Notes under the pieces: model-generated
The model's database searches: none
Seen by the model: only the letters and a program-made list of their open reading frames with translations
What the model was told of the DNA's origin: nothing
Position numbers and translations under genes: made by a program
Shown here: positions 1-64,000 of the stretch, piece by piece
Position numbering within the stretch: position 1 is the stretch's first letter
How the letters are laid out: each line of letters opens with the position of its first letter
Assembly (NCBI RefSeq): GCF_002556545.1
Contig: NZ_CP022685.1
Span: forward strand, 3,596,001-3,660,000
Direction of reading: 5' to 3'
DNA: 64,000 nucleotides
From: Streptomyces formicae
Lineage (GTDB): Bacteria; Actinomycetota; Actinomycetes; Streptomycetales; Streptomycetaceae

Positions 1-693
1 CACCACTGTCTTCGCGGCCTTGTCGTGCAGGCCCTGCTTGTAGGGCTTGTCGAAGAAGCTCCAGCCGCCGCAGATCGCCGTCCAGATGCAGGCGCAGCAG
101 AAGGCGAACGGCAGCCAGAGCACGGCCGCGCGGGCCAGCGCCGTCTGCAGGGTGGGCGTCGCCCCGTCGTTGAGGTTCGCGACGCGCATGCCCAGCCACT
201 TCTTGCCGAGCGTCTGCCCGGACTTGGAGATCATGAAGCTGTCGTACGCGATGTAGAGCACGGCGGCCAGCAGGGACTGGCCGAACGACTTGCCCGTGTT
301 CACCTTGTCCGGGTCGATGTCGTACTCGGCCGTGCCGAAGAGCCACGACAACAGGCCGACGACGATGCCCACCAGAATCATGTCGATGATGCGGGCGAGC
401 ACCCGCTTTCCGCTGTCGGCCAGTGGCGGCATCCCGGCGAGGGGGTCCTGCCCGCCGTAGCCACCGGGTCCACCGGCGGAGCCATAGGGGTCGCCGCCGT
501 AGGGCGGGGGCGGCGGCGGGGTGCCGTAGGGCGAGCCTCCGCCGCCCGGCCCGGGCGGGCCCCCGTAGGGGGAGCCGCCGCCCGGCGGCGGGGTGTCGTA
601 CGGGGAGCCGCCACCCTGCGGGGGCTGCTGAGGCGGCTGCTTCTTGAACGGGTCGTCGTCCGGGGGCGGGTATTGCGGCGGTTCGGTGCTCAT
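1..693 (-). CDS. RDD-family membrane protein, 3' end cut by window edge
   Basis: An ATG at 693 opens a frame that is still open at base 1, so the C-terminus lies outside the window. About 90 N-terminal residues are Pro/Gly-rich with repeated GGSPYG-type motifs, probably a disordered cytoplasmic tail. An RDD domain follows (from about residue 91): Arg-Ile-Ile-Asp at the start of the first membrane helix, a second helix near SLLAAVLYIAYDSF, the typical SGQTLGKKWLGMRV stretch, and a third helix near LLWLPFAFCCACIW. RDD proteins are small membrane proteins of mostly unknown role; some have been linked to ion transport. It lies about 100 bases downstream of a second RDD gene on the same strand, so co-transcription is likely. 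Confidence 0.88.
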   Translation of the reverse strand, partial: MSTEPPQYPPPDDDPFKKQPPQQPPQGGGSPYDTPPPGGGSPYGGPPGPGGGGSPYGTPPPPPPYGGDPYGSAGGPGGYGGQDPLAGMPPLADSGKRVLARIIDMILVGIVVGLLSWLFGTAEYDIDPDKVNTGKSFGQSLLAAVLYIAYDSFMISKSGQTLGKKWLGMRVANLNDGATPTLQTALARAAVLWLPFAFCCACIWTAICGGWSFFDKPYKQGLHDKAAKTVV

Positions 694-794
694 GGCCCGA
701 GTCGACCGTGAAGGACCACGCTCCGCATCCGGCGAGCGGCTGACCGGGTTACCCCACCGGGCGCGTACGGGTCACGCCGCTCCCGGGCCCGACG

Positions 795-2348
795 TCATCC
801 CGCGACGAACGTACCGGCCGCCTTGTCGTGCCAGCACTGCTTCCAGGGCCTGTCGAAGAGGCACCACAGCACGCCCACGACACCGATCACGAGGACGCCC
901 GGCACGCTGTACACCAGCCACCGGCGCAGCGCCGCCCCGAACGACGGCGTCTCGTGCCCCTCGATGTCCCGCACGTCGATCCCGCACACCTTCTTGCCGA
1001 GCGTGCGGCCCCACTTGGCGGTGGGCAGCGCCTCGTAGACGACGCCGAAGAGCAGCAGGACGGCGAGGACGAGGCCGAGGTAGCCCGCGGTGGTGCCGTC
1101 CAGCAGCCAGACCGTGGTCTGCTCGCCGGACATCTTGGCCGCGTCGATCTTGCTGTCGACGTGGTCGGCGGCCTTGGTGCCGAGCGGCAGGGCCGCGGCG
1201 CCGGTGACGGCGGCCAGGACGACGGTGTCGATGAGCCGCGCCGCGAGCCGCCTGCCGAGCCCGGCGGGCCTGGCCGATGCCTGGGCCTGCGCGAGCGCGC
1301 CGAACGGGTCGCTGGCCACCGGCTTCCACGGCACGACGGGCTGCCCTTCGGCGCCCGGCGCGGGTCCCGCGAGCTGGTGGACCTGCTGGGCCCAGGAGGG
1401 CTGGCCGCCGCCGGGTCCCTGGGTAACGGGCGAGGGGGCGCCGCCCTGCTGCGGCACCGACTGCTGGGGCTGGGGCTGCGCTTGGGGCTGAGGCTGGGGC
1501 TGCGCGGGCGCGGCGGCCTGCGGCGGTACGGAGGCGGACTTGGGCCGCAGCGCGCGGATCGCCATGGTGCCTTCGGTGCCGCCGGACGCGGCGGGGGTGG
1601 CGGAGCCGCCGGGCTTGCCCGCCACAGGACCCGCGGGGCTCGCGGCGCCCGCGGGCCGCACGGGCCCGGTCGGGCGGCGGAACGTCACTGTGCCCTCGCC
1701 GGACGGCGGCTTCGGCGCACCCGGCTTGATGGCGCGGATCGCGACGGTCCCGGGGCTGCCGTGGTCGTCGGCGGGGGCGGCGGGCTCGGGGGTCTTGGGC
1801 TGCTGCGGCGACTGCGACTGCTGTGGTGCCTGGGCGGCCTCGGGGGTGCCCTGGACCGCCGCGTCGCTCGGTACGCGCGGGTCGGTCTGTCCCTGAGCGC
1901 CCCAGGAGATGCGCCGCTCGGCCTCACTGCCGAGGCCGGACTGCCGGGTGGCGTCGGCCTGCCAGGCGGACGCGGGCTCGGGACGCGCACCGTGCTGCGC
2001 GGAGTCGGCGGCGGAGGCGGAGGCGGAAGCAGCGGCGGGGTCAGTGGCGGAGGCGGTTCCGGACGTGGGGTCGGCCCCAAGTCCTGCCGACGGCTCCCCC
2101 GCTGACTCCTCGTCGAAGAAGACGGGCCCCGTCTCCTCGGCGGGCGCGGGGAACACCGGGGCCGCGGGGGCCACCTGGCCCGCTCCGGGCGGCGCGGGCA
2201 GGGGTTCGCCGTCGGTCGGCGCGGGACGGCTCGTACCGGGCACCCAGGCGGCACCGTTCCAGTACCGGACATATCCGGGAATGGACGGATCCGGGTAGTA
2301 GCCTTCGCGGGGCCTGTCGTCGCCTGGGGCCGGAGTTGGGGCGCTCAT
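795..2348 (-). CDS. RDD-family membrane protein with N-terminal DUF2510-like domain
   Basis: The protein is 517 residues. The start is the ATG at 2348, because the next residues form a clean DUF2510-like module (GYYPDPSIPGYVRYWNGAAW, residues about 14-35) and the open frame further upstream is ordinary intergenic DNA. Residues about 40-360 are a low-complexity Ala/Pro/Gln linker that contains two copies of the short motif GT[V/M]AIRA[I/L][K/R]P. The last 155 residues are an RDD domain (LGRRLAARLID, then two further hydrophobic helices and GRTLGKKVCGIDV). The topology suggests a membrane protein with a long cytoplasmic N-terminal arm. The function is unknown. The paired RDD genes look like one transcription unit. 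Confidence 0.88.
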   Translation of the reverse strand: MSAPTPAPGDDRPREGYYPDPSIPGYVRYWNGAAWVPGTSRPAPTDGEPLPAPPGAGQVAPAAPVFPAPAEETGPVFFDEESAGEPSAGLGADPTSGTASATDPAAASASASAADSAQHGARPEPASAWQADATRQSGLGSEAERRISWGAQGQTDPRVPSDAAVQGTPEAAQAPQQSQSPQQPKTPEPAAPADDHGSPGTVAIRAIKPGAPKPPSGEGTVTFRRPTGPVRPAGAASPAGPVAGKPGGSATPAASGGTEGTMAIRALRPKSASVPPQAAAPAQPQPQPQAQPQPQQSVPQQGGAPSPVTQGPGGGQPSWAQQVHQLAGPAPGAEGQPVVPWKPVASDPFGALAQAQASARPAGLGRRLAARLIDTVVLAAVTGAAALPLGTKAADHVDSKIDAAKMSGEQTTVWLLDGTTAGYLGLVLAVLLLFGVVYEALPTAKWGRTLGKKVCGIDVRDIEGHETPSFGAALRRWLVYSVPGVLVIGVVGVLWCLFDRPWKQCWHDKAAGTFVAG

Positions 2349-2637
2349 GTCCGTCGTCCCGTATCTGCTCGGGGGTCTTTTAGGTGCTCCACATCTATCA
2401 GACCCCGGTGTCCCACTGGGCCGGTCCCGCCCTACGGACCACTTTCCGGGCACGCTCCCCACACATCCCCCGCGTGCCGCGCACCCCCGGCCCGGCACCT
2501 CTTCGCGCACCTCGTCGTGCCCCTCGAAAAGTCCGCGAAGAAATTTTCCGGAACCCGCGTAATGCTCCGGCGATCTCGCGCTCTCCACTCGTACGGGTCC
2601 GCTCCCAGGGCCCGCACGAGGAAAGGAAGCACACGAC
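2349..2637. promoter_or_regulatory. Divergent intergenic region, RDD gene / ssgG-like gene
   Basis: These 289 bases separate divergent genes and must hold both promoters. An inverted repeat (GGGGTCT at 2372-2378, AGACCCC at 2400-2406) lies just upstream of the RDD start. The stretch 2525-2550 is unusually A/T-rich for this genome and is a plausible promoter or operator zone. No consensus promoter was identified with confidence. Confidence 0.4.
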
Positions 2638-3123
2638 ATGCACTCTGTGGTGGAACGCGAGCTCGAACTCAAGCTGGTCCTCTCGCCGGAACGGGCCATC
2701 CCCGTCCCGGCCCGCCTCACCTACCGCACCGACGACCCCTACGCCGTCCACATCGCCTTCCACATCGGCTCGGAGCACCCGGTGAACTGGACGTTCGCCC
2801 GCGAGCTCCTGGTGGAGGGGGTGTTCAGGCCCTGCGGCCACGGTGACGTACGCGTCTGGCCCACGAAGGTGGAGGGGCGCAGCGTCGTCCTGATGGCGCT
2901 CAGCTCGCCGGACGGCGACGCCCTCCTGGAAGCCCCCGCCGCGGCCGTGTCCGCCTGGCTGGAGCGGACGCTGCGGGTGGTTCCTCCGGGCTCTGAGTCC
3001 GAGCAGCTCGGCATCGACGACGGCCTCGCCGAGCTGCTCGCACCCACACCCGGCCGCGGCCACGCCGACGAGCTGTGGCTGAGCGACCCCTGGCCCTCGG
3101 ACGAGTCCAAGGACGGTGAGTGA
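2638..3123 (+). CDS. ssgG: SsgA-like protein (SALP), probably SsgG
   Basis: The 161-residue protein belongs to the SsgA/SsgB family, which controls septum placement and spore maturation in sporulating actinomycetes. Visible family features are the PVPARLTYRTDDPYAV block (about 22-37), the WTFARELLVEGV block, GDVRVWP, and the LSSPDGDALLEAP stretch near residue 100. A strong ribosome site (GGAAAGGAAG) precedes the ATG. It is longer than SsgB (137 residues in S. coelicolor) because of an acidic tail. The SsgG assignment rests on recalled synteny, since S. coelicolor ssgG lies just before hpd. SsgG loss there causes skipped sporulation septa. It could be another SALP, but family membership is secure. 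Confidence 0.85.
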   Translation: MHSVVERELELKLVLSPERAIPVPARLTYRTDDPYAVHIAFHIGSEHPVNWTFARELLVEGVFRPCGHGDVRVWPTKVEGRSVVLMALSSPDGDALLEAPAAAVSAWLERTLRVVPPGSESEQLGIDDGLAELLAPTPGRGHADELWLSDPWPSDESKDGE

Positions 3124-3172
3124 GCTCCGCCGCCACGGGGGCGACCGCGGAGAGCCAAGAGCTGACCCGGGG

Positions 3173-4543
3173 TCAGAAGAGCTTGCCCGGGTTGAGGAGT
3201 GAGTGCGGGTCGAAGGCCGCCTTGACGGCCTGCTGCATCTCCACTCCCACCGGGCCGATCTCGCGTGCCAGCCACTCCTTCTTGAGGACCCCGACACCGT
3301 GCTCGCCGGTGATGGTGCCGCCGAGTTCCAGGCCGAGGGCCATGATCTCGTCGAAGGACTCGCGGGCACGCCGTGCCTCGTCGGGGTCTGCCGCGTCGAA
3401 GCAGACGGTGGGATGCGTGTTGCCGTCGCCCGCGTGCGCGCAGACCCCGATGGTCAGGCCGTACTTCTCACCGATGCGCTCGACGCCGTCGAGCATGTCG
3501 GCGAGCGCGGTGCGCGGTACGCACACGTCGTCGATCATCGTGGTGCCCTTGACGGCTTCGAGTGCCGTGAGGGACAACCGCCGCGCCTGGAGCAGGAGTT
3601 CCGACTCCGCCACGTCCTCGGCAGGGACCACCTGGGTGGCTCCCGCAGCCTCGCAGAGCGCGCCGACGGCGGCGAGGTCGGCGGCCGGGTCCAGGGTGTC
3701 GAAGGCGGCGAGCAGCAGCGCCTCGGTGGTCTCGGGCAGGCCCATGTGGGCCAGGTCGTTCACGGCCTTCACGGTCGTACGGTCCATCAGCTCCAGGAGC
3801 GACGGGACGTGACCGCCCTCCATGATCTTGCACACGGCGTCGCAGGCGGCCTTCGACGAGCCGAACTCGGCGGCGAGGACCAGCTGTTGCGGCGGCTTCG
3901 GCTTGAGCGCGAGCACGGCGCGGACGACGATGCCGAGGCTGCCCTCGGAGCCGACGAAGAGCCGGGTCAGGTCGTATCCCGCGACGCCCTTGGCGGTACG
4001 GCGTCCGGTGCTCATCAAGCGGCCGTCGGCGAGGACGACGTCGAGCCCGAGGACGTACTCCGCGGTGACTCCGTACTTCACGCAGCAGAGCCCGCCCGAT
4101 GCGGTGCCGATGTTGCCGCCGATGGTGCAGGTCTCCCAGCTGGAGGGGTCCGGGGGGTAGTAGAGCCCGTGTTCGCCGACCGCGCGGGAGAGCGTGGCGT
4201 TGACGACGCCCGGCTCGACGACCGCGATCCGGTCGACGGGGCTGATCTCCAGGATGCGGTCCATCTTGACCAGGGAGAGCACGACGCAGCCCTCGCTGGC
4301 GTTGGCCGCGCCCGACAGGCCGGTGCGCGCGCCCTGCGGGACGACGGGGACGCGCAGTTCGGTGGCGGTGCGCATGACGTGCTGGACCTGTTCCACGGTG
4401 CGCGGCAGGACGACCGCGGCGGGGACGCCCGCTTCGCAGAAGCTCGCCATGTCGTGGGAGTACGCGGCGGTGACGTCGGGATCCGTGAGGACCGCCTCGG
4501 CGGGCAGGCCCTCGTGGAGGAGTTCGATGAGTGTGCGGCTCAT
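3173..4543 (-). CDS. FAD-linked oxidase, GlcD/D-lactate dehydrogenase type
   Basis: The 456-residue flavoprotein belongs to the vanillyl-alcohol-oxidase superfamily. The FAD-binding half carries PQGARTGLSGAANA and CTIGGNIGTASGGL; the C-terminal half carries GDGNTHPTVCFD, GEHGVGVLKKEW and the final NPGKLF typical of GlcD-like glycolate or D-lactate dehydrogenases. The ATG at 4543 is preferred over a GTG six bases upstream because GAGG sits 8 bases before the ATG but only 2 before the GTG. No iron-sulfur partner (GlcF-like) is adjacent, so the physiological substrate (glycolate, D-lactate or another 2-hydroxyacid) is undecided. It is transcribed divergently from the TPR gene. Confidence 0.9.
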   Translation of the reverse strand: MSRTLIELLHEGLPAEAVLTDPDVTAAYSHDMASFCEAGVPAAVVLPRTVEQVQHVMRTATELRVPVVPQGARTGLSGAANASEGCVVLSLVKMDRILEISPVDRIAVVEPGVVNATLSRAVGEHGLYYPPDPSSWETCTIGGNIGTASGGLCCVKYGVTAEYVLGLDVVLADGRLMSTGRRTAKGVAGYDLTRLFVGSEGSLGIVVRAVLALKPKPPQQLVLAAEFGSSKAACDAVCKIMEGGHVPSLLELMDRTTVKAVNDLAHMGLPETTEALLLAAFDTLDPAADLAAVGALCEAAGATQVVPAEDVAESELLLQARRLSLTALEAVKGTTMIDDVCVPRTALADMLDGVERIGEKYGLTIGVCAHAGDGNTHPTVCFDAADPDEARRARESFDEIMALGLELGGTITGEHGVGVLKKEWLAREIGPVGVEMQQAVKAAFDPHSLLNPGKLF

Positions 4544-4651
4544 GATCACAGCCTCGCACCCGGGGCCATCGGTGTGAACCCGTGTGCGACGCCGTTCCGT
4601 GCCGCCGGGATGTGCTCTTCATATGGACGTCACTGCCGCACAGTGATCGTC

Positions 4652-6133
4652 ATGAGGCCCTCGGTGAAGCGTCTGGTGATCGCGTCCGTCGCGGGGAGCG
4701 TCGTGCTCGGCGGCGTCCTGGTGCTGCTGCCCTCCTCGGACGGGAAGTCGGCGCCGCCCGCGCTCGGGCCCGCCGGACGCGCCATGGTGGCCGTGGGCGC
4801 GGGCGTCCCCGCTGCCCTGCCCGATCTGACGGCGCTCATCGGGGAGCGCGAGGCGCAGGTGCGGGCCCACCCCCGCGACGACCAGTCCTGGGCGGTGCTC
4901 GGCTCGGCGTACGTCGCCCGGGGCGTGCGGACCGCCGACGTGGCGTACTACCCGAAGGCCGAGCACGCCCTGCGCGCCTCGCTCAAGGCCAGGCCGCGCG
5001 GCAACGCCGAGGCCCTGACGGGGCTCGCGACGCTGGCCAACGCCCGGCACGACTACCGTGCCGCCCGCACCTGGGGCGAGCAGGCGGTCCGGCAGGCGCC
5101 GAAGCGGTGGACGGCGTACCCGGCGCTGATCGACGCCTACAGCGGGCTCGGCGACGCCAAGGCGGTGGGCAGGGCGCTGGAGTCCCTCCAGGAACTGGGT
5201 TCGGGCCCCTCGGTCATGACGCGGGCGGGGCAGGTCTACCGGGACCGGGGCTGGCGCGAGGACGCGGGCGCCGCGCTCGCCGACGCGGCGGCGCTCGCCG
5301 AGGCCCCGGCGGAGAAGGCGGCGTGCCTGTACCGCGTCGCCGAGCTCGCCTGGGAGCGGGGCGAGCCGACGGAGGCGCTGCGCTACTACGACGCGGCGCT
5401 CGCGGCCGACCCGGAGCACCACCCCTCCCTCGCGGGCCGGGGCCGTGCCCTCGCCGCGCTCGGCCGCTCGTCGGACGCGCTACAGGCCTACCGTTCGGCA
5501 CTCGCCAAGCAGCCGATGCCCGAATACGCCTTGGAACTGGGCGAGTTGTACGAGTCGCTGAAGCTGGCCCCGGCGGCACGCGCGCAGTACGACGTGCTGC
5601 GGGCGCGGGTGCGGCAGGAGAGCGCGGACGGGGTGAACAACGAGCGCGTGCTCGGTCTGTTCGAGGCGGACCACGGGGACGCGGACGCGGCAGTGGAGCG
5701 CCTCACCGCCGAGTACAAGCGGCACGGCAGCCCCGCGACGGCCGACGCGCTCGGCTGGGCACTGCACCGCTCCGGCGACGGCGAGGCGGGCCTGAAGCTG
5801 GTCACGAAGGCGATGGAGAAGGGCCCGCGCAGCGCCCTGTTCGCCTACCACCGGGGGCAGATCGAGCGGGAGCTCGGCGAGTACGGCGCGGCGCGACGAC
5901 ATCTCGGCGAGGCGCTGCGCCTCAACCCCTTCTTCTCCCCGCTCTACGCCCCCGCGGCACAGGAGGCCCTGACGGCCCTGGGCGACCCCCCGGAGGGCGG
6001 CCCGGAGGAGATGTACGCCCCGGCTCCACCAGTGGCGCCCCTTAAGGGGCGCGGGGAACTGCGCGACAAGCCACAACGGCCCGCAGCCAACGCACTCAGA
6101 GAACCGAGGTCCCGATCAACCCGTTCCGGGTGA
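4652..6133 (+). CDS. Membrane-anchored tetratricopeptide-repeat protein
   Basis: The 493-residue protein has one N-terminal membrane segment (about residues 6-26) followed by several TPR units, for example WAVLGSAYVARGV, AEALTGLATLANAR and HPSLAGRGRALAALG. The topology suggests an extracytoplasmic scaffold for protein interactions; nothing indicates a partner. The ATG at 4652 directly precedes the membrane helix. There is no clear ribosome site, so the start is moderately sure. The last 30 or so residues are encoded by a Streptomyces intergenic repeat (see 6034-6088) and do not look like TPR sequence. The 3' end overlaps the convergent nitrile hydratase alpha gene by 38 bases. Confidence 0.82.
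   Translation: MRPSVKRLVIASVAGSVVLGGVLVLLPSSDGKSAPPALGPAGRAMVAVGAGVPAALPDLTALIGEREAQVRAHPRDDQSWAVLGSAYVARGVRTADVAYYPKAEHALRASLKARPRGNAEALTGLATLANARHDYRAARTWGEQAVRQAPKRWTAYPALIDAYSGLGDAKAVGRALESLQELGSGPSVMTRAGQVYRDRGWREDAGAALADAAALAEAPAEKAACLYRVAELAWERGEPTEALRYYDAALAADPEHHPSLAGRGRALAALGRSSDALQAYRSALAKQPMPEYALELGELYESLKLAPAARAQYDVLRARVRQESADGVNNERVLGLFEADHGDADAAVERLTAEYKRHGSPATADALGWALHRSGDGEAGLKLVTKAMEKGPRSALFAYHRGQIERELGEYGAARRHLGEALRLNPFFSPLYAPAAQEALTALGDPPEGGPEEMYAPAPPVAPLKGRGELRDKPQRPAANALREPRSRSTRSG
6034..6088. repeat. Streptomyces dispersed intergenic repeat inside a coding 3' end
   Basis: The segment starts with a perfect 9+9 palindrome (6035-6052, GCGCCCCTT then AAGGGGCGC) and continues with CGGGGAACTGCGCGACAAGC and CGGCCCGCAGCC. 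From memory, this is the consensus of a very abundant short repeat at gene ends in Streptomyces genomes. Here it lies inside the last codons of the TPR gene and ends just before the stop codon of the convergent alpha gene. Confidence 0.65.
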
Positions 6134-6683
6134 CAAGACCGGCCAGTTCCTCCTCGGCGAGAGCCCCCGTGCCAGCAGGCCGTCGAGGCAGCACCAGATA
6201 CCGCGTCTCCGCACTGGAGTCCCAGACGGTGACAGCCACCGTGGACGGCAACTCGACCCCGAACTCCCGGAGAACCTCAAGAGGCTCCCGCACCACCCGG
6301 GACCGGTACGCCTCGCTCTTGTACCAACTCGGCGAGGGCCCGAGCAGCCGCACCGGGTAGCAGGAGCACAGGGTGCAGACCACGACGTTGTGGGTGTCCT
6401 CCGTGTTCTCGACGACCCGCAGCCGCTGGGGCTGGACTCCCCCTGCCGCGTAGCCGAGTTCGGCCACCGCGGCGGTCCCGTCGGCGAGCAGCCGCTCCTT
6501 GTAGGCGGGGTCGGTCCAGGCCCGCGCGACGACCCGGGCACCGTTGAGCGGGGTAGCGCCGCTCAGGAAGGCGTCGAGCATCTCGTCGAGCGCGGCGCCG
6601 ACGACGACGGCCCGGTCCTCCAACAGGGTTTCCAGGCGCCGTACTTGGCGTGAGATCAGCGCGTCCGCGTGCGTACCGCTCAT
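6096..6683 (-). CDS. nthA: Nitrile hydratase alpha subunit, cobalt type
   Basis: The 195-residue protein hydrates nitriles to amides as part of the NHase complex. The metal-binding motif VCTLCSC is intact; Thr in the third position is characteristic of the non-corrin cobalt class, whereas the iron class has Ser. Upstream, ARAWTDPAYKERLLADG and the GGVQPQRLRVVENTEDTHNVVVC lead-in match the alpha family. The length is close to that of normal alpha subunits. The ATG at 6683 overlaps the stop of the preceding beta C-terminal piece as ATGA, so translation is coupled. It is the last gene of a three-gene unit. A toyocamycin-type nitrile hydratase or thiocyanate hydrolase is the closest architecture. 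The substrate is unknown. Confidence 0.92.
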   Translation of the reverse strand: MSGTHADALISRQVRRLETLLEDRAVVVGAALDEMLDAFLSGATPLNGARVVARAWTDPAYKERLLADGTAAVAELGYAAGGVQPQRLRVVENTEDTHNVVVCTLCSCYPVRLLGPSPSWYKSEAYRSRVVREPLEVLREFGVELPSTVAVTVWDSSAETRYLVLPRRPAGTGALAEEELAGLVTRNGLIGTSVL

Positions 6684-6967
6684 GACGTCCCGTCCTCCGG
6701 GTTCTCCAAGTAGCTCTCCCACAGGTCGAGTACGACGTGGTGATCGCCCTCGCCCCACAGCTCGCGCGCCGCGAACCGCACGGCGTAGACCTGCTCGACG
6801 GGCGCGTCGTCCCTGCCCTGCGAGCGGACGTCGGCCAGCGGATGGCGGCCCTCGGGCTCGACGACCACGCCGTGCTTGCCGCGGGCGTAGCGCGGCAGGC
6901 GGGTGTGGTGGGGCGGGTCGTGGCGCGCGGTGCGCACGCGGGCGCCGGGCCTGAAGCGGTCAGTCAT
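6680..6967 (-). CDS. Nitrile hydratase beta subunit, C-terminal half as separate protein
   Basis: The 95-residue protein matches only the C-terminal SH3-like domain of NHase beta: FRPGARVRTARHDPPHHTRLPRYARGKHG, then VYAVRFAARELWGEG and the VVLDLWESYLE end. The corresponding N-terminal half is the next gene upstream, so the normal beta chain of about 220 residues is made as two polypeptides. The start overlaps the upstream stop by 8 bases (6960-6967) and the stop overlaps the alpha start by ATGA. Such tight coupling argues for a functional three-subunit enzyme and against a decayed beta gene. Confidence 0.9.
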   Translation of the reverse strand: MTDRFRPGARVRTARHDPPHHTRLPRYARGKHGVVVEPEGRHPLADVRSQGRDDAPVEQVYAVRFAARELWGEGDHHVVLDLWESYLENPEDGTS

Positions 6968-7241
6968 CGAGTTCCGCCATGGCGACGACGCCCTTGCGGT
7001 CCAGGAGCGTGCGGATCGCGTGGAACCAGCGCTCGTAGTACGAGGCCGCCAGATACGCGGAGGGCTCCATCGTCTCGACGGCGTCCCTGAACTCGTCGAG
7101 GTTGTAGACGCCTTCCCGTACGAGTGCGCTGTTCAGGGCGAACACGCGCGCTTCCCAGTCGGCGTGGAAGGGCTCGGTGTCGTCGCTGGTGTCGAGCGCC
7201 CCGAAGCCCTGCATGCCACCGACGTCGTTGATCCTGGCCAT
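6960..7241 (-). CDS. Nitrile hydratase beta subunit, N-terminal half as separate protein
   Basis: The 93-residue protein begins ARINDVGGMQGFG and continues with the beta N-terminal signature: an EPFHADWEARVFAL stretch, then YNLDEFRDAVETM, then YYERWFHAIRTLL. This is the first half of NHase beta, which binds the alpha subunit. It is the promoter-proximal gene of the unit. The cobalt-type maturation chaperone (P14K-like) resembles this same domain, so this protein could also act in subunit-swapping metal delivery; no separate activator gene is present in the window. Confidence 0.88.
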   Translation of the reverse strand: MARINDVGGMQGFGALDTSDDTEPFHADWEARVFALNSALVREGVYNLDEFRDAVETMEPSAYLAASYYERWFHAIRTLLDRKGVVAMAELDD

Positions 7242-7269
7242 GCCCGCACCCTAGCCGCAACGGAACGCA

Positions 7270-7304
7270 CAATCGCCGGACAGATCAAGCCTGTCCGGCG
7301 ATTG
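7270..7304 (-). terminator. Stem-loop terminator downstream of hpd
   Basis: Perfect 14-bp stem (7270-7283 with 7291-7304) and a 7-base loop, 48 bases beyond the hpd stop codon. The sequence CAATCGCCGGAC/GTCCGGCGATTG is a common Streptomyces intergenic hairpin. It separates the hpd transcript from the nitrile hydratase unit that starts just below it on the same strand. Confidence 0.75.
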
Positions 7305-7352
7305 AGGACGAGCTGGGCGCAGCCCGCGACGAGCCCCGCCAAGAGCCCGCCG

Positions 7353-8561
<1,209 letters not shown>

Positions 8562-8577
8562 TCAATCTGCATAGCGA

Positions 8578-8589
8578 CATACCAGTATG
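8578..8589. promoter_or_regulatory. Palindromic operator candidate between hpd and its regulator
   Basis: CATAC-CA-GTATG is a perfect 5+2+5 dyad in the 121-base divergent region, about 40 bases before the regulator start. Lrp/AsnC proteins bind short imperfect palindromes in such positions. The flanks are A/T-rich for this genome. Confidence 0.5.
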
Positions 8590-8628
8590 GCCGGGCTATC
8601 TGTACATCATGACCATCCCGGAGGCGGC

Positions 8629-9099
8629 ATGGCGATCGATCATTTGGACGGCAGGCTCATCGTGCTCCTGGCGCGGGAGCCGCGTATCGGGGTTCTTGAG
8701 GCGTCCCGGCGGCTCGGCGTGGCGCGCGGCACGGTGCAGGCGCGGATGGACCGGCTTCAGTCCAATGGAGTCATCCGGGGCTTCGGCCCGGAGGTCGATC
8801 CGGCCGCGCTGGGCTACCCCGTCACGGCGTTCGCGACGCTGGAGATCAAACAGGGCCAGGGCGCGGACGTACGGGCCCATTTGGCGGGCGTGGCCGAGGT
8901 CCTTGAGCTGCACACCACCACGGGACACGGCGACATGCTCTGCCGTCTCGTGGCCCGGTCCAACGCCGATCTCCAACGTGTGATCGACCGGGTCGTGGGC
9001 TTTGATGGCATCGTCCGGGCCTCCACGGCGATCGTCATGGAAAATCCCGTTCCGCTGCGGATCATTCCGCTGGTGGAACAGGCGTCCGAAGACCCGTGA
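8629..9099 (+). CDS. hpdR: Lrp/AsnC-family regulator of hpd
   Basis: The 156-residue protein has an N-terminal winged helix (AIDHLDGRLIVLLAREPRIGVLEASRRLGVARGTVQ, about 2-40) and a C-terminal RAM ligand-binding domain (AFATLEIKQG... TGHGDMLCRLVARS...). The ATG at 8629 is chosen because GGAGG precedes it and because the family normally begins with the DxxD/HLDG element; an ATG 42 bases upstream lies on the operator palindrome and has no ribosome site. Its divergent position to hpd points to control of tyrosine catabolism. The HpdR name follows the S. coelicolor gene in the same position. Confidence 0.87.
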   Translation: MAIDHLDGRLIVLLAREPRIGVLEASRRLGVARGTVQARMDRLQSNGVIRGFGPEVDPAALGYPVTAFATLEIKQGQGADVRAHLAGVAEVLELHTTTGHGDMLCRLVARSNADLQRVIDRVVGFDGIVRASTAIVMENPVPLRIIPLVEQASEDP

Positions 9100-9188
9100 G
9101 TCACGGACCCGTGCGTCTGCGCCGCAGACCCGCGGGTCGGGGTCATCAGTCCGTGAGTCCCCTTCGGCAGAACGAGGTGAGCACTTCA

Positions 9189-9836
9189 GTGAATTTCTGG
9201 GACTACCTCGGCAACCGTCACCAGCAGTTGCTGACGGATGCGTTTCAGCACGCCAGCGCCGTCTTCCAGTGCATGGTCGTGGCGACCGTGATCGGCGTGC
9301 TGATCGGCGTCTTCACCTATCGCAGCGAGTGGGCGGGCAACGTGGCCACCACCGCGACCTCCACCATCTTGACCATCCCCTCGCTCGCCATGATCGGCCT
9401 GCTGATCCCGGTCGTGGGGCTCGGTGTGGCGCCGACGGTCATCGCGCTCACCCTGTACGGGCTGCTGCCGATCGTGCGCAACGCCATCGTGGGCCTGCGC
9501 GGCGTCGACCCCTCGCTCGTCGACGCGGCGAAGGGCATCGGGATGTCCAGGATCGCCCGGCTCTTCAAGGTGGAGCTGCCGATCGCCTGGCCGCCGATCC
9601 TGACCGGCATCCGCGTCTCCACCCAGATGCTGATGGGCATCGCCGCCATCGCCGCGTACGCGTCGGGTCCCGGACTCGGCAACGAGATCTTCCGCGGCAT
9701 CGGCTCGCTCGGCTCCAAGAACGCGATCAACCAGGTGCTCGCGGGCACGCTCGGGATCATCATCCTCGCGCTGCTCTTCGACGCCGCGTACGTCCTGATC
9801 GGCAGGCTCACGATTTCGAGGGGTATCCGTGTCTGA
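9189..9836 (+). CDS. ABC transporter permease, glycine betaine/choline (OpuB) type
   Basis: The 215-residue polytopic protein has five to six hydrophobic segments and the cytoplasmic EAA-type loop (VDAAKGIGMSRIARLFKVELP) that docks the ATPase. Sequence stretches such as LTIPSLAMIGLLIP and LTLYGLLPIVRNA are typical of OpuBB/ProW permeases for quaternary ammonium compatible solutes. The GTG at 9189 is preferred because GAGGTGAG lies 7 bases upstream. It is the first gene of a four-gene operon; the next gene starts 8 bases before this stop. Confidence 0.88.
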   Translation: MNFWDYLGNRHQQLLTDAFQHASAVFQCMVVATVIGVLIGVFTYRSEWAGNVATTATSTILTIPSLAMIGLLIPVVGLGVAPTVIALTLYGLLPIVRNAIVGLRGVDPSLVDAAKGIGMSRIARLFKVELPIAWPPILTGIRVSTQMLMGIAAIAAYASGPGLGNEIFRGIGSLGSKNAINQVLAGTLGIIILALLFDAAYVLIGRLTISRGIRV

Positions 9837-11115
9837 GACCACCACCGAGACCGCGCGGGACGAGGCGGCGGACGCCTCCACCAGCTCGGGGACGTCGGGC
9901 GCGACCATCGAGCTGGAGAACCTCACCAAGCGCTACCCGGGCAGCGCCGAACCGGCCGTGGACAGCGTCAACATGGAGATCAAGGCGGGCGAGATCGTCA
10001 TCTTCGTCGGCCCCTCGGGCTGCGGCAAGTCGACGACGCTGAAGATGATCAACCGCCTGATCGAGCCGACCAGCGGCCGCATCCGCATCGACGGCGAGGA
10101 CGTCACCGACATCGACCCGGTGAAGCTGCGCCGCAAGGTGGGCTACGCGATCCAGTCCTCCGGGCTCTTCCCGCACATGACGGTCGCCCAGAACATCGCC
10201 CTCGTGCCGAAGATGGTGGGCTGGAGCAAGTCGAAGATCAAGTCGCGGGTCGAGGAGATGCTCGACCTCGTCGGGCTCGACCCGGGCGAGTTCCACGGCC
10301 GCTATCCGCGTCAGCTCTCCGGCGGACAGCAGCAACGCGTGGGCGTGGCGCGGGCGTTGGCGGCAGACCCGCCCGTACTCCTGATGGACGAGCCGTTCGG
10401 CGCCGTCGACCCCATCACCCGTGACCACCTCCAGGACGAGCTGATCCGGCTCCAGCACGAGCTGCACAAGACCATCGTCTTCGTCACGCACGACTTCGAC
10501 GAGGCCATCAAGCTCGGCGACCGCATCGCGGTGCTGCGCGAGCGCTCGCACATCGCGCAGTTCGACACCCCCGAGGCGATCCTCACCAACCCCGCCGACG
10601 ACTTCGTCTCCGGTTTCGTGGGCGCGGGCGCGGCCCTGAAGCGGCTCAACCTCACGCGCGTACGCGATGTGGAGATCGCCGACGTGCCCACGGTGACGAT
10701 CGACGACCCGCTCCAGGACATCTTCAACAAGCTGCGCGCGGGCGGCACCAACGAACTGCTCCTGCTCGACAAGCGCGGCCGCCCCTACAAGTGGCTGCGG
10801 CGCGGCGACCTGATGCGCGCCAAGGGCTCGCTCGCGCGCGCGGGCACCCTCGTGCACGACACGGTGACCCGCGACGCCACCCTGCGCGACGCCCTGGAGG
10901 CAGTGCTCACGGACAACGCGGGCCGGGTCGCGGTGACCGGGCGGCGCGGCGAGTACACGGGCGTGGTCGACATGGAGACGCTGATGAACTCCGTGCACGA
11001 GATGCTGGAGGCCGACCGGCTCGAAGCCGTGGAGCACCAGCACGAACTGGAGGAACAGCGGGCCCAGTTGACGCATCTGGCCCAGGAGGGTGACGGCGGG
11101 GAGGGCAAGGCATGA
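9829..11115 (+). CDS. ABC transporter ATPase, glycine betaine/choline (OpuBA/ProV) type
   Basis: The 428-residue protein has Walker A GPSGCGKST, the Q-loop region, the ABC signature LSGGQQQRVGVARAL, Walker B LLMDEPFGAVD and the switch HDFDEAIKLGD. After about residue 275 come two CBS domains (VTIDDPLQDIFNKL and the segment through VAVTGRRGEYTGVVDMETLM), which in OpuA-type ATPases sense ionic strength or nucleotides. The GTG start has GAGGGG 5 bases upstream and overlaps the permease gene by 8 bases; the stop overlaps the next ATG as ATGA. The substrate is inferred from family and operon structure. Confidence 0.93.
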   Translation: MSETTTETARDEAADASTSSGTSGATIELENLTKRYPGSAEPAVDSVNMEIKAGEIVIFVGPSGCGKSTTLKMINRLIEPTSGRIRIDGEDVTDIDPVKLRRKVGYAIQSSGLFPHMTVAQNIALVPKMVGWSKSKIKSRVEEMLDLVGLDPGEFHGRYPRQLSGGQQQRVGVARALAADPPVLLMDEPFGAVDPITRDHLQDELIRLQHELHKTIVFVTHDFDEAIKLGDRIAVLRERSHIAQFDTPEAILTNPADDFVSGFVGAGAALKRLNLTRVRDVEIADVPTVTIDDPLQDIFNKLRAGGTNELLLLDKRGRPYKWLRRGDLMRAKGSLARAGTLVHDTVTRDATLRDALEAVLTDNAGRVAVTGRRGEYTGVVDMETLMNSVHEMLEADRLEAVEHQHELEEQRAQLTHLAQEGDGGEGKA

Positions 11116-12023
11116 CGCCCCCGCCGCCGGGGAACACACCCCGGATCCCCGACCGCAAACCCTCCCCCAAGGACGTCTCGCAGAGCCGCCCCGTGGGCGA
11201 GCACGAGGTCAAGGGCCTGGCCTTCCGGGACATCGGCGAGGGCGAGCAGGAGGCGCCGCCGCCCGTGGCGCCCGAGAAGCAGCCGCCGCGGGTCAGCTGG
11301 CAGAAGCTCGTCTTCCTGCCCGCGGTCCTCGCCGTGATCCTGCTGTGCACCTGGTGGTGGTTCCGGCAGGCGGACCTGGACTCGATCTCGAAGAACGCGC
11401 TCGCGGACGGCAACGTGTGGCTCAGGCTCCGCCAGCACATCGAGCTCACGGCCATCTCGACCTTCTTCGTACTGATCATCGCGATCCCGCTGGGGATCCT
11501 GCTCACCCGCAGGAAGCTGCGCAAGGCGGCCCCCGCCGCGATGGCGCTCGCCAACATCGGGCAGGCGACCCCGGCGATCGGCCTCCTGGCGCTCCTGGTG
11601 ATCTGGCTCGGCATCGGCGAGAAGGCCGCCCTGATCGGCATCATCATCTACGCCGTACTGCCGGTGCTCTCCAATACGATCGCGGGCCTCAAGGCGAACG
11701 ACCCGACGCTCCTCGAAGCGGCGCGCGGCATCGGGATGTCGCAGCTCGGGGTGCTCGGCAAGGTCGAACTCCCGCTCGCCGTACCGCTGATCCTCGCGGG
11801 CGTGCGGACGGCGCTCGTCCTGAACGTGGGCACCGCGACGCTCGCCACCTTCGGCGGTGGCGGCGGCCTGGGCGACCTGATCACGACGGGTATGACCAAT
11901 CAGCGCATGCCGGTCCTGATGCTCGGCTCGATCCTGACGATCGCGCTCGCGCTGCTCGTGGACTGGCTGGCGTCCCTGGCCGAACTGTTCCTGCGTCCGC
12001 GCGGGTTGGAGGTGCGGTCATGA
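11112..12023 (+). CDS. Second ABC transporter permease, OpuB type
   Basis: The 303-residue permease has an unusual N-terminal cytoplasmic extension of about 70 charged and Pro-rich residues before the first membrane helix (LVFLPAVLAVILLCTWWW). The EAA-type loop is EAARGIGMSQLGVLGKVELP, and helices such as IGLLALLVIWLGI follow the ProW/OpuB pattern. It is coupled by 4-base overlaps on both sides, and together with the 9189 gene forms a heteromeric membrane pore. Confidence 0.9.
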   Translation: MTPPPPGNTPRIPDRKPSPKDVSQSRPVGEHEVKGLAFRDIGEGEQEAPPPVAPEKQPPRVSWQKLVFLPAVLAVILLCTWWWFRQADLDSISKNALADGNVWLRLRQHIELTAISTFFVLIIAIPLGILLTRRKLRKAAPAAMALANIGQATPAIGLLALLVIWLGIGEKAALIGIIIYAVLPVLSNTIAGLKANDPTLLEAARGIGMSQLGVLGKVELPLAVPLILAGVRTALVLNVGTATLATFGGGGGLGDLITTGMTNQRMPVLMLGSILTIALALLVDWLASLAELFLRPRGLEVRS

Positions 12024-12988
12024 GGATCTCGCTGCGTACGGGGGTCATCGCGACGGTGGCCGGGGCGCTGCTCGCCGGGTGCGGGCTCACCAGCGGCAGC
12101 CCGATGGTCGACGACGTCAAGCCGGGCTCGATCGGCAAGGGCCTGCCGCTGAAGGGCGCGGACCTCACCGTCACCTCCAAGGAGTTCACCGAGCAGCTGA
12201 TCCTCGGCGCGATCATGGGCATCGCGTTCGAGGCGGCGGGCGCGGACGTGCTGGACCGCACCGGGATCCAGGGCTCGATCGGCGCGCGCGAGGCGGTCAA
12301 GGGCGGTGACGCGGACGCCATGTACGAGTACACGGGCACCGCGTGGATCACCTACCAGGGCAACTCCAAGCCGATCACCGACCCGCAGAAGCAGTGGCAG
12401 GCGGTGCGGGACGCCGACCTGAAGAACGGCATCACGTGGCTGCCGCCCGCCACGCTCAACAACACCTACGCGCTGGCCATCAACAAGAAGAACGAGGCCA
12501 AGTACAAGCCGAAGACGCTCTCCGACGTGGCGGCCCTCTCCAAGTCGGACCCGAAGGCGGTCACGCTCTGCGTGGAGAGCGAGTTCTCCTCGCGCGAGGA
12601 CGGTCTTCCGGGCATGCAGAAGGCGTACGGGATGAAGATCCCCAGCTCCAGCATCACCAAGATGGACACCGGGATCATCTACACGCAGGTCTCCAAGGGA
12701 TCGTGCACGTTCGGCGAGGTCTTCACCACGGACGGCCGCATCAAGGCGATGGACCTGTCGGTGATGGCGGACGACAAGCACTTCTTCCCCAACTACAACG
12801 CGGCCCCCGAGATGAACAGCAAGGCCCTCAAGAAGTACCCGGAGATGGCGGAGGTGCTCGCGCCGATCACCGCGAAGCTGAACAACACGGTGGCGCGGGA
12901 CCTCAACTCCAAGGTGGACGTGGAGGGTCAGGACCCTCATGAGGTGGCGAAGGACTGGCTGATCAAGGAGGGCTTCGTCAAGGAGTGA
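12020..12988 (+). CDS. Glycine betaine/choline-type substrate-binding lipoprotein
   Basis: The 322-residue protein has a signal peptide ending in the lipobox LLAGC (Cys21), so it is anchored on the outer face of the membrane. The mature part matches the OpuAC fold: LTVTSKEFTEQLILGAIMG, DADAMYEYTGTAWITY and WLPPATLNNTYALAI, with aromatic residues that in relatives form the cage for the trimethylammonium group. Closest relatives are OsmF/ProX-like osmoprotectant-binding proteins. It is the last gene of the operon; a large dyad begins 24 bases after its stop. Confidence 0.92.
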   Translation: MRISLRTGVIATVAGALLAGCGLTSGSPMVDDVKPGSIGKGLPLKGADLTVTSKEFTEQLILGAIMGIAFEAAGADVLDRTGIQGSIGAREAVKGGDADAMYEYTGTAWITYQGNSKPITDPQKQWQAVRDADLKNGITWLPPATLNNTYALAINKKNEAKYKPKTLSDVAALSKSDPKAVTLCVESEFSSREDGLPGMQKAYGMKIPSSSITKMDTGIIYTQVSKGSCTFGEVFTTDGRIKAMDLSVMADDKHFFPNYNAAPEMNSKALKKYPEMAEVLAPITAKLNNTVARDLNSKVDVEGQDPHEVAKDWLIKEGFVKE

Positions 12989-13011
12989 GCCAACGCTGCG
13001 CGGCGTGTGGC

Positions 13012-13063
13012 GAGTTGCAAAGACTCCGTTGCAAAAACTGTTGCAACGGAGTCTTTGCAACTC
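13012..13063. promoter_or_regulatory. Perfect 23-bp inverted repeat with four TTGCAA boxes
   Basis: The arms 13012-13034 and 13041-13063 are exactly complementary around a 6-base spacer. Within them TTGCAA, itself a palindrome, occurs at 13015, 13029, 13041 and 13055 (start-to-start spacing 14, 12, 14). The element ends 14 bases before the ATG of the ArsR-type regulator. It reads best as an autoregulatory operator. No T-run follows, but it could also act as a terminator for the transporter operon. Confidence 0.75.
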
Positions 13064-13076
13064 TACGCTGCTGGGC

Positions 13077-13682
13077 ATGACGGAAGACCCGCAGCCGCCG
13101 ACCCGCAACGTCCACCACCTCAACCCACGTTCACTGCGCGGCCTCGCGCACCCGCTGCGCATGCGCCTGCTCAGCTCCCTGCGCCTCGACGGACCGGCGA
13201 CGGCGTCCCAACTCGCCGCCCGGCTGGGCGAGTCGAGCGGTGCGACCAGCTACCACCTGCGCCAGCTCGCGGAGTACGGATTCGTCGAGGACGACCCGGA
13301 GCGCGGCAAGGGAAGGGAGCGGTGGTGGCGCTCCGCCCACCAGGGCACGCGCACCGACGAGGACCTCATCCGCGACCGCGACCCCGAGGTGCAGGGCGCG
13401 CTCAGCACGCTCCTGTACGAGTACGCCGCGCAGCGCGCGCAGGAGGTGAACACCTGGATCGCCACGCGGCACGAGTGGTCACAGGAGTGGGACGAAGCGG
13501 CGGACACCAGCGACTTCACCCTGCGCCTGACGCCCGCGCAGGTCCGCGAGCTGAGCCACAAGGTGAGTGAACTCATGGAGAGCTACCGCGACTTGGCGCC
13601 CGAGGAGGGCGCACCGGACGCCGCCCAGGTGCGCGTGCACTCCCACATCTTCCCCGCCAGGCCACTGGCCGACAACGACTGA
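13077..13682 (+). CDS. ArsR-type (HTH_20) winged-helix regulator
   Basis: The 201-residue protein has an N-terminal winged helix (SLRGLAHPLRMRLLSSLRLDGPATASQLAARLGESSGATSYHLRQLAEYGFVED, about 17-70) and an all-alpha C-terminal part of unknown fold. The ATG at 13077 follows the quadruple TTGCAA dyad closely and has no ribosome site, so the mRNA may be leaderless or translation may couple to the operator region. No metal-binding Cys cluster is seen in the DNA-binding domain, which argues against a classical metal sensor. The likely targets are itself and possibly the adjacent osmoprotectant operon or the small gene downstream. Confidence 0.88.
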   Translation: MTEDPQPPTRNVHHLNPRSLRGLAHPLRMRLLSSLRLDGPATASQLAARLGESSGATSYHLRQLAEYGFVEDDPERGKGRERWWRSAHQGTRTDEDLIRDRDPEVQGALSTLLYEYAAQRAQEVNTWIATRHEWSQEWDEAADTSDFTLRLTPAQVRELSHKVSELMESYRDLAPEEGAPDAAQVRVHSHIFPARPLADND

Positions 13683-13694
13683 GAGGGGCACGTC

Positions 13695-13901
13695 ATGCAC
13701 GCCGACATCCACCTGATGCTGCACCGCGAGCGCGCCGAGGAATTACACCGCACGGCACCTCCCCGCCCCCAGCGCCACGCCGTGCTCCGCGCTCAACTGG
13801 GCTGGACCATGGTCGAGTTGGGCCTCCGGCTGATCAGCAGCTCGGGACCTTCTCGCCCTTCTCCAGGGCCCGCAACGCGTCGACCGTGCCCGACAGCGTA
13901 G
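13695..13901 (+). CDS. Small hypothetical protein, 68 residues
   Basis: Starts MHADIHLMLHRERAEEL with a good ribosome site (GAGAGG) 13 bases after the regulator stop, so it is probably co-transcribed with it. The middle (LRAQLGWTMVELGLRLI) could form an amphipathic helix. Small proteins with this MHADIHL-type start are familiar in Streptomyces, but I know of no function. Its last 68 bases overlap the 3' end of the convergent protease gene, and the tail (rich in Pro, Ser, Arg) is therefore constrained by the other strand. It could be read as shorter if a frameshift were present. Confidence 0.6.
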   Translation: MHADIHLMLHRERAEELHRTAPPRPQRHAVLRAQLGWTMVELGLRLISSSGPSRPSPGPATRRPCPTA

Positions 13902-14643
13902 TGATCGGGATGAGCTTCATCCCCTTCGGCAGCTCCGCCTGAGCGTCCCCGCACTCCGCCTTCGGGACCAGGAACACCTTCGCGCCGTCGCGCCACGCGC
14001 CCTGCGTCTTCATGGAGACGCCGCCGACCGGGCCGACCTTGCCGTCGGCCTTGATCGTGCCGGTGCCCGCGATGCTGCGGCCGCCCGTGAGGTCGCCGCC
14101 GCTGCCGTCGCCGTCCAGCTTGTCGATGATGCCGAGCGAGAGGAACAGGCCCGCGCTGGGCCCGCCGATCTTACCGAGGTCGGCGTCGACCTTCACCTTC
14201 TCGGTGCCGTCCATGCCGTTCGCCTTCAGATACGCCAGGGCCGCCTTCGTGGCGTCGTCCTGCGACTCCTTCATGTCACCGAGGTTGTGCTTCTCGACTT
14301 CCTTCTCGTTGTCGCCGACCGGGTAGACGGCCTCCTTGGGCATCACCGCCCGGTCGGTGCGGAACCAGCCGTCGAGCACGTCGCCGAGGCGGACGTCCAT
14401 CTGCGGCCCCGTGGCCACGATGGTCGTCATCCGCAGCTCGCCCTTCGTCTCCCGGGTGGGCGCGCCGGTGATCTTGAGGACCGGCTTCCCCTCGTACTTC
14501 CCGAGCACGTCCGCCGTCCCACCGGGCTGCGCCACGGCGAACGGCAACGGCGCGAACCCGGCGACGGCGAGCAGCGCGACGACGGGGAGTGCGCAGAGGG
14601 CGATGGCCTGGGGACGCGTGAGACGAGAGAGGGAGGAGAGCAC
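13834..14643 (-). CDS. Secreted or membrane-anchored Lon-type (S16) protease
   Basis: The 269-residue protein has an N-terminal signal or anchor (about 13-38) and a C-terminal Lon proteolytic domain. The catalytic dyad is visible: Ser163 in GGPSAGLFLSLG and Lys212 in GGVSMKTQGA, with TIKADGKVGPVGGV between. The architecture is like B. subtilis YlbL and mycobacterial relatives, but the PDZ domain usually found between anchor and protease is not recognisable and the protein is shorter than the usual 340 or so residues. It probably degrades or processes extracytoplasmic proteins. The 3' end overlaps the convergent small gene. Confidence 0.85.
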   Translation of the reverse strand: MLSSLSRLTRPQAIALCALPVVALLAVAGFAPLPFAVAQPGGTADVLGKYEGKPVLKITGAPTRETKGELRMTTIVATGPQMDVRLGDVLDGWFRTDRAVMPKEAVYPVGDNEKEVEKHNLGDMKESQDDATKAALAYLKANGMDGTEKVKVDADLGKIGGPSAGLFLSLGIIDKLDGDGSGGDLTGGRSIAGTGTIKADGKVGPVGGVSMKTQGAWRDGAKVFLVPKAECGDAQAELPKGMKLIPITTLSGTVDALRALEKGEKVPSC

Positions 14644-14763
14644 GGTGCCAATCTAACGTGCTCCGGCCGGTCGGCTCCGGGGTGCTGCCCGTCGCCGGCT
14701 GCGCCGGGCTCGTCCTCAATCGCCGGACGGGCTGATATTCCTCGGCTATTCCTCAGCTATTCC
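14644..14763. repeat. Short intergenic region with tandem repeats
   Basis: It contains one half of the common Streptomyces hairpin sequence (CGTCCTCAATCGCCGGACGGGC, about 14712-14733, without its partner arm) and three near-identical 11-base units of CTATTCCTCAG type at about 14737-14768, running into the stop of the IclR gene. The arrangement suggests a decayed terminator repeat. Confidence 0.45.
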
Positions 14764-15405
14764 TCAGCGCAACGCGTCAGCGACCTCGCGCGCCGCGTCG
14801 ACCACCCGCGGCCCCACCCGCTCCGGAACCGAGTCCGACAGCATGACCACCCCCACGCTGCCCTCTATCCCCGTCACCCCCACCAACGCCGCCGCGGCCC
14901 CGCTCGCGCCCGCCTCGAGCTCCCCGTGGGTGAGCTCGTAGCCGGGGTCGGTGACCAGGCCCTGGCGGGCGGCGAGGATCGCGCGGCCCGCGGCGCCCCG
15001 GTCCAGGGGGTGACGGAAGCCGGTCCGGTAGGCCACGTGGTAGTCCGTCCACGTCGGCTCCACGACGGCGACCGCGAGCGCCTCCGTCCCGTCCACCAGC
15101 GTCAGGTGCGCCGTGGCCCCTATGTCCTCGGCGAGCGAGCGCAGCGCGGGCAGCGCGGCCTCCCGCACCAGCGGGTGCACCTGGCGGCCCAGGCGCAGCA
15201 CGCCGAGGCCGACGCGGGCGCGGCCGCCCAGGTCCCTGCGGACGAGGGCGTGCTGTTCCAGCGTGGCGAGCAGGCGGTAGACCACGGTGCGGTTCACGCC
15301 GAGCTTGTTGGACAGCTCGGTGACCGTCAGGCCATGGTCGGTGTCGGCCAGCAGCTTGAGGACGCGCAGTCCTCTGTCGAGCGTCTGGGAAGTCTCCGCG
15401 GTCAC
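14764..15405 (-). CDS. IclR-family transcriptional regulator
   Basis: The 213-residue protein has an N-terminal winged helix (TLDRGLRVLKLLADTDHGLTVTELSNKLGVNRTVVYRLLATLEQHALV) and an IclR effector-binding domain with LREAALPALRSLAEDIGATAHLTLV and HPLDRGAAGRAILAARQG. The effector domain is somewhat short. The GTG at 15405 is chosen because AAGGAG lies 8 bases upstream; a GTG three codons earlier overlaps that site. No enzyme operon is adjacent, so the target is unknown. The upstream neighbour is a helicase on the same strand, 330 bases away. Confidence 0.9.
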   Translation of the reverse strand: MTAETSQTLDRGLRVLKLLADTDHGLTVTELSNKLGVNRTVVYRLLATLEQHALVRRDLGGRARVGLGVLRLGRQVHPLVREAALPALRSLAEDIGATAHLTLVDGTEALAVAVVEPTWTDYHVAYRTGFRHPLDRGAAGRAILAARQGLVTDPGYELTHGELEAGASGAAAALVGVTGIEGSVGVVMLSDSVPERVGPRVVDAAREVADALR

Positions 15406-15734
15406 GACGCCCACTCCTTAGGTGAGGGTCGGCGGCCCCCCTACGCGGCGGTTGCGTCGCCGGTCCCGTGGGCGACGCGCGTCAGAGGCCGCCGGTCGGA
15501 ACACCGGCTGCGCTCCGCGGCGGCGCTGCCACGGGGCGTGTGCTTTGCGGGGACATTAGCGAGGCCGTCCCGCTGAGCGGAAGACTTCGTCCAGAATCCG
15601 GGCACCGCGGCGCCCCTAGCGCCCCCACTTGCCCCGTTACGCGGGGCACACGGCACGGAGGGCTTGCACGACCTCCGCACAAGCCCTCCGCAGTCGGAAC
15701 ACCCCGCTCCCCGCCCCGCCCGGGCCGGAAGGGG
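15406..15734. promoter_or_regulatory. Intergenic region, helicase 3' end to IclR gene
   Basis: These 329 bases hold the presumed IclR promoter and two hairpins: GCCCCG/CGGGGC at 15631-15647 and a 10-bp stem (15657-15666 with 15680-15689). No gene is visible. Confidence 0.5.
15657..15689 (-). terminator. Stem-loop downstream of helicase gene
   Basis: GGAGGGCTTG pairs with CAAGCCCTCC around a 13-base loop, 46 bases past the helicase stop. There is no T-run, as is usual for Streptomyces. Confidence 0.5.
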
Positions 15735-17534
15735 TCACTTCATGCGGGTGGCCCACTCCTGGACCTTCTCGATGCGCTGCCGCAGCTGCCCCGCCGTCGC
15801 CTCCGCGCTCGGCGGCCCGCCGCAGGTGCGGCGCAGCTCGGTGTGGATCACGCCGTGCGGCTTGCCGCTCTGGTGGACGTACGCGCCGACCATCGTGTTG
15901 AGCTGCTTCCTGAGCCCGAGGAGTTCCTTGTGGGAGACCACGGGGCGCCGCTCGGCGGGCAGTTCGAGGAGGTCGGCCTCCTCGTCCGGCTTCTTCTTGC
16001 TGTGCGCGATCTGCCGGGCCTGCCGCTTCTGGAGCAGCATCTGCACCTGGTCGGGTTCGAGGAGCCCGGGGATGCCGAGGTAGTCCTGCTCCTCCTCGCT
16101 GCCCGGGTGCGCCTGCATGCCGAACTCGGCGCCGTCGAAGAGGACGCGGTCGAAGACGGCCTCGGACTCGAGGGCCTCGAAGGAGAACTGTTCCTGCTCG
16201 CCGGTGTCCTCGTCCTCCTGCTTGTTCGCCTCGTCCATCTCGGCCTCGGACTCGGCGTAGGGGTCCTCCTCGCCGTCCTTCTTCGGCTTGTCGAGCACGT
16301 GGTCGCGCTCGACCTCCATCTCGTTGGCGAAGCCGAGCAGGTCGGGCACGGTGGGCAGGAAGACGGACGCGGTCTCGCCGCGCCGCCTGGACCGTACGAA
16401 ACGGCCGACGGCCTGCGCGAAGAAGAGGGGCGTGGAGATGGTGGTGGCGTACACGCCGACCGCCAGGCGCGGCACGTCGACGCCCTCGGACACCATGCGG
16501 ACCGCGACCATCCACCGGTCGGTGCCCTCGGCGAAGTCGTCGATGCGCTTCGAGGCGCCGGTGTCGTCGGAGAGGACGACGGTCGCCTTGGTCCCGGTGA
16601 TCTCGCGGATCAGCTTGGCGTAGGCGCGCGCGGAGTCCTGGTCGGAGGCGATGACGAGGCCGCCCGCGTCCGGGATGGCCTTCCTGACCTCGGTGAGCCG
16701 CTTGTCGGCGGCCTTGAGGACGTTCGGCATCCACTCGCCGCGCGCGTCCAGGGCGGTGCGCCACGCCTGGCTGACCGCGTCCTTGGTCATGGGCTCGCCG
16801 AGCCGCGCCGCGATCTCGTCCCCCGCCTTCGTACGCCAGCGCATGTTGCCGGAGTAGGAGAGGAAGATGACGGGCCGCACGACGCCGTCGCCGAGCGCGC
16901 TGCCGTAGCCGTAGGTGTAGTCGGCCGAGGAGCGCCGGATGCCGTCGTTGCCCTCTTCGTACTGGACGAAGGGGATCGGGTTCGTGTCGGACCTGAACGG
17001 CGTACCGGTCAGCGCGAGGCGCCGGGTGGCGGGCTCGAACGCCTCCAGGCACGCCTCGCCCCAGGACTTGCTGTCGCCCGCGTGGTGGATCTCGTCGAGG
17101 ATGACGAGGGTCTTGCGCTGCTCGGAGCGGTTGCGGTGCAGCATCGGGCGCACGCCGACACCGGCGTACGTCACGGCGACGCCCTGGTACTCCTTGCTGA
17201 GCGGGCCCGCGCTGTACTCCGGGTCCAGCTTGATGCCTATACGGGCGGCCGCCTCGGCCCACTGCTTCTTCAGGTGCTCGGTCGGCGCGACCACGGTGAC
17301 CTGCTGCACGACGTGGTGGTGCAGCAGCCAGGAGGCGAGCGTGAGCGCGAACGTCGTCTTGCCGGCGCCGGGGGTGGCGACGGCGAGGAAGTCTCTCGGC
17401 TGCTCCTGGAGGTACCGCTCCATCGCGCCCTGCTGCCAGGCACGCAGCTTGTTCGCTGTGCCCCAGGGAGCGCGCCCCGGGAAGGCGGGCGAGAGGTGGT
17501 GGGAGGAGTTGGCGGCGGTGCTGGTGGTAGTCAC
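15735..17534 (-). CDS. DEAD/DEAH-box (superfamily 2) helicase
   Basis: The 599-residue protein has helicase motifs in order: Walker A TPGAGKTTFAL (about residue 54), motif Ia VVAPTEHL, motif II DEIH, motif III LTGTPFRSD, then in the second RecA domain VVLSDDTGA, VSEGVDVPRLAVGVYATT and the arginine-finger motif QAVGRFVR. A strongly acidic insert (about 415-455) and a basic, Cys-containing tail follow. The fold resembles the RadD/UvrB-like restriction-type helicases. It starts with GTG at 17534 near GGAG. Its function is probably nucleic-acid remodelling or repair; no nuclease domain is seen. Confidence 0.88.
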   Translation of the reverse strand: MTTTSTAANSSHHLSPAFPGRAPWGTANKLRAWQQGAMERYLQEQPRDFLAVATPGAGKTTFALTLASWLLHHHVVQQVTVVAPTEHLKKQWAEAAARIGIKLDPEYSAGPLSKEYQGVAVTYAGVGVRPMLHRNRSEQRKTLVILDEIHHAGDSKSWGEACLEAFEPATRRLALTGTPFRSDTNPIPFVQYEEGNDGIRRSSADYTYGYGSALGDGVVRPVIFLSYSGNMRWRTKAGDEIAARLGEPMTKDAVSQAWRTALDARGEWMPNVLKAADKRLTEVRKAIPDAGGLVIASDQDSARAYAKLIREITGTKATVVLSDDTGASKRIDDFAEGTDRWMVAVRMVSEGVDVPRLAVGVYATTISTPLFFAQAVGRFVRSRRRGETASVFLPTVPDLLGFANEMEVERDHVLDKPKKDGEEDPYAESEAEMDEANKQEDEDTGEQEQFSFEALESEAVFDRVLFDGAEFGMQAHPGSEEEQDYLGIPGLLEPDQVQMLLQKRQARQIAHSKKKPDEEADLLELPAERRPVVSHKELLGLRKQLNTMVGAYVHQSGKPHGVIHTELRRTCGGPPSAEATAGQLRQRIEKVQEWATRMK

Positions 17535-17670
17535 GGTCTCCGGGTTCGCAGGTCGGCGGCACGTATGACAACCGGGCCACCTTACCGGTGATGTGTTGAC
17601 GTACCCGTGAGATCGGGGCGGGTGCCGGGGCGGGTGCGACGGGTGTCACACGCTCACCTGCGAGGACGTC

Positions 17671-19134
17671 TCAGACGGTCCGCTCGGTGTCCGTCCGCTC
17701 CTTGAGCCGCGTGCCGATCCAGGCCCCGGCCAGGGCGACCGCCGCCATCGGCAGGAACACGGCGACGAAGGCGCCCGGGTGGGACGCGCTCACGTCGGAG
17801 GCCCCGTGTGCCGCGCCCACCGTGCCGCCGCCGAGCGCGGCGAAGGCGGCGCCGCCGACGGCGAGGAGGAGCACGTTCGAGAGGCCGTCGGAGATCTGGA
17901 GCGCGGCCGAGTTCGACCCGGCGTCGGCGGGCGGCGAGAGCCGGAGCAGCAGCACGCTCGTGGAGGCGATCACCATGCCCATGCCGAAGCACCCGAAGCC
18001 CCACGCGACCCCGACGATCCACACGGGTACGGACGCGATGAGGACGGTCGGCGCGGTGGCGATCGAGGCGGCGACGAGCACCATCCCGAAGGCGACGAGC
18101 CGCCCCCGGTAGGGCTCCATGCGCGGCCTGGACTGCACGTACGACCCGAGGGCCCAGGTCGCGCCGCCCACGGCGAGCGAGAGCCCGGCCATGGTGGGGC
18201 TCAGCCCGCGCTGGGTGACGAGCATCAGCGGTACGAACGACTCGGCCGCGATGAACGACCCGGCGGCGACGCCGCGCAGCAGCACCACGGAGGGCAGCCC
18301 GCGCGCGGCCCGGTACGTCCCCTTGGGCAGCAGCCCGAGGACGGCGGGCACGAGGACGGCCGCGCCGAGCGCGGCGGGCAGGAGCGAGAGCCACCGCAGG
18401 TCCTGCCCGGCGTACTGGAGCAGCCCCGCGCCCAGCGAGATCCCGAGCGCGAGACGGATACGACGCCGGTCGAACGCGGCGACGGGCGCGTCCGGGTCGA
18501 CAGGACCGGAGGCGGTCCTGCGTATCGCGGGCAGCGCGAGGGCGAGCGGCGCGACGACGAGGAGGGGAATGCCGACGAACACCCAGCGCCAGCCGAGGTG
18601 CTCGGTGACCGTCCCGGAGACGAGGGGACCCACCACCGAGGGCACCACCCAACTCGCCGCGAACGCCGCCATGATCGACGGCCGCAGGTGCTCGGGGTAG
18701 GCGCGGCTGACGATCACGTACAGCGCGACGATGACGAGGCCGCCACCGAGCCCCTGGACGGCGCGTCCGACGATGAACAGCCACATCGCGCCCGCGGTCC
18801 CGCTCAGGAGCAGCCCCGCGGCGAAGAGCCCGATCCCAGTGGTGAGTGGCCCGAGGGGGCCTCGCCGGTCGGCCCACTGCCCGCTGAGCACCATGCCGAA
18901 GAGGCTGGTGGTGAAGTACCCCGAGAACGCGAAGGCGTAGAGCGAGACGCCGTCGAGCTCGCGGGCGGCGACGGGCATCGCGGTCCCGACGGCGGTCGCC
19001 TCGAAGGCGATCAGGAGGACGACGGAGACGATGCCGATGCTGAGGGCGCGGTAGGGCTTGGCCAGTACGCCGCCGGGTCCCTGCGGGGGGCTGGGCGGGG
19101 ATGTGGGGTCGGCGGCGACGCCAGTGTCGGTCAT
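17671..19134 (-). CDS. MFS transporter, DHA2 (14-helix) drug-efflux type
   Basis: The 487-residue polytopic membrane protein contains the DHA2 signatures: motif A-like SGQWADRRGPLGP after the second helix, IVGRAVQGLGGGLVIVALYVIVSRAYPEHLRP, and motif C-like WVVPSVVGPLVSGTVTEHLGWRWVFVGIP. It probably exports toxic compounds by proton antiport. The ATG at 19134 begins a hydrophilic tail before helix 1. No regulator is adjacent on the opposite strand, and the DUF397/Xre pair lies upstream on the same strand. Confidence 0.9.
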   Translation of the reverse strand: MTDTGVAADPTSPPSPPQGPGGVLAKPYRALSIGIVSVVLLIAFEATAVGTAMPVAARELDGVSLYAFAFSGYFTTSLFGMVLSGQWADRRGPLGPLTTGIGLFAAGLLLSGTAGAMWLFIVGRAVQGLGGGLVIVALYVIVSRAYPEHLRPSIMAAFAASWVVPSVVGPLVSGTVTEHLGWRWVFVGIPLLVVAPLALALPAIRRTASGPVDPDAPVAAFDRRRIRLALGISLGAGLLQYAGQDLRWLSLLPAALGAAVLVPAVLGLLPKGTYRAARGLPSVVLLRGVAAGSFIAAESFVPLMLVTQRGLSPTMAGLSLAVGGATWALGSYVQSRPRMEPYRGRLVAFGMVLVAASIATAPTVLIASVPVWIVGVAWGFGCFGMGMVIASTSVLLLRLSPPADAGSNSAALQISDGLSNVLLLAVGGAAFAALGGGTVGAAHGASDVSASHPGAFVAVFLPMAAVALAGAWIGTRLKERTDTERTV

Positions 19135-19229
19135 GCGGCCAGAGTAAGAGGCGTAGGGGCGTGTTACCCCTGTCGGGAGGCGGGGTCTGGCTGGTCCCTT
19201 GGTCTTACGTCCTGCTGGCCCCTGGGCCT

Positions 19230-19436
19230 TCAGCGTTGGGTGTACGTGAGGAAGGCGGACCAGGCGTTCGGGGTGACGGTGAAGTGGGGGGCGGTGGGGG
19301 TTTTGGAGTCGCGGATGTGGATGGTGTGGGGGGTTGTGGCTACCTCGACGCAGTCGTCCGTTTCGCTACTGCTGCTGTAGCTGCTCTTGAACCACGCAAG
19401 CCCGGAGGCGCCCCCGACAGAGACCTTGCCGATCAT
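19230..19436 (-). CDS. DUF397 small protein
   Basis: The 68-residue protein has the DUF397 pattern: WFKSSYSSSSETDDCVEVA, then HIRDSKTP and FTVTPNAWSAFL. DUF397 proteins are numerous in Streptomyces, and BldB- and WhiJ-associated members affect development; an Xre-DUF397 pair in S. coelicolor has been reported to behave as a toxin-antitoxin module. The ATG overlaps the stop of the upstream Xre gene as ATGA, so the two are translationally coupled. Confidence 0.88.
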   Translation of the reverse strand: MIGKVSVGGASGLAWFKSSYSSSSETDDCVEVATTPHTIHIRDSKTPTAPHFTVTPNAWSAFLTYTQR

Positions 19437-20287
19437 GTTTCTCCCAGCATTCGCTCGATGAAGGCCAGCGACTCCCGTGGCCTGAGAGCCTGAGTCCGGA
19501 TCATCCCATAGCGCAACTCCAGGATCCTGAGCTGCTTCGGGTCGGAGACAGGGTGGCCGCCGAACGCCCCCTCGGAGCGCCCAACTCCCGTGCCGTCACG
19601 GAACTTCAGCACTTCGATCAGGCCTCCCATTCCGGCATGGCTCTCACAGTCGAGCGGCATCACCTGGAAGGTGACGCCCCTCAACTGGGCTACCTCCGCA
19701 AGGTGTTCCAGTTGTCGCCGTAGCGCCATTGTCCCTCCGATGGAGCGCCGCAGCGTCGCCTCTTCCTGCACGAAGCTGAGAGCTGGGGTAGGCGAGCGCT
19801 GCAGGATCGCCTGCCTGCCCATTCGTGCGGCGACTCCTCGCTCCACCTCGCCTCGCGAGAAGGAGGGTTGCCGCATCTCGAAGAGCGCCCGCATGTGCTC
19901 TTCCGTCTGGAGCAGCCCGTGGATGTTGTGGTTGCTGTACAACCCGATCTCGACCGCTTGCGCCTCCAGCTTCGCCAAGTCCCTCGCCTTCTTCGGATAC
20001 CTGGCCTCCCTCATTTCCTTCTTCATGGAGGAGATGAGCCCATCCGCCCCCAACACCCCGTCCACCTTGTCCAGGTACTCGGGACGAGGGATCCGTGCCC
20101 CGCGCTCGATCTTGCGGATGAGGTCCTCCCCGTACCCGATGATCTCCGCGAAGTCGGAGACGCGGAGTTCCGCCGCCTCCCTGCGCAGTTTGAGTTGTCG
20201 GCCGACGAACTCCACCACCGAACTGATCTCATCGCTCGGGTCAACGTCCCAACCCGGTTCGTCCATACCGTCGTTGCGTTCTTCCAC
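19433..20287 (-). CDS. Xre-family regulator with DUF5753 (WhiJ/Scr1-like)
   Basis: The protein is 284 residues from the chosen GTG at 20287, which has GGAGG 8 bases upstream; an ATG at 20266 (MDEPGWD) is the alternative, without a ribosome site. The N-terminal helix-turn-helix is FVGRQLKLRREAAELRVSDFAEIIGYGEDLIRKIERGARIP. The remainder is the DUF5753 domain (IHGLLQTEEHMRALF... RRQLEHLAEVAQLRGVTFQVMPL). Proteins of this group pair with a DUF397 partner and often with an ATPase of anti-sigma type, as at the whiJ and abaA loci. The pair probably forms a regulatory or toxin-antitoxin-like unit. Confidence 0.88.
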   Translation of the reverse strand: MEERNDGMDEPGWDVDPSDEISSVVEFVGRQLKLRREAAELRVSDFAEIIGYGEDLIRKIERGARIPRPEYLDKVDGVLGADGLISSMKKEMREARYPKKARDLAKLEAQAVEIGLYSNHNIHGLLQTEEHMRALFEMRQPSFSRGEVERGVAARMGRQAILQRSPTPALSFVQEEATLRRSIGGTMALRRQLEHLAEVAQLRGVTFQVMPLDCESHAGMGGLIEVLKFRDGTGVGRSEGAFGGHPVSDPKQLRILELRYGMIRTQALRPRESLAFIERMLGET

Positions 20288-20444
20288 CGCGCCCACCTCC
20301 GCCGTACCGTCCAAACCCAACGCGCACTCGTACCCGCACCGCGCCCGGGACAGCCGGGACAGGCCGGGACAAGTGCAGGACAAACCCGGTACGCACCCTC
20401 CGCACCGCTATTCACGCCACGCGCACCCAGCCACGCTGAGTGAC

Positions 20445-20867
20445 ATGAAGCGAGAATTCACCGGGACCAGGACGCTGAACCCCGAACGCCAGTTCACGAT
20501 CCTGCTCTCCGCGACGCGCAGAGGCGCGCGCCTGGCGCGGCTCCTCACACGGGAACAACTCCGCAGCTGGGGAACGCCGTTCGAGGACGGCGAACAGATC
20601 GTCGCCGAGCTGGCGAACAACGCCGTGCTGCACGGCCACGTACCCGGAAGGAGCTTCCGGCTCGCGCTCACCCTCGCCGAGACGGCCACGCTCCGTATCG
20701 AAGTGACGGACGCGCGGGCGGAGGAACTGCCACAGGAGGCCGAACTCCCGGGCCCGGACGCGGAGTCAGGCCGAGGGCTCTTCCTGATCGAGGCGTACGC
20801 CAACCGCTGGGGGACGGATCTCGGGCCGGTCCCCTGCAAGACAATCTGGGCGGAAATCGACCTGTGA
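20445..20867 (+). CDS. HATPase_c (RsbW-like) ATP-binding protein
   Basis: The 140-residue protein has the GHKL ATPase boxes: N box VAELANNAVLHGHVPG, G1-like VTDARAEELP and G2 ESGRGLFLIEAYANRWG. This is the stand-alone anti-sigma or regulatory kinase domain common in Streptomyces, often next to Xre/DUF397 pairs. The substrate (an anti-anti-sigma or another partner) is not encoded here. It is transcribed divergently from the Xre-DUF397 unit across 157 bases. Whether it acts as a kinase or only as an ATP-binding regulator cannot be told from sequence. Confidence 0.87.
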   Translation: MKREFTGTRTLNPERQFTILLSATRRGARLARLLTREQLRSWGTPFEDGEQIVAELANNAVLHGHVPGRSFRLALTLAETATLRIEVTDARAEELPQEAELPGPDAESGRGLFLIEAYANRWGTDLGPVPCKTIWAEIDL

Positions 20868-21078
20868 GCCCCACTTGGCCGGATCGAGGTTTCCACGTCC
20901 CGGCGGGCCAGGACTCGGTGCCGCCCGACATCAAGAACGTAAGAAACGAGGGTGAGAACCCTTCCCACCCACCCCAAACCCCGAGGCGCTCACTCGGACG
21001 GGTGATCGGCGCCAACTCAGCTGGCGCATATGCCAGTTCGCGGTGCAAGCTCGCCCTCGACAACCGAAGACATGGAAC

Positions 21079-21114
21079 GGCCCCCGCCGGGACGGCAATC
21101 CCAGTGCGAGGGCC
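21079..21114 (+). ncRNA. Structured leader candidate before the HTH gene
   Basis: The sequence folds into a three-tier hairpin: outer stem GGCCC/GGGCC, middle CGC/GCG, inner GGGA/TCCC, with a CGGCAA apical loop. It ends 28 bases before the ATG at 21143, so it would lie in the 5' untranslated region. I recall similar GGCCC-rich hairpins before HTH/replication-type genes in actinomycete mobile elements, but this is not verified. Confidence 0.4.
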
Positions 21115-21142
21115 TAACACCAAGGAAGAAAGCACCTTCCCG

Positions 21143-21946
21143 ATGACTGAGCAGCAGCTTAACGCGCCGCCGAGCGCGAGGCCCCCGATTCCCGCAAGCG
21201 GCATCCGACACATCAACCGCCGCCACCCGGACCGCTTCACGGTGGTGGGGAATCACCTCACCCAGCACCGAGGGCTCTCCCTCACCGCGATCGGCCTGGC
21301 GGTCCACATCCAGTCGCTGCCCGCAGGCGCCAAGGTGACCATCAAGTGCCTGGCGGACCGCTTCCCCGAGGGCGAGGTCCGCATCGCGGCGGCGCTGCGC
21401 GAACTCGAAGCGCACGGGTACCTGGCCCGAACCCGCGAGCGCCTGCCATCGGGACGAGTCATCACCCGCACGGTGTCGTACAACAACCCACCGGCGATGA
21501 CGGCGAGCCCACCGAGCCCGCCACCCCGACCAACGCCTCCGCCTCCGCCTCCCACTGCCACCGCCGCACGCCCAGAGGCACCCGAGGCGCACCGCGCGGC
21601 CGCCGAACTCCTCATAGACCTGCGCCGCCACGACCCCCGCCTCCTGCTCTCCGCCCGCGACGTACGAGCCCTCGCCCCGGCGGCGACGGCCTGGCTGGAC
21701 CGCGGAGTCACCCCGGAGGCGGTAAGCCGCACGCTCACGGCAAGGCTCCCCGCCACCCCGATCCACCACCCGGTGGCCCTGTTGACCCACCGACTGACCG
21801 AATTCCTGCCACCCCCACTCCCTGCCGCCCCACGCCCCTCCCGCCCGGACCCGCTCCAGAACTGCGAGGACTGCGACCGTGCCTTCCGCTCACCGGAGCC
21901 GGGCCACTGCGCCGCGTGCCGTGCCCGGAAACAAGCGGCCGCCTAG
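21143..21946 (+). CDS. Helix-turn-helix domain protein
   Basis: The 267-residue protein has an N-terminal winged-helix-like region (FTVVGNHLTQHRGLSLTAIGLAVHIQSLPAGAKVTIKCLADRFPEGEVRIAAALRELEAHGYLAR), reminiscent of phage-type replication or DnaD-like HTH proteins, a long Pro-rich linker (about 118-145), a helical segment, and a C-terminal zinc-ribbon-like motif with the cysteines of NCEDCDRAF and HCAACRARK. Such proteins are common and uncharacterised in Streptomyces. The ATG at 21143 is the first start after the structured leader; a purine-rich AAGGAAG lies a little far upstream. Confidence 0.7.
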   Translation: MTEQQLNAPPSARPPIPASGIRHINRRHPDRFTVVGNHLTQHRGLSLTAIGLAVHIQSLPAGAKVTIKCLADRFPEGEVRIAAALRELEAHGYLARTRERLPSGRVITRTVSYNNPPAMTASPPSPPPRPTPPPPPPTATAARPEAPEAHRAAAELLIDLRRHDPRLLLSARDVRALAPAATAWLDRGVTPEAVSRTLTARLPATPIHHPVALLTHRLTEFLPPPLPAAPRPSRPDPLQNCEDCDRAFRSPEPGHCAACRARKQAAA

Positions 21947-21956
21947 CATGAGAGCC

Positions 21957-22538
21957 ATGACTCCCGCTTCGGGCCACACGGCCAGCCACACGTACCGGAC
22001 CATGCGGGAGTTCGTGCAGTCGATGGACGACACCCTCCCGGGTAAATTCGAGATCACCAAAGAAGGAATCGTCCACGACATGCTGTCGCCGACCGGGCCT
22101 CACGAGCTCACCGCGCTGCGCATCCGGAAACGCCTGGAGAAGGCCATGCCGGAAGAGCTGGTGGCCCACACGGGGACCCCCGACGTGGAGGATCTGCCGC
22201 AGGGCATCATGCGGCACCCCGACGTCATGGTGATCGCCGAGGCCGACATGGAGATACAGGGCGCCTTCGACCCACGAACGGTCATCGCCGCCATCGAGGT
22301 CGTCTCCCGTTCCCATCCGGACAACGACTGGGTCGGCAAGATGCGGGACTACCCGCTCCTGGGCGTCCCCGTGTACGCGATCTTCGACCCCCGCACCGGC
22401 TCGGGCGCGGTCATGACCGACATCCATCCGACGCCGGAGGGCGCGCGCTACGCCACCCGCAAGGACTTCGTCTACGGCGAGCCCGTCACCGTCTCCGCCT
22501 GGACGATCCCCACGGACGATCTCCCGCGGTACGCCTGA
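21957..22538 (+). CDS. Uma2-family (DUF820) PD-(D/E)XK nuclease-like protein
   Basis: The 193-residue protein matches the Uma2 restriction-endonuclease fold: KFEITKEGIVHDMLSPTGPHE, HPDVMVIAE, the PD-(D/E)XK-type core VIAAIEVVSRSHPDNDWVGKMRDYPLLGVPVYAIFDP. Uma2 genes are highly expanded in Streptomyces, with no assigned role. The start is ambiguous between ATG 21948 and ATG 21957; the latter is nearer to a purine-rich GAGAG. It follows the HTH gene by 10 bases, so co-transcription is likely. Confidence 0.87.
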   Translation: MTPASGHTASHTYRTMREFVQSMDDTLPGKFEITKEGIVHDMLSPTGPHELTALRIRKRLEKAMPEELVAHTGTPDVEDLPQGIMRHPDVMVIAEADMEIQGAFDPRTVIAAIEVVSRSHPDNDWVGKMRDYPLLGVPVYAIFDPRTGSGAVMTDIHPTPEGARYATRKDFVYGEPVTVSAWTIPTDDLPRYA

Positions 22539-22551
22539 GCGACGCCGGACG

Positions 22552-23436
22552 CTATCCGTCGTGCGCTTCGAGCTCGGTCGCCGATGTCTGCCGGGTGGCC
22601 GCCCACGATGCCAGGAGCGCCAAACCGTCAGCGGCCGGCGTGCCCGCGGGTGCGGTGTAGACGTTGAGGTGCAAGCCGGGTTCGGCGGGCAGGTCCAGGG
22701 ACTCGACGTCCAGGTCGAGTTGACCCACCACCGGATGGTGCATCCGCTTGCGTCCGGACCGGTGCAGCCGCACGTCCTGAGACGCCCACCGCTGCCGGAA
22801 CAGCTCGCTGCGCGTCGACATTTCGCCGACCAGGGCGATCAACTCCTCGTCGTGCGGATTGCGACCGGCCTCCATGCGGAGCTTCGCGGCCACGCCACGG
22901 GCAACGTGGTCGTAATCGACAAAGAAATCCCTGGCCGCCTCGGGGTGCAGATAGACGAACCGCGCCGTGTTCGCGGGCCGTCTCGGATCGGCCAGCACCG
23001 GTGAATACAGTGCGCGGGCGAGTTCGTTCATGGCGAGCACGTCATAACGGCCGTTACCGATCCAGGCAGGCGCGTCGGAAATGGCGTCGAGCACCTGTCG
23101 CAGTGTCGAGCGCACCGTCACGGCAGGCTTGCGTCGGCGTGGGCCGCCGGGCGCCTTGGACCGGCGCGCGAGGTGGAACAGGTGGTCGCGCTCGGCCTCG
23201 TCGAGTTGCAGGGCGGCGGCCAACGCGTCGAGCACGCCGTCGGAGGCACCGGCGAGGCTGCCGCGCTCCATGCGTACGTAGTAGTCGACCGACACCCCCG
23301 CCAGGAGCGCCACCTCCTCGCGGCGCAGGCCCTTGACCCGACGGTTGCCGCCGTAAGCGGGCAGGCCCGCCCGCTCGGGCGTGATGCGGGCGCGGCGCGA
23401 CCTGAGGAAATCGCGGATCTCGGTGCGTGGATCCAT
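22552..23436 (-). CDS. Xre-family regulator with MmyB-like ligand domain
   Basis: The protein is 294 residues from the ATG at 23436, which has GAGGGG about 9 bases upstream; an ATG three codons earlier abuts that site and is less likely. The HTH is LPAYGGNRRVKGLRREEVALLAGVSVDYYVRMERG, and the rest is the MmyB-like PAS-type domain (AWIGNGRYDVLAMNELARALYSPVL... RLHRSGRKRMHHPVVGQLDLDVESL), which in relatives binds a fatty-acid-like ligand. These regulators usually control a neighbouring short-chain dehydrogenase. Here the SDR gene lies 37 bases upstream on the same strand, so the two probably form one unit. Confidence 0.9.
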   Translation of the reverse strand: MDPRTEIRDFLRSRRARITPERAGLPAYGGNRRVKGLRREEVALLAGVSVDYYVRMERGSLAGASDGVLDALAAALQLDEAERDHLFHLARRSKAPGGPRRRKPAVTVRSTLRQVLDAISDAPAWIGNGRYDVLAMNELARALYSPVLADPRRPANTARFVYLHPEAARDFFVDYDHVARGVAAKLRMEAGRNPHDEELIALVGEMSTRSELFRQRWASQDVRLHRSGRKRMHHPVVGQLDLDVESLDLPAEPGLHLNVYTAPAGTPAADGLALLASWAATRQTSATELEAHDG

Positions 23437-23472
23437 CGTGGCCATCCCCTCACCGTAAACGGCCCCCGCGAC

Positions 23473-24279
23473 CTAGGGGGTGCCCGATGCGGTCGTCGCG
23501 ATCCCGCCGTCCACCGGGATGACGGCGCCCGTGAGGTAGGACCCGGCCCGGCTGGCGAGGAACACGGCGGTACCCGCCATGTCGTCGTCGCGGCCGAGCC
23601 TGCGCAGCGGGGTCGCCGCCGCGATCGTGTCGCCGACGGCGTCGAGCGTGGACGCCATCATCCGCGACGGGAACACTCCCGGTGCCACCGCGTTCACCGT
23701 GACGTGCTGCGGGCCCAGCTCCCTGGCGAGCACCCTGGTGAGCTGGTGGAGTGCCGCCTTGCTGCTGGCGTACGAGTAGTTGGGCGACTGGGCGACGTGG
23801 ATGGCGGCGATGCTGCCGATGTTGATGATCCGCGCGGGATCATCGGCGGTGCCCGCCTTGCGAAGCGCGGGGAGCAGCGCCTGGACCAGCCAGAACGGCG
23901 ACTTGAGGTTGAGGTCGATCACCGTGTCCCATGCCTCGTCCGGGAACGTCTCCAGCGGCTCGCGCCACATCGCTCCCGCGTTGTTGACCAGAATGTCCAG
24001 GCGTTCCGATTCTGCCTCGACGAGATCAGCGAGGCGCTGGCACTCGTCGTGCCGGGACAGGTCGGCGGGAATTGCTTGCACATCGCCGAATTCGGACAGC
24101 TGACGCTGTGCCTCCGCGCACGCGTCCTCGTTGCGCGAGCTGATGATTACGCGGGCGCCCGCCTGGAGAAGGCCGCGCGCGATCATCACTCCAATTCCCT
24201 TGGTGCCGCCGGTGACGAGGGCGCACTTTCCCCTCAGATCGAAAAGTTCGGTGTGAGGGGTGAATGGGTTGTCCGACAT
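23473..24279 (-). CDS. Short-chain dehydrogenase/reductase
   Basis: The 268-residue classical SDR has the nucleotide-binding TGGTKGIG motif (about 23-30), NNAG, the catalytic Ser region IGSIAAIH, and YSYASSKAALHQL with the catalytic Tyr and Lys, ending GGIATTASGTP. NADP preference is suggested by SSRNEDA after beta-2. The ATG at 24279 starts the normal N-terminus; the open frame upstream runs into intergenic repeats. It is divergent from an alpha/beta hydrolase gene and followed by an MmyB-type regulator, the usual partner of such SDRs. Confidence 0.9.
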   Translation of the reverse strand: MSDNPFTPHTELFDLRGKCALVTGGTKGIGVMIARGLLQAGARVIISSRNEDACAEAQRQLSEFGDVQAIPADLSRHDECQRLADLVEAESERLDILVNNAGAMWREPLETFPDEAWDTVIDLNLKSPFWLVQALLPALRKAGTADDPARIINIGSIAAIHVAQSPNYSYASSKAALHQLTRVLARELGPQHVTVNAVAPGVFPSRMMASTLDAVGDTIAAATPLRRLGRDDDMAGTAVFLASRAGSYLTGAVIPVDGGIATTASGTP

Positions 24280-24406
24280 TGGTCTCAGTCCCTTGTGCCG
24301 TGGAGGGTGGATGCGCAAGCAGGTTGGCAGGCGCTTGGGGCGTCCGGGAGTCCCTGGTGGTACAGGTACTGCGAGACCCCCTCTTGCCTGATGCGCTGAC
24401 GCGCTG

Positions 24407-24454
24407 GCGCGCTGCCGTACTGACGCACTGGCGCGCTGCCGCACTGACGCACTG
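24407..24454. repeat. Two tandem copies of a 24-bp unit
   Basis: The unit begins GCGCGCTGCC and ends ACTGACGCACTG; the copies differ only at one position (T/C). Shorter partial copies flank it at about 24394-24406 and 24455-24461. Confidence 0.7.
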
Positions 24455-24523
24455 ACGCACTTCAGCGAGACGAGACGTATTGCATCGCTTCAACGCATGC
24501 GCCATCATGGCGACACCGGGCAG

Positions 24524-24540
24524 CGAGACGAAACGTCTCG
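24524..24540. promoter_or_regulatory. Perfect 7-3-7 operator-like dyad
   Basis: CGAGACG-AAA-CGTCTCG lies 31 bases before the hydrolase start. A dyad of this size suits an Xre or TetR-type dimer; the MmyB-type regulator next to the SDR gene is the natural candidate. Confidence 0.6.
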
Positions 24541-24571
24541 TTGTCACGTCGCGGATGTGAGGAGCGGTGCC

Positions 24572-25477
24572 ATGAATCAGCGATTCGTCCAGGTCGACCC
24601 GGCGGTGCGGTTGTGGTCCGAGGAGCGCGGCGACCCCCGGAACTCCACCCTGCTGCTGATCATGGGGGCCGGGGCGTCCGGCCTGGGCTGGCCGGAGGAA
24701 CTGGTCGACGCGTTGGCCGCGCGTCACCGCGTCATCCGCTACGACCACCGGGACACCGGCCGCTCCAGCCTGAGTTTCGACACGCACCCGTACCGCGTCG
24801 TCGACCTCGCGTCGGACGCGATCGCCGTCCTCGACGCGTACGAAGTGGAACGGGCGCACGTCGTCGGTCTCTCCCTGGGCGGCATGCTGACCCAACTGCT
24901 GATCGCCGATCACCCCGAACGGCTGCTCAGCGCGACAGTGATGGGGGCCGGTGCCCTCAGCAGCACCCCTCTGTCGCACCCGGACGGCTCCCGAACTCCC
25001 GTGGACCGACTGCCGTCCATCGACGCACGGGTACTCGAACTGTGGTCCCGCCCCCACGAGGACCGTGGCCTCGAGGGCGAGCTGGACCACCGGGTGGAGC
25101 ACTGGCGGCTGCTCAACGGCGACCAGATCCCCTTCGACCCCGAGGAGTTCCGGGCCCTGGAGCGCCGCGTCATCGAGCACGCCGGGCGCTACGAGGCACC
25201 CATGGTCCACGGGCGCGCGGACCACTCCGGCATGGACCGCACCGACGAACTCGCGCGCACCGAGGTGCCGACCCTGGTGACCTCCGCCCCGGCCGAGCCC
25301 GTCTTCCCGCCGCCGCACCCCGACCATCTCGCCCAAGTGATCGCCGGGGCGCGGCTGGTGGAGATACCGGGCATGGGGCACGCCCTGCCGCGCGCGGTCC
25401 ACGCGCCTCTGGCGGCGGCGGTTCTCGCCCACACCCGGGCGGTGGACGCCCGCGTCCGGCCGGGGGCGGCGTCCTGA
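24572..25477 (+). CDS. Alpha/beta hydrolase
   Basis: The 301-residue protein has the hydrolase fold landmarks: oxyanion region IMGAGASGLGW, YDHRDTGRSS, nucleophile elbow GLSLGGM (Ser near 98), and the C-terminal catalytic His in IPGMGHALP. The usual acid-bearing motif (GxxDPxxP-like) reads SAPAEPVFPPPH, so Glu may replace the expected Asp. It resembles aclacinomycin methylesterase-type hydrolases, but the substrate is unknown. GAGGAG precedes the ATG. It is divergent from the SDR gene and shares its control region. Confidence 0.88.
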   Translation: MNQRFVQVDPAVRLWSEERGDPRNSTLLLIMGAGASGLGWPEELVDALAARHRVIRYDHRDTGRSSLSFDTHPYRVVDLASDAIAVLDAYEVERAHVVGLSLGGMLTQLLIADHPERLLSATVMGAGALSSTPLSHPDGSRTPVDRLPSIDARVLELWSRPHEDRGLEGELDHRVEHWRLLNGDQIPFDPEEFRALERRVIEHAGRYEAPMVHGRADHSGMDRTDELARTEVPTLVTSAPAEPVFPPPHPDHLAQVIAGARLVEIPGMGHALPRAVHAPLAAAVLAHTRAVDARVRPGAAS

Positions 25478-25506
25478 CCTCGATCCCCTGGTAGGCGCAG
25501 CGCGAC

Positions 25507-26110
25507 TTACTCCTTCACCCCACCCCAGCTCCCACCCACACCCGCCTCTCCCCCGCAGCACCCGACCACGCCCGGCTCTCCCTGGCCCCCCACTCGGCTC
25601 TGCGCGCCCGACCACGCCCGGCCTCGCCCAGCTCCGCCCGGTCCGCGCGCCCGCCTGTGCCTGGCCCCACCCGGCCTTGCGCGCCCCACCACGCCCGGCC
25701 CCGCGCGCCCGACCATGCCTGGCCCCACCCGGCCCTGCGTGCCCGGCCATGCCCAGCCCTGCATGCCCGACCACGCCCGACGCCTCGTGCCCGACCATGC
25801 CTGGCCCCACCCGACCCCGCGCACCTGGCCCCACCCGACCCCGCGTGCCCGGCCGTGCCTGGCCCCACCCAGCTCCGCCCGGCCCGCAGGCCCGACCATG
25901 CCCGCCCCCGCGCACCCGACCATGCCCAGCCCTGCGTGCCCGACCACACGCCCGACCATGCCCGGCCCCACCCAACTCCGCCCGGCCCGCAGGCCCGACC
26001 GTGCCCGACCCCTCGTGCCCGACCATGCCTGGCCCCACCCGACCATGCCCGCCCGACCACACCCAGCTCCGCCCGACCATCTCCGGCCCCACCCAGCTCC
26101 GCCCGGCCGC
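25507..26110. repeat. C-rich imperfect repeat tract, type A
   Basis: About 600 bases are built from shuffled copies of short blocks such as GCCCGACCATGCC, TGGCCCCACCC, CAGCTCCGCCCGG and CCCGCAGGCCCGACC. The + strand is extremely C-rich and almost free of stop codons in several frames, so long open frames appear on both strands but none has a ribosome site or protein-like composition. I regard it as non-coding. It lies downstream of the hydrolase gene. Confidence 0.8.
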
Positions 26111-26890
26111 TCCCGGCCGGAAACAGCCCGCCCTCGCGGGCGGGGGCGGGTGGGAGGAGAGGTCAGCGCCACGACACAGGCCCACACCCGGCCCTGCTCG
26201 GCCCTGCGTGCCCGACCACGCCCAGCTCCGCCCGGCCCTGCCCTGCCCTGCCCGGCCGCTCCCAGCCGGAGACAGCACGCCATCGCGGGCGGGGGCGGGT
26301 GGGCGGGAGAAGGCGTCAGCGGCCCGGCGCAGGGCCATACGTGCCCCGGCCCCAAGCAGACGCCCCGCCGAAGCGACCCACCCGCCCAGACACGGAACGG
26401 AGCCGGACAGAACCCGAAACCTTCGGCCGAGGCCGACCCACCCCCACGAACGACATCCACCCAGCCGCATGCGGCACACCATCGCGGGCGGGGGCGGGCG
26501 GGCGGGAGAAGGCACCAGCGGCACGGCACAGGCCCACACCCGGCCCTGCCCGGCCGCTCCCAGCCGGAGACAGCACGCCCTCGCAGGCGGGGGCGGGCGG
26601 GTGGGAGGAGGCACCAGCGGCACGGCGCAGAGCCACACGCGCCCCGGCCTCAAGCAGACAACCTGCCGAAGCGACCCACCCGCCCAGACACGGAGCGGAA
26701 CCGGACAGAACCGGAAACCTTCGGCCGAGGCCGACCCACCCCCACGAACGACATCCACCCAGCCGGAGACAGCACGCCATCGCAGGCGGGGGCGGGCGGG
26801 CGGGAGGAGGCACCAGCGGCACGGCACAGAGCCACACGCGCCCCGACCCCAAGCAGACAACCCGCCGAAGCGCCCCACCCGCCCAGACAC
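26111..26890. repeat. Repeat tract type B: five units each with a G-quadruplex motif
   Basis: There are two nearly full units of about 200 bp (about 26264-26462 and 26561-26760) and three partial ones (about 26111-26200, 26463-26560, 26761-26890). A unit begins CAGCCGGAGACAGCACGCC, passes a G-run block, then GCACCAGCGGCACGGC, AAGCAGACAACC, CGACCCACCCGCCCAGAC, ACCTTCGGCCGAGGC, and ends ACGAACGACATCCACC. The G-run blocks at 26138-26154, 26287-26307, 26486-26506, 26589-26605 and 26788-26804 each fit the canonical G3+N1 quadruplex pattern on the + strand. No gene is credible here. Confidence 0.85.
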
Positions 26891-27030
26891 GGAGGCGTCA
26901 ACGGCACAGCGCAGAGCCACACCCGACACGGCGCAGAGCCACCCGGCACGGCACAGAGCCACACCCGGCACGGCGCAGAGCCACCCGGCACGACACAGAG
27001 CCACCCGGCCCAGCACAGAGCCCCACGCAG
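26891..27030. repeat. Repeat tract type C: 17-21 bp minisatellite
   Basis: About seven imperfect tandem copies of CACCCGGCACGGCACAGAGC-like units, derived from the end of the type B unit. The tract ends abruptly before ordinary sequence at about 27030. Confidence 0.8.
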
Positions 27031-27275
27031 GACCGTGCATGCCCCAGCCCGCCGCAGGCCCCCGCCCCGACGACGTCCATCCGTGCGGTGATCTACGGAG
27101 CTCTGTTACACGGCCTACAACTAGCCGCAATGGTGGGTGTTTTACCTTTATTCAGCACTCGCCGGACGGCAGAGAGCAAAAGGGCTCAACCACGCGGATC
27201 CACCCGACCAGTGGACCCGCGGACCCGTGCCGTGCGAGAGCACGCCACCGCATCGTGAAGGGGAACCACGCCGTT
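27031..27275 (+). promoter_or_regulatory. Upstream region of the secreted-protein gene
   Basis: After the repeats the sequence becomes A/T-richer (27105-27160, including TTTTACCTTTATTCAGC), which is a plausible promoter for the gene at 27276. No consensus -35/-10 pair was assigned. Confidence 0.4.
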
Positions 27276-27938
27276 ATGCGCACCAACACCCACCGCCGCA
27301 GCGCCTTCCGTACCGCCACCGTCTCGATCGTCGCCGGTGCGGCCCTGCTGGCCCCCGCCGCGGCGGCCCTGGCGAGCACGCCCGCCCCGCAGAGCCCCGC
27401 CGTCGCACGGGCCGCCGCGGCCAAGGACGTGAAGATCGACATCGGTGCCGGTGTCACCATCACCGTCAAGGGCGGCAAGCCGTACTACAACGGCAAGGTC
27501 ATCAAGCCGGGCGGGACCGTCGACGACGGCATCTACGTGCACCTCAGCGCCGACGGCAAGCGCCTCTACAGCAAGACGCAGGGCGGCGGCGTGCCGTACG
27601 CGATCTGGGACGTCAAGACCGGTAAGAACCTCGGCACGCAGAAGAACAGCCCCACCGCGAAGGTGAAGGCCGCCCTGACCGCCAAGCCGTCCGCCACGTC
27701 CGTGAAGGCCTGGCAGGAGCTGCGCGTCAGCGGAAAGGCGACCGGCATCAAGGCGGGCAGCAAGGTCACCCTGGAGCAGAAGCAGCGCGGCACCTGGAAG
27801 TCCCTGCCCGCCAGCACGAGCGTCAACAAGTCCGGCGCGTACTCGATGCGCGTCAAGCTCGGCCTCAAGGGCAAGAACGACCTCCGCGTGAAGAGCGGCG
27901 CGACCCTGTCGCCGGTCTTCAACGTCACGGTGCGCTAG
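27276..27938 (+). CDS. Secreted protein of unknown function
   Basis: The 220-residue protein has a Sec signal peptide (RRSAFRTATVSIVAGAALLAPAAAALAS, cleavage about residue 35). Residues about 50-115 are a compact domain starting KDVKIDIGAGVTITVKGGKPYYNGKVI with several Gly/Lys turns and YSKTQGGGVPYAIWDV. Residues about 125-220 look like an Ig-like or bacterial adhesin-type beta-sandwich (LTAKPSATSVKAWQELRVSGKATGI... SGAYSMRVKLGLKGKNDLRV). It is very Lys-rich for this genome. The frame stays open far upstream through the repeat tract, but the ATG at 27276 with AAGGGGA ahead and the signal peptide fix the start. Confidence 0.85.
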   Translation: MRTNTHRRSAFRTATVSIVAGAALLAPAAAALASTPAPQSPAVARAAAAKDVKIDIGAGVTITVKGGKPYYNGKVIKPGGTVDDGIYVHLSADGKRLYSKTQGGGVPYAIWDVKTGKNLGTQKNSPTAKVKAALTAKPSATSVKAWQELRVSGKATGIKAGSKVTLEQKQRGTWKSLPASTSVNKSGAYSMRVKLGLKGKNDLRVKSGATLSPVFNVTVR

Positions 27939-27977
27939 AGCCAACCCCCGATGCGCCACGGCGCATTCCCCCAAGGC

Positions 27978-28019
27978 GGGCGGTCGCGGAATCACCGGAA
28001 GGTGGTCCCGCGGCCGCCC
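27978..28019. terminator. Bidirectional stem-loop between convergent genes
   Basis: Arms of 12 bases (27978-27989 and 28008-28019, one G-T pair) lie between the stop of the secreted-protein gene and the stop of the P450 gene. Confidence 0.65.
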
Positions 28020-28022
28020 GTT

Positions 28023-29255
28023 CTAGCGTGCCGTCCCCGTCGTCCAGGTGACCGGCAGCTCGTGTACGCCGTAGATGTTCATGTCCGTCCTGAGCCTCAC
28101 CTCGTCGGCGGGGACCGCGAGTTCGAGGGTCGGGAAGCGGCGGAACAGGCCCTCGAAGCCCGCGCGCATCTCGATGCGGGCCAGTTGCTGGCCGAGACAC
28201 TGGTGGACGCCGTGCCCGAAGGCCGTGTGGCCCCGGGCCTTGCGGTGGATGTCCAGGGTGTCGGGGTTCTCGAAACGCGCGGGGTCGTGGTTGGCGGCGA
28301 GGAGCGAGGCGACGACGGTCGAGCCCTTGGGGATCGTCTCGCCGCAGAGCTCGATGTCCTCCGTGGCGACGCGATAGAAGATGTCGGCGACGGACAGATA
28401 GCGCAGGAGCTCCTCGACGGCGTCGGGCATCAGCTCCGGGGCGGCGCGCAGTTCGGCCAGCTGCTCGGGGTTCTCCAGGAGCGCGAACGTACCCAGCGAC
28501 ACCATGTTGGCGGTGGTCTCGTGACCCGCGAGCAGCAGCAGGAAGGCGATGCCCGTCAGCTCCTCGATGGTGAGGTCGTCGTCGCGGGTCAGGTCGGACA
28601 GGATGTCGTCGCCGGGCTCCGCGCGCTTGTCCGTGACCAGCCTGGACAGGAACGAGGTCATCCCCTCGTACGCGGCCACCTTCTCGTCGAGCGTCACGTC
28701 CTTCTCCATGAACCGGGCGGAGTTGCCCTGGAAGGCCGCCCGGTCCGCGTGGGGGACGCCGAGGAGTTCACAGATGACCAGCGCGGGCACCGGCAGCGCG
28801 AACTCCTTGACCAGGTCGACCGGCGGGGTGAGGCGCTCAAGCTCGTCCAGTTGCCGCTCGGTGATCTCGACGATGCCCTCTTCGAGCTGCTTCATGCGCT
28901 TCACGGTGAAGGCCCCGATGAGCTTGCGCCGCAGCCGCGTGTGCTCCGGCGGGTCCATGGCGATGAACACGCCCGGAAGCTGCGGGGACGGTTCGGTGGG
29001 CGCGGCCATGCCGGTCATCTCGTACGGGATGTGGATGATGTCGATGTCCTGGCGGGAGCTGAACCGGTCGTCGGCTATGAGCCGACGGACCGCTTCGTAG
29101 CCGCTGACGAACCAGCCCTCGTGGCCGTCCGGGAAGAGCACGGGGCTGACCGGGCGGCTCTCGCGCAGGCGGGTGATGCCGCTCGGCGGCACGAAGGGGC
29201 CCGCGTCGCGTTCCGCGGGAAGGCCGTTCGGGGTGGCAGGAACCGTGCTGCTCAT
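28023..29255 (-). CDS. Cytochrome P450, CYP105-like
   Basis: The 410-residue soluble P450 has the oxygen-activation I-helix motif AGHETT, the K-helix ExxR in EELLR, and the heme-binding loop FGHGVHQCLGQQLAR with the thiolate Cys. The N-terminal pattern (RFSSRQDIDIIHIP... AMDPPEHTRLRRKLIGAFTVKRM) resembles the CYP105 family of Streptomyces. No ferredoxin gene is adjacent, so electrons must come from elsewhere. The ATG at 29255 begins a typical short N-terminus. The substrate is unknown, and the surrounding genes do not form an obvious biosynthetic cluster. Confidence 0.93.
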   Translation of the reverse strand: MSSTVPATPNGLPAERDAGPFVPPSGITRLRESRPVSPVLFPDGHEGWFVSGYEAVRRLIADDRFSSRQDIDIIHIPYEMTGMAAPTEPSPQLPGVFIAMDPPEHTRLRRKLIGAFTVKRMKQLEEGIVEITERQLDELERLTPPVDLVKEFALPVPALVICELLGVPHADRAAFQGNSARFMEKDVTLDEKVAAYEGMTSFLSRLVTDKRAEPGDDILSDLTRDDDLTIEELTGIAFLLLLAGHETTANMVSLGTFALLENPEQLAELRAAPELMPDAVEELLRYLSVADIFYRVATEDIELCGETIPKGSTVVASLLAANHDPARFENPDTLDIHRKARGHTAFGHGVHQCLGQQLARIEMRAGFEGLFRRFPTLELAVPADEVRLRTDMNIYGVHELPVTWTTGTAR

Positions 29256-29494
29256 GGAATGCCCTCTCGGTACGGGTGGGTGTCGCGGTCGATGTGGCTA
29301 CGTTGACCGACGGCGCGGACATACGACTGACACGACGCTGACACCATCGGTCCGCCCGCCGCCAGAGGGCCGTTCATGAACGCCGCGTGGCAGTCCCGTT
29401 GCGCCACCCCGTGATCCCTTGAGGCCGCCGCGGGGCCCCGGCTACGTTCGAGAGGTCAGGTCAGCGGGTCTTCGCGAGGCACGCTGCGCGACTT

Positions 29495-29566
29495 GGCCGT
29501 GTGCCCGAGTGGTTGAGGGGCTGGATTGCAAATCCAGTTACGCGGGTTCGATTCCCGCCACGGCCT
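29495..29566 (+). tRNA. tRNA-Cys (GCA)
   Basis: 72 nt with a 7-bp acceptor stem (GGCCGTG with CACGGCC), anticodon stem CTGGATT...AATCCAG, anticodon GCA at 29528-29530 and a TGCGGGTTCGATTCCCG-like T arm. The discriminator base is T and no CCA is encoded. It is followed immediately by a strong hairpin. Confidence 0.95.
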
Positions 29567-29568
29567 CC

Positions 29569-29596
29569 GGGTCCTTTGCCGGATGGCAAAGGACCC
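29569..29596 (+). terminator. Terminator after tRNA-Cys
   Basis: Perfect 12-bp stem (GGGTCCTTTGCC with GGCAAAGGACCC) and a 4-base GGAT loop, two bases after the mature tRNA end. Confidence 0.85.
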
Positions 29597-29745
29597 TTGG
29601 CCGTCTCGCCCCCCCCAACTGCTCCTGTCCGGCTGTCAGTTAGCCGTTCGATTCTTGTAACGAGCCGGGATCTTGCCCGGTCGCCCCGACATACTCCGGG
29701 AACGGCACCTCGGTGCCACGAGACCACTCGGTTCCAGGAGGAGAC

Positions 29746-32700
29746 TTGCGCGACCACGTGAAGAGAGCCTGCGCGGCGACCGTCGCCACGGCCGCCGCCA
29801 TGGCGCTCACGGCGGGCATGACGGGCCCCGCGTCGGCCCAGCGGAACGGGCCCTTACGGCCCGGCGACACGGGTGCACGGGCGACCGGCACCGCACAGGA
29901 GCACCACAGGATCACCCTCATCACCGGCGACCGCGTCACCGTCGACGCCAAGGGGCGTGCGGTCGGGTTCGCCCCGGCGAAGGGCCGCGAGCACATACCC
30001 GTCCGCACGCACCGCTCGCCGAACGGCCACACCCTCGTACTCCCCGCGGACGCCCAGCGCCTGGTGGCCGACGGGCGCGTCGACCAACGGCTCTTCGACA
30101 TCACGGAGTTGAGCAAGAAGCGCAACCGCGCGGCGCAGTCCAAGGGCCTGAAGGTGATCGTCGGCTACCAGGGTTCCGCCCAGGCCGACGCGAAGGCCGA
30201 CGTCCGGGCCGCCGGGGACACCACCGTCCGCCGGTCCCTCAAGACACTGAACGCCGACGCCGTCACCACCCCGAAGCAGGACGCGGGCGACCTGTGGAAG
30301 GCCCTCACCGGCGAGCGCGGCGGCGCCCGCACCACCGCGTCCGGCATCGCGCACGTCTGGCTCGACGGCACCCGCAAGGCGACCCTGGACAAGAGCGTCA
30401 AGCAGATCGGCGCCGACAAGGCGTGGAACGCGGGGTACGACGGCAAGGGCGTGAAGATCGCCGTCCTGGACACCGGCGTGGACGCCACCCACCCCGACCT
30501 CAAGGACCAGGTCGCCGCCGAGAAGAACTTCACCGGCGCCGCCGACGCCAAGGACCGCTTCGGGCACGGCACGCACGTCGCGTCCACCGTGGCGGGCACC
30601 GGCGCGAAGTCCGGCGGCACGTTCAAGGGCGTCGCGCCGGGCGCCAAGCTGCTCAACGGCAAGGTCCTCGACGACGACGGATTCGGCGACGACTCCGGCA
30701 TCGTCGCGGGCATGGAGTGGGCGGCGGCCGAGAAAGCCGACGTCGTCAACCTCAGCCTCGGCGGCGGCGACACCCCCGGCATCGACCCCCTCGAAGCCAC
30801 CGTCAACAAGCTCTCCGCCGACCAGGGCATCCTCTTCGCCATCTCGGCGGGCAATGACGGAACGCCCGGTTCCGTCGGCTCCCCCGGCAGCGCCGACGCC
30901 GCGCTCACCGTCGGCGCGGTCGACGACAACGACAAGCTCGCCGACTTCTCCAGCCAGGGCCCGCGCGTCGGCGACGGCGCCATCAAGCCCGACGTGACCG
31001 CCCCCGGCGTGGACATCACCGCCGCGGCCGCCCCCGGCTCCGTCATCGAGAAGCAGGTCGGCCAGAACCCCGAGGGCTACCTGACGATCTCCGGCACCTC
31101 CATGGCGGCGCCGCACGTCGCGGGCGCCGCCGCGCTGCTCAAGCAGCAGCACCCCGACTGGAAGTACACCGAGCTCAAGGGCGCCCTCACCGCGTCCACC
31201 AAGCCCGGCAAGTACACCCCGTTCGAGCAGGGTTCGGGCCGCATCGCCGTCGACAAGGCCATCGAGCAGTCCGTGATCGCCGACCCCGTGTCGGTGAGCT
31301 TCGGTACACAGCAGTGGCCCCACACCGACGACAAGCCGGTCACCAAGAAGGTCACCTACCGCAACCTCGGCAAGGACGCCGTCACCCTCGGCCTCACCCT
31401 CGACGCCACCGGGCCCAAGGGCGACCCGGCCCCCGCCGGGTTCTTCACGCTCGGCGCGGACAAGGTCACCGTCCCCGCGGGCGGCACCGCCTCCGTCGAC
31501 CTGACCGCCGACCCCAAGCTGGGCGCGGCGCTCGACGGCGCCTACTCCGCGTACGTCGTGGCGAGCGGCGGCGGCCAGTCCGTGCGCACCGCGGCGGCGA
31601 TCGACAACGAGGTCGAGCGGTACGACGTGACGCTCAAGTTCATCGGCCGCGACGGGAAGCCCACCCCGAACCACCAGAGCTCGTTCTCCGCCATCACCGG
31701 GGCCGACAAGGGCCTCAACCTCTTCCCCAACGACCCGTCGGGGACCGACACCTTCCGCGTGGCCAAGGGCAGTTACCTGCTCGACTCGGCGATCTACGTC
31801 GACCCCGACAACGGTGACAAGGGCGTCGACTGGCTCGCCGGGCCGACCCTGTCCGTCGACAAGGACACGACCATCACCGTCGACGCCCGCACGACGAAGC
31901 CCGTCGACATCACGGGCCCCGACCCGTCCGCCGACCTGGCGTTCCTGGACGGCCGTTACTCCTACGAGGGCTACGAAATGGGCGCCCTCAACATCAGCTC
32001 CTTCCAGAGCATGCGCACCGCCCACCTCGGCCCCGAGGTGCCCAAGGGCCTCGGCCAGCAGTGGCTCGGCACGTGGCGCAAGGGCGCGGACACGCGGTAC
32101 GACATGCTCATCGGCGGCGAGGTCAAGAAGCTCGCGACCGGCTACACGCGGCACCTGAAGCGCGCCGACTTCGCCACCCTGAAGGTCGGCATGGGCGCCT
32201 CCTCACCCGGCCGCACGGGCGCCCTGTCCGTCGCCGGATACCTGCCGCTGGCGGGCGGCATCTCGCCGATCCTCCCCGCGCAGAAGCTGCCGCGCACCCA
32301 GACGGTGTACGTCTCCGCGCTCGACGGCGTGCGGTGGGGCATCGACTTCGACCAGTACGGCGACAAGAACGCGGACGGCGACCCCGCCTGGGACGGCGCC
32401 TACCGGATGCTCCCGGAGCCCTTCACCGCGGGCCGCGCGTACGCGAAGTCCTTCAACACCGGCGTGTTCGGCCCCGCCCTCGGCAAGGACAGGGGCGGCA
32501 TCTTCCGCGAGGGCGACAAGCTCGGCGGCAGCCTCGCCGTCGTCGCCGACGGCAAGGGGCACACGGGCTGGAGCGCGTACGCGTCGGCGAAGTCGACCCT
32601 GTACCGCGACGGCACGAAGATCGCCGAGAACGGTGACCCGCTGACCGGCGAGGAGACGTTCACGGTCCCGGCGGAGGACGCCGCGTACAAGCTCACGACC

Positions 32701-33099
32701 ACCGTGAAGCGCGACCCGAAGGTCGCCGCGGTCTCGTCGCGGGTCGACGCGAGCTGGACGTTCCGCTCCAAGAGGGTGACCGGACAGACCCAACTCCCTG
32801 CGTCCACCGTCCGCTTCACCCCCGAGCTCGACCTGAGGAGCCGGGCCGCCGCGGGCGCGACCCAGTCCGTCCCGGTCGAGGTCCAGGGCTCGGCGGCGGG
32901 TGCGGGGAACCTCAAGTCCCTCGCGGTGTACGTCTCCTACGACGCGGGGCGCACCTGGCAGAAGACGCCGGTCCGGGGCGGGAAGATCTCGGTGAAGAAC
33001 CCGGCGAAGGGCAAGGGCATCGCCTTCCGCGCGAAGGTCACGGACAAGGGCGGCAACACGTCGACGCTGTCCGTGTACGACGCGTACTACGGCAAGTAG
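29746..33099 (+). CDS. Secreted subtilisin-like serine protease (S8), large
   Basis: The 1117-residue protein starts at a TTG with AGGAGG 4-5 bases upstream; a GTG at 29758 is the alternative. A Sec signal peptide (RDHVKRACAATVATAAAM... ASA) is followed by a propeptide of about 170 residues. The catalytic triad is Asp242 (IAVLDTGVD), His274 (GHGTHVAS) and Ser452 (GTSMAAPH), with the oxyanion Asn in SAGND. About 650 residues of beta-rich C-terminal domains follow, the last with KSLAVYVSYDAGRTW. Such proteases are exported nutrient-scavenging or developmental enzymes. A terminator hairpin follows the stop. Confidence 0.93.
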   Translation: MRDHVKRACAATVATAAAMALTAGMTGPASAQRNGPLRPGDTGARATGTAQEHHRITLITGDRVTVDAKGRAVGFAPAKGREHIPVRTHRSPNGHTLVLPADAQRLVADGRVDQRLFDITELSKKRNRAAQSKGLKVIVGYQGSAQADAKADVRAAGDTTVRRSLKTLNADAVTTPKQDAGDLWKALTGERGGARTTASGIAHVWLDGTRKATLDKSVKQIGADKAWNAGYDGKGVKIAVLDTGVDATHPDLKDQVAAEKNFTGAADAKDRFGHGTHVASTVAGTGAKSGGTFKGVAPGAKLLNGKVLDDDGFGDDSGIVAGMEWAAAEKADVVNLSLGGGDTPGIDPLEATVNKLSADQGILFAISAGNDGTPGSVGSPGSADAALTVGAVDDNDKLADFSSQGPRVGDGAIKPDVTAPGVDITAAAAPGSVIEKQVGQNPEGYLTISGTSMAAPHVAGAAALLKQQHPDWKYTELKGALTASTKPGKYTPFEQGSGRIAVDKAIEQSVIADPVSVSFGTQQWPHTDDKPVTKKVTYRNLGKDAVTLGLTLDATGPKGDPAPAGFFTLGADKVTVPAGGTASVDLTADPKLGAALDGAYSAYVVASGGGQSVRTAAAIDNEVERYDVTLKFIGRDGKPTPNHQSSFSAITGADKGLNLFPNDPSGTDTFRVAKGSYLLDSAIYVDPDNGDKGVDWLAGPTLSVDKDTTITVDARTTKPVDITGPDPSADLAFLDGRYSYEGYEMGALNISSFQSMRTAHLGPEVPKGLGQQWLGTWRKGADTRYDMLIGGEVKKLATGYTRHLKRADFATLKVGMGASSPGRTGALSVAGYLPLAGGISPILPAQKLPRTQTVYVSALDGVRWGIDFDQYGDKNADGDPAWDGAYRMLPEPFTAGRAYAKSFNTGVFGPALGKDRGGIFREGDKLGGSLAVVADGKGHTGWSAYASAKSTLYRDGTKIAENGDPLTGEETFTVPAEDAAYKLTTTVKRDPKVAAVSSRVDASWTFRSKRVTGQTQLPASTVRFTPELDLRSRAAAGATQSVPVEVQGSAAGAGNLKSLAVYVSYDAGRTWQKTPVRGGKISVKNPAKGKGIAFRAKVTDKGGNTSTLSVYDAYYGK

Positions 33100-33140
33100 C
33101 CCGCAACGCGGCACGCACGGCAGCGCGCCGCGCGCGTGAG

Positions 33141-33173
33141 CAGAGGGTGACCCCGCCTCGGGGTCACCCTCTG
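33141..33173 (+). terminator. Terminator of the S8 protease gene
   Basis: Perfect 14-bp stem (33141-33154 with 33160-33173) and a 5-base loop, 41 bases after the stop codon, followed by TTCG. Confidence 0.8.
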
Positions 33174-33306
33174 TTCGTCGGCCTCTGTTCGTCCGCCCTC
33201 GCGTCAACTCCCCTTCACGACTGCGCGGTTGCCCGGACCCCCGGCCCGTCTCGGCGCCACAATGGCGTCAGGGCGACGCGCGCGAACCAGGGGCGAGAGG
33301 TACCGG

Positions 33307-34209
33307 GTGGAGGCTGGGGACTACATGAACGCGGCGAGCAACGCCGTGGCCGGTGGCGCCGTCGCCGTCGCCTGGTGGCAGGCCCGGGTGGCCAAGGAGG
33401 CGACCGACGCCCAGCTGAAGGCGCAGCGCGAGCAGCAGGACCGGGCCAGGGGCGAGCGGGACCGGGCGGACTGCCCGCAGTTCATCATGCAGGAGACCGA
33501 CGTCCGCAGGGGCGAGGGCGAAGTCGTCGAGGTGGTCGCCGTCCTCAAGCAGACGGCGGGCTCGGACCTGGACGAGGCCAGGGTCACCGTTCACCTGAAC
33601 CACGAACAGGCCCATGTCATCGGCGGCGCCGACGACGGCACGTTCCTCTGGCTGCACACGGGCACCAACGCCCTACGGCATCTGAAGCTGCTTGCGCAGG
33701 ACGTGCACCGCGGACACGGCGGGCAGCTGGAGATCCGCGCCGACCTCGTGTGCCGCGAGACGGGCGGCGGGCGGACGTGGACGTGCCGGGTGTTCGGCTA
33801 TCCGCAGGCCGAGTGGGAGCAGATCCTGGGGAGCGTGGCATCGCCGTCGCCCTCCGGCCCGGTGGGCGACACGGAGGGCGCGGAGGACGTGGGCGACGCG
33901 GACGACGTGCACGGCCTGGTCGCCCCCGAGGGTCCCGACGCCCCGGCCGCCAGGAGTGCCGTGCGCGTCACGCCCACGCCCCCGGGGACCACGCCCTTCC
34001 CGGTCTCGCCTCGCCGCCGGGAACGGCTCCCCTCCCTGGCGCACTGGCGGACGACCCTGCCCCACCCGGCCGACGACGCCAGTCGGCCGCCGTACCCCGT
34101 CGTCCTGCAACCGACCCTGGTCCACCCCGAGGACGTCGGCCTGCTGGCCGTCACCCCCGTCCTGACGAGCAGCGCGGGGCGCCGCGCCCCGGAGGACGAC
34201 ATCTGGTGA
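33307..34209 (+). CDS. Hypothetical protein with N-terminal membrane segment
   Basis: The protein is 300 residues from the GTG at 33307, which has GAGG 6 bases upstream; an ATG at 33325 (MNAASNAVAGG) is the alternative. A short hydrophobic segment (AVAGGAVAVAWWQA) is followed by a charged coiled-coil-like region (KEATDAQLKAQREQQDRARGERDRAD), a beta-rich middle (VVAVLKQTAGSDLDEARVTVHLNHEQ... RTWTCRVFGYPQAEWEQIL) and an Asp/Pro-rich tail. I do not recognise the family. The last 305 bases are the first copy of a duplicated segment. Confidence 0.7.
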   Translation: MEAGDYMNAASNAVAGGAVAVAWWQARVAKEATDAQLKAQREQQDRARGERDRADCPQFIMQETDVRRGEGEVVEVVAVLKQTAGSDLDEARVTVHLNHEQAHVIGGADDGTFLWLHTGTNALRHLKLLAQDVHRGHGGQLEIRADLVCRETGGGRTWTCRVFGYPQAEWEQILGSVASPSPSGPVGDTEGAEDVGDADDVHGLVAPEGPDAPAARSAVRVTPTPPGTTPFPVSPRRRERLPSLAHWRTTLPHPADDASRPPYPVVLQPTLVHPEDVGLLAVTPVLTSSAGRRAPEDDIW

Positions 34210-34679
34210 CCCATCCGGTGACCCGGCCGGCGCCCCCTCAGGACGCCGGGTCGATCCGCGCCTCGTCCAGTCGCGCCAGGATCGCGTCCACGGTCTCCGC
34301 CACCGTCAACTCCGAGCTGTCCAGCCAGAGTCCGAGCTTCGGGGTCGTCTCGCGCAGGCCGGTGTCCAGGTCCTCGACCGTCCACGCGCCGTAGCCCGTC
34401 TTGCCGCGTCCCGCCTCGCGGGCGGCGACCGCCTCGGGGCGCGGGGCGAGGACGACGACGTACGCGGGACGGGTCCTGATCAGCTCGACGTACGTCTTCA
34501 GGGGCGGGCCCAGGATGACGTCCTGGACGATCGCGGTGAAACCCGCGTCGGCGTACGCGTCGGCCGTGGAGGCGGAAAGCCGGTAGCGGAGCAGGAGTTG
34601 GGCCTCCGCCTCGCCCCCGGCGTCGGGTTCGTACGCGACGCCGCCGGAGACGATCATCCGCCGGTAGACGTCCCCGCGC
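33905..34679. repeat. 775-bp tandem duplication, copy 1
   Basis: The segment covers the 3' third of the hypothetical gene (to its stop at 34209), a 28-base gap and the 3' part of the kinase gene on the other strand. It is repeated directly after itself with an offset of exactly 775 bases. Every open frame inside is repeated with identical translation, so the copies appear identical. Confidence 0.92.
34238..34679 (-). pseudogene. Broken kinase copy lacking the P-loop
   Basis: The frame matches the last three quarters of the kinase encoded at 35013-35579 from HVRGDVYRRMI to the stop, but the N-terminal P-loop is missing; upstream of the junction the frame enters antisense sequence of the hypothetical gene. 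It can only yield a chimera without nucleotide-binding ability. It arose from the tandem duplication. Confidence 0.88.
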
Positions 34680-34984
34680 ACGTGCACGGCCTGGTCGCCC
34701 CCGAGGGTCCCGACGCCCCGGCCGCCAGGAGTGCCGTGCGCGTCACGCCCACGCCCCCGGGGACCACGCCCTTCCCGGTCTCGCCTCGCCGCCGGGAACG
34801 GCTCCCCTCCCTGGCGCACTGGCGGACGACCCTGCCCCACCCGGCCGACGACGCCAGTCGGCCGCCGTACCCCGTCGTCCTGCAACCGACCCTGGTCCAC
34901 CCCGAGGACGTCGGCCTGCTGGCCGTCACCCCCGTCCTGACGAGCAGCGCGGGGCGCCGCGCCCCGGAGGACGACATCTGGTGA
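34680..34984 (+). pseudogene. 3' fragment of the hypothetical gene
   Basis: Identical to the last 305 bases of the gene at 33307-34209 (from VHGLVAPEGPD to the stop), now without the 5' part and without a start of its own. It is a by-product of the duplication. Confidence 0.88.
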
Positions 34985-35454
34985 CCCATCCGGTGACCCG
35001 GCCGGCGCCCCCTCAGGACGCCGGGTCGATCCGCGCCTCGTCCAGTCGCGCCAGGATCGCGTCCACGGTCTCCGCCACCGTCAACTCCGAGCTGTCCAGC
35101 CAGAGTCCGAGCTTCGGGGTCGTCTCGCGCAGGCCGGTGTCCAGGTCCTCGACCGTCCACGCGCCGTAGCCCGTCTTGCCGCGTCCCGCCTCGCGGGCGG
35201 CGACCGCCTCGGGGCGCGGGGCGAGGACGACGACGTACGCGGGACGGGTCCTGATCAGCTCGACGTACGTCTTCAGGGGCGGGCCCAGGATGACGTCCTG
35301 GACGATCGCGGTGAAACCCGCGTCGGCGTACGCGTCGGCCGTGGAGGCGGAAAGCCGGTAGCGGAGCAGGAGTTGGGCCTCCGCCTCGCCCCCGGCGTCG
35401 GGTTCGTACGCGACGCCGCCGGAGACGATCATCCGCCGGTAGACGTCCCCGCGC
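34680..35454. repeat. 775-bp tandem duplication, copy 2
   Basis: Second copy of 33905-34679. A third, 13-base partial copy (ACGTGCACGGCCT, 35455-35467) follows in the intact kinase gene. The same 13 bases stand at the start of copy 1 and at the internal junction, which identifies them as the recombination site. Confidence 0.92.
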
Positions 35455-35579
35455 ACGTGCACGGCCTTGTCGAGCCGCTCGGCAAGGGCCTGCGCCACCG
35501 TGGACTTGCCGGACGCCATGATGCCGGTGATGACGACGACGCCACCGGGGTCAGAGGTGCTGGTAGTCATGACGCCCAT
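35013..35579 (-). CDS. P-loop kinase (AAA_33/zeta-like)
   Basis: The 188-residue protein has a Walker A motif GIMASGKST near the N-terminus, then HVRGDVYRRMI and a lid region with PRPEAVAAREAGRGKTGYG. The layout is that of small nucleoside or phosphate kinases of the AAA_33 group, related to chloramphenicol phosphotransferase and gluconate kinases; the substrate is unknown. Neither the ATG at 35579 nor the ATG at 35570 has a clear ribosome site. The 3' part lies in copy 2 of the duplication, so this is the intact kinase gene. Confidence 0.85.
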   Translation of the reverse strand: MGVMTTSTSDPGGVVVITGIMASGKSTVAQALAERLDKAVHVRGDVYRRMIVSGGVAYEPDAGGEAEAQLLLRYRLSASTADAYADAGFTAIVQDVILGPPLKTYVELIRTRPAYVVVLAPRPEAVAAREAGRGKTGYGAWTVEDLDTGLRETTPKLGLWLDSSELTVAETVDAILARLDEARIDPAS

Positions 35580-35674
35580 CGTGCCAGCGCACCCGACGCC
35601 ACCGCCTCCGGATTACCGGCGGACCGCCGCCGCGCGGGCCGTCCCTCACACCGGGCACCTGCTCGCCCTCCGCG

Positions 35675-35863
35675 TCACCAGGCCCTCAGAAGAGCCACCG
35701 CACCGGCCACCGAGAAGATCGCCCCGCCGACCCGCACGGTCGTCACGCTCTTCGGCCACATCCGATGCTGGTAGGAGAGCATCTGGAACCAGTCGGCCGC
35801 ACGGCACACGTTGGTGGCAAGCACCGTGCCGCCCACGAAGGTGAACAGCCCCCAGCCCGCCAC
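35675..35863 (-). CDS. Small membrane protein, 62 residues
   Basis: Starts GTG (AGWGLFTFVGGTVLATNVCRA) and has two hydrophobic stretches (about 2-18 and 45-60) separated by a short basic loop (YQHRMWPKSVTTVRV). It follows the xanthine-dehydrogenase-like operon by 15 bases on the same strand. No family was recognised. Coding is supported by position, strand and plausible two-helix topology only. Confidence 0.55.
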   Translation of the reverse strand: MAGWGLFTFVGGTVLATNVCRAADWFQMLSYQHRMWPKSVTTVRVGGAIFSVAGAVALLRAW

Positions 35864-35878
35864 GACCGCCCGCCCGCG

Positions 35879-38188
35879 CTACGCCGACGGCGCGGCCACC
35901 GCCGCCTGCGGGCGGATCGGGAGGCGGTTGACCGGGCGGCCCGTCGCCGCGCGGACCGCCGATGCCACGGCCGCGGGGGACGTCACCACCGGGACCGCGC
36001 TCGCCGCCTTCGCGCCGAACGGGGCGACCACGTCACGCTCCTCGACCAGCTTCACGATGCGGATGTCGGGGGTGTCCAGGGCCGTGGGCAGGGCGTAGCC
36101 CGTCAGGTCGGGGTGGCGGACGATGCCGCGCGGGGTGCGCAGGTTCTCCGTCAGTGCCGCGCCCACGCCCTGCGTGACGCCCGCCTCGATGCGGACCCTC
36201 AGCTGGGCGGGGTTGAGGATGCGGCCCACGTCCTGGGCGACGGCCAGTTCCACGACGCGGACCGAGCCGATCTCGATGTCGACGTCGACCACCGCGCGCA
36301 CCGCGCAGAACGCCATGCCCACGAAGGCGTCGCCCTGTCCTGCCTCGTCGAGGGGCTCGGTCGGGTGCGGGCGGCACTGGGCCGTGGCCCACAGTTCCTT
36401 GCCGTCCATCGCCTCGGTGACGGTCGTGGAGAGCACCCCGTCGTACGAGGTGATCTTGCCGTCGGTGATCTGGAGCAGCTCCGTGGACATGCCGAACTTG
36501 TGGGCGAGCGGCTGGAGGAGCTGGGTGCGCACCATCTTCGCCGCGCGCTCCACCGCGCCGCCCGACACCCAGGTGTGGCGGCCGCGACAGCTCGGGCCCG
36601 CCGGTGGCTGGTCCGTGTCGACGGGAGCCACCCGCACGTCGTCGATGCCGAGCGTCTCCTGGACGATCTGGCGGGCCAGCGTGGTGAAGCCCTGGCCGGT
36701 CTCGACGGCCGCGCAGATGACCGTGGCCGCGCCGTCGTGGACCTTCACGGTGGCCGTGGAGACCTCGTCCGTGCCCTCGGCGCCCAGGAGCTGGACCATG
36801 CCGAGGCCGTAGCCGACGCCCCGGCGGACGGCGGCGGGCTCGCCCGCGCCCTCGGGCCCGCCGGGCAGCAGCCACTCGTCCTCGGGGGTGTCCTTGGGCA
36901 GCTCGGGCAGCGGGAAGTCCCGTACGGCGGCGAGGAGTTCGGCCACCGGGGCGGGACAGGTCACCGTCTGCCCGGTGGGCAGGATGTCGCCGGTCGCCAT
37001 GACGTTGCGCAGGCGCAGCTCCGCCGGGTCGACGCCCAGCTTCTTTGCGATCTTGTCCATCTGGGCTTCGTACGCCGCGCACACCTGCATGGCGCCCTCG
37101 CCCCGCACGTGGCCGGAGGGCGGGTTGTTCGTGCGTACGGCCCAGCCCTCGATGAAGGCGTTCGGCACGACGTAGGGCCCGCAGGCGAAGGAGACCGCCG
37201 CCGCGAGCGCCTCCGACGAGGTGTCCGCGTACGCGCCCGCGTCGAGCAGGATCTGCGCCTCGACCTTGACGAGCCTGCCCTCGGCGTCCGCGTGGTGGCG
37301 GTAGCGAAGGAGCGTGGGGTGGCGGTGCGCGTGGCCGAGGAAGGACTCCTCGCGGGTCGCGGTGAGCTTGACGGGGCAGCCGGTCCGCAACGCGAGGAGC
37401 CCGACGGGCAGTTGGAAGCTCGCGTCCTCGCGGTCACCGGTCGCGCCGGGCACCCCGGTGACGACGATCTTCACCTGGTCCGGGGCGAGCCCGAAGCAGG
37501 CGGCGGCCCTGTCCCGGTCGGCGTGCGGATCGGTGGAGGCCAGGTACAGCTCCACTCCCCCGTCGGGACGCGGCACCGCGAGCGCGGCCTCCGCGCCGAT
37601 GGGCGCGGGGTCCTGGCGGCCGATGCGGTAGAGCCCCTCGACGACGAGCTCGCCCGCCGCCTCCGGGTCGCCGTGGCGCAGCGGGATGTGCCGGATCAAG
37701 TTGCCGTCGGGGTGCAGCGGTTCGGCCTCGAAGGCCTTCTCCGGGTCGGTGACCGGTTCGAGCACCTCGTACTCGACGATGATCGCGGCGGCCGCCATCC
37801 GCGCCGTGTCCGGGTGGTCGGCGGCGACCGCGGCGATGGGCTCGCCGTGGTGGCGTACGACGTCGGAGGCAAAGACCGGGCGGTCGGCGACCGCGCGGCC
37901 GTGCAGCGCGTCCCCCGGCACGTCCTCGTGCGTGACGACGGCGCGGACGCCGGGCATCTCGCGCGCGTGCGTGGTGTCGATGGAGACGATGCGGGCGTGC
38001 GCGTGCGGCGAGCGGAGCACCGCCGCCCACAGCAGGCCCTCCGCCCACAGGTCCGCGGCGTACGGGAAGGTGCCCTCGGTCTTGGCGCGGCACTGCGCCG
38101 ACGGCAGTGACGAGCCGATGCCGTGCGGCAGTTGCTCGGGGCCCTGCGGCACGGCGGAGCTGGTCGCGGTGGCGGCTTCGTTGCTCAC
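35879..38188 (-). CDS. Molybdopterin-binding subunit, xanthine dehydrogenase family
   Basis: The 769-residue large subunit would carry the molybdenum cofactor and oxidise a purine or aldehyde-type substrate. Domain 1 (AQCRAKTEGTFPYAADLW... LRSPHAHARIVSIDT) and the cofactor-binding repeats (GQGFTTLARQIVQETLG, SGGAVERAAKMV, GDAFVGMAFCAVRAVVDVDIEIGSV) are in family order. At the C-terminus the usual GAKGVGEPP, whose Glu is the catalytic base, reads GAKAASAVP, so the Glu is absent. The GTG start overlaps the previous stop as GTGA. It forms one enzyme with the [2Fe-2S] and FAD subunits upstream. Confidence 0.9.
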   Translation of the reverse strand: MSNEAATATSSAVPQGPEQLPHGIGSSLPSAQCRAKTEGTFPYAADLWAEGLLWAAVLRSPHAHARIVSIDTTHAREMPGVRAVVTHEDVPGDALHGRAVADRPVFASDVVRHHGEPIAAVAADHPDTARMAAAAIIVEYEVLEPVTDPEKAFEAEPLHPDGNLIRHIPLRHGDPEAAGELVVEGLYRIGRQDPAPIGAEAALAVPRPDGGVELYLASTDPHADRDRAAACFGLAPDQVKIVVTGVPGATGDREDASFQLPVGLLALRTGCPVKLTATREESFLGHAHRHPTLLRYRHHADAEGRLVKVEAQILLDAGAYADTSSEALAAAVSFACGPYVVPNAFIEGWAVRTNNPPSGHVRGEGAMQVCAAYEAQMDKIAKKLGVDPAELRLRNVMATGDILPTGQTVTCPAPVAELLAAVRDFPLPELPKDTPEDEWLLPGGPEGAGEPAAVRRGVGYGLGMVQLLGAEGTDEVSTATVKVHDGAATVICAAVETGQGFTTLARQIVQETLGIDDVRVAPVDTDQPPAGPSCRGRHTWVSGGAVERAAKMVRTQLLQPLAHKFGMSTELLQITDGKITSYDGVLSTTVTEAMDGKELWATAQCRPHPTEPLDEAGQGDAFVGMAFCAVRAVVDVDIEIGSVRVVELAVAQDVGRILNPAQLRVRIEAGVTQGVGAALTENLRTPRGIVRHPDLTGYALPTALDTPDIRIVKLVEERDVVAPFGAKAASAVPVVTSPAAVASAVRAATGRPVNRLPIRPQAAVAAPSA

Positions 38189-40107
38189 GCCTGGCCTCCG
38201 TCCCGGCCGTACGGCCCCTGGGATCCTTCGGGTTCCTCGTAGATCCCCTCGTGCGCGGCCTGGTGGACGCCGCCCGCGCCGGGGCCCGCCTGGTGCGGGA
38301 TGCGGGCCTGGTCGCCCGGCTCGTCCGGCGACTCCGCGGCCGAGGCGGCCGCCGCTGTCGCCTCGCGCTCGGCCACGACTTCCTGGACGGCGTCGAGCAC
38401 GCCCCGGTAGCCGGAGCAGCGGCAGAGGTTGCCGCACAGCGCGCGGCGGGTCTCCAGGTCGGTGGGGGCGGGGTTGCCTTCGAGCAGGTCGTGCAGGGTC
38501 ATGGCCATGCCCGGTACGCAGAAGCCGCACTGGACCGCGCCGCACGCGGCGAGCGCGCGCTGCACGTCGGAGGGCTGCCCGTCCTCGGCGAGGCCCTCGA
38601 CGGTGCGCACCTCGCTGCTCGCGGTGGTCGCCGCGGGCACCAGGCAGGAGGCGACGAGCCGACCGTCCACCTGGACGTTGCACGCCCCGCACTCGCCCTG
38701 CGAGCAGCCGTCCTTGGCCCCGGCGAGACCGAGGCGCTCGCGCAGCACGTAGAGCAGCGACTCGCCGATCCAGGCATCGGTGACGGGTCGGTCGGCGCCG
38801 TTCACCCGCAGGACGTACGAGACGAGGGGGTGGTCGTCGTGGAGGGGGGCGGAGAGGATGGCCGGTTCGGCCGGTTCCGCCTCGGGTTCGGCGTCCGGCT
38901 CGGGCTCGGGTCCGGTGGGCTCCTCGGCGACGGCCTCGGGGGCGGGCGCGGGGGCCTCGGCCACGTCGTCGACGGGCGGTTCCGGCTCCACGAACTCGTC
39001 GTGCGCGTCCTGCTGTTCGAGAACGGGCTGGTCGAGGGCGGGCTCGGCGAGGACGGGCTCGGCGAGGACGGGCTGGTCGAGGGCGTCCGCTTCGGCGGGC
39101 CCGGGCTCCGGGGCCTCCTGGAGTTCCTGAAGCTCCTGCCGGACCTCCTGGGCCTCCTGGACCTCTTGGGCCTGGGGCTCCTGGACCTCCGGGTGCTCGG
39201 CGGCCTCGCGCTCGGCGGCACTCGGCACCCGCACGGCCCGCAGCAGCGTCGTCTGCTCGAACCGGTTCTCCGGGGGGCCCTCCTGTACCGGGGCGTGACT
39301 CTCCGGAGCCCGGTACTCCGGAACGTGCGGCTCGGAGACGTGCGGCTCTGAGACGTGGTGCTCCGGAACGTGGTGATCCGGTACGTGATGTTCCTGGGGC
39401 GGGGCCGTCACCTCGGGCTCCGGCTCCAGGACGGGCGCCTCCTGGGCCTGCGCGCCCCAGGGCGCACCGGCCCCCGCCCCCGTCGCCCAGGGCGCGGCCG
39501 CGCCGCCGGGCAGGGTCGCGGGCGGCGTGCCGCCCCACGTGGCGAGCGACGAGGTCGTGAACTCACCCGATTCGTCCGGAAGATCACCATCGGCGACCGG
39601 GATCGACCACTGGCCGGTGACGTCGGAAGCGGCCTCGTGCGGCTGTTCGTGCGGCTGCTCGTACCCGTGCGCGTGCCCGTGTCCCTGCGTGTGCCCGTGC
39701 TCGGGCCCGTAGCCCTGCTCCGCGGCGTGCGCCTCGGGGAAGCTCCACTGTCCGGTCGCCCGGGGGTCGTACCCCTGGCCCTGGACGTGGCCCTGGGGCT
39801 GGCTCTCCGGGACCTGCCGGCTCTGCGCCGTGCCCGCCTCGGGCCAGCTCACCGCCTGGCCGCCGCCCATCGCTCCGGTGATCTCGGGCGGCATGACCCA
39901 CGTGCCCGTGGCCGCCGGGTCGGTGGCGTCCGCGGTGGTCGGGGTGACCTTTATCTGCGGCGGCACATAACCGTGCCCCGGCGCGGCCAGCGGAACGTCC
40001 AGCATGCCCTCGGGGAGCTGCACGAACGCCGTCGCGTCCGAGTCGTACTCGCCCTGCGGGTGCGGCTGCCAGCCGCCGCCGTTGTGGGTGTTCTGGTCGT
40101 CGCTCAC
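38185..40107 (-). CDS. [2Fe-2S] subunit of xanthine dehydrogenase family, with long disordered N-terminus
   Basis: The 640-residue protein has its catalytic part only in the last 190 or so residues: a plant-type cluster (CSQGECGACNVQV then a fourth Cys) and a helical second cluster (CGAVQCGFC ... CGNLCRCSGYRGV). Family members are normally about 160-200 residues. The extra 440 or so residues are disordered: three TG[T/Q]W-type motifs (ATGTWVMPPE, ATGQWSFPEA, VTGQWSIPVA), His/Gln/Gly-rich blocks, HHVPEHHVSEPHV-like repeats and Glu/Pro repeats. No stop or alternative start separates the parts. The GTG at 40107 overlaps the FAD-subunit stop. Confidence 0.87.
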   Translation of the reverse strand: MSDDQNTHNGGGWQPHPQGEYDSDATAFVQLPEGMLDVPLAAPGHGYVPPQIKVTPTTADATDPAATGTWVMPPEITGAMGGGQAVSWPEAGTAQSRQVPESQPQGHVQGQGYDPRATGQWSFPEAHAAEQGYGPEHGHTQGHGHAHGYEQPHEQPHEAASDVTGQWSIPVADGDLPDESGEFTTSSLATWGGTPPATLPGGAAAPWATGAGAGAPWGAQAQEAPVLEPEPEVTAPPQEHHVPDHHVPEHHVSEPHVSEPHVPEYRAPESHAPVQEGPPENRFEQTTLLRAVRVPSAAEREAAEHPEVQEPQAQEVQEAQEVRQELQELQEAPEPGPAEADALDQPVLAEPVLAEPALDQPVLEQQDAHDEFVEPEPPVDDVAEAPAPAPEAVAEEPTGPEPEPDAEPEAEPAEPAILSAPLHDDHPLVSYVLRVNGADRPVTDAWIGESLLYVLRERLGLAGAKDGCSQGECGACNVQVDGRLVASCLVPAATTASSEVRTVEGLAEDGQPSDVQRALAACGAVQCGFCVPGMAMTLHDLLEGNPAPTDLETRRALCGNLCRCSGYRGVLDAVQEVVAEREATAAAASAAESPDEPGDQARIPHQAGPGAGGVHQAAHEGIYEEPEGSQGPYGRDGGQA

Positions 40108-41009
40108 GACAGCGCCCTCCCCAGTGCTCGTCGGGCCAGTGCGGCGACGGTGCGCCGCAGGTGCAGTACGGCGGGCGGCAGCGGCTGTTCGCTGCCGTCG
40201 GCCGCCGGGGGCTGTTCGGGGATGCAGGCGGCGGCGACGTACTCGCCGAAGGCCGTCACCGCTTCCGGCACCAGGCTGCCCCGCTCGCCGTCCCAGTCGA
40301 TCAGCGAGGCGACCCACTGCTCGGCCTCCAGGGGGCGCAGCGGCATCGGGGCGATGGCGCCGACCGCGCACCGCACGCCCCGGCGCGCGGGGTCGAGGAC
40401 CAGCGCGACGGAGGCGGTGGCGCGCCCCGGCCCGGTGCGCCCGGTCGCCTTGAGGAAGACCTGGGGGGCGTGCAGCAGCGGCACGCGGACGAAGCCGATG
40501 AGCTCGCCGGGGCGGAGCATCTCCATGCCCGCGAGCAGGTGCGGCACGGGGACCTCGCGGCGGACGCCGCCGGGTCCCGCGATGATCAGGACGGCTTCGA
40601 GCGCGGCCAGCACGGGAAGGGTGTCGCCGGTCGGCGCGGCCGACGCGATGTTCCCGCCGAGGGTGCCCGCGTTGCGGATCTGCGGCGGTCCCGCGGCGCG
40701 CGCGGCGGCGGCGAGCGCGGGGATCAGCGCGGCGAAGTCGGGGCGGCCCATGCGGGCGTGGGTGAGTCCCGCGCCGAGCAGCGCGTGACCGTCCTGGTAC
40801 TGCCAGCCGCGGATCTCGCTGATGCGGCCGAGCCCCACGAGGGCGGCGGGCCGCAGCTGTCCCGAGTTGACCGACGTCATCAGGTCGGTGCCACCGGCGA
40901 CGGGCACGGCGGCGGGCATGGCGGCGAGTGCCGCCACTGCCTCGTCGAGCGTGGCGGGCAGCTTCACCGACTGCGGTGCCTGTGCCGCCTGCGGTGCGTG
41001 CGTGCTCAA
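40104..41009 (-). CDS. FAD-binding subunit, xanthine dehydrogenase family (CoxM-like)
   Basis: The 301-residue protein has the FAD-binding signatures AVPVAGGTDLMTSVNSG and the central AGPPQIRNAGTLGGNIASAAPTGD, followed by the CO-dehydrogenase flavoprotein C-terminal domain. It passes electrons between the [2Fe-2S] subunit and an acceptor. It is the first gene of the operon FAD, [2Fe-2S], molybdopterin, each overlapping by four bases. Translation begins at TTG 41009, with AAGGGG about 9 bases upstream. Confidence 0.9.
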   Translation of the reverse strand: MSTHAPQAAQAPQSVKLPATLDEAVAALAAMPAAVPVAGGTDLMTSVNSGQLRPAALVGLGRISEIRGWQYQDGHALLGAGLTHARMGRPDFAALIPALAAAARAAGPPQIRNAGTLGGNIASAAPTGDTLPVLAALEAVLIIAGPGGVRREVPVPHLLAGMEMLRPGELIGFVRVPLLHAPQVFLKATGRTGPGRATASVALVLDPARRGVRCAVGAIAPMPLRPLEAEQWVASLIDWDGERGSLVPEAVTAFGEYVAAACIPEQPPAADGSEQPLPPAVLHLRRTVAALARRALGRALS

Positions 41010-41353
41010 AACCGGCTGCCCCTTCCCGATGCCCGGCCGCGTACTTCACGTACTCGCCGTTCGCGGTGCTCGCTACGTTTCCGACGTCACACCGTTACGC
41101 CTGTTCCGCCGTACGGTACGTGCTCACAACCCGGACGTGGCAACTCTGGCACATCTTCCCCGGGCCCCGGCGTGGGGGTCCGCTAGGAGGCATTCGTCCG
41201 GGGACCAGGGGGATGTACTGGTTTCGCATGCCCTCACCGGTCAGTGCGAATTGCCCCTGTCCGGTGACTCCTGGGCGGCGTCTTCCGGCCGCCGCTCCCG
41301 ACGGCACGCGCGCGTGGCACGGGCCGCCGGAAGCGAACGCCCGGCGAACGACC
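41010..41353. promoter_or_regulatory. Intergenic region upstream of the molybdenum-enzyme operon
   Basis: These 344 bases lie between the GH20 stop and the FAD-subunit start, both on the minus strand. They must contain the operon promoter. I see no clear dyad or gene; an ATG at 41215 on the + strand follows purine-rich sequence but its frame runs antisense into the GH20 gene and is not credible. Confidence 0.4.
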
Positions 41354-42979
41354 TCACACGTTCGGGGGCGGCCCGTCGATCGGGCGCCCGAGCACACCGG
41401 GGCGCGTGTGTCGCGGCAACGGCCCCGTCGGCGGGCGGTAGTCGACGCCGAGGGCGTCAAGTCGCGCGTAGTGCGTGGCCATTCGGCGCTCGAAGTCGGC
41501 GAAGTCACGCTCGGCGGAGGCCGGGAGCTCCCGCCAGGCCACCTCGGCGAAGGCGGCGAGCCGCGGGAACACCTGGTAGTCCACGCGCTGCTGGTTCTCC
41601 ATCACCTCGGTCCAGACGTTGGCCTGGGTGCCGAGCACGTGCGCGGCCTCCTCCTCGGTCAGCTCCGCGGGGACCGGCTCGAAGCGGTAGACGTCCTCCA
41701 GGGTGCGCACGAACGCGATGGGCATCGGCTCGTCGGGGCCGCCGTCCTCCCGGAAGTTCAAGTACACCTGCTGCTCGGGGCACATGACGACGTCGTGGCC
41801 TGATCTGGCCGCGTCGATGCCGCCCCGGTAGCCGCGCCAGGACGAGACGGTGGCGCCCTCGGCGAGCCCGCCCTCCAGGATCTCGTCCCAGCCGATGAGC
41901 CGCCGCCCGCGCGCGGTCAGCCACCGGTCGAAGTGCCGGATGAACCAGCTCTGCAACTCGTCCTCGTCGGCCAGGCCCAGCTCCTTGATGCGGGCCTGGG
42001 CGGCGGGCGACGCCTTCCACTGGTCCTTGGGGCACTCGTCGCCGCCGACGTGGATGAACGTGGAGGGGAAGAGGTCGAGGATCTCCTCGAAGACCCCTTC
42101 GTAGAAACGGAGTACGTCCTCGGTGGGGGCCAGGACGTTGGGGCTGACGCCCCAGGAGTCCCAGACCCGCATGGCCTCGGTGTCGACGACGTCGCTGTTG
42201 CCGAGGTGCGGGTAGGCGGTGATGGCCGCCTGCGAGTGGCCGGGGATGTCGACTTCGGGGACGACGGTGATGTGCAGGGAGTCCGCGTACGCGACGATCT
42301 CGCGGATGTCGTCCTGCGTGTAGTAACCGCCGTGCGGGTGCTCCAGCCAGAGCGGCGACGCGCGGTGGCCCCACCGGGTGCGGGCCCGCGACGAGCCCAC
42401 CTCGGTGAGCCGGGGGTGACGCTTGATCTCCACGCGCCAGCCCTGGTCGTCGGTGATGTGGAAGTGGAAGACGTTGAGCTTGTGCGCGGCCAGCAGGTCG
42501 AGGTAGCGAAGGACGCCGTCCTTGGGCATGAAGTGCCGCGAGACGTCGAGCATCATGCCGCGCCAGCCGAAGCGGGGCGCGTCCTCGACGGTGCCCGCGG
42601 GCACGGAGTGCTCCGCGCCGAGCCGCAGCCGCGCCCGCCGGAAGGCGTCGGGGCCGAGCAACTGGCGCAGGGTCTGGGCGCCCCAGAAGACGCCCGCGCC
42701 CGCGCCGCCGGCGATCTCGACGCGGTCGCTCTCGATGGTGAGCCGGTACGCCTCGGGCTCCAACGAGCCGTCGACGCGCAGGGAGACGGAACCGGCCGCG
42801 CCCTCGGCGCCGGGCCGCAGCGGCAGTCCGAGCGCGCCGCCGAGCGTGGCGCGCAGCCAGCGCTCGGTGGACTCGGTGCCGGGACCCGCGACGAGGGTGG
42901 TGGCGGCGTCGACGACGAAGGGGGAGCCCTGAGTGGCCTCGGCGCGTGCGGGCGCCGGGATGAGTTGCTCAAAGGTCAT
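41354..42979 (-). CDS. Beta-N-acetylhexosaminidase (GH20)
   Basis: The 541-residue glycosidase has an N-terminal GH20b-like domain and the catalytic barrel with WRGMMLDVSRHF, HITDDQGWRVEIKRHP, EVDIPGHSQAAI and the catalytic pair Asp314-Glu315 in IHVGGDECPKDQW, as required for substrate-assisted cleavage of GlcNAc. There is no signal peptide, so it is probably cytoplasmic and acts on chitobiose-type oligomers. The ATG at 42979 is chosen by family alignment; ATG 42997 is possible. A TTGCGCAA palindrome lies at 43002-43009, next to the start. Confidence 0.92.
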   Translation of the reverse strand: MTFEQLIPAPARAEATQGSPFVVDAATTLVAGPGTESTERWLRATLGGALGLPLRPGAEGAAGSVSLRVDGSLEPEAYRLTIESDRVEIAGGAGAGVFWGAQTLRQLLGPDAFRRARLRLGAEHSVPAGTVEDAPRFGWRGMMLDVSRHFMPKDGVLRYLDLLAAHKLNVFHFHITDDQGWRVEIKRHPRLTEVGSSRARTRWGHRASPLWLEHPHGGYYTQDDIREIVAYADSLHITVVPEVDIPGHSQAAITAYPHLGNSDVVDTEAMRVWDSWGVSPNVLAPTEDVLRFYEGVFEEILDLFPSTFIHVGGDECPKDQWKASPAAQARIKELGLADEDELQSWFIRHFDRWLTARGRRLIGWDEILEGGLAEGATVSSWRGYRGGIDAARSGHDVVMCPEQQVYLNFREDGGPDEPMPIAFVRTLEDVYRFEPVPAELTEEEAAHVLGTQANVWTEVMENQQRVDYQVFPRLAAFAEVAWRELPASAERDFADFERRMATHYARLDALGVDYRPPTGPLPRHTRPGVLGRPIDGPPPNV

Positions 42980-43001
42980 GGACCCAGAGGCTGTCATGCG
43001 A

Positions 43002-43009
43002 TTGCGCAA
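43002..43009. promoter_or_regulatory. TTGCGCAA palindrome at the GH20 start
   Basis: An 8-base palindrome within TTGCGTTGCGCAAT-type sequence, upstream of the GH20 ATG. TTGCGCAA cores are typical of LacI-family sugar-regulator sites in Streptomyces. The same core with longer symmetry (GTTGCGCAAC) recurs at 61726-61735. Confidence 0.35.
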
Positions 43010-43016
43010 CGCAAAA

Positions 43017-43043
43017 GGGGCGTTGCGGCACGCGCAACGCCCC
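43017..43043 (-). terminator. Terminator of the DUF3039 gene
   Basis: Perfect 11-bp stem (43017-43027 with 43033-43043) followed on the minus strand by TTTT, 36 bases after the DUF3039 stop. It is a good intrinsic terminator. Confidence 0.85.
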
Positions 43044-43078
43044 TCGGGCGAAGAGGTCTCACAAGGGACCGAAAGGGA

Positions 43079-43384
43079 CTACTTCTTGCCGCCCTTGCCG
43101 TCCTTGCCGCCCTTGTCCTTGTCGCCGCCCGCGCCCATGGACTCGTAGATCTCCTTGCACATGGGACAGACGGGATACTTCTTCGGGTCGCGGCCGGGGA
43201 CCCACACCTTGCCGCAGAGCGCGACGACGGGCGTGCCGTCGAGCGCGCTCGCCATGATCTTGTCCTTCTGGACGTAGTGCGCATAGCGCTCGTGGTCGCC
43301 GTCACCGTGCGACACCTGTGGCGTCGGCTCTACGAGGGTCCCCGTACCTGCCCCGCGCTCGGGCTCGGGCTCAAGAGTGCTCAT
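43079..43384 (-). CDS. DUF3039 family small protein
   Basis: The 101-residue protein has a conserved core (VSHGDGDHERYAHYVQKDKIMASALDGTPVVALCGKVWVPGRDPKKYPVCPMCKEIY) with a Cys and a CPMC pair that together look like a zinc ribbon, and a Lys/Gly-rich tail. It is widespread in actinobacteria and uncharacterised. The ATG at 43384 lacks a ribosome site and overlaps the end of the MFS gene by 14 bases, so translation may be coupled to it. Confidence 0.87.
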   Translation of the reverse strand: MSTLEPEPERGAGTGTLVEPTPQVSHGDGDHERYAHYVQKDKIMASALDGTPVVALCGKVWVPGRDPKKYPVCPMCKEIYESMGAGGDKDKGGKDGKGGKK

Positions 43385-44570
43385 AAGGGCCAAGGGTACT
43401 CACGCCCGCCGCGTCCCGGCAGCGGCTGCCCGCGAGAGTCCGCCGGGTACGCGTCGTCACCAGGTGCAGGACGAGCCCCGCCGCCGCGACCGCGGCCGCC
43501 GCCCACGGCAGATCGCGCGGCGCGAGACCCGCGGCCAGGGCGAGACCGGCGAGGGCCGAGCCGACCGCGCTGCCCAGGTAGAGGGCGGAGTTGTTGAGCG
43601 CGAGGGCCACGGTGCCGCGCTCGGCCCGCAGGGCCAGGAGGCGGTGCTGCTGCGGGACCTGGAACGCCCAGCCCGCCGCGCCCCAGACGACGAGCACAGG
43701 GAAGGCGGCGGCGCCCAGCAGCGGCAGGGCGCCGATCGAGACGACCAGGGTCACGACGATCCCCGTCACCAGGGCGACCACCCGGCCCGTGCGGTCCACG
43801 AGGGGCCCGGCGAGCACACTGCCGAGCACCCCGCCGATCCCCCACGCCCACAGGTAGGGCGCCACCGCGCTCTCGCTCACGCCGCCCGACGAGTCGAGCA
43901 CCGGCGCGAGATAGGTGTAGAGGCCGAGGCTGGCCACCGCTCCCAGGAAGGAGACGCCCACCACGGGCAGCACCTTCCGGTCGGCGAGCGCCCCGAGCCG
44001 CGCCCGCACCGGCACCGCGGGCCCCGCGGGCACCTCCGGCAGCCCCACCGCGAGGCCCACGAGCGCGACCGCGCCCAGCGCCGTCACCAGCCACATCGTG
44101 GCCCGCCACGTCGTGTGGTCGGCGAGCAGCACGCCCAGCGGGACACCGAGCACCGTGCCCGAACTCATCCCGCCCATCACCAGCGCGAGCGCACGGCCGC
44201 GGCGCTCCTGACCCGCGAGCGAGGCGGCCGCCGCTGTGGAGAGCGCCGAGTAGACCCCGGCCCCGGCCCCCGCCACGGCGCGCGAGACGAGCAGTACGGC
44301 GAGTCCTGGCGCGAGCGCGGTCAGAGCGTTGCCGAGGGTGAAGACGGCAAGCGCGGCCACGATCAGCGTCCTCGGCCGTACGCCGGACAGGAGACCGGCG
44401 ACGAGCGGCGCGCTCACCGCGTAGGCGAGGGTGAAGACGGTGACCATCTGCCCCGCGAGGGAGACGGTCGTCCCCAGGTCCTTGGCGACGACCGGCAGCA
44501 GCCCGGCCATCACGTAGGCGTCGAGCCCCAGGGTGAAGGACCCCACCATCAACAGCCACACTTTGCGCAC
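43371..44570 (-). CDS. MFS transporter, DHA1 type
   Basis: The 399-residue protein has 12 predicted helices, with LDAYVMAGLLPVVAKDLG at the N-terminus, motif A-like SGVRPRTLI and motif C-like MGGMSSGTVLGVPLGVLLAD, as in arabinose/chloramphenicol-type efflux permeases. The GTG at 44570 is preferred because AAGGGAG lies 9 bases upstream; a TTG three codons earlier abuts that site. It is divergent from a LysR regulator, the classic arrangement for regulator and target. The substrate is unknown. Confidence 0.89.
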   Translation of the reverse strand: MRKVWLLMVGSFTLGLDAYVMAGLLPVVAKDLGTTVSLAGQMVTVFTLAYAVSAPLVAGLLSGVRPRTLIVAALAVFTLGNALTALAPGLAVLLVSRAVAGAGAGVYSALSTAAAASLAGQERRGRALALVMGGMSSGTVLGVPLGVLLADHTTWRATMWLVTALGAVALVGLAVGLPEVPAGPAVPVRARLGALADRKVLPVVGVSFLGAVASLGLYTYLAPVLDSSGGVSESAVAPYLWAWGIGGVLGSVLAGPLVDRTGRVVALVTGIVVTLVVSIGALPLLGAAAFPVLVVWGAAGWAFQVPQQHRLLALRAERGTVALALNNSALYLGSAVGSALAGLALAAGLAPRDLPWAAAAVAAAGLVLHLVTTRTRRTLAGSRCRDAAGVSTLGPYEHS

Positions 44571-44671
44571 GCGACTCAACTCCCTTGCTTCCGCACGCCG
44601 TTTCCCCGGACCGTAGGCAGCCTCCGGATCGCGGGGGAAATGCGCGCGAGGTGCACTTATGCTCGGGAGGC

Positions 44672-45565
44672 ATGAATGACGTACACGCTGCGGAGCAGCC
44701 GCGCACGGAGGCCGTGGAGCTGCGGCACCTGCGCGGCTTCCTCGCCGTCGCCGACGAGTTGAGCTTCACGCACGCCGCCGACCGGCTCCGCGTCGGACAG
44801 CCCGCGCTGACCCGCACCGTGCGCGCCCTGGAGGAGAGCATCGGGACGCGGCTGCTCGACCGGACCACGCGCCAGGTCGCGCTGACCGACGCGGGGCGCC
44901 GCCTGCGCGACGACCTCGCACCGCTCCTGACCCGCATCGACACCACCCTGCGCACCGCGGCGGGCGCCGAACCGCCCCTGCTCAGGCTCGGCTTCACCTC
45001 GGTCCTGCCCGAGACGTGCGTCCCGCTGACCGCCGCCTTCAAGGCGGCGACCGGCGCGGGCGTCCGCCTGGTGCGGCGCGACGCCCCGCTCGCGGGCCTG
45101 GCGTCGGGCGCCTGCGACGTGGCGGTCGTACGCGGCGAGATCCCGCCGGACAGCCCGGTGCGCTCGCGCCTCCTGCTGCGCGAGCCCCGCACCGCGGTCG
45201 TCGCCCGCGGCGCCGCCGAGCTCGCGGGCCGCCGCGTGGTCGACTGGTCGGAGCTCGCCGAACTGCCGCTGGTCGTCAACACGGTGACCGGCGCGACCCG
45301 CCCGGAGCTGTGGCCCGAGGGCCGCCGCCCCCGCATCGCCTGCACGGCCGACAACTTCGACGAATGGCTGGAGGCGGTCGCCGCGGGCCACGGCGTGGGC
45401 GTGGCCACCGAGCCGGTCGCGCGCAGGCACTCCCACCCGTCACTGCGCTACGTACGCCTGAAGAACGCCCCGCCCGTGAGCGTGCACCTCGCGGTGCCGG
45501 CGCGGGACGCCCATCCCCTGGCCGAGCGCTATCTGGCTCAGTTCAGCGACGGGTCGTCCGGGTAG
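44672..45565 (+). CDS. LysR-family regulator
   Basis: The 297-residue protein has an N-terminal winged HTH (ELRHLRGFLAVADELSFTHAADRLRVGQPALTRTVRALEESIGTRLLDRTTRQVALT) and a periplasmic-binding-like effector domain (LRLGFTSVLPETCVPLTAAF...). GGGAGG stands very close to the ATG at 44672. It is divergent from the MFS gene across about 100 bases and probably controls it. Its 3' end overlaps the convergent YqgE gene by 28 bases. Confidence 0.92.
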   Translation: MNDVHAAEQPRTEAVELRHLRGFLAVADELSFTHAADRLRVGQPALTRTVRALEESIGTRLLDRTTRQVALTDAGRRLRDDLAPLLTRIDTTLRTAAGAEPPLLRLGFTSVLPETCVPLTAAFKAATGAGVRLVRRDAPLAGLASGACDVAVVRGEIPPDSPVRSRLLLREPRTAVVARGAAELAGRRVVDWSELAELPLVVNTVTGATRPELWPEGRRPRIACTADNFDEWLEAVAAGHGVGVATEPVARRHSHPSLRYVRLKNAPPVSVHLAVPARDAHPLAERYLAQFSDGSSG

Positions 45566-46137
45566 GTCGCCACCATCGCGAGCTCGCTGCGCTGGCGCCG
45601 GAGCACCGCGCGCCACAGCTGCTCGGGGTCGGGCGACGAGACGTCGCCCGGCTCCGACTCCACCACGTACCAGGCGCCCTCGCCCAGCTCGTCCTCCAGC
45701 TGGCCCGGGCCCCAGCCCGAGTAGCCCGCGAAGATGCGGAGCGAGCCGAGGGCGGAGGCGAGCAGCTCGGGCGGGGTCTCCAGGTCCACCAGGCCGATCG
45801 CGCCGTGCACCCGGCGGAAGCCGATGGGTTCCCCCTTGACCGCGCGCCGCCGCGACACCGGGGACAGGCCCTCGTCGCCGGGGATCACCGCGACGCCGAG
45901 CGCCGAGTCGAGCGAGACGGGCCCGCCCTGGAAGACGACGCCCGGCGTCCCCGCGAGATCGCCCCAGCCCTCCAGGATGTCGGCGACGTCCACCGGCGTG
46001 GGCCGGTTGAGGACCACGCCGAGCGAGCCCTCCTCGTCGTGGTCGAGGAGCAGCACCACCGCGCGGTCGAAGTTCGGGTCCGCCAGGGCAGGCGTGGCCA
46101 CGAGCAGCCGCCCTGTGAGCGAGGACACCTCCGTCAT
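45538..46137 (-). CDS. YqgE/AlgH family protein (DUF179)
   Basis: The 199-residue protein has LTGRLLVATPALADPNFDRAVVLLLDHDEEGSLGVVLNRPTPV and GGPVSLDSALGV, then IFAGYSGWGPGQLEDELGEGAWYVV, all hallmarks of the family. The function is not established; in pseudomonads AlgH was linked to alginate control. The ATG at 46137 (TEVSSLTG) gives the conserved N-terminus. Confidence 0.92.
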   Translation of the reverse strand: MTEVSSLTGRLLVATPALADPNFDRAVVLLLDHDEEGSLGVVLNRPTPVDVADILEGWGDLAGTPGVVFQGGPVSLDSALGVAVIPGDEGLSPVSRRRAVKGEPIGFRRVHGAIGLVDLETPPELLASALGSLRIFAGYSGWGPGQLEDELGEGAWYVVESEPGDVSSPDPEQLWRAVLRRQRSELAMVATYPDDPSLN

Positions 46138-46390
46138 GAACGACATGATCCCGCATCTTCGCCCTGCGCGGGGAGGCAATGGCGGTACGTGAGCCAACGC
46201 AGTTCAGGGCGCATGAGCGCATCCGGAGCGCACATCGGAGCCAGTGACCCGGAGTGTCCGGTTCCGCACAGTTCGTGTTGTGGCGAACTCATGACGTGTT
46301 TCGGGCCCCCTCGGCCTTACAAAAGGGGGGTACGCGGCCATTACGCTTGCCCTTTGGTCCCCCCGTCCATCCAATCGGAACGCGAGATTC

Positions 46391-47731
46391 ATGACCGTCA
46401 CCGACGATGTCCTGCTTGTCCACGGCGGAACCCCGCTTGAGGGCGAGATCCGTGTCCGCGGCGCGAAGAACCTCGTGCCCAAGGCCATGGTCGCCGCGCT
46501 GCTCGGCAGCGCCCCGAGCCGGCTGCGCAATGTCCCCGACATCCGGGACGTCCGAGTCGTACGCGGCCTGCTGCAGCTGCACGGCGTGACGGTCCGTCCC
46601 GGTGAGCAGCCGGGCGAGCTCATCATGGACCCGTCGCACGTGGAGAGCGCGAACGTCGCCGACATCGACGCCCACGCCGGCTCCTCGCGCATCCCGATCC
46701 TCTTCTGCGGCCCGCTCCTGCACCGCCTCGGGCACGCCTTCATCCCCGGCCTCGGCGGCTGCGACATCGGCGGCCGCCCGATCGACTTCCACTTCGAGGT
46801 GCTCCGCCAGTTCGGCGCGACCATCGAGAAGCGCGAGGGCGGCCAGTACCTGGAGGCCCCGCAGCGGCTGCGCGGCACGAAGATCAAGCTGCCGTACCCC
46901 TCCGTGGGCGCCACCGAGCAGGTCCTGCTCACCGCCGTGCTCGCCGAGGGTGTGACCGAGCTCTCGAACGCCGCGGTCGAGCCGGAGATCGAGGACCTGA
47001 TCTGCGTCCTGCAGAAAATGGGCGCGATCATCGCCATGGACACCGACAGGACCATAAGGGTCACCGGTGTCGACAGCCTCGGCGGCTACAACCACCACGC
47101 CCTCTCGGACCGTCTGGAGGCCGCTTCCTGGGCTTCCGCGGCCCTGGCGACCGAAGGCAACGTCTACGTCCGCGGCGCCCAGCAGCGCTCGATGATGACG
47201 TTCCTGAACACCTACCGGAAGGTGGGCGGTGCCTTCGAGATCGACGACGAGGGCATCCGCTTCTGGCACCCGGGCGGCTCGCTCAACGCGATCGCCCTGG
47301 AGACGGACGTGCACCCCGGCTTCCAGACCGACTGGCAGCAGCCGCTCGTGGTCGCCCTGACGCAGGCCGCGGGCCTCTCCATCGTCCACGAGACGGTCTA
47401 CGAGTCCCGGCTCGGCTTCACCTCGGCGCTCAACCAGATGGGCGCGCACATCCAGCTCTACCGCGAGTGCCTGGGCGGCTCCGACTGCCGCTTCGGCCAG
47501 CGCAACTTCCTGCACTCGGCGGTCGTCAGCGGCCCCACCAAGCTGCAGGGCGCCGACCTGGTCATCCCCGACCTGCGCGGCGGCTTCTCGTACCTGATCG
47601 CGGCCCTCGCGGCACAGGGCACGTCCCGCGTGCACGGCATCGACCTGATCAACCGCGGCTACGAGAACTTCATGGACAAGCTCGTGGAGCTGGGCGCGAA
47701 GGTCGAACTCCCGGGCAAGCCGGCGCTGTAG
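46391..47731 (+). CDS. murA: UDP-N-acetylglucosamine 1-carboxyvinyltransferase (MurA)
   Basis: The 446-residue enzyme catalyses the first committed step of peptidoglycan synthesis, transferring enolpyruvate to UDP-GlcNAc. EPSP-synthase-type repeats are visible (IRVRGAKNLVPKAMVAALLGS, VGATEQVLLTAVLAEG, DLRGGFSYLIAALAAQG). The active-site loop is GLGGCDIGGRP with Cys124, so classical fosfomycin sensitivity is expected. A strong bidirectional terminator follows, shared with the convergent HU gene. Upstream, 250 bases separate it from the divergent YqgE gene. Confidence 0.96.
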   Translation: MTVTDDVLLVHGGTPLEGEIRVRGAKNLVPKAMVAALLGSAPSRLRNVPDIRDVRVVRGLLQLHGVTVRPGEQPGELIMDPSHVESANVADIDAHAGSSRIPILFCGPLLHRLGHAFIPGLGGCDIGGRPIDFHFEVLRQFGATIEKREGGQYLEAPQRLRGTKIKLPYPSVGATEQVLLTAVLAEGVTELSNAAVEPEIEDLICVLQKMGAIIAMDTDRTIRVTGVDSLGGYNHHALSDRLEAASWASAALATEGNVYVRGAQQRSMMTFLNTYRKVGGAFEIDDEGIRFWHPGGSLNAIALETDVHPGFQTDWQQPLVVALTQAAGLSIVHETVYESRLGFTSALNQMGAHIQLYRECLGGSDCRFGQRNFLHSAVVSGPTKLQGADLVIPDLRGGFSYLIAALAAQGTSRVHGIDLINRGYENFMDKLVELGAKVELPGKPAL

Positions 47732-47777
47732 CCGCTTCAGCCCGGCCGGCGTTTGAGGCCATCTTTTAGCGGCACGC

Positions 47778-47815
47778 GAAAGGGGCGGCCACCCAACCGG
47801 GTGGCCGCCCCTTTC
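47778..47815. terminator. Bidirectional terminator between murA and hup
   Basis: Perfect 17-bp stem (47778-47794 with 47799-47815) and an AACC loop, lying between the two convergent stops (47731 and 47828). Just before it stands the common GCCGGCGTTTGAGG Streptomyces repeat (about 47745-47758) and a TTTT run (47764-47767). Confidence 0.9.
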
Positions 47816-47827
47816 AGCTGCTCAGGG

Positions 47828-48109
47828 TTACTTACCCTTAGCCGCTTCCTTCAGCTTGGAACCAGCCGAAACCTTGACGCTGAAACCGGCCGGGATGTTG
47901 ATCGGCTCGCCGGTCTGCGGGTTGCGGGCGGTGCGAGCGGCACGGTGGGTGCGCTCGAAGGTCAGGAAGCCGGGGATGGTGACCTTCTCGTCGCCCTTGG
48001 CAACGATCTCGCCGACGGTCTCGGCGAACGCGGCCAGCACGGCGTCGGCGTCCTTGCGGGTCACCTCGGCGCGGTCGGCCAGCGCGGCCACCAGCTCACT
48101 GCGGTTCAT
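47828..48109 (-). CDS. hup: DNA-binding protein HU
   Basis: The 93-residue histone-like protein has NRSELVAALADRAEVTRKDADAVLAAFAETVGEIVAKGDEKVTIPGFLTFERTHRAARTARNPQTGEPINIPAGFSVKVSAGSKLKEA, with the conserved beta-arm RNPQTGE. It lacks the Lys/Ala/Pro-rich tail of HupS, so it is the vegetative HupA type. GGGAG lies 7 bases before the ATG. Confidence 0.96.
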   Translation of the reverse strand: MNRSELVAALADRAEVTRKDADAVLAAFAETVGEIVAKGDEKVTIPGFLTFERTHRAARTARNPQTGEPINIPAGFSVKVSAGSKLKEAAKGK

Positions 48110-48411
48110 GTTTGTACTCCCGTGTTCTTTTGCCGTTGAGGCGTGCCACGCGGCAGAGCCGCATGATGGGCACAGCTAAGACGATGCTGCCAGGGTCCTT
48201 GGACAGTCCCCGGACCCGGGTCCTACGTCAGACCCTCGCGCCCGATTACGCATCCTGCCCCCACCTGCGGCGGGAAAGCGAATCCGGCGCCCGTGGGGGT
48301 CACACGAAAAGCGTCCGCCGCCCCTCGAAAGAAGGGGCCCGGGGGGCTTGCTTGCTGCCAAGCCACCCTAGAGGGGCCCCTCGGGCCCGCGTCCGGCGAC
48401 GCGCCGTGACG
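48110..48411. promoter_or_regulatory. Intergenic region, malic enzyme 3' end to hup
   Basis: 302 bases hold the hup promoter and the end of the malic enzyme transcript. A 12-base DNA palindrome GAGGGGCCCCTC lies at 48371-48382, about 30 bases past the malic enzyme stop; no gene is visible. Confidence 0.45.
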
Positions 48412-49842
48412 CTAGGCCGTGGGACCCGTCACAGCGGCCCCCGCGGCCTTCGCCGCGGTGCGCACGGCACCGGCCACCGCACCCGCGACCTTGTCGTTGA
48501 AGACGCTGGGGATGATGTAGTTCCGGTTCAGCTCGTCCTCGGCGACGACGTCCGCGAGGGCGCCCGCGGCGGCGAGCATCATCTCCGTGTTGACCGTGCG
48601 CGACTGGGCGTCGAGCAGGCCGCGGAAGACGCCCGGGAAGACCAGGACGTTGTTGATCTGGTTCGGGAAGTCCGAGCGGCCTGTGGCCACGACCGCCGCC
48701 GTCTGGCGGGCGATCGCGGGGTCGACCTCGGGGTCCGGGTTCGCGAGCGCGAACACGATGGCGCCCTCGGCCATGGCCGCCACGTCGTCGCCGTTCAGCA
48801 CGTTCGGGGCGGAGACGCCGATGAAGACGTCGGCGCCGACGACGGCCTCCTTGAGGGTGCCGGTGAGGCCCTCGGGGTTGGTGTTGTCGGCGATCCAGCG
48901 CAGCGGCGAGTCCGCGTCGGCGCTGACGAGGTCCTCGCGGTCGGCGTGCACGACGCCGTGGATGTCGGCCACGACGGCGTTCTTGACGCCCGCGGCGAGC
49001 AACAGCTTGAGGATGGCCGTACCGGCAGCTCCGGCGCCCGACATGACCACGCGGACGTCCCCGATGCCCTTGCCCACCACGCGCAGGGCGTTGGTGAGCG
49101 CGGCCAGGACGACGATCGCGGTGCCGTGCTGGTCGTCGTGGAAGACGGGGATGTCGAGGGCCTCGCGCAGGCGTGCCTCGATCTCGAAGCAGCGGGGCGC
49201 GGAGATGTCCTCCAGGTTGATGCCCGCGAAGCCGGGGGCGATGGCCTTGACGATCTCGACGATGGCGTCGGTGTCCTGGGTGTCCAGGCAGAGCGGCCAG
49301 GCGTCGATGCCCGCGAAGCGCTTGAAGAGGGCCGCCTTGCCCTCCATGACCGGCAGGGCGGCCTTCGGGCCGATGTTGCCGAGGCCGAGAACGGCCGATC
49401 CGTCCGTTACGACCGCAACGGAATTGCGCTTGATGGTGAGGCGCCGCGCGTCCTCGGGGTTCTCGGCGATCGCCATGCAGACCCGGGCGACGCCCGGGGT
49501 GTAGATCATGGAGAGGTCGTCACGGTTCCTGATGGGGTGCTTGGACGCCATCTCGATCTTGCCGCCGAGGTGCATCAGGAACGTACGGTCGGAGACCTTG
49601 CCGAGGGTGACGCCCTCGATGGTGCGCAGCTGCTCGACGATCTCGTCGGCGTGCGTCGTGGAGGTCGCCGCGATCGTGACGTCGATCCGCAGCATCTCGT
49701 GGCCTGAGGCCGTGACGTCGAGGCCGGTGACCGAGCCCCCGGATGACTCGACGGCCGTGGTGAGCTGGGAGACCGCGGTTCCGCTCGCGGGCACCTCCAG
49801 CCGGACCGTCATCGAGTAGGAGACGCTGGGCGCCGTTGCCAT
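48412..49842 (-). CDS. NAD-dependent malic enzyme with ACT-like N-terminal domain
   Basis: The 476-residue enzyme decarboxylates malate to pyruvate. Residues about 1-90 form an ACT-like domain (SYSMTVRLEVPASGTAVSQL... TIEGVTLGKVSDRT). The catalytic part has YTPGVARVCMAIAENPEDA, KRNSVAVVTDGSAVLGLGNIGPKAALPVMEGKA, the metal-binding DDQHGTAIVVLAAL and the dinucleotide motif MSGAGAAGTAILKLL. Synteny with S. coelicolor favours the NAD-dependent isoenzyme. GAGGAAG precedes the ATG. Several operator-like dyads lie upstream. Confidence 0.95.
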   Translation of the reverse strand: MATAPSVSYSMTVRLEVPASGTAVSQLTTAVESSGGSVTGLDVTASGHEMLRIDVTIAATSTTHADEIVEQLRTIEGVTLGKVSDRTFLMHLGGKIEMASKHPIRNRDDLSMIYTPGVARVCMAIAENPEDARRLTIKRNSVAVVTDGSAVLGLGNIGPKAALPVMEGKAALFKRFAGIDAWPLCLDTQDTDAIVEIVKAIAPGFAGINLEDISAPRCFEIEARLREALDIPVFHDDQHGTAIVVLAALTNALRVVGKGIGDVRVVMSGAGAAGTAILKLLLAAGVKNAVVADIHGVVHADREDLVSADADSPLRWIADNTNPEGLTGTLKEAVVGADVFIGVSAPNVLNGDDVAAMAEGAIVFALANPDPEVDPAIARQTAAVVATGRSDFPNQINNVLVFPGVFRGLLDAQSRTVNTEMMLAAAGALADVVAEDELNRNYIIPSVFNDKVAGAVAGAVRTAAKAAGAAVTGPTA

Positions 49843-50232
49843 GGCCGACTTCCTCTGCTTTCACCTTGTAGCTCTTGCCGTCCGATGGTCGCACCTACCG
49901 CCGAGTACGTGGTAGCCGCCCCGGATTGAGAACGTTTTGTTCACCGGCCAGTGCGCTGCGTTTTTGGAAACCTGTTTCCACCATACGAGAAGTTGAGGCT
50001 TCTCGGAAGGGGCCTCCGGGAAACGAGAAGAGGTCCACGTCACGGTGTGACGTGGACCTCTTCCGTTCGTTCAATGACACCGACCCGCCATGCTCGCCTC
50101 GCGGCAAGTGGTCGCTCGTAGCGACGAAGGTTGGGCCCGGGGGCTTGGATCGGGCCGGTGCCACATCCAAGGTAACAAAGGATCCCCGTAAGGCAATTCC
50201 CGTCCCGGCGGGCAAAAGTGTTCTCTCGTCCG
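49843..50232. promoter_or_regulatory. Dyad-rich region upstream of malic enzyme
   Basis: 390 bases without a gene. From left to right: GAAC/GTTC half-sites (49930-49942), GGAAAC-CT-GTTTCC (49966-49979), CGAGAAG-6-CTTCTCG (49986-50005), and a very strong 17-bp hairpin with a 3-base loop (50027-50063). The first two are operator candidates for the malic enzyme; the last may be the terminator of the helicase transcript 170 bases upstream of it. Confidence 0.6.
50027..50063 (-). terminator. 17-bp perfect hairpin, triloop
   Basis: GAAGAGGTCCACGTCAC pairs with GTGACGTGGACCTCTTC around GGT. It lies between the helicase stop (50233) and the malic enzyme start on the same strand. No T-run follows on the minus strand. 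Confidence 0.6.
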
Positions 50233-52611
50233 TCAGTCGCGCAGCAGGTCCGGCACGCCGTCCTCGTCGGGCTCGTCGCGCTCCCCCGAAAGGACCGTGA
50301 GCTGCTGCGTCGCGCGGGTCAGCGCCACGTACAGGACGCGCAGGCCCGCCGGTGACTCGTCCGCGATCTCCGCGGGCGACACCACGACCGTCGCGTCGTA
50401 CTCCAGGCCCTTGGCCTCCAGGCTGCCCAGCGCCACCACCCGGTCACCGAGCCCGGCGAGCCAGCGGGCCGCCTGCTCGCGGCGGTTCATCGCCACGACG
50501 ACACCGACCGTGCCGTCGACCCGGTCGAGGAGCAGCGCCGCCTCCTCGCGCACCGAGCGGGCCAGGTCGCCGTCCCGTACGACGGAGAAGCGCGGCCGCA
50601 GACCGGTCGAACGTACGGCCGAGGGGGACTGGGAGCCCGGCATCGCGAGCGCCAGGACCTTGGCGGCCAGCTCCGCGATCTCGGCGGGGTTGCGGTAGTT
50701 GACGGTGAGCGTGAAGCGGCGGCGCGGGCGGGTGCCGAGCGCCTCGTCGCGGGCCTGGCCCGCCTCGTCCGGGTCGGACCAGGAGGACTGCGCGGGGTCT
50801 CCGACGACCGTCCAGGTGGCGTGCCTGCCCCGGCGGCCGACCATGCGCCACTGCATGGGGGTCAGGTCCTGCGCCTCGTCCACGATGACGTGGGCGTACT
50901 CGGTGCGCTCCGCGGCGAGCCGCTCGGCGCGCTCGCGCTGGGACTCCTCGCGCTGCGGCATCAGCTCTTCGAGCCCGGTGAGCAGGTCGAGGGGGTCCAG
51001 GTCGCGCTTCTTCTTGGGCCGGTGCGGGGTGCCGAGGATCGCCTGCAACTCGTCGAGCAGCGCCACGTCGTGCACGGAGAGGCCGTCGCGCTTGAGGGAG
51101 CGGGCGACCTTGCGGACCTCCGCGGGGTTCAGGACGCGGCGGGCCCAACGGCCAAGGCGCCGCTCGTCCGACATCGCCGAGAGCACGCCGCGCGGGGTGA
51201 GCTCGGGCCACCAGGCGTCCAGGAAGCGGAGGAAGTCGTCCTCGGAGGAGACGTCGTCGTCGAAGGACGAGCGCAGCTCCGCGGCGAGTTCGGGGTCCGT
51301 GTGGCGGCCCGCGGAGCCGGACTGCGACCACAGGGCGTCGAGCAGGAGCTTGCGGGCGCGCGGGCGCAGCAGGTTGACGGGGGCCGTGCCGCCGAGCGCG
51401 TTGCGGCGGATGCGGTTCAGCTGGTCGGCGTCCAGTTCGAGGCGGCGGCCGAAGGCGACGACGCGCAGACGGCCGGTGTCGACCCGGCGCGCCTGGTCCT
51501 CGGGCTCGTCCTCCTCGCCGAAGGCGAGCTGCCCGTCCTCCGCAGCAGGCGGCGACGGGACCGCCGCGCCGCCCTCCCCGCCGTGTTCGAGAGCCCCCCG
51601 CGCGGCCTTCCTGAGGACGTTCAGCATCCGCGACGAACCCTTGGCCCTGGCCACCGCGGGAGAGTCGTAGAGCGTGGCCTCCACGCCGTCGACCAGGGAG
51701 CCGACCGCGCGGATCGCGACCTGGCCCTCCTCGCCGAGGGAGGGCAGCACGCCCTCGGTGTAGGCGACGAGGAGCGGGGTCGGCGAGACGATGAGGATGC
51801 CGCCCGCGTACCTGCGGCGGTCCTGGTAGAGGAGGTAGGCCGCGCGGTGCAGCGCGACCGCCGTCTTGCCGGTGCCGGGGCCGCCCTCCACGTACGTCAC
51901 CGAGGCCGCGGGCGCGCGGATCACCATGTCCTGCTCGGCCTGGATGGACGCGACGATGTCGCGCATGGTGTGGCTGCGGGCCTGGCCGAGCGCGGCCATC
52001 AGGGCGCCGTCGCCGATCACCGGGAGCTCCTCGCCCTTGAGCAGGGCGGTGATCTCCGGGCGCATCAGGTCGTCCTCGACGCCGAGGACCTTGCGGCCCT
52101 TGGAGCGGATGACGCGGCGGCGCACGACCCGGCCGGGATCGACCGGGGTCGAGCGGTAGAAGGGCGCGGCCGCGGGCGCCCGCCAGTCGATGACCAGCGG
52201 GGAGTAGTCCGCGTCCAGGACACCGATGCGGCCGATGTGCAGGGTCTCGGCGATGTCGGCCGTGTTGTTCTCGCGGACGGCGCCCTCGGCGGGCTCGACC
52301 GCGGTGTACGCGCCGTCGGGGCCCTTCTTGCCGTCCTTGCCCTGGAGCAGGTCGATGCGCCCGAAGAGGAAGTCCTCGAACTCGTTGTTGAGGCGGTTGA
52401 GATGGACCCCGGCGCGGAAGACCTGCGCGTCGCGCTCGGCGAGCGCTCCCGGCGTACCCACCTGGGAGCGCTTGGCAGCGTCGTTCATCAGGAACTCGGC
52501 CTCGTGGATCTTCTCCTCGAGACGCCGGTAGACCTGGTCGAGATGTTCCTGTTCGACACTGATCTCCCGGTCGCGTGTGCCTGACGGCATTACTGCGTTG
52601 ACGTCGGCCAC
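50233..52611 (-). CDS. helD: HelD-like superfamily 1 helicase, RNA polymerase associated
   Basis: The 792-residue protein has an N-terminal antiparallel coiled coil (DREISVEQEHLDQVYRRLEEKIHEAEFLMNDA, about 15-60), Walker A GGPGTGKTAVALHRAAYLLY, the HelD-specific insert, UvrD-type motif II HVIVDEAQDLTPMQWRM, and motif VI-like VALTRATQQLTVL. This is the layout of actinobacterial HelD, which binds and recycles RNA polymerase; related HelR proteins release rifamycins. The GTG at 52611 is chosen because AAAGGGG lies 5 bases upstream. It lies 88 bases after the anti-sigma gene on the same strand, so co-expression with the sigma factor is possible. Confidence 0.88.
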   Translation of the reverse strand: MADVNAVMPSGTRDREISVEQEHLDQVYRRLEEKIHEAEFLMNDAAKRSQVGTPGALAERDAQVFRAGVHLNRLNNEFEDFLFGRIDLLQGKDGKKGPDGAYTAVEPAEGAVRENNTADIAETLHIGRIGVLDADYSPLVIDWRAPAAAPFYRSTPVDPGRVVRRRVIRSKGRKVLGVEDDLMRPEITALLKGEELPVIGDGALMAALGQARSHTMRDIVASIQAEQDMVIRAPAASVTYVEGGPGTGKTAVALHRAAYLLYQDRRRYAGGILIVSPTPLLVAYTEGVLPSLGEEGQVAIRAVGSLVDGVEATLYDSPAVARAKGSSRMLNVLRKAARGALEHGGEGGAAVPSPPAAEDGQLAFGEEDEPEDQARRVDTGRLRVVAFGRRLELDADQLNRIRRNALGGTAPVNLLRPRARKLLLDALWSQSGSAGRHTDPELAAELRSSFDDDVSSEDDFLRFLDAWWPELTPRGVLSAMSDERRLGRWARRVLNPAEVRKVARSLKRDGLSVHDVALLDELQAILGTPHRPKKKRDLDPLDLLTGLEELMPQREESQRERAERLAAERTEYAHVIVDEAQDLTPMQWRMVGRRGRHATWTVVGDPAQSSWSDPDEAGQARDEALGTRPRRRFTLTVNYRNPAEIAELAAKVLALAMPGSQSPSAVRSTGLRPRFSVVRDGDLARSVREEAALLLDRVDGTVGVVVAMNRREQAARWLAGLGDRVVALGSLEAKGLEYDATVVVSPAEIADESPAGLRVLYVALTRATQQLTVLSGERDEPDEDGVPDLLRD

Positions 52612-52699
52612 CGAGGCCCCTTTCAAGACGTGCTGCTCTCCCGTACTGAGCAGCCGTCCACCGTACGCGAAAGGGGCCCCCCTTGTGCACTCCCGCGCG

Positions 52700-53494
52700 T
52701 TACGCGTCCACCGTGACCAGGCGTTTGCCGTCGAAGGTGGTCACCTCGAAGTGGTCGATGTCGTTGCGGTCCATGGCCGCGCCCCCGTGGACGTACAGAG
52801 GGGTGCGCGCCCATTTGTTCGGGCTGCCCTTGATGCCGTACCCCCACTTCGGCACCGACCAGGTCGTCACCGTCTCCTTCTCGCCGTCCTTGCCGACGGC
52901 GATCAGCGAGCACTTGAGGGGCCCCTTGACGTTCTTCAGCTCCAGGACGGCGTGGGTGCCCCATGCCTTCTCCTCCGTGCCGACCGTGGCGGTCACCTTG
53001 GTCCTCGGGTCCGTGGCCCGGTACTTCTCGTCCATGTGGTGGAAGAAGGCGTCCTCGGCGGGGCTCGACGCGTGCGGGTCGGCCGCGACCTCCTTCGCAC
53101 CGCCGTCGTCGGTGAGCGCGAACACCGTGAGCGGGCCCCCGACGATCAGCGCGGCCGCCGCCGCGACCAGGTACAGGCCCCGCCTGCGCCGGTGCTCGCG
53201 CTTGACCGCCACCTCGTCGACGAGGCGGTCGGCGAGCCGGGGGCTCGGCCGGGCGGCGAGCTGCTCACCGATCGCGGGCAGGCCGCGCGGCCCGGGGAAG
53301 TCCGCGAGCGCGGCCAGCATCGGCTCCATGCCGGAGAACTCCTCCAGCTGGTGCTGGCAGATCTCGCACGCGGCGAGGTGCGCCTCGAAGCGCGTCGCGT
53401 CGGCGTCGTCCAGGATGCCGAGGGCGTAGGCACCGACGGTCTCGTGGATGCTGTCGTCCTGCCGCGCGTCATGTCGGCCGTAGGACTCGGTCAT
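52700..53494 (-). CDS. rsuA: Anti-sigma factor, zinc-finger type (RsuA-like)
   Basis: The 264-residue protein has an N-terminal ZAS domain with the His-x3-Cys-x2-Cys motif (FEAHLAACEICQHQLEEF, about residues 36-53), one membrane helix (LYLVAAAAALIVGGPLTVFAL, about 107-127) and an extracytoplasmic domain. It would hold the cognate sigma factor inactive until an envelope signal arrives. The ATG overlaps the sigma-gene stop as ATGA. The RsuA name follows recalled synteny with the S. coelicolor SCO2953-SCO2954 pair. Confidence 0.9.
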   Translation of the reverse strand: MTESYGRHDARQDDSIHETVGAYALGILDDADATRFEAHLAACEICQHQLEEFSGMEPMLAALADFPGPRGLPAIGEQLAARPSPRLADRLVDEVAVKREHRRRRGLYLVAAAAALIVGGPLTVFALTDDGGAKEVAADPHASSPAEDAFFHHMDEKYRATDPRTKVTATVGTEEKAWGTHAVLELKNVKGPLKCSLIAVGKDGEKETVTTWSVPKWGYGIKGSPNKWARTPLYVHGGAAMDRNDIDHFEVTTFDGKRLVTVDA

Positions 53495-54066
53495 GCCGTC
53501 ACCCCCCGCTCCTCGAGCGCCAGCTTCATCGAGCGAAGCGCGTAGAAGACCCGCGAACGGACCGTGCCGCTGGGGATGCCGAGCGTCTGGGCCGCCTCAT
53601 TGACCGTACGCCCTTTGAAGTAGGTCTCGACAAGTACCTCTCGATGAGCGGGAGTCAGGTCCTCCAGCGCGTCCGAGAGCGTCATCAGCCACAGCGCCTT
53701 ATCGATCTCGTCCTCCGCGGGTATGACCTCCAGCGGTGACGGATCGACCTCCTGCGGCCGGGCCTGCCGACTGCGGTGACCGTCGATGACGATGCGCCGG
53801 GCGACCGTCACCAGCCAGGGGCGTACCGAACCGGTCGCACGGTTGAGCTGACCGGCGTTCTTCCAGGCACGGATGAGCGTTTCCTGCACGACGTCTTCGG
53901 CGCGCTGCCGGTCCCCCGCCACCAGGCGGAGCACATAGGCGAGCAGCGGACCCGCGTGCTCACGGTAGAGCGCGCGCATCAACTCCTCGTCCGGGCCCTT
54001 GGGTTGACCGAGACGATGTCGGGGCGACTGCGGGCGTTCATCGGCCACGGCGGAATCCTTGCGCAC
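53491..54066 (-). CDS. sigU: ECF RNA polymerase sigma factor (SigU-like)
   Basis: The 191-residue protein has sigma region 2 (LMRALYREHAGPLLAYVLRLVAGDRQRAEDVVQETLIRAWKN) and region 4 (LEDLTPAHREVLVETYFKGRTVNEAAQTLGIPSGTVRSRVFYALRSMKLAL). The GTG at 54066 has GGAGG 5 bases upstream. With the coupled anti-sigma gene it forms a classic membrane-signal module. In S. coelicolor, unchecked SigU blocks aerial development, which gives an idea of the likely regulon. No autoregulatory promoter consensus was assigned. Confidence 0.92.
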   Translation of the reverse strand: MRKDSAVADERPQSPRHRLGQPKGPDEELMRALYREHAGPLLAYVLRLVAGDRQRAEDVVQETLIRAWKNAGQLNRATGSVRPWLVTVARRIVIDGHRSRQARPQEVDPSPLEVIPAEDEIDKALWLMTLSDALEDLTPAHREVLVETYFKGRTVNEAAQTLGIPSGTVRSRVFYALRSMKLALEERGVTA

Positions 54067-54167
54067 GCGTACCTCCGGTGTCCGCGCTTCGGGCGCTTCG
54101 GGCGGGTCTCACGACGGAGGTACGTAGACGGGGCGGGGGGCGTTCAACTCCGGGGAGTTGTTGCGGG

Positions 54168-54755
54168 CTACGTCCGGGCGAGCGCCGCCCTGCGGCGGTG
54201 CCGTGCCACCCGCTCCCGGTTGCCGCAGACCTCGCTGGAGCACCAGCGGCGGCGGCGCCCGCGTGACGTGTCGAGGTACACGATGGGGCAGTTGTCGCCC
54301 TCGCACTGGCGCAGCAGCGCGCGGGCCGCCGGGTCGGTGAGCAGCTCGACGGCGTCCCTCGCGACGGCGGCGACCAGTGCCGCGCAGCCGGGTTCGCCGC
54401 ACAGGACGCGGACCAGGGCGCCCTCCTCGGTACGGACCGCGCGCGGGGCGGGGGGCGCGGCGGCGGCCAGCGCGTTGACCCGGTCGAGCGCGGCGTCCGC
54501 GGGCCTGCCGTCGAGCTCGCCGTGCACCAACTGGGCGATGTGGCCACGCAGTTCGTGGAACGAACCGAGCCACCGGGGGCCCGCGTCGGGCAGCCGCGCG
54601 GTCGCGGGGACCAGGCCCGTGCCGACGAGCCAGGCGCGCAGCCGCGCCACCGAGTCGAGCCGTTCCACGGGATGGTTCGTCGCCACCAGATCCAGACAGC
54701 TGCGCCCGGAGTCGAATCGGAGCTCGTACGGAGCCGGGTCCGTGCCCAACGCCAT
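54168..54755 (-). CDS. CGNR zinc-finger protein (ABATE domain)
   Basis: The 195-residue protein has the N-terminal ABATE region (YELRFDSGRSCLDLVATNHPVERLDSVARLRAWLVG) and the C-terminal CGNR zinc finger (CEGDNCPIVYLDTSRGRRRRWCSSEVCGNRERVARHR), with Cys pairs and the CGNR motif intact. It is presumed to be a DNA- or RNA-binding stress-response regulator. It is divergent from the DUF1772 gene; a five-copy tandem repeat lies between them. The ATG at 54755 gives the family N-terminus. Confidence 0.9.
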   Translation of the reverse strand: MALGTDPAPYELRFDSGRSCLDLVATNHPVERLDSVARLRAWLVGTGLVPATARLPDAGPRWLGSFHELRGHIAQLVHGELDGRPADAALDRVNALAAAAPPAPRAVRTEEGALVRVLCGEPGCAALVAAVARDAVELLTDPAARALLRQCEGDNCPIVYLDTSRGRRRRWCSSEVCGNRERVARHRRRAALART

Positions 54756-54845
54756 GCGCCTGTCACCGCCTTGGGGGTTACCGGTGAGTGAGTGCCGTTG
54801 CGTACCCCTACAGTGCCCTTCCCCCGGCGGGTCCGGAACCCCTGC

Positions 54846-54960
54846 CACCGGGCGGGACGCTCGCGTACGGCCGGGCGGGACGGTCTCGTACGGCCGGGCG
54901 GGAGGCTCGCGCATGGCCCGGCGAGACGGCCGCGCACGGCCCGGCGAGACGGTCGCGCAT
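54846..54960. repeat. Five tandem copies of a 23-bp repeat
   Basis: Units at 54846, 54869, 54892, 54915 and 54938, of the form GGCC[G/C]GGCG[G/A]GACGGTC.CGTAC with a few substitutions; units 4 and 5 differ from 1-3 by a shared change to GGCCCGGCGAGAC. A sixth, badly decayed unit may follow. The array fills the centre of the 260-base divergent region between the CGNR and DUF1772 genes. Confidence 0.85.
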
Positions 54961-55015
54961 GGCGGCGCGACGCGAGGCCATGGCCCGGGGCGCGCTCAGC
55001 CTGTTGACTCCTCCC

Positions 55016-55585
55016 ATGACACAGAATCGAGTGACGGCACGTCAGGGACACGGCTCCGCAAGGGTGGTTCTGGGCATCGCGACGGTGGCCATGGGACTGA
55101 TGGCGGGAACCTTCTACGCCTTCGCGTGCGCCGTGATGCCCGCGCTCGCCCGCAGCGGCGACCGCGTCTACGTCGAGGTGATGCAGAACATCAACGACGT
55201 CATCCAGAACCCCGTCTTCTTCGCGGGCTTCTTCGGCGCGCTCGTCCTCACCGCGATCGCCGCCTGGCAGCTGCGCCGCACCTCGCTGCGCTGGTGGGTG
55301 TGGGCGGCCCTGCTCGCGTACGCCGCCGCGTTCCTGCTCACCTCGGGCGTGAACGTCCCCCTGAACAACGACCTCGCCGACGCGGGCGACCCCGCGAAGA
55401 TCGCCGACCCGGCCGCCGTGCGCGAGCGGTTCGAGGACGCGTGGGTGGCCTGGAACGTGGTGCGGGCCGTGCTCTGCACCGCCGCGTCCGCACTCCTCGT
55501 ACGAGCCCTGATGCTACTCGGCGGGGACCGCGCGGCTCAGCCCGCGTACTTGGACCCGGCGGCCGGGTCGACCGCGAGCCGGTAA
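55016..55585 (+). CDS. DUF1772 (anthrone-oxygenase-like) membrane protein
   Basis: The 189-residue protein has four hydrophobic segments (VVLGIATVAMGLMAGTFYAFACAVMPAL, FFAGFFGALVLTAIAAW, WWVWAALLAYAAAFLLTSGVNV, WNVVRAVLCTAASALLV) and the family core VPLNNDLADAGDP. Many DUF1772 members sit next to regulators and their role is unclear. The ATG at 55016 starts shortly before helix 1. The 3' end overlaps the convergent nnaR-like gene by 49 bases. Confidence 0.85.
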   Translation: MTQNRVTARQGHGSARVVLGIATVAMGLMAGTFYAFACAVMPALARSGDRVYVEVMQNINDVIQNPVFFAGFFGALVLTAIAAWQLRRTSLRWWVWAALLAYAAAFLLTSGVNVPLNNDLADAGDPAKIADPAAVRERFEDAWVAWNVVRAVLCTAASALLVRALMLLGGDRAAQPAYLDPAAGSTASR

Positions 55586-56697
55586 CCGCGCTTGACCACC
55601 GTCTGGATCAGCTTCGGAGCACCGAGCGCCGTGCGCAGCCGGGCCATCGCCGTCTCCACCGCGTGCTCGTCGCTGCCCGCGCCCGGCAGCGCGCGCAGCA
55701 GCTCGGCGCGGGCGACCACCCAGCCGGGGCGGCGCGCGAGGGCCCGCAGCAGCGCCATGCCCGCGGGCGGCAAGGGCCGCAGTTCGTCGTCGACGAGGAC
55801 CGCGTGGCCGCGGATCTCGACGCGGTGGCCCGCGACGGGCAACACCCGGGCGCGGGCGGGCAGTTCACGGCAGAGCAGCTGGACGAGCGGGCCGATCCTG
55901 AACCGCTCGGGCTGCACGGTGTCCACGCCGAGCGACTGCAACGGCAGCGCGGTCACCGACCCCACGCACGCGGCGAGCACATCGCGGCCGAGCGCCGCGA
56001 GCAGCTCCTCGCGCATGCCGCGCTCGTCGGCCCGCGCGAGCAGCGAGGCGACGGCGGGCGCGCTGGTGAACGTCAGCGCGTCGACGCCGCGCGCGACCGT
56101 CGCGTCGAGCAGCCGGTCCACCGGCGCGAGGTCCTCCGGCGGCAGCCACCGGTAGACGGGCACGGAGACGACCTCCGCTCCCCCGGCCCGCAGCGCCTCG
56201 ACGAAGCCGGGCAGCGGCTCCCCGTGCAACTGGAGCGCGACGCGCCGCCCCGCCACGCCCTGCCCGAGCAGCCGGTCAAGAACCTCGGCCATGGACTCCG
56301 ACGACGGCGACCACTCCTCGGTGAGCCCGGCGGCCCGCACCGCGCCCTTCACCTTGGGCCCGCGCGCGAGGAGTTCGACCCCGCGCAGACACGTCACGAG
56401 CGCCTCGCCGAGCCCCCAACCGTCGGCGGCCTCGATCCAGCCGCGGAACCCGATGGCGGTGGTGGCGATGACGACGTCGGGCGCGTGCCCGATCAACTCC
56501 TTCGTCGCGGTGAGGAGTTCACCGTCGTCGGCGAGCGGCACGATGCGCAGCGCGGGCGCGTGCAGGACGGTGGCGCCGCGCCGCTGGAGGAGCGCGCCGA
56601 GTTCGTCGGCGCGCCGGGCGGCGGTCACGCCGACGGTGAACCCGGCAAGGGGTTCGTTCACCGGTTCCGCGTTCCCTGAAGTGGTGGTGACGTGCAT
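55537..56697 (-). CDS. nnaR: HemD-like protein with C-terminal winged helix (NnaR-like)
   Basis: The 386-residue protein has an N-terminal uroporphyrinogen-III-synthase fold (LAGFTVGVTAARRADELGALLQRRGA... ALTFTSAPAVASLLARADE) and a C-terminal OmpR-type winged helix (LLRALARRPGWVVARAELLRALPGAGSDEHAVETAMARLRTALGAPKLIQTVVKRGYRL). This is the architecture of NnaR, which activates nitrate/nitrite assimilation genes in S. coelicolor. The adjacent nitrate/nitrite transporter supports this. Enzymatic HemD activity is not expected to be its main role. Confidence 0.9.
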   Translation of the reverse strand: MHVTTTSGNAEPVNEPLAGFTVGVTAARRADELGALLQRRGATVLHAPALRIVPLADDGELLTATKELIGHAPDVVIATTAIGFRGWIEAADGWGLGEALVTCLRGVELLARGPKVKGAVRAAGLTEEWSPSSESMAEVLDRLLGQGVAGRRVALQLHGEPLPGFVEALRAGGAEVVSVPVYRWLPPEDLAPVDRLLDATVARGVDALTFTSAPAVASLLARADERGMREELLAALGRDVLAACVGSVTALPLQSLGVDTVQPERFRIGPLVQLLCRELPARARVLPVAGHRVEIRGHAVLVDDELRPLPPAGMALLRALARRPGWVVARAELLRALPGAGSDEHAVETAMARLRTALGAPKLIQTVVKRGYRLAVDPAAGSKYAG

Positions 56698-56804
56698 GCT
56701 CCGCTCTCGTCCCGTCCTGTCCGTGGCGTGGGTGGGCGACGGGCGTCCGAGCCTGTCAACGGCGCGTGACGGCCCTGGATCACCGCGATGTCCACCGTGT
56801 TACG

Positions 56805-58184
56805 TCACACCTCGGCATACCTGGCCTGCGCCTTCTCGCCGGCACCCGGCCCCTCGCCCTGCCCGTGCCCCCGCCCGGGCCCCTGTCCGGGCCCCTGTCC
56901 CCGCCCCGCACCCGGCCGAAGATATACGGCCCACGTCACGACCGAGCACACGCCGTAGAACCCGAGGAAGGAGACGAAGGCGCCGGTCCCCGACCCCACC
57001 GCCTGGAAGGACTGCCGCAGCGCGAGGTTGATGCCGAGCCCGCCGAGGGCGCCGACGGCGCCGATGAGCCCCATGGCGGCCCCGGAGAGCCGCCGCCCGT
57101 AGACCGCGGCTGCCTCCCCCGTCAGCCCCCTCCCCTCGGCCTTGGCCTGGAAGATCCCGGGGATCATCTTGTACGTCGAGCCGTTGCCGAGCCCCGTGAG
57201 CACGAACAGCGCGATGAACGCGCCGACGAACAGCGGCAGCGACTCCCGCACGGAGGCGACCACGACCACCCCGGTGGCGGCCCCCATCGCCACGAAGTTC
57301 CCCAGCGTGATGCGCGCCCCGCCGAACCGGTCGGCGAGCCGCCCGCCCACGGGCCTGATCAGCGACCCCAGCAGCGGCCCGACGAAGGTGATCTGCGCGG
57401 CCTCGAGCGGCGTACGCCCGAACTGCGTCTGGAGCACGAGCCCGAAGGCGAAGCTGTACCCGATGAAGGATCCGAAGGTCCCCACGTACAGCAGCGCCAT
57501 GATCCACGTGTGCGCGTCCCGCACGGCGGCCTTCGCAGCACCCGTGTCGTTCCGTACGGACGAAATGCTGTCCATGTACCGGAAGGCGCAGACGACGGAG
57601 ACGACGATGAGCGGGATGTAGATCCCCACCACGAGCCGGGGCCCGCCACCGGCCCCGATCGCGGCGAGCCCGACGAGCTGCACGACGGGCACTCCGATGT
57701 TCCCGCCGCCCGCGTTGAGGCCGAGCGCCCACCCCTTCTCCCGCAGCGGGAAGAACGAGTTGATGTTGGTCATGCTGGACGCGAAGTTCCCCCCGCCCAC
57801 CCCGGTGAGCAGGGCACACACCATGAAGGTGGCGTACGAGGTCCCCGGCTCCATGACGACGAAGGCGGCGACGGTAGGGAGCAGCAGGAGCGACGCGGCG
57901 ATGACGGTCCAGTTCCGCCCTCCGAACCGCGCGACGGCAAACGTGTAGGGCACCCGTACGACGGCTCCCACGAGCGTCGCCATCGACACCAGGAAGAACT
58001 TCCCCGCCGCGTCGATCCCGTACTCGGGCCCCATGAACAGCACCATCACGGACCACAGGCTCCACACGGAGAACCCGATGTGCTCGGACACCACGGAAAA
58101 CACCAGATTCCGCCGAGCAACCCGCTCCCCACCCTCCTCCTTCCAGAACCGCTCGTCCTCGGGGTCCCACCGCTCGATCCACAT
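56805..58184 (-). CDS. narK: Nitrate/nitrite MFS transporter (NarK family)
   Basis: The 459-residue protein has 12 helices and the nitrate signatures GNFASSMTNINSFFPLREKGWALGLNAGGGNIGVPVVQL and GLGNGSTYKMIPGIFQA. The start is the ATG at 58184 (WIERWDPEDERFW), with GGAGG 6 bases upstream; an in-frame start 37 codons earlier adds a Pro-rich stretch with no family match. The C-terminus is a Gly/Gln-rich tail of about 40 residues. It lies just upstream of the nnaR-like gene on the same strand, so nitrogen-regulated co-expression is likely. Confidence 0.93.
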   Translation of the reverse strand: MWIERWDPEDERFWKEEGGERVARRNLVFSVVSEHIGFSVWSLWSVMVLFMGPEYGIDAAGKFFLVSMATLVGAVVRVPYTFAVARFGGRNWTVIAASLLLLPTVAAFVVMEPGTSYATFMVCALLTGVGGGNFASSMTNINSFFPLREKGWALGLNAGGGNIGVPVVQLVGLAAIGAGGGPRLVVGIYIPLIVVSVVCAFRYMDSISSVRNDTGAAKAAVRDAHTWIMALLYVGTFGSFIGYSFAFGLVLQTQFGRTPLEAAQITFVGPLLGSLIRPVGGRLADRFGGARITLGNFVAMGAATGVVVVASVRESLPLFVGAFIALFVLTGLGNGSTYKMIPGIFQAKAEGRGLTGEAAAVYGRRLSGAAMGLIGAVGALGGLGINLALRQSFQAVGSGTGAFVSFLGFYGVCSVVTWAVYLRPGAGRGQGPGQGPGRGHGQGEGPGAGEKAQARYAEV

Positions 58185-58352
58185 CACATGCCTCCACGGG
58201 TCGCCGTCCACGGGCAGCGGCTGATGTGGCGAAGGTAGGGAGGGCGGGTTTCGGGGCTGTGGCGGGGGGTGACCTTCGGGGAACGTTGCTCTCACGTCCG
58301 CTCCTGGAGGTCGGTGAGGCCCCCGGACGACAACCGGCGGTGGCGCTGTGAC

Positions 58353-58919
58353 TCACCCCAGATGCGTATCCCCCAACGACACCAACAACCGCCGCAGCGC
58401 CCCGTCGAGCGCCGCGCGGTCCCCCGGCGTCAGGGCCGCCAGCATGCGTTCCTCGTTCTCCACGTGCGCGACCACCGCGCGGTCGACCAGGTCGAGGCCC
58501 GCCTCGGTGAGGCGGACGCGGATGGCGCGGCGGTCGGTGGGGTCGGGGTTGCGTTCGATCAGGCCCTTGCGTTCCAGCTTGTCCAGGCGGTTCGTGATGG
58601 CGCCCGAGGTCACCATCGCGGTCTTGATGAGGCCGCCCGCGGTCAGCTCGTGCGGGGCGCCGACGCGGCGGAGCGTGGCGAGGACGTCGAACTCCGCGAA
58701 CTCCAGGCCGTATTCGACGAAGACCGTCTTCATGCCCTTGCTCAGCAGGTGGTCGGCCCGCTTGATGCGGCCGACCAGTGCCATCGCGTCCAGGTGCGCC
58801 AGTTCCAGGTCCGGGCGCTCACGGCGCCACTGACCGCGCAGCTCGTCTATGGCGTCCCCGCCACCGACGTCGACCCCGGCCTGCTCTGCCGCCCGGTCCG
58901 CGGTCTTCCGCTCAGCCAT
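58353..58919 (-). CDS. MarR-family regulator
   Basis: The 188-residue protein has the MarR winged helix (LEFAEFDVLATLRRVGAPHELTAGGLIKTAMVTSGAITNRLDKLERKGLIERNPDPTDRRAIRVRLTEAG) flanked by dimerisation helices. It is divergent from an EamA-type exporter across 137 bases that contain repeated CTCAACGTT palindromes, so regulation of itself and of the exporter is very likely. Confidence 0.93.
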   Translation of the reverse strand: MAERKTADRAAEQAGVDVGGGDAIDELRGQWRRERPDLELAHLDAMALVGRIKRADHLLSKGMKTVFVEYGLEFAEFDVLATLRRVGAPHELTAGGLIKTAMVTSGAITNRLDKLERKGLIERNPDPTDRRAIRVRLTEAGLDLVDRAVVAHVENEERMLAALTPGDRAALDGALRRLLVSLGDTHLG

Positions 58920-58959
58920 CTCCGCACCTCTCCCTCGCGTGCCTCACAGAACCCAATCT

Positions 58960-59019
58960 CTCAACGTTCAGATACTTGACGTTCGTAGACCTAGGCCCCA
59001 TATTTATCTCAACGTTGAG
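58960..59019. promoter_or_regulatory. Repeated CTCAACGTT operator boxes, MarR/EamA divergent region
   Basis: CTCAACGTTCAG at 58960-58971 and the perfect palindrome CTCAACGTTGAG at 59008-59019, 48 bases apart; a third half-site, AGCGTTCAG, follows at about 59026-59034. The second box is embedded in TTAT...AATAA, giving an extended near-dyad. This is the size and form of MarR operators. Confidence 0.75.
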
Positions 59020-59056
59020 AATAACAGCGTTCAGGGGAACAGCGAGGGGAAGCATC

Positions 59057-60010
59057 ATGTCCATCACCACCAGCACCGCCACCGCAGCAGCGGCCGCCCG
59101 CAGCCTCACCACGAAGCGCTCGGCCCAGGCACCCCGCACCTCCGCCAAGGCCGCGGCAGGCATCGCCGCCCTCGCCGCCATCGGCCCGGCCACCTGGGGC
59201 ACCACCTACGTCACGACCACCGAGCTGCTGCCCCCGGACCGCCCGCTGCTCGCCGCCGCCCTGCGCGCGCTGCCCGCGGGCCTGATCCTGCTCGCCCTCA
59301 CACGGCGACTGCCGCGCGGCGACTGGTGGTGGAAGGCGGCCGTACTGGGCGTACTCAACTTCGGGGCGTTCTTCCCGCTCCTCTTCTTCGGCGCGTACCG
59401 ACTGCCCGGCGGCGTCGCGTCCACGATCAGCGCGGTCATGCCCCTGCTCGTGGCGGGCTTCGGAGTCGGCGTACTGAAGGTGCGGCCCACGCGCCGTACG
59501 TTGATCGCGGGACTCGTCGGCGTCGCGGGCGTCGCCCTGCTCGTCCTGCGCGGCAGCGCCGCCGTCGACCTCGCGGGCATCGCGGCGATGCTGACGGCGA
59601 CCACGCTCATGGCACTCGCCGTGGTCCTCAGCAAGCGCTGGGGCCGCCCCGAAGGCGTCTCCCTGCTGACCCTGACCGGCTGGCAACTCACCGTCGGCGG
59701 ACTGATCCTGGCGCCCATCGCCCTCACCGCCGAGGGCCTGCCCGACCACTTCACCGGCGCCAACATCGCCGGATACGCCTACCTCGGCATCATCGGCACG
59801 GCCATCGCGTACGCCCTCTGGTTCCGCGGCATCGAGCGCCTCCCCGCCTCCTCCGTCTCCTTCCTCGGCCTGACGAACCCGGTCGTCGCCACGCTCGCGG
59901 GCCTGCTCTTCCTGGGCCAGACCCTGACCGTCTGGCAGTTGGCCGGTCTGGTCCTGGTGGTGGCGAGCGTGCTGCTCGGCCAGCAGCGCCGCGCCACACG
60001 CCGCGCCTGA
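59057..60010 (+). CDS. EamA-family (DMT) transporter
   Basis: The 317-residue membrane protein consists of two EamA domains of five helices each (GIAALAAIGPATWGTTYVTTTELLPPDRPLLAAALRALPAGLILLAL... and ALAVVLSKRWG... AYLGIIGTAIAYALWFRGIERLPASSVSFLGLTNPVVATLAGLLFLGQTL). It probably exports a metabolite or amino acid. It is controlled by the divergent MarR gene. GGGGA precedes the ATG. Confidence 0.92.
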   Translation: MSITTSTATAAAAARSLTTKRSAQAPRTSAKAAAGIAALAAIGPATWGTTYVTTTELLPPDRPLLAAALRALPAGLILLALTRRLPRGDWWWKAAVLGVLNFGAFFPLLFFGAYRLPGGVASTISAVMPLLVAGFGVGVLKVRPTRRTLIAGLVGVAGVALLVLRGSAAVDLAGIAAMLTATTLMALAVVLSKRWGRPEGVSLLTLTGWQLTVGGLILAPIALTAEGLPDHFTGANIAGYAYLGIIGTAIAYALWFRGIERLPASSVSFLGLTNPVVATLAGLLFLGQTLTVWQLAGLVLVVASVLLGQQRRATRRA

Positions 60011-60068
60011 CCCCCACCCACCCCACTCCCCCTCCTCTCCCCCCTCCCACCACACAAGGAGCCACCCC

Positions 60069-60713
60069 ATGCGCATCACCGTCTTCGGAGCAGCGGGAAA
60101 TTCCGGCAGCCGCGTCGTCACCGAGGCCCTGTCCCGCGGCCACGAGGTCACCGCCGTCGTACGCGACGCCGCCCGCTTCACCGACCTCCACCCCGACGCC
60201 ACGCACCGCACGGGTGACGCCGGAGTCCCGGACGACGTACGCCGGTTGAGTGCGAGCCAGGACCTGGTGGTGAACGCCACGAGACCCGCCCCGGGCCGCG
60301 AGGCCGAGCACCCCGCCATCACCAGGTCACTCCTGGCGGGCCTCGCGGGCACCGGCGTCCGCCTGCTGGTCATCGGCGGCGCGGGCAGCCTGACGGTCCC
60401 CGGCACGGAGGGTGTCCTCGCGATCGACGACCCGAGGTACGTCCCCGCCGCCTGGCGCCACATAGCGGCGGCCTCCAACGCGCAGTACGACGAGGTACGC
60501 ACGACGCAGACGGACGTCGCCTGGACCTACCTGAGCCCCTCGGCCCTCTTCGAACCGGGCACCCGCACGGGCGAGTTCCGCCTCGCCAAGGACGAGATCC
60601 TGGTGGACGCGGAAGGCAACTCGTCCATCTCCATGGAGGACTTCGCCATCGCCCTCCTGGACGAGGCGGAGCGGCCGGAGCACCACAGGGGGCGGTTCAC
60701 GGTCGGGTACTGA
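60069..60713 (+). CDS. NAD(P)-binding protein, NmrA/SDR-extended type
   Basis: The 214-residue protein has the Rossmann motif TVFGAAGNSGSRVV, AVVRDAARF and the NATRP turn, ending in SMEDFAIALLDEAERPEHHRGRFTVGY as in YesF/NmrA-like NAD(P)-binding proteins. AAGGAG precedes the ATG. It follows the EamA gene by 58 bases and is likely in the same MarR-controlled unit. Confidence 0.92.
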   Translation: MRITVFGAAGNSGSRVVTEALSRGHEVTAVVRDAARFTDLHPDATHRTGDAGVPDDVRRLSASQDLVVNATRPAPGREAEHPAITRSLLAGLAGTGVRLLVIGGAGSLTVPGTEGVLAIDDPRYVPAAWRHIAAASNAQYDEVRTTQTDVAWTYLSPSALFEPGTRTGEFRLAKDEILVDAEGNSSISMEDFAIALLDEAERPEHHRGRFTVGY

Positions 60714-60737
60714 GGCCGCCCCCCCAGAAAACACGAA

Positions 60738-60787
60738 GCGGTCGCGCATCGTGCCCCCCCCCCCCAAGAGGCACGATGCGCGACCGC
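60738..60787. terminator. 18-bp hairpin with C12 loop
   Basis: Perfect arms 60738-60755 and 60770-60787 around a loop consisting almost entirely of a C homopolymer (12 C in total at 60754-60765) and AAGA. It lies between the convergent stops of the NmrA-like gene and the lipoprotein gene, so it can serve both. Confidence 0.85.
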
Positions 60788-60801
60788 CGAAGCAGAACCA
60801 G

Positions 60802-61398
60802 CTACTTCGCCGCGAACTTCCAGACCACCGGGTCCCCGTCCTCCTTCGCGGCCCAGTGGACCTCGAGGGACTTCGAACCCGCCGGGATCAGGTACGTCTC
60901 GCAGAGCACGTGGCTCTCGCCCTTCTTCCAGCCCTCCAGGTCCAGCTTGTCCTCGCAGCCGGACGCGTCCTCCGACGCGCCGATCAGCAGGCCGCCGCGG
61001 GTGCCGTCCGCGTAGATCTCCGTGGTGTCCGCCACGTCCGGCGTGTCCGTGAGGGGGGCGCCGCCCTTGTGCGTGTACTTCAGGTGGGCGACCGCGGGGA
61101 CCATGCCCTTGGCCTTGCTCGGGTCCTGGACCAGCTTCTTGGTCTCGGCCTCCGTGCCGACGTCGATCTTCTGCGCGGCGACGTCGTACGTGACGGTGGC
61201 GTCGCCCTCCTTCACCTTGCCCGTGGTGCTGTCACCGGCCGCGAGGGCGGGAGCCTCCTTCGGCTTGGTCTGCGACTTGGGGGCGTCGGCCTTCTTCTCG
61301 TCCGACTTGTCGTCGTCACCGCCGCCGCAGGCGGTCAGCGCGAGGGCGAGTACGGCGACAGGCGCGGCGAAGCGCAGCACGGTCTTCTTGCGGAGCAA
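60802..61398 (-). CDS. Putative lipoprotein
   Basis: The 198-residue protein starts at a TTG with GGGAGA 5 bases upstream. A lipoprotein signal peptide ends in LTAC (Cys24) and is followed by a Gly/Asp/Lys-rich linker. The mature domain (about 65-198) contains TYDVAAQKIDVGTEAETKKLV and two Cys (CEDKLDLEGW, VLCETYLIP) that may form a disulfide. The family is not recognised; similar small lipoproteins are numerous in Streptomyces. Confidence 0.87.
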   Translation of the reverse strand: MLRKKTVLRFAAPVAVLALALTACGGGDDDKSDEKKADAPKSQTKPKEAPALAAGDSTTGKVKEGDATVTYDVAAQKIDVGTEAETKKLVQDPSKAKGMVPAVAHLKYTHKGGAPLTDTPDVADTTEIYADGTRGGLLIGASEDASGCEDKLDLEGWKKGESHVLCETYLIPAGSKSLEVHWAAKEDGDPVVWKFAAK

Positions 61399-61793
61399 AA
61401 CGTTCTCCCGGCAGGTGTGGGGCCCCGCCGCATGACGTGCGGTGTTCCACGCGTGCGGCCGGTTGAGATCGTCAGCCTAGGAGGGGGCTGTGTAGCGCGT
61501 CGAGGCCGTTACGGGCGCCCGTTCGTTGCTCGTTAGCGTTCGTTATGGATCAGCCTAGGCGGCTAGCTGGCACTCGAACTCGTTCATTCGCCTGCGCGAA
61601 TTTGGAGGTGCGGCGCGGCCCGTCACAGCCCCGCCCCGCCCTCCCCGTCCGCCCGAACTACCCGGCATGCACCGACATTTCTGCCGCCCCCGTCCGCCCC
61701 CGCCCACCCCCTGGACCTCATAACAGTTGCGCAACGCGTCGGTACGGTCACCGCACGCCACAGCCGCACGGCCCCGCAGTCCCACGCGCCCGC
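61399..61793. promoter_or_regulatory. Intergenic region, acyltransferase 3' end to lipoprotein gene
   Basis: 395 bases. The lipoprotein promoter must lie near 61400-61480. A 10-base palindrome GTTGCGCAAC lies at 61726-61735. The remainder is C-rich without a visible gene or strong hairpin. Confidence 0.4.
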
Positions 61794-63020
61794 CTACCGC
61801 GCGCGCCGCGCCTTCGCCCCGTTCGGCCACAGCCTCGGGCGGCGCTTCGCCGCCAGGTCCTCCACCCAGCCCACGGCCACCACCATCAGGCCGATCAACG
61901 GCCAGATCAGCAGCAGCATCCAGAGCATGTACGTCGTGTCGAGCGCCGAGCTCCAGCTTTCGTCCTCCATGAACGGCAGGTCGTACGCCATGTCGATGAT
62001 CGGCACCGTCGCCATGATGAGGAAGTTGTGCCAGAGGTAGATGGTGACCGCCCTGTTGTTGGAGAGGGTCACCAGCTTGTCCCACCTCGCCAGCTTCCCC
62101 GGCAGCTCCTGCCACGACGGGGCGTACTGGAGCAGGATCACCACGAAGCCGAACGACCAGGTCGCCTGGGCCAGCGGGATGTCGTTCAAGTCCCAGCCGT
62201 CCGGGCCGAGATGGCCCGAAGCCCACCACAGGCCGAAGGCCATGACCAGGGCCGAGACCGACACCGCGAGGTAGCGCGGGACACGGGCGAGCAGGCCGTC
62301 CTGGTGGGCGAAGCCGAGGACCCAGCAACTGCCGTACACCGCGAAGTCCGAGACCGCGTTGCCCGTCTCGCCGGGGATCGTCACGACGCCCGTGCCGACC
62401 ACCGCGGTCAGCGCCAGCGGCGCGAGCAGCGTCAGCCACGGGAGCCTGCGGAACGCCCACAGGAGGAGGGGGGACGCGATCACGAACCACAGGTACGCGC
62501 GGATGTACCAGAGCGGGCCCGCCGCCTGCGCGGGCCAGGTGTCCTCGAGGAGGCCCGCCTTGTCCCCCAGGTTCCAGGGGAACGGCGGCGCGCCCACCGG
62601 GAACACGTAGTTGAGCATGCTCGCCAGGCCCCAGGTGCCCCCGTGGTCGGGGTCGTCGCCCACGTTCCAGCCACCCGCGAAGAGCAGGAAGAGCACGACC
62701 GCGCTGAACACCCACATGGGAGGCAGGAGTCGGCGGATCCGGCCCCTGATCACTCCCCAGGCGGGGCGCTTGAGTGAACGCGCCATCAGCGAGCCCGCCA
62801 GCGCGAACATCACCCCCATCGAGGGGAAGAGGATCGTCAGCCAGGCCCAGCCGAACAGGTGGTAGACCACGACGCGGACGAGTGCGAGCGAGCGCAGCAG
62901 GTCCAGGTAGCGGTCCCGCCCCCCGCCCGGCTTCTTGGGGGCGGCAGCCGGAGCGACGAAGGGAGCAGAAGGGGGGACTGGGGATTGCCGGGTCTTCCCG
63001 GGCACATATCCGTGGCTCAT
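61794..63020 (-). CDS. Membrane acyltransferase 3 family protein
   Basis: The 408-residue protein has about ten membrane helices and the acyltransferase-3 start (RDRYLDLLRSLALVRVVVYHLFGWAWL) with the conserved His of the catalytic region. It would O-acetylate or otherwise modify an envelope or extracellular polysaccharide. The ATG at 63020 overlaps the stop of the glycosyltransferase gene as ATGA. The pair resembles the matAB locus of S. coelicolor and S. lividans (poly-beta-1,6-GlcNAc and pellet formation); I cannot say which name belongs to which gene. Confidence 0.88.
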   Translation of the reverse strand: MSHGYVPGKTRQSPVPPSAPFVAPAAAPKKPGGGRDRYLDLLRSLALVRVVVYHLFGWAWLTILFPSMGVMFALAGSLMARSLKRPAWGVIRGRIRRLLPPMWVFSAVVLFLLFAGGWNVGDDPDHGGTWGLASMLNYVFPVGAPPFPWNLGDKAGLLEDTWPAQAAGPLWYIRAYLWFVIASPLLLWAFRRLPWLTLLAPLALTAVVGTGVVTIPGETGNAVSDFAVYGSCWVLGFAHQDGLLARVPRYLAVSVSALVMAFGLWWASGHLGPDGWDLNDIPLAQATWSFGFVVILLQYAPSWQELPGKLARWDKLVTLSNNRAVTIYLWHNFLIMATVPIIDMAYDLPFMEDESWSSALDTTYMLWMLLLIWPLIGLMVVAVGWVEDLAAKRRPRLWPNGAKARRAR

Positions 63021-64000
63021 ACGACACTGCTCCGATCGTTGCCGCCCGTCCGCTGCCGGGGAATGGATCCGAGCGGCGGCGAGCCGGGTGTTCCCAGGGC
63101 TCCCGTGCGCCGGAGCTTCTGCCAGCGAAGGCGGCCTCCGGTGAGCGCGGTGATCCAGGACTGCAGCAGCACGACGTACATCAGCTGCCGGTAGAGGATC
63201 TGCTGGAGGGGCAGCGAGATCAGATGGGTCATGCGTTCGCGGTCCAGGCGGAAGGCGTAGGCGGCGCAGACCGCCTGGATCGCCAGGACGCCGAGCCACG
63301 CGGCGACGGTCTTCTTGGTGGGGCCGAAGACCAGGCCGTAGAGGAGGAACACGTCGATGAGCGGGGCCAGGAGCGGGGCCAGCACCATGAAGAGGGATAC
63401 GAGGGGGAGGCCGACGCGGCCGAAGCGGCCCGACGGGCCCGATTCGACGAGCGCGCGACGGTGCTTCCAGATCGCCTGCATCGTGCCGTACGACCAGCGG
63501 TAGCGCTGCGACCACAACTGCTGGACCGATTCAGGGGCCTCGGTCCAGGCGCGCGCGTCCTCCGCGTACACGACCCGCCAGCCGTCCCGGTGCAGAGCCA
63601 TCGTGATGTCGGTGTCCTCGGCGAGCGTGTCGTCGCTCATGCCGCCGACCCGGTCCAGGGCCGAGCGCCGGAACGCGCCGACGGCGCCCGGGATGGTCGG
63701 CATGCAGCGCAGCACGTCGTACATCCGGCGGTCGAGGTTGAAGCCCATCACGTACTCGATGTGCTGCCAGGCCCCGATGAGCGAGTCGCGGTTGCCCACC
63801 TTCGCGTTGCCCGCGACGGCGCCCACGCGCGGGTCGCCGAAGGGCTGCACCAGTTCGCGTACGGTCGCGGGCTCGAAGACCGTGTCGCCGTCCATCATCA
63901 CGACGATGTCGTAACGGGCGTTCGCCAGGCCCCTGTTGAGGGCGGCGGGCTTGCCCGCGTTGTGCTGGCGCACGACGCGTACGTTCGGCAGGCGCAGCCC
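63017..64000 (-). CDS. Family 2 glycosyltransferase, PNAG synthase-like, 5' end beyond the window
   Basis: Frame open from 64000 down to the stop at 63017. It shows NAGKPAALNRGL, the DxD-type DGDTVFEP, the acceptor TLAEDTDITMAL and QQLWSQRYRWSYGTMQ, i.e. the Q(Q/R)xRW motif of processive beta-glycosyltransferases such as IcaA/PgaC and cellulose synthases, and then three to four membrane helices. It probably polymerises GlcNAc into an extracellular matrix polymer. The missing N-terminus may carry a further domain (for example a deacetylase). Confidence 0.9.
   Translation of the reverse strand, partial: GLRLPNVRVVRQHNAGKPAALNRGLANARYDIVVMMDGDTVFEPATVRELVQPFGDPRVGAVAGNAKVGNRDSLIGAWQHIEYVMGFNLDRRMYDVLRCMPTIPGAVGAFRRSALDRVGGMSDDTLAEDTDITMALHRDGWRVVYAEDARAWTEAPESVQQLWSQRYRWSYGTMQAIWKHRRALVESGPSGRFGRVGLPLVSLFMVLAPLLAPLIDVFLLYGLVFGPTKKTVAAWLGVLAIQAVCAAYAFRLDRERMTHLISLPLQQILYRQLMYVVLLQSWITALTGGRLRWQKLRRTGALGTPGSPPLGSIPRQRTGGNDRSSVV

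Follow-up and report, generated by a model that had tools for sequence, protein, structure and literature searches.

A perfect and probably recent 775-bp tandem duplication bounded by 13-bp direct repeats in the Streptomyces formicae chromosome sequence

Introduction

The closest described counterparts of the locus reported here are the spontaneous duplications of Salmonella Typhimurium LT2, for which the available text of one study (PMC3411829) gives 22 confirmed junctions, five of the eight duplications tested being among them. In that text, every experimentally confirmed duplication had short direct repeats at its endpoints, with 11, 13, 14, 16, or 27 bp of homology at the joint and an inferred cut-off of 11 bp. 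These confirmed duplications were positive with padlock probes, and PCR was negative or not done for the ones tested (PMC3411829). The same source treats same-orientation joints with a small split as deletions and places duplications at a split distance over 5 kb. A second counterpart, described in the accessible part of PMC11111574, is TDAH, a selected tandem amplification with 9-bp microhomology at its borders, which was engineered in E. coli and reached many copies under selection.

Here we describe a 775-bp direct tandem duplication in a Streptomyces formicae genome that consists of one contig of 9,611,874 bp. The stretch of DNA that was analysed, hereafter the window, comprises 64,000 nucleotides (3596001-3660000 of the genome) and has a G+C content of 71.5%; coordinates are those of the window unless another locus or the whole genome is named. 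The duplication resembles the Salmonella set in having direct repeats at its endpoints, and its 13 bp of homology fall within the confirmed range of 11-27 bp, but it differs from that set in residing in a reference chromosome and in being only 775 bp long (PMC3411829). It shares with TDAH a GC-rich border microhomology of similar length; unlike TDAH, it has two copies and carries no sign of selection (PMC11111574). The event is an ordinary, known kind of mutation, of which this is a new instance, and by itself it answers no open question. It is of interest as a clean, natural short-homology tandem duplication of probably young age, in which the two parental sites and the joint can still be read in a chromosome of high G+C content, and as an illustration of how a duplication can create chimeric ORFs while both parent genes are spared. 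A literature search by title and abstract found nothing on this locus.

Results and Discussion

Structure of the duplication

Copy 1 (33905..34679) and copy 2 (34680..35454) abut head to tail in direct orientation and differ at 0 of 775 positions. The initial annotation had proposed a perfect tandem duplication of this length, with coordinates that proved exact, and had named substantial divergence between the copies in advance as one observation that would speak against it; the alignment contained none. At an offset of 775, identity extends without a mismatch over 788 bases (33905-34692 against 34680-35467), the 13-bp repeat described below being included once more at the far end. The duplicated segment starts in a linker of a hypothetical gene, here called gene A (at about residue 226), and ends in a kinase gene just past the part that encodes the P-loop. 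Copy 1 consists of the last 100 codons of gene A, the intergenic gap, and the kinase coding sequence downstream of the P-loop, meaning that the 3' third of gene A and the P-loop-less part of the kinase gene were copied together. Because the segment begins inside one gene and ends inside the other, both outer genes are full length. This agrees with the gene layout proposed initially, in which gene A is whole at the left, the kinase is whole at the right, and a P-loop-less kinase and an A-tail fragment lie between them. The long ORFs on either side encode a subtilase (29713-33099, plus strand) and a molybdopterin-binding dehydrogenase (35879-39538, minus strand). No transposase was found in the ORFs scanned (gene A, the kinase, both chimeras described below, and these two long flanking ORFs), and a pattern scan of 33100-35900, which for promoters covered the sigma-70 type, gave no promoter-like or terminator-like site.

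The two parent genes

Gene A (33307..34209, plus strand) encodes a hypothetical protein of 300 aa when read from GTG 33307, the position at which 7 of its 9 homologues also start; the longest ORF begins at TTG 33229. The protein had no Pfam or NCBIfam match at E 1e-3. An AlphaFold2 model built from ten sequences had a mean pLDDT of 62; averaged in blocks of ten residues, pLDDT was 70-90 across residues 41-200 and mostly under 50 beyond residue 207. In the predicted fold, a helix of about 50 residues at the N-terminus is followed by a beta-strand domain and by a C-terminal tail of low confidence. The family is sparse: nine homologues were found in the protein database, where scoring was confined to the 7995 candidates sharing most words, and the seven that carry names are all from Streptomyces. 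Among the matches listed, the closest homologue carries the label S. formicae (92% across 90% of the query).

The intact kinase gene (35013..35579, minus strand) encodes a 188-aa P-loop kinase that belongs with the AAA_33 / chloramphenicol phosphotransferase-like (CPT-like) kinases. This assignment is based on Pfam profiles above their gathering scores, namely AAA_33 (38.8 bits; cut-off 27), AAA_18 (30.6; 29.4), and CPT (29.7; 22), together with a Walker A motif, GIMASGKS, starting at residue 19. No NCBIfam model scored above its cut-off for this protein, and comparison with solved structures returned two weak matches.

Chimeric reading frames between the parent genes

The kinase remnant (34238..34692, minus strand) retains the C-terminal residues 38-188, with tblastn aligning residues 37-188 at 99.3%, and lacks the Walker A motif. 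It runs in frame into antisense gene A sequence and thereby forms a chimeric ORF of 220 aa (34238-34900, minus strand) that has no Pfam match at E 1e-3; having neither the motif nor a profile match, the remnant does not qualify as an AAA_33 / CPT-like kinase. The headless A tail (34680..34984, plus strand) corresponds to residues 227-326, over which tblastn gave 100% identity, and it is open in frame from antisense kinase sequence, forming an ORF of 128 aa (34598-34984, plus strand) that likewise has no Pfam match at E 1e-3. The idea that the 220-aa ORF is an established gene was rejected, as the best 120 of 1165 database matches all cover 69% of it or less.

It could be argued that the duplication has been selected, either because a useful product is expressed from the chimeric remnant of the kinase or from the additional A tail, or because copy number acts as a switch; that both chimeric ORFs are open (220 aa, minus strand; 128 aa, plus strand) would fit such a role. 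However, open antisense frames are common in the window, and the kinase remnant has no P-loop. In the remnant ORF, G+C at the three codon positions is 0.74/0.50/0.94 over the kinase part but 0.91/0.66/0.77 over the antisense-derived part, which does not follow the pattern of coding sequence. Most of the A tail has low confidence in the AlphaFold2 model, and the chimeric half is absent from those best 120 of 1165 database proteins. With these points against it, we consider selection very improbable. The two inner ORFs are probably by-products of the duplication, which is a caution for annotators, and nothing that we found indicates a function for the duplication itself, which is probably neutral.

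The locus in relatives

Streptomyces sp. WAC 01529 provided the sole other locus (L038) in which both genes could be read as DNA. There, a gene A homologue at 6001-6870 (48% amino acid identity) is followed by a head-on kinase homologue at 7455-6883 (79%), and each is present once. This convergent pair in one relative suggests that the single-copy state is ancestral, and it lends support to the earlier proposal that the duplication originated between two natural short repeats. Of the four direct repeats of at least 11 bp in positions 5701-7800 of L038, three are 11 bp long, and the remaining one, of 13 bp, sits within the kinase end at offset 15. The longest repeat linking gene A and the kinase in this relative is 11 bp (6372/7098, offset 726). 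We also considered recurrence of the duplication in relatives and rejected it for the loci read, the WAC 01529 locus having only one repeat of at least 30 bp within 3 kb, a 45-bp repeat at 10526, away from the gene pair. No repeats above these limits were present in any of 14 fetched kinase loci (L004-L017), in which gene A is absent at the search threshold. The left flank differs between the two genomes, with a tRNA-Cys gene (L038 5874-5946) just upstream of gene A in WAC 01529 versus the subtilase gene at 29713-33099 in the window.

Searching the genus Streptomyces for gene A at E 1e-3 gave matches in 3 of 199 genomes (the own genome, WAC 01529, and one weak match). With the homologue P0003 as query, there were 2 matches in 150 genomes (the own genome and one weak match), and a set of 150 genomes around WAC 01529, which overlaps the other 150-genome set, also gave 2 (WAC 01529 and the same weak one as with P0003). 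One locus was returned by a collection scan for gene A.

The 13-bp repeat at the endpoints and the joint

The initial annotation had placed a 13-base sequence at the left end, the junction, and the right end of the duplication, and we found ACGTGCACGGCCT at exactly these sites in the window (33905, 34680, and 35455) and nowhere else in it. A count over 1.624 Mb of the own genome, including the window, gave 3 occurrences of this sequence and 0 of its reverse complement. The parental repeat in gene A (33905..33917) lies in the linker DDVHGL, and the parental repeat in the intact kinase gene (35455..35467) lies within minus-strand codons for K-A-V-H-V. The repeat at the novel joint (34680..34692) has kinase sequence on its left and gene A sequence on its right, giving the arrangement of a microhomology junction, in which each parental end carries the short repeat and the joint carries it once. 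Flanking the parental 13-mers, 9 of 20 bases match on each side; on the right, one mismatch is followed by a run of four further shared bases (GTCG), which extends the match to 17/18.

On the kinase side, the 13-mer codes for part of the motif H-[VL]-R-G-D, which is kept in all 15 fetched kinase loci of other genomes (a count in which the three entries of the WAC 01529 locus are taken once, and the four entries of the own locus and a distant own match without the motif, L002, are left out). The full 13-mer was found at the kinase site in 0 of these 15 loci, and the candidate explanation of a conserved hot-spot was rejected for this reason. It was not found in the WAC 01529 locus either. On the gene A side, the 13-mer lies in a variable linker, and the residues DDVHGL recur in one of the nine homologues, P0001, which is labelled S. 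formicae. As far as these comparisons of sequence indicate, the repeat is a lineage-specific coincidence. Given that the 13-mer is found neither in the WAC 01529 locus nor at the kinase site in any of the 15 loci of other genomes, the case for its earlier presence is made by the outer copies at the own locus and by the residues shared with P0001.

Chance homology and the possibility of an artefact

We estimated how often homology of this length would occur at an arbitrary junction. After masking of the duplication and a repeat-rich stretch, which left 60,750 bases of the window, the fraction of junctions with at least 13 bp of homology was ~3.2e-6 among the ~1.6e8 that have offsets of 200-3000 bp. 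These 60,750 bases contain 34 distinct direct repeat pairs of at least 13 bp at 200-3000 bp. The unmasked window contains 124 direct repeat pairs of at least 13 bp at 50-3000 bp, compared with 15-30 in ten third-order Markov sequences, and many of the longest repeats fall in the repeat-rich stretch at 25.5-27.1 kb. Possible substrates for duplication are common, yet a random mis-join would rarely land on one.

This estimate bears on whether the duplication is an assembly or library artefact, that is, whether a locus present once in the cell was written twice through a bad contig overlap, a chimeric read, or a consensus error. The perfect identity of the copies would be expected in that case, as would the unduplicated locus in the one relative read (WAC 01529), but nothing would lead an overlap joined in error to stop at a 13-bp repeat, which only ~3e-6 of junctions would do by chance. 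A template-switch chimera formed at short homology could mimic the joint, but it would have to outvote the correct reads. The signature of an artefact would be a joint without homology and recurrence in the assembly; here, the joint has 13 bp of homology, and 1.66 Mb (17%) of the own genome contained no other exact duplication of abutting units longer than 100 bp. Reads from PacBio sequencing usually span 1.6 kb. If the strain is KY5, this technology was used together with 454 sequencing, since the available text of PMC12551763 names both methods for S. formicae KY5, which it describes as having a single linear chromosome of 9.6 Mb with a G+C content of 71.4%. Taken together, these points make an artefact improbable.

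Origin, mechanism, and age

The best explanation, and in our judgment a highly probable one, is that the duplication is real and recent and arose in a single short-homology event that duplicated 775 bp directly in tandem between two chance 13-bp direct repeats. The product is the outcome that short-direct-repeat annealing would give, by slippage, sister-strand template switching, or unequal exchange. We favour strand slippage as the likely pathway. In this scheme, a 3' end that finished copying the kinase-side repeat in the course of replication or repair would have paired with the A-side repeat on either the sister or the template strand, and the interval would then have been copied again, a process for which RecA would not be needed. 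The product alone does not tell slippage and unequal exchange apart.

A variant compatible with this explanation is that the duplication is real but arose through double-strand-break repair, either by end joining or by unequal sister exchange after a break, rather than through slippage. The product would be identical. Classical end joining needs less homology than 13 bases, and the 13 bases of perfect homology (17/18 with the next bases) point instead to annealing. The accessible part of PMC5124664 reports NHEJ-like genes in Streptomyces ambofaciens, a point in favour of this variant. We regard break repair as a possible but rather unlikely origin.

Whichever of these pathways operated, a short-homology duplication at the 13-bp repeats appears to be recent, one of the two possibilities raised initially. 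The 0 differences over 775 positions place a bound of ~0.4% on divergence by the rule of three. Over residues 227-326, the same 6 substitutions and gain of 2 residues separate P0001 from each of the two copies; as both copies share the own strain's version of the A tail, the copying would be later than the split from P0001, unless conversion has evened the copies. With 788 bp of perfect homology, RecA recombination should be able to collapse or expand the repeat. A perfect repeat of this length should be unstable, suggesting that the duplication is probably young, or that it was fixed by chance in the sequenced stock. One could also imagine a reversible switch, in which the locus moves back and forth between one and two copies through RecA exchange and the P-loop-less chimeric kinase of the two-copy state interferes with the intact kinase, an idea that we consider extremely unlikely.

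Other repeats in the genome

Exact abutting repeats of at least 60 bp in the 1.66 Mb comprise only the 775-bp duplication and an array near 7.706 Mb, which is an exact tandem array of 8-bp units extending over ~194 bp from 7705958 onward (L094). In 0.4 Mb of two other genomes, the units of exact abutting repeats were 16-81 bp. The own genome also has, at ~980.1-980.8 kb (L068), an abutting repeat that is imperfect, with a unit of 336 bp and 266 exact bases, and tandem duplications as such are therefore not unique in this genome. A spaced, near-identical repeat with an offset of 3225 bp and exact blocks of 616 and 291 bp lies at ~808-813 kb (L059). Within the window, the stretch at 25500-27100, which follows an alpha/beta hydrolase gene (24497-25477), is rich in repeats, with units of ~24-82 bp as well as repeats spaced at 199 and 298 bp. 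Both strands of this stretch have long open frames, suggesting that it may be non-coding.
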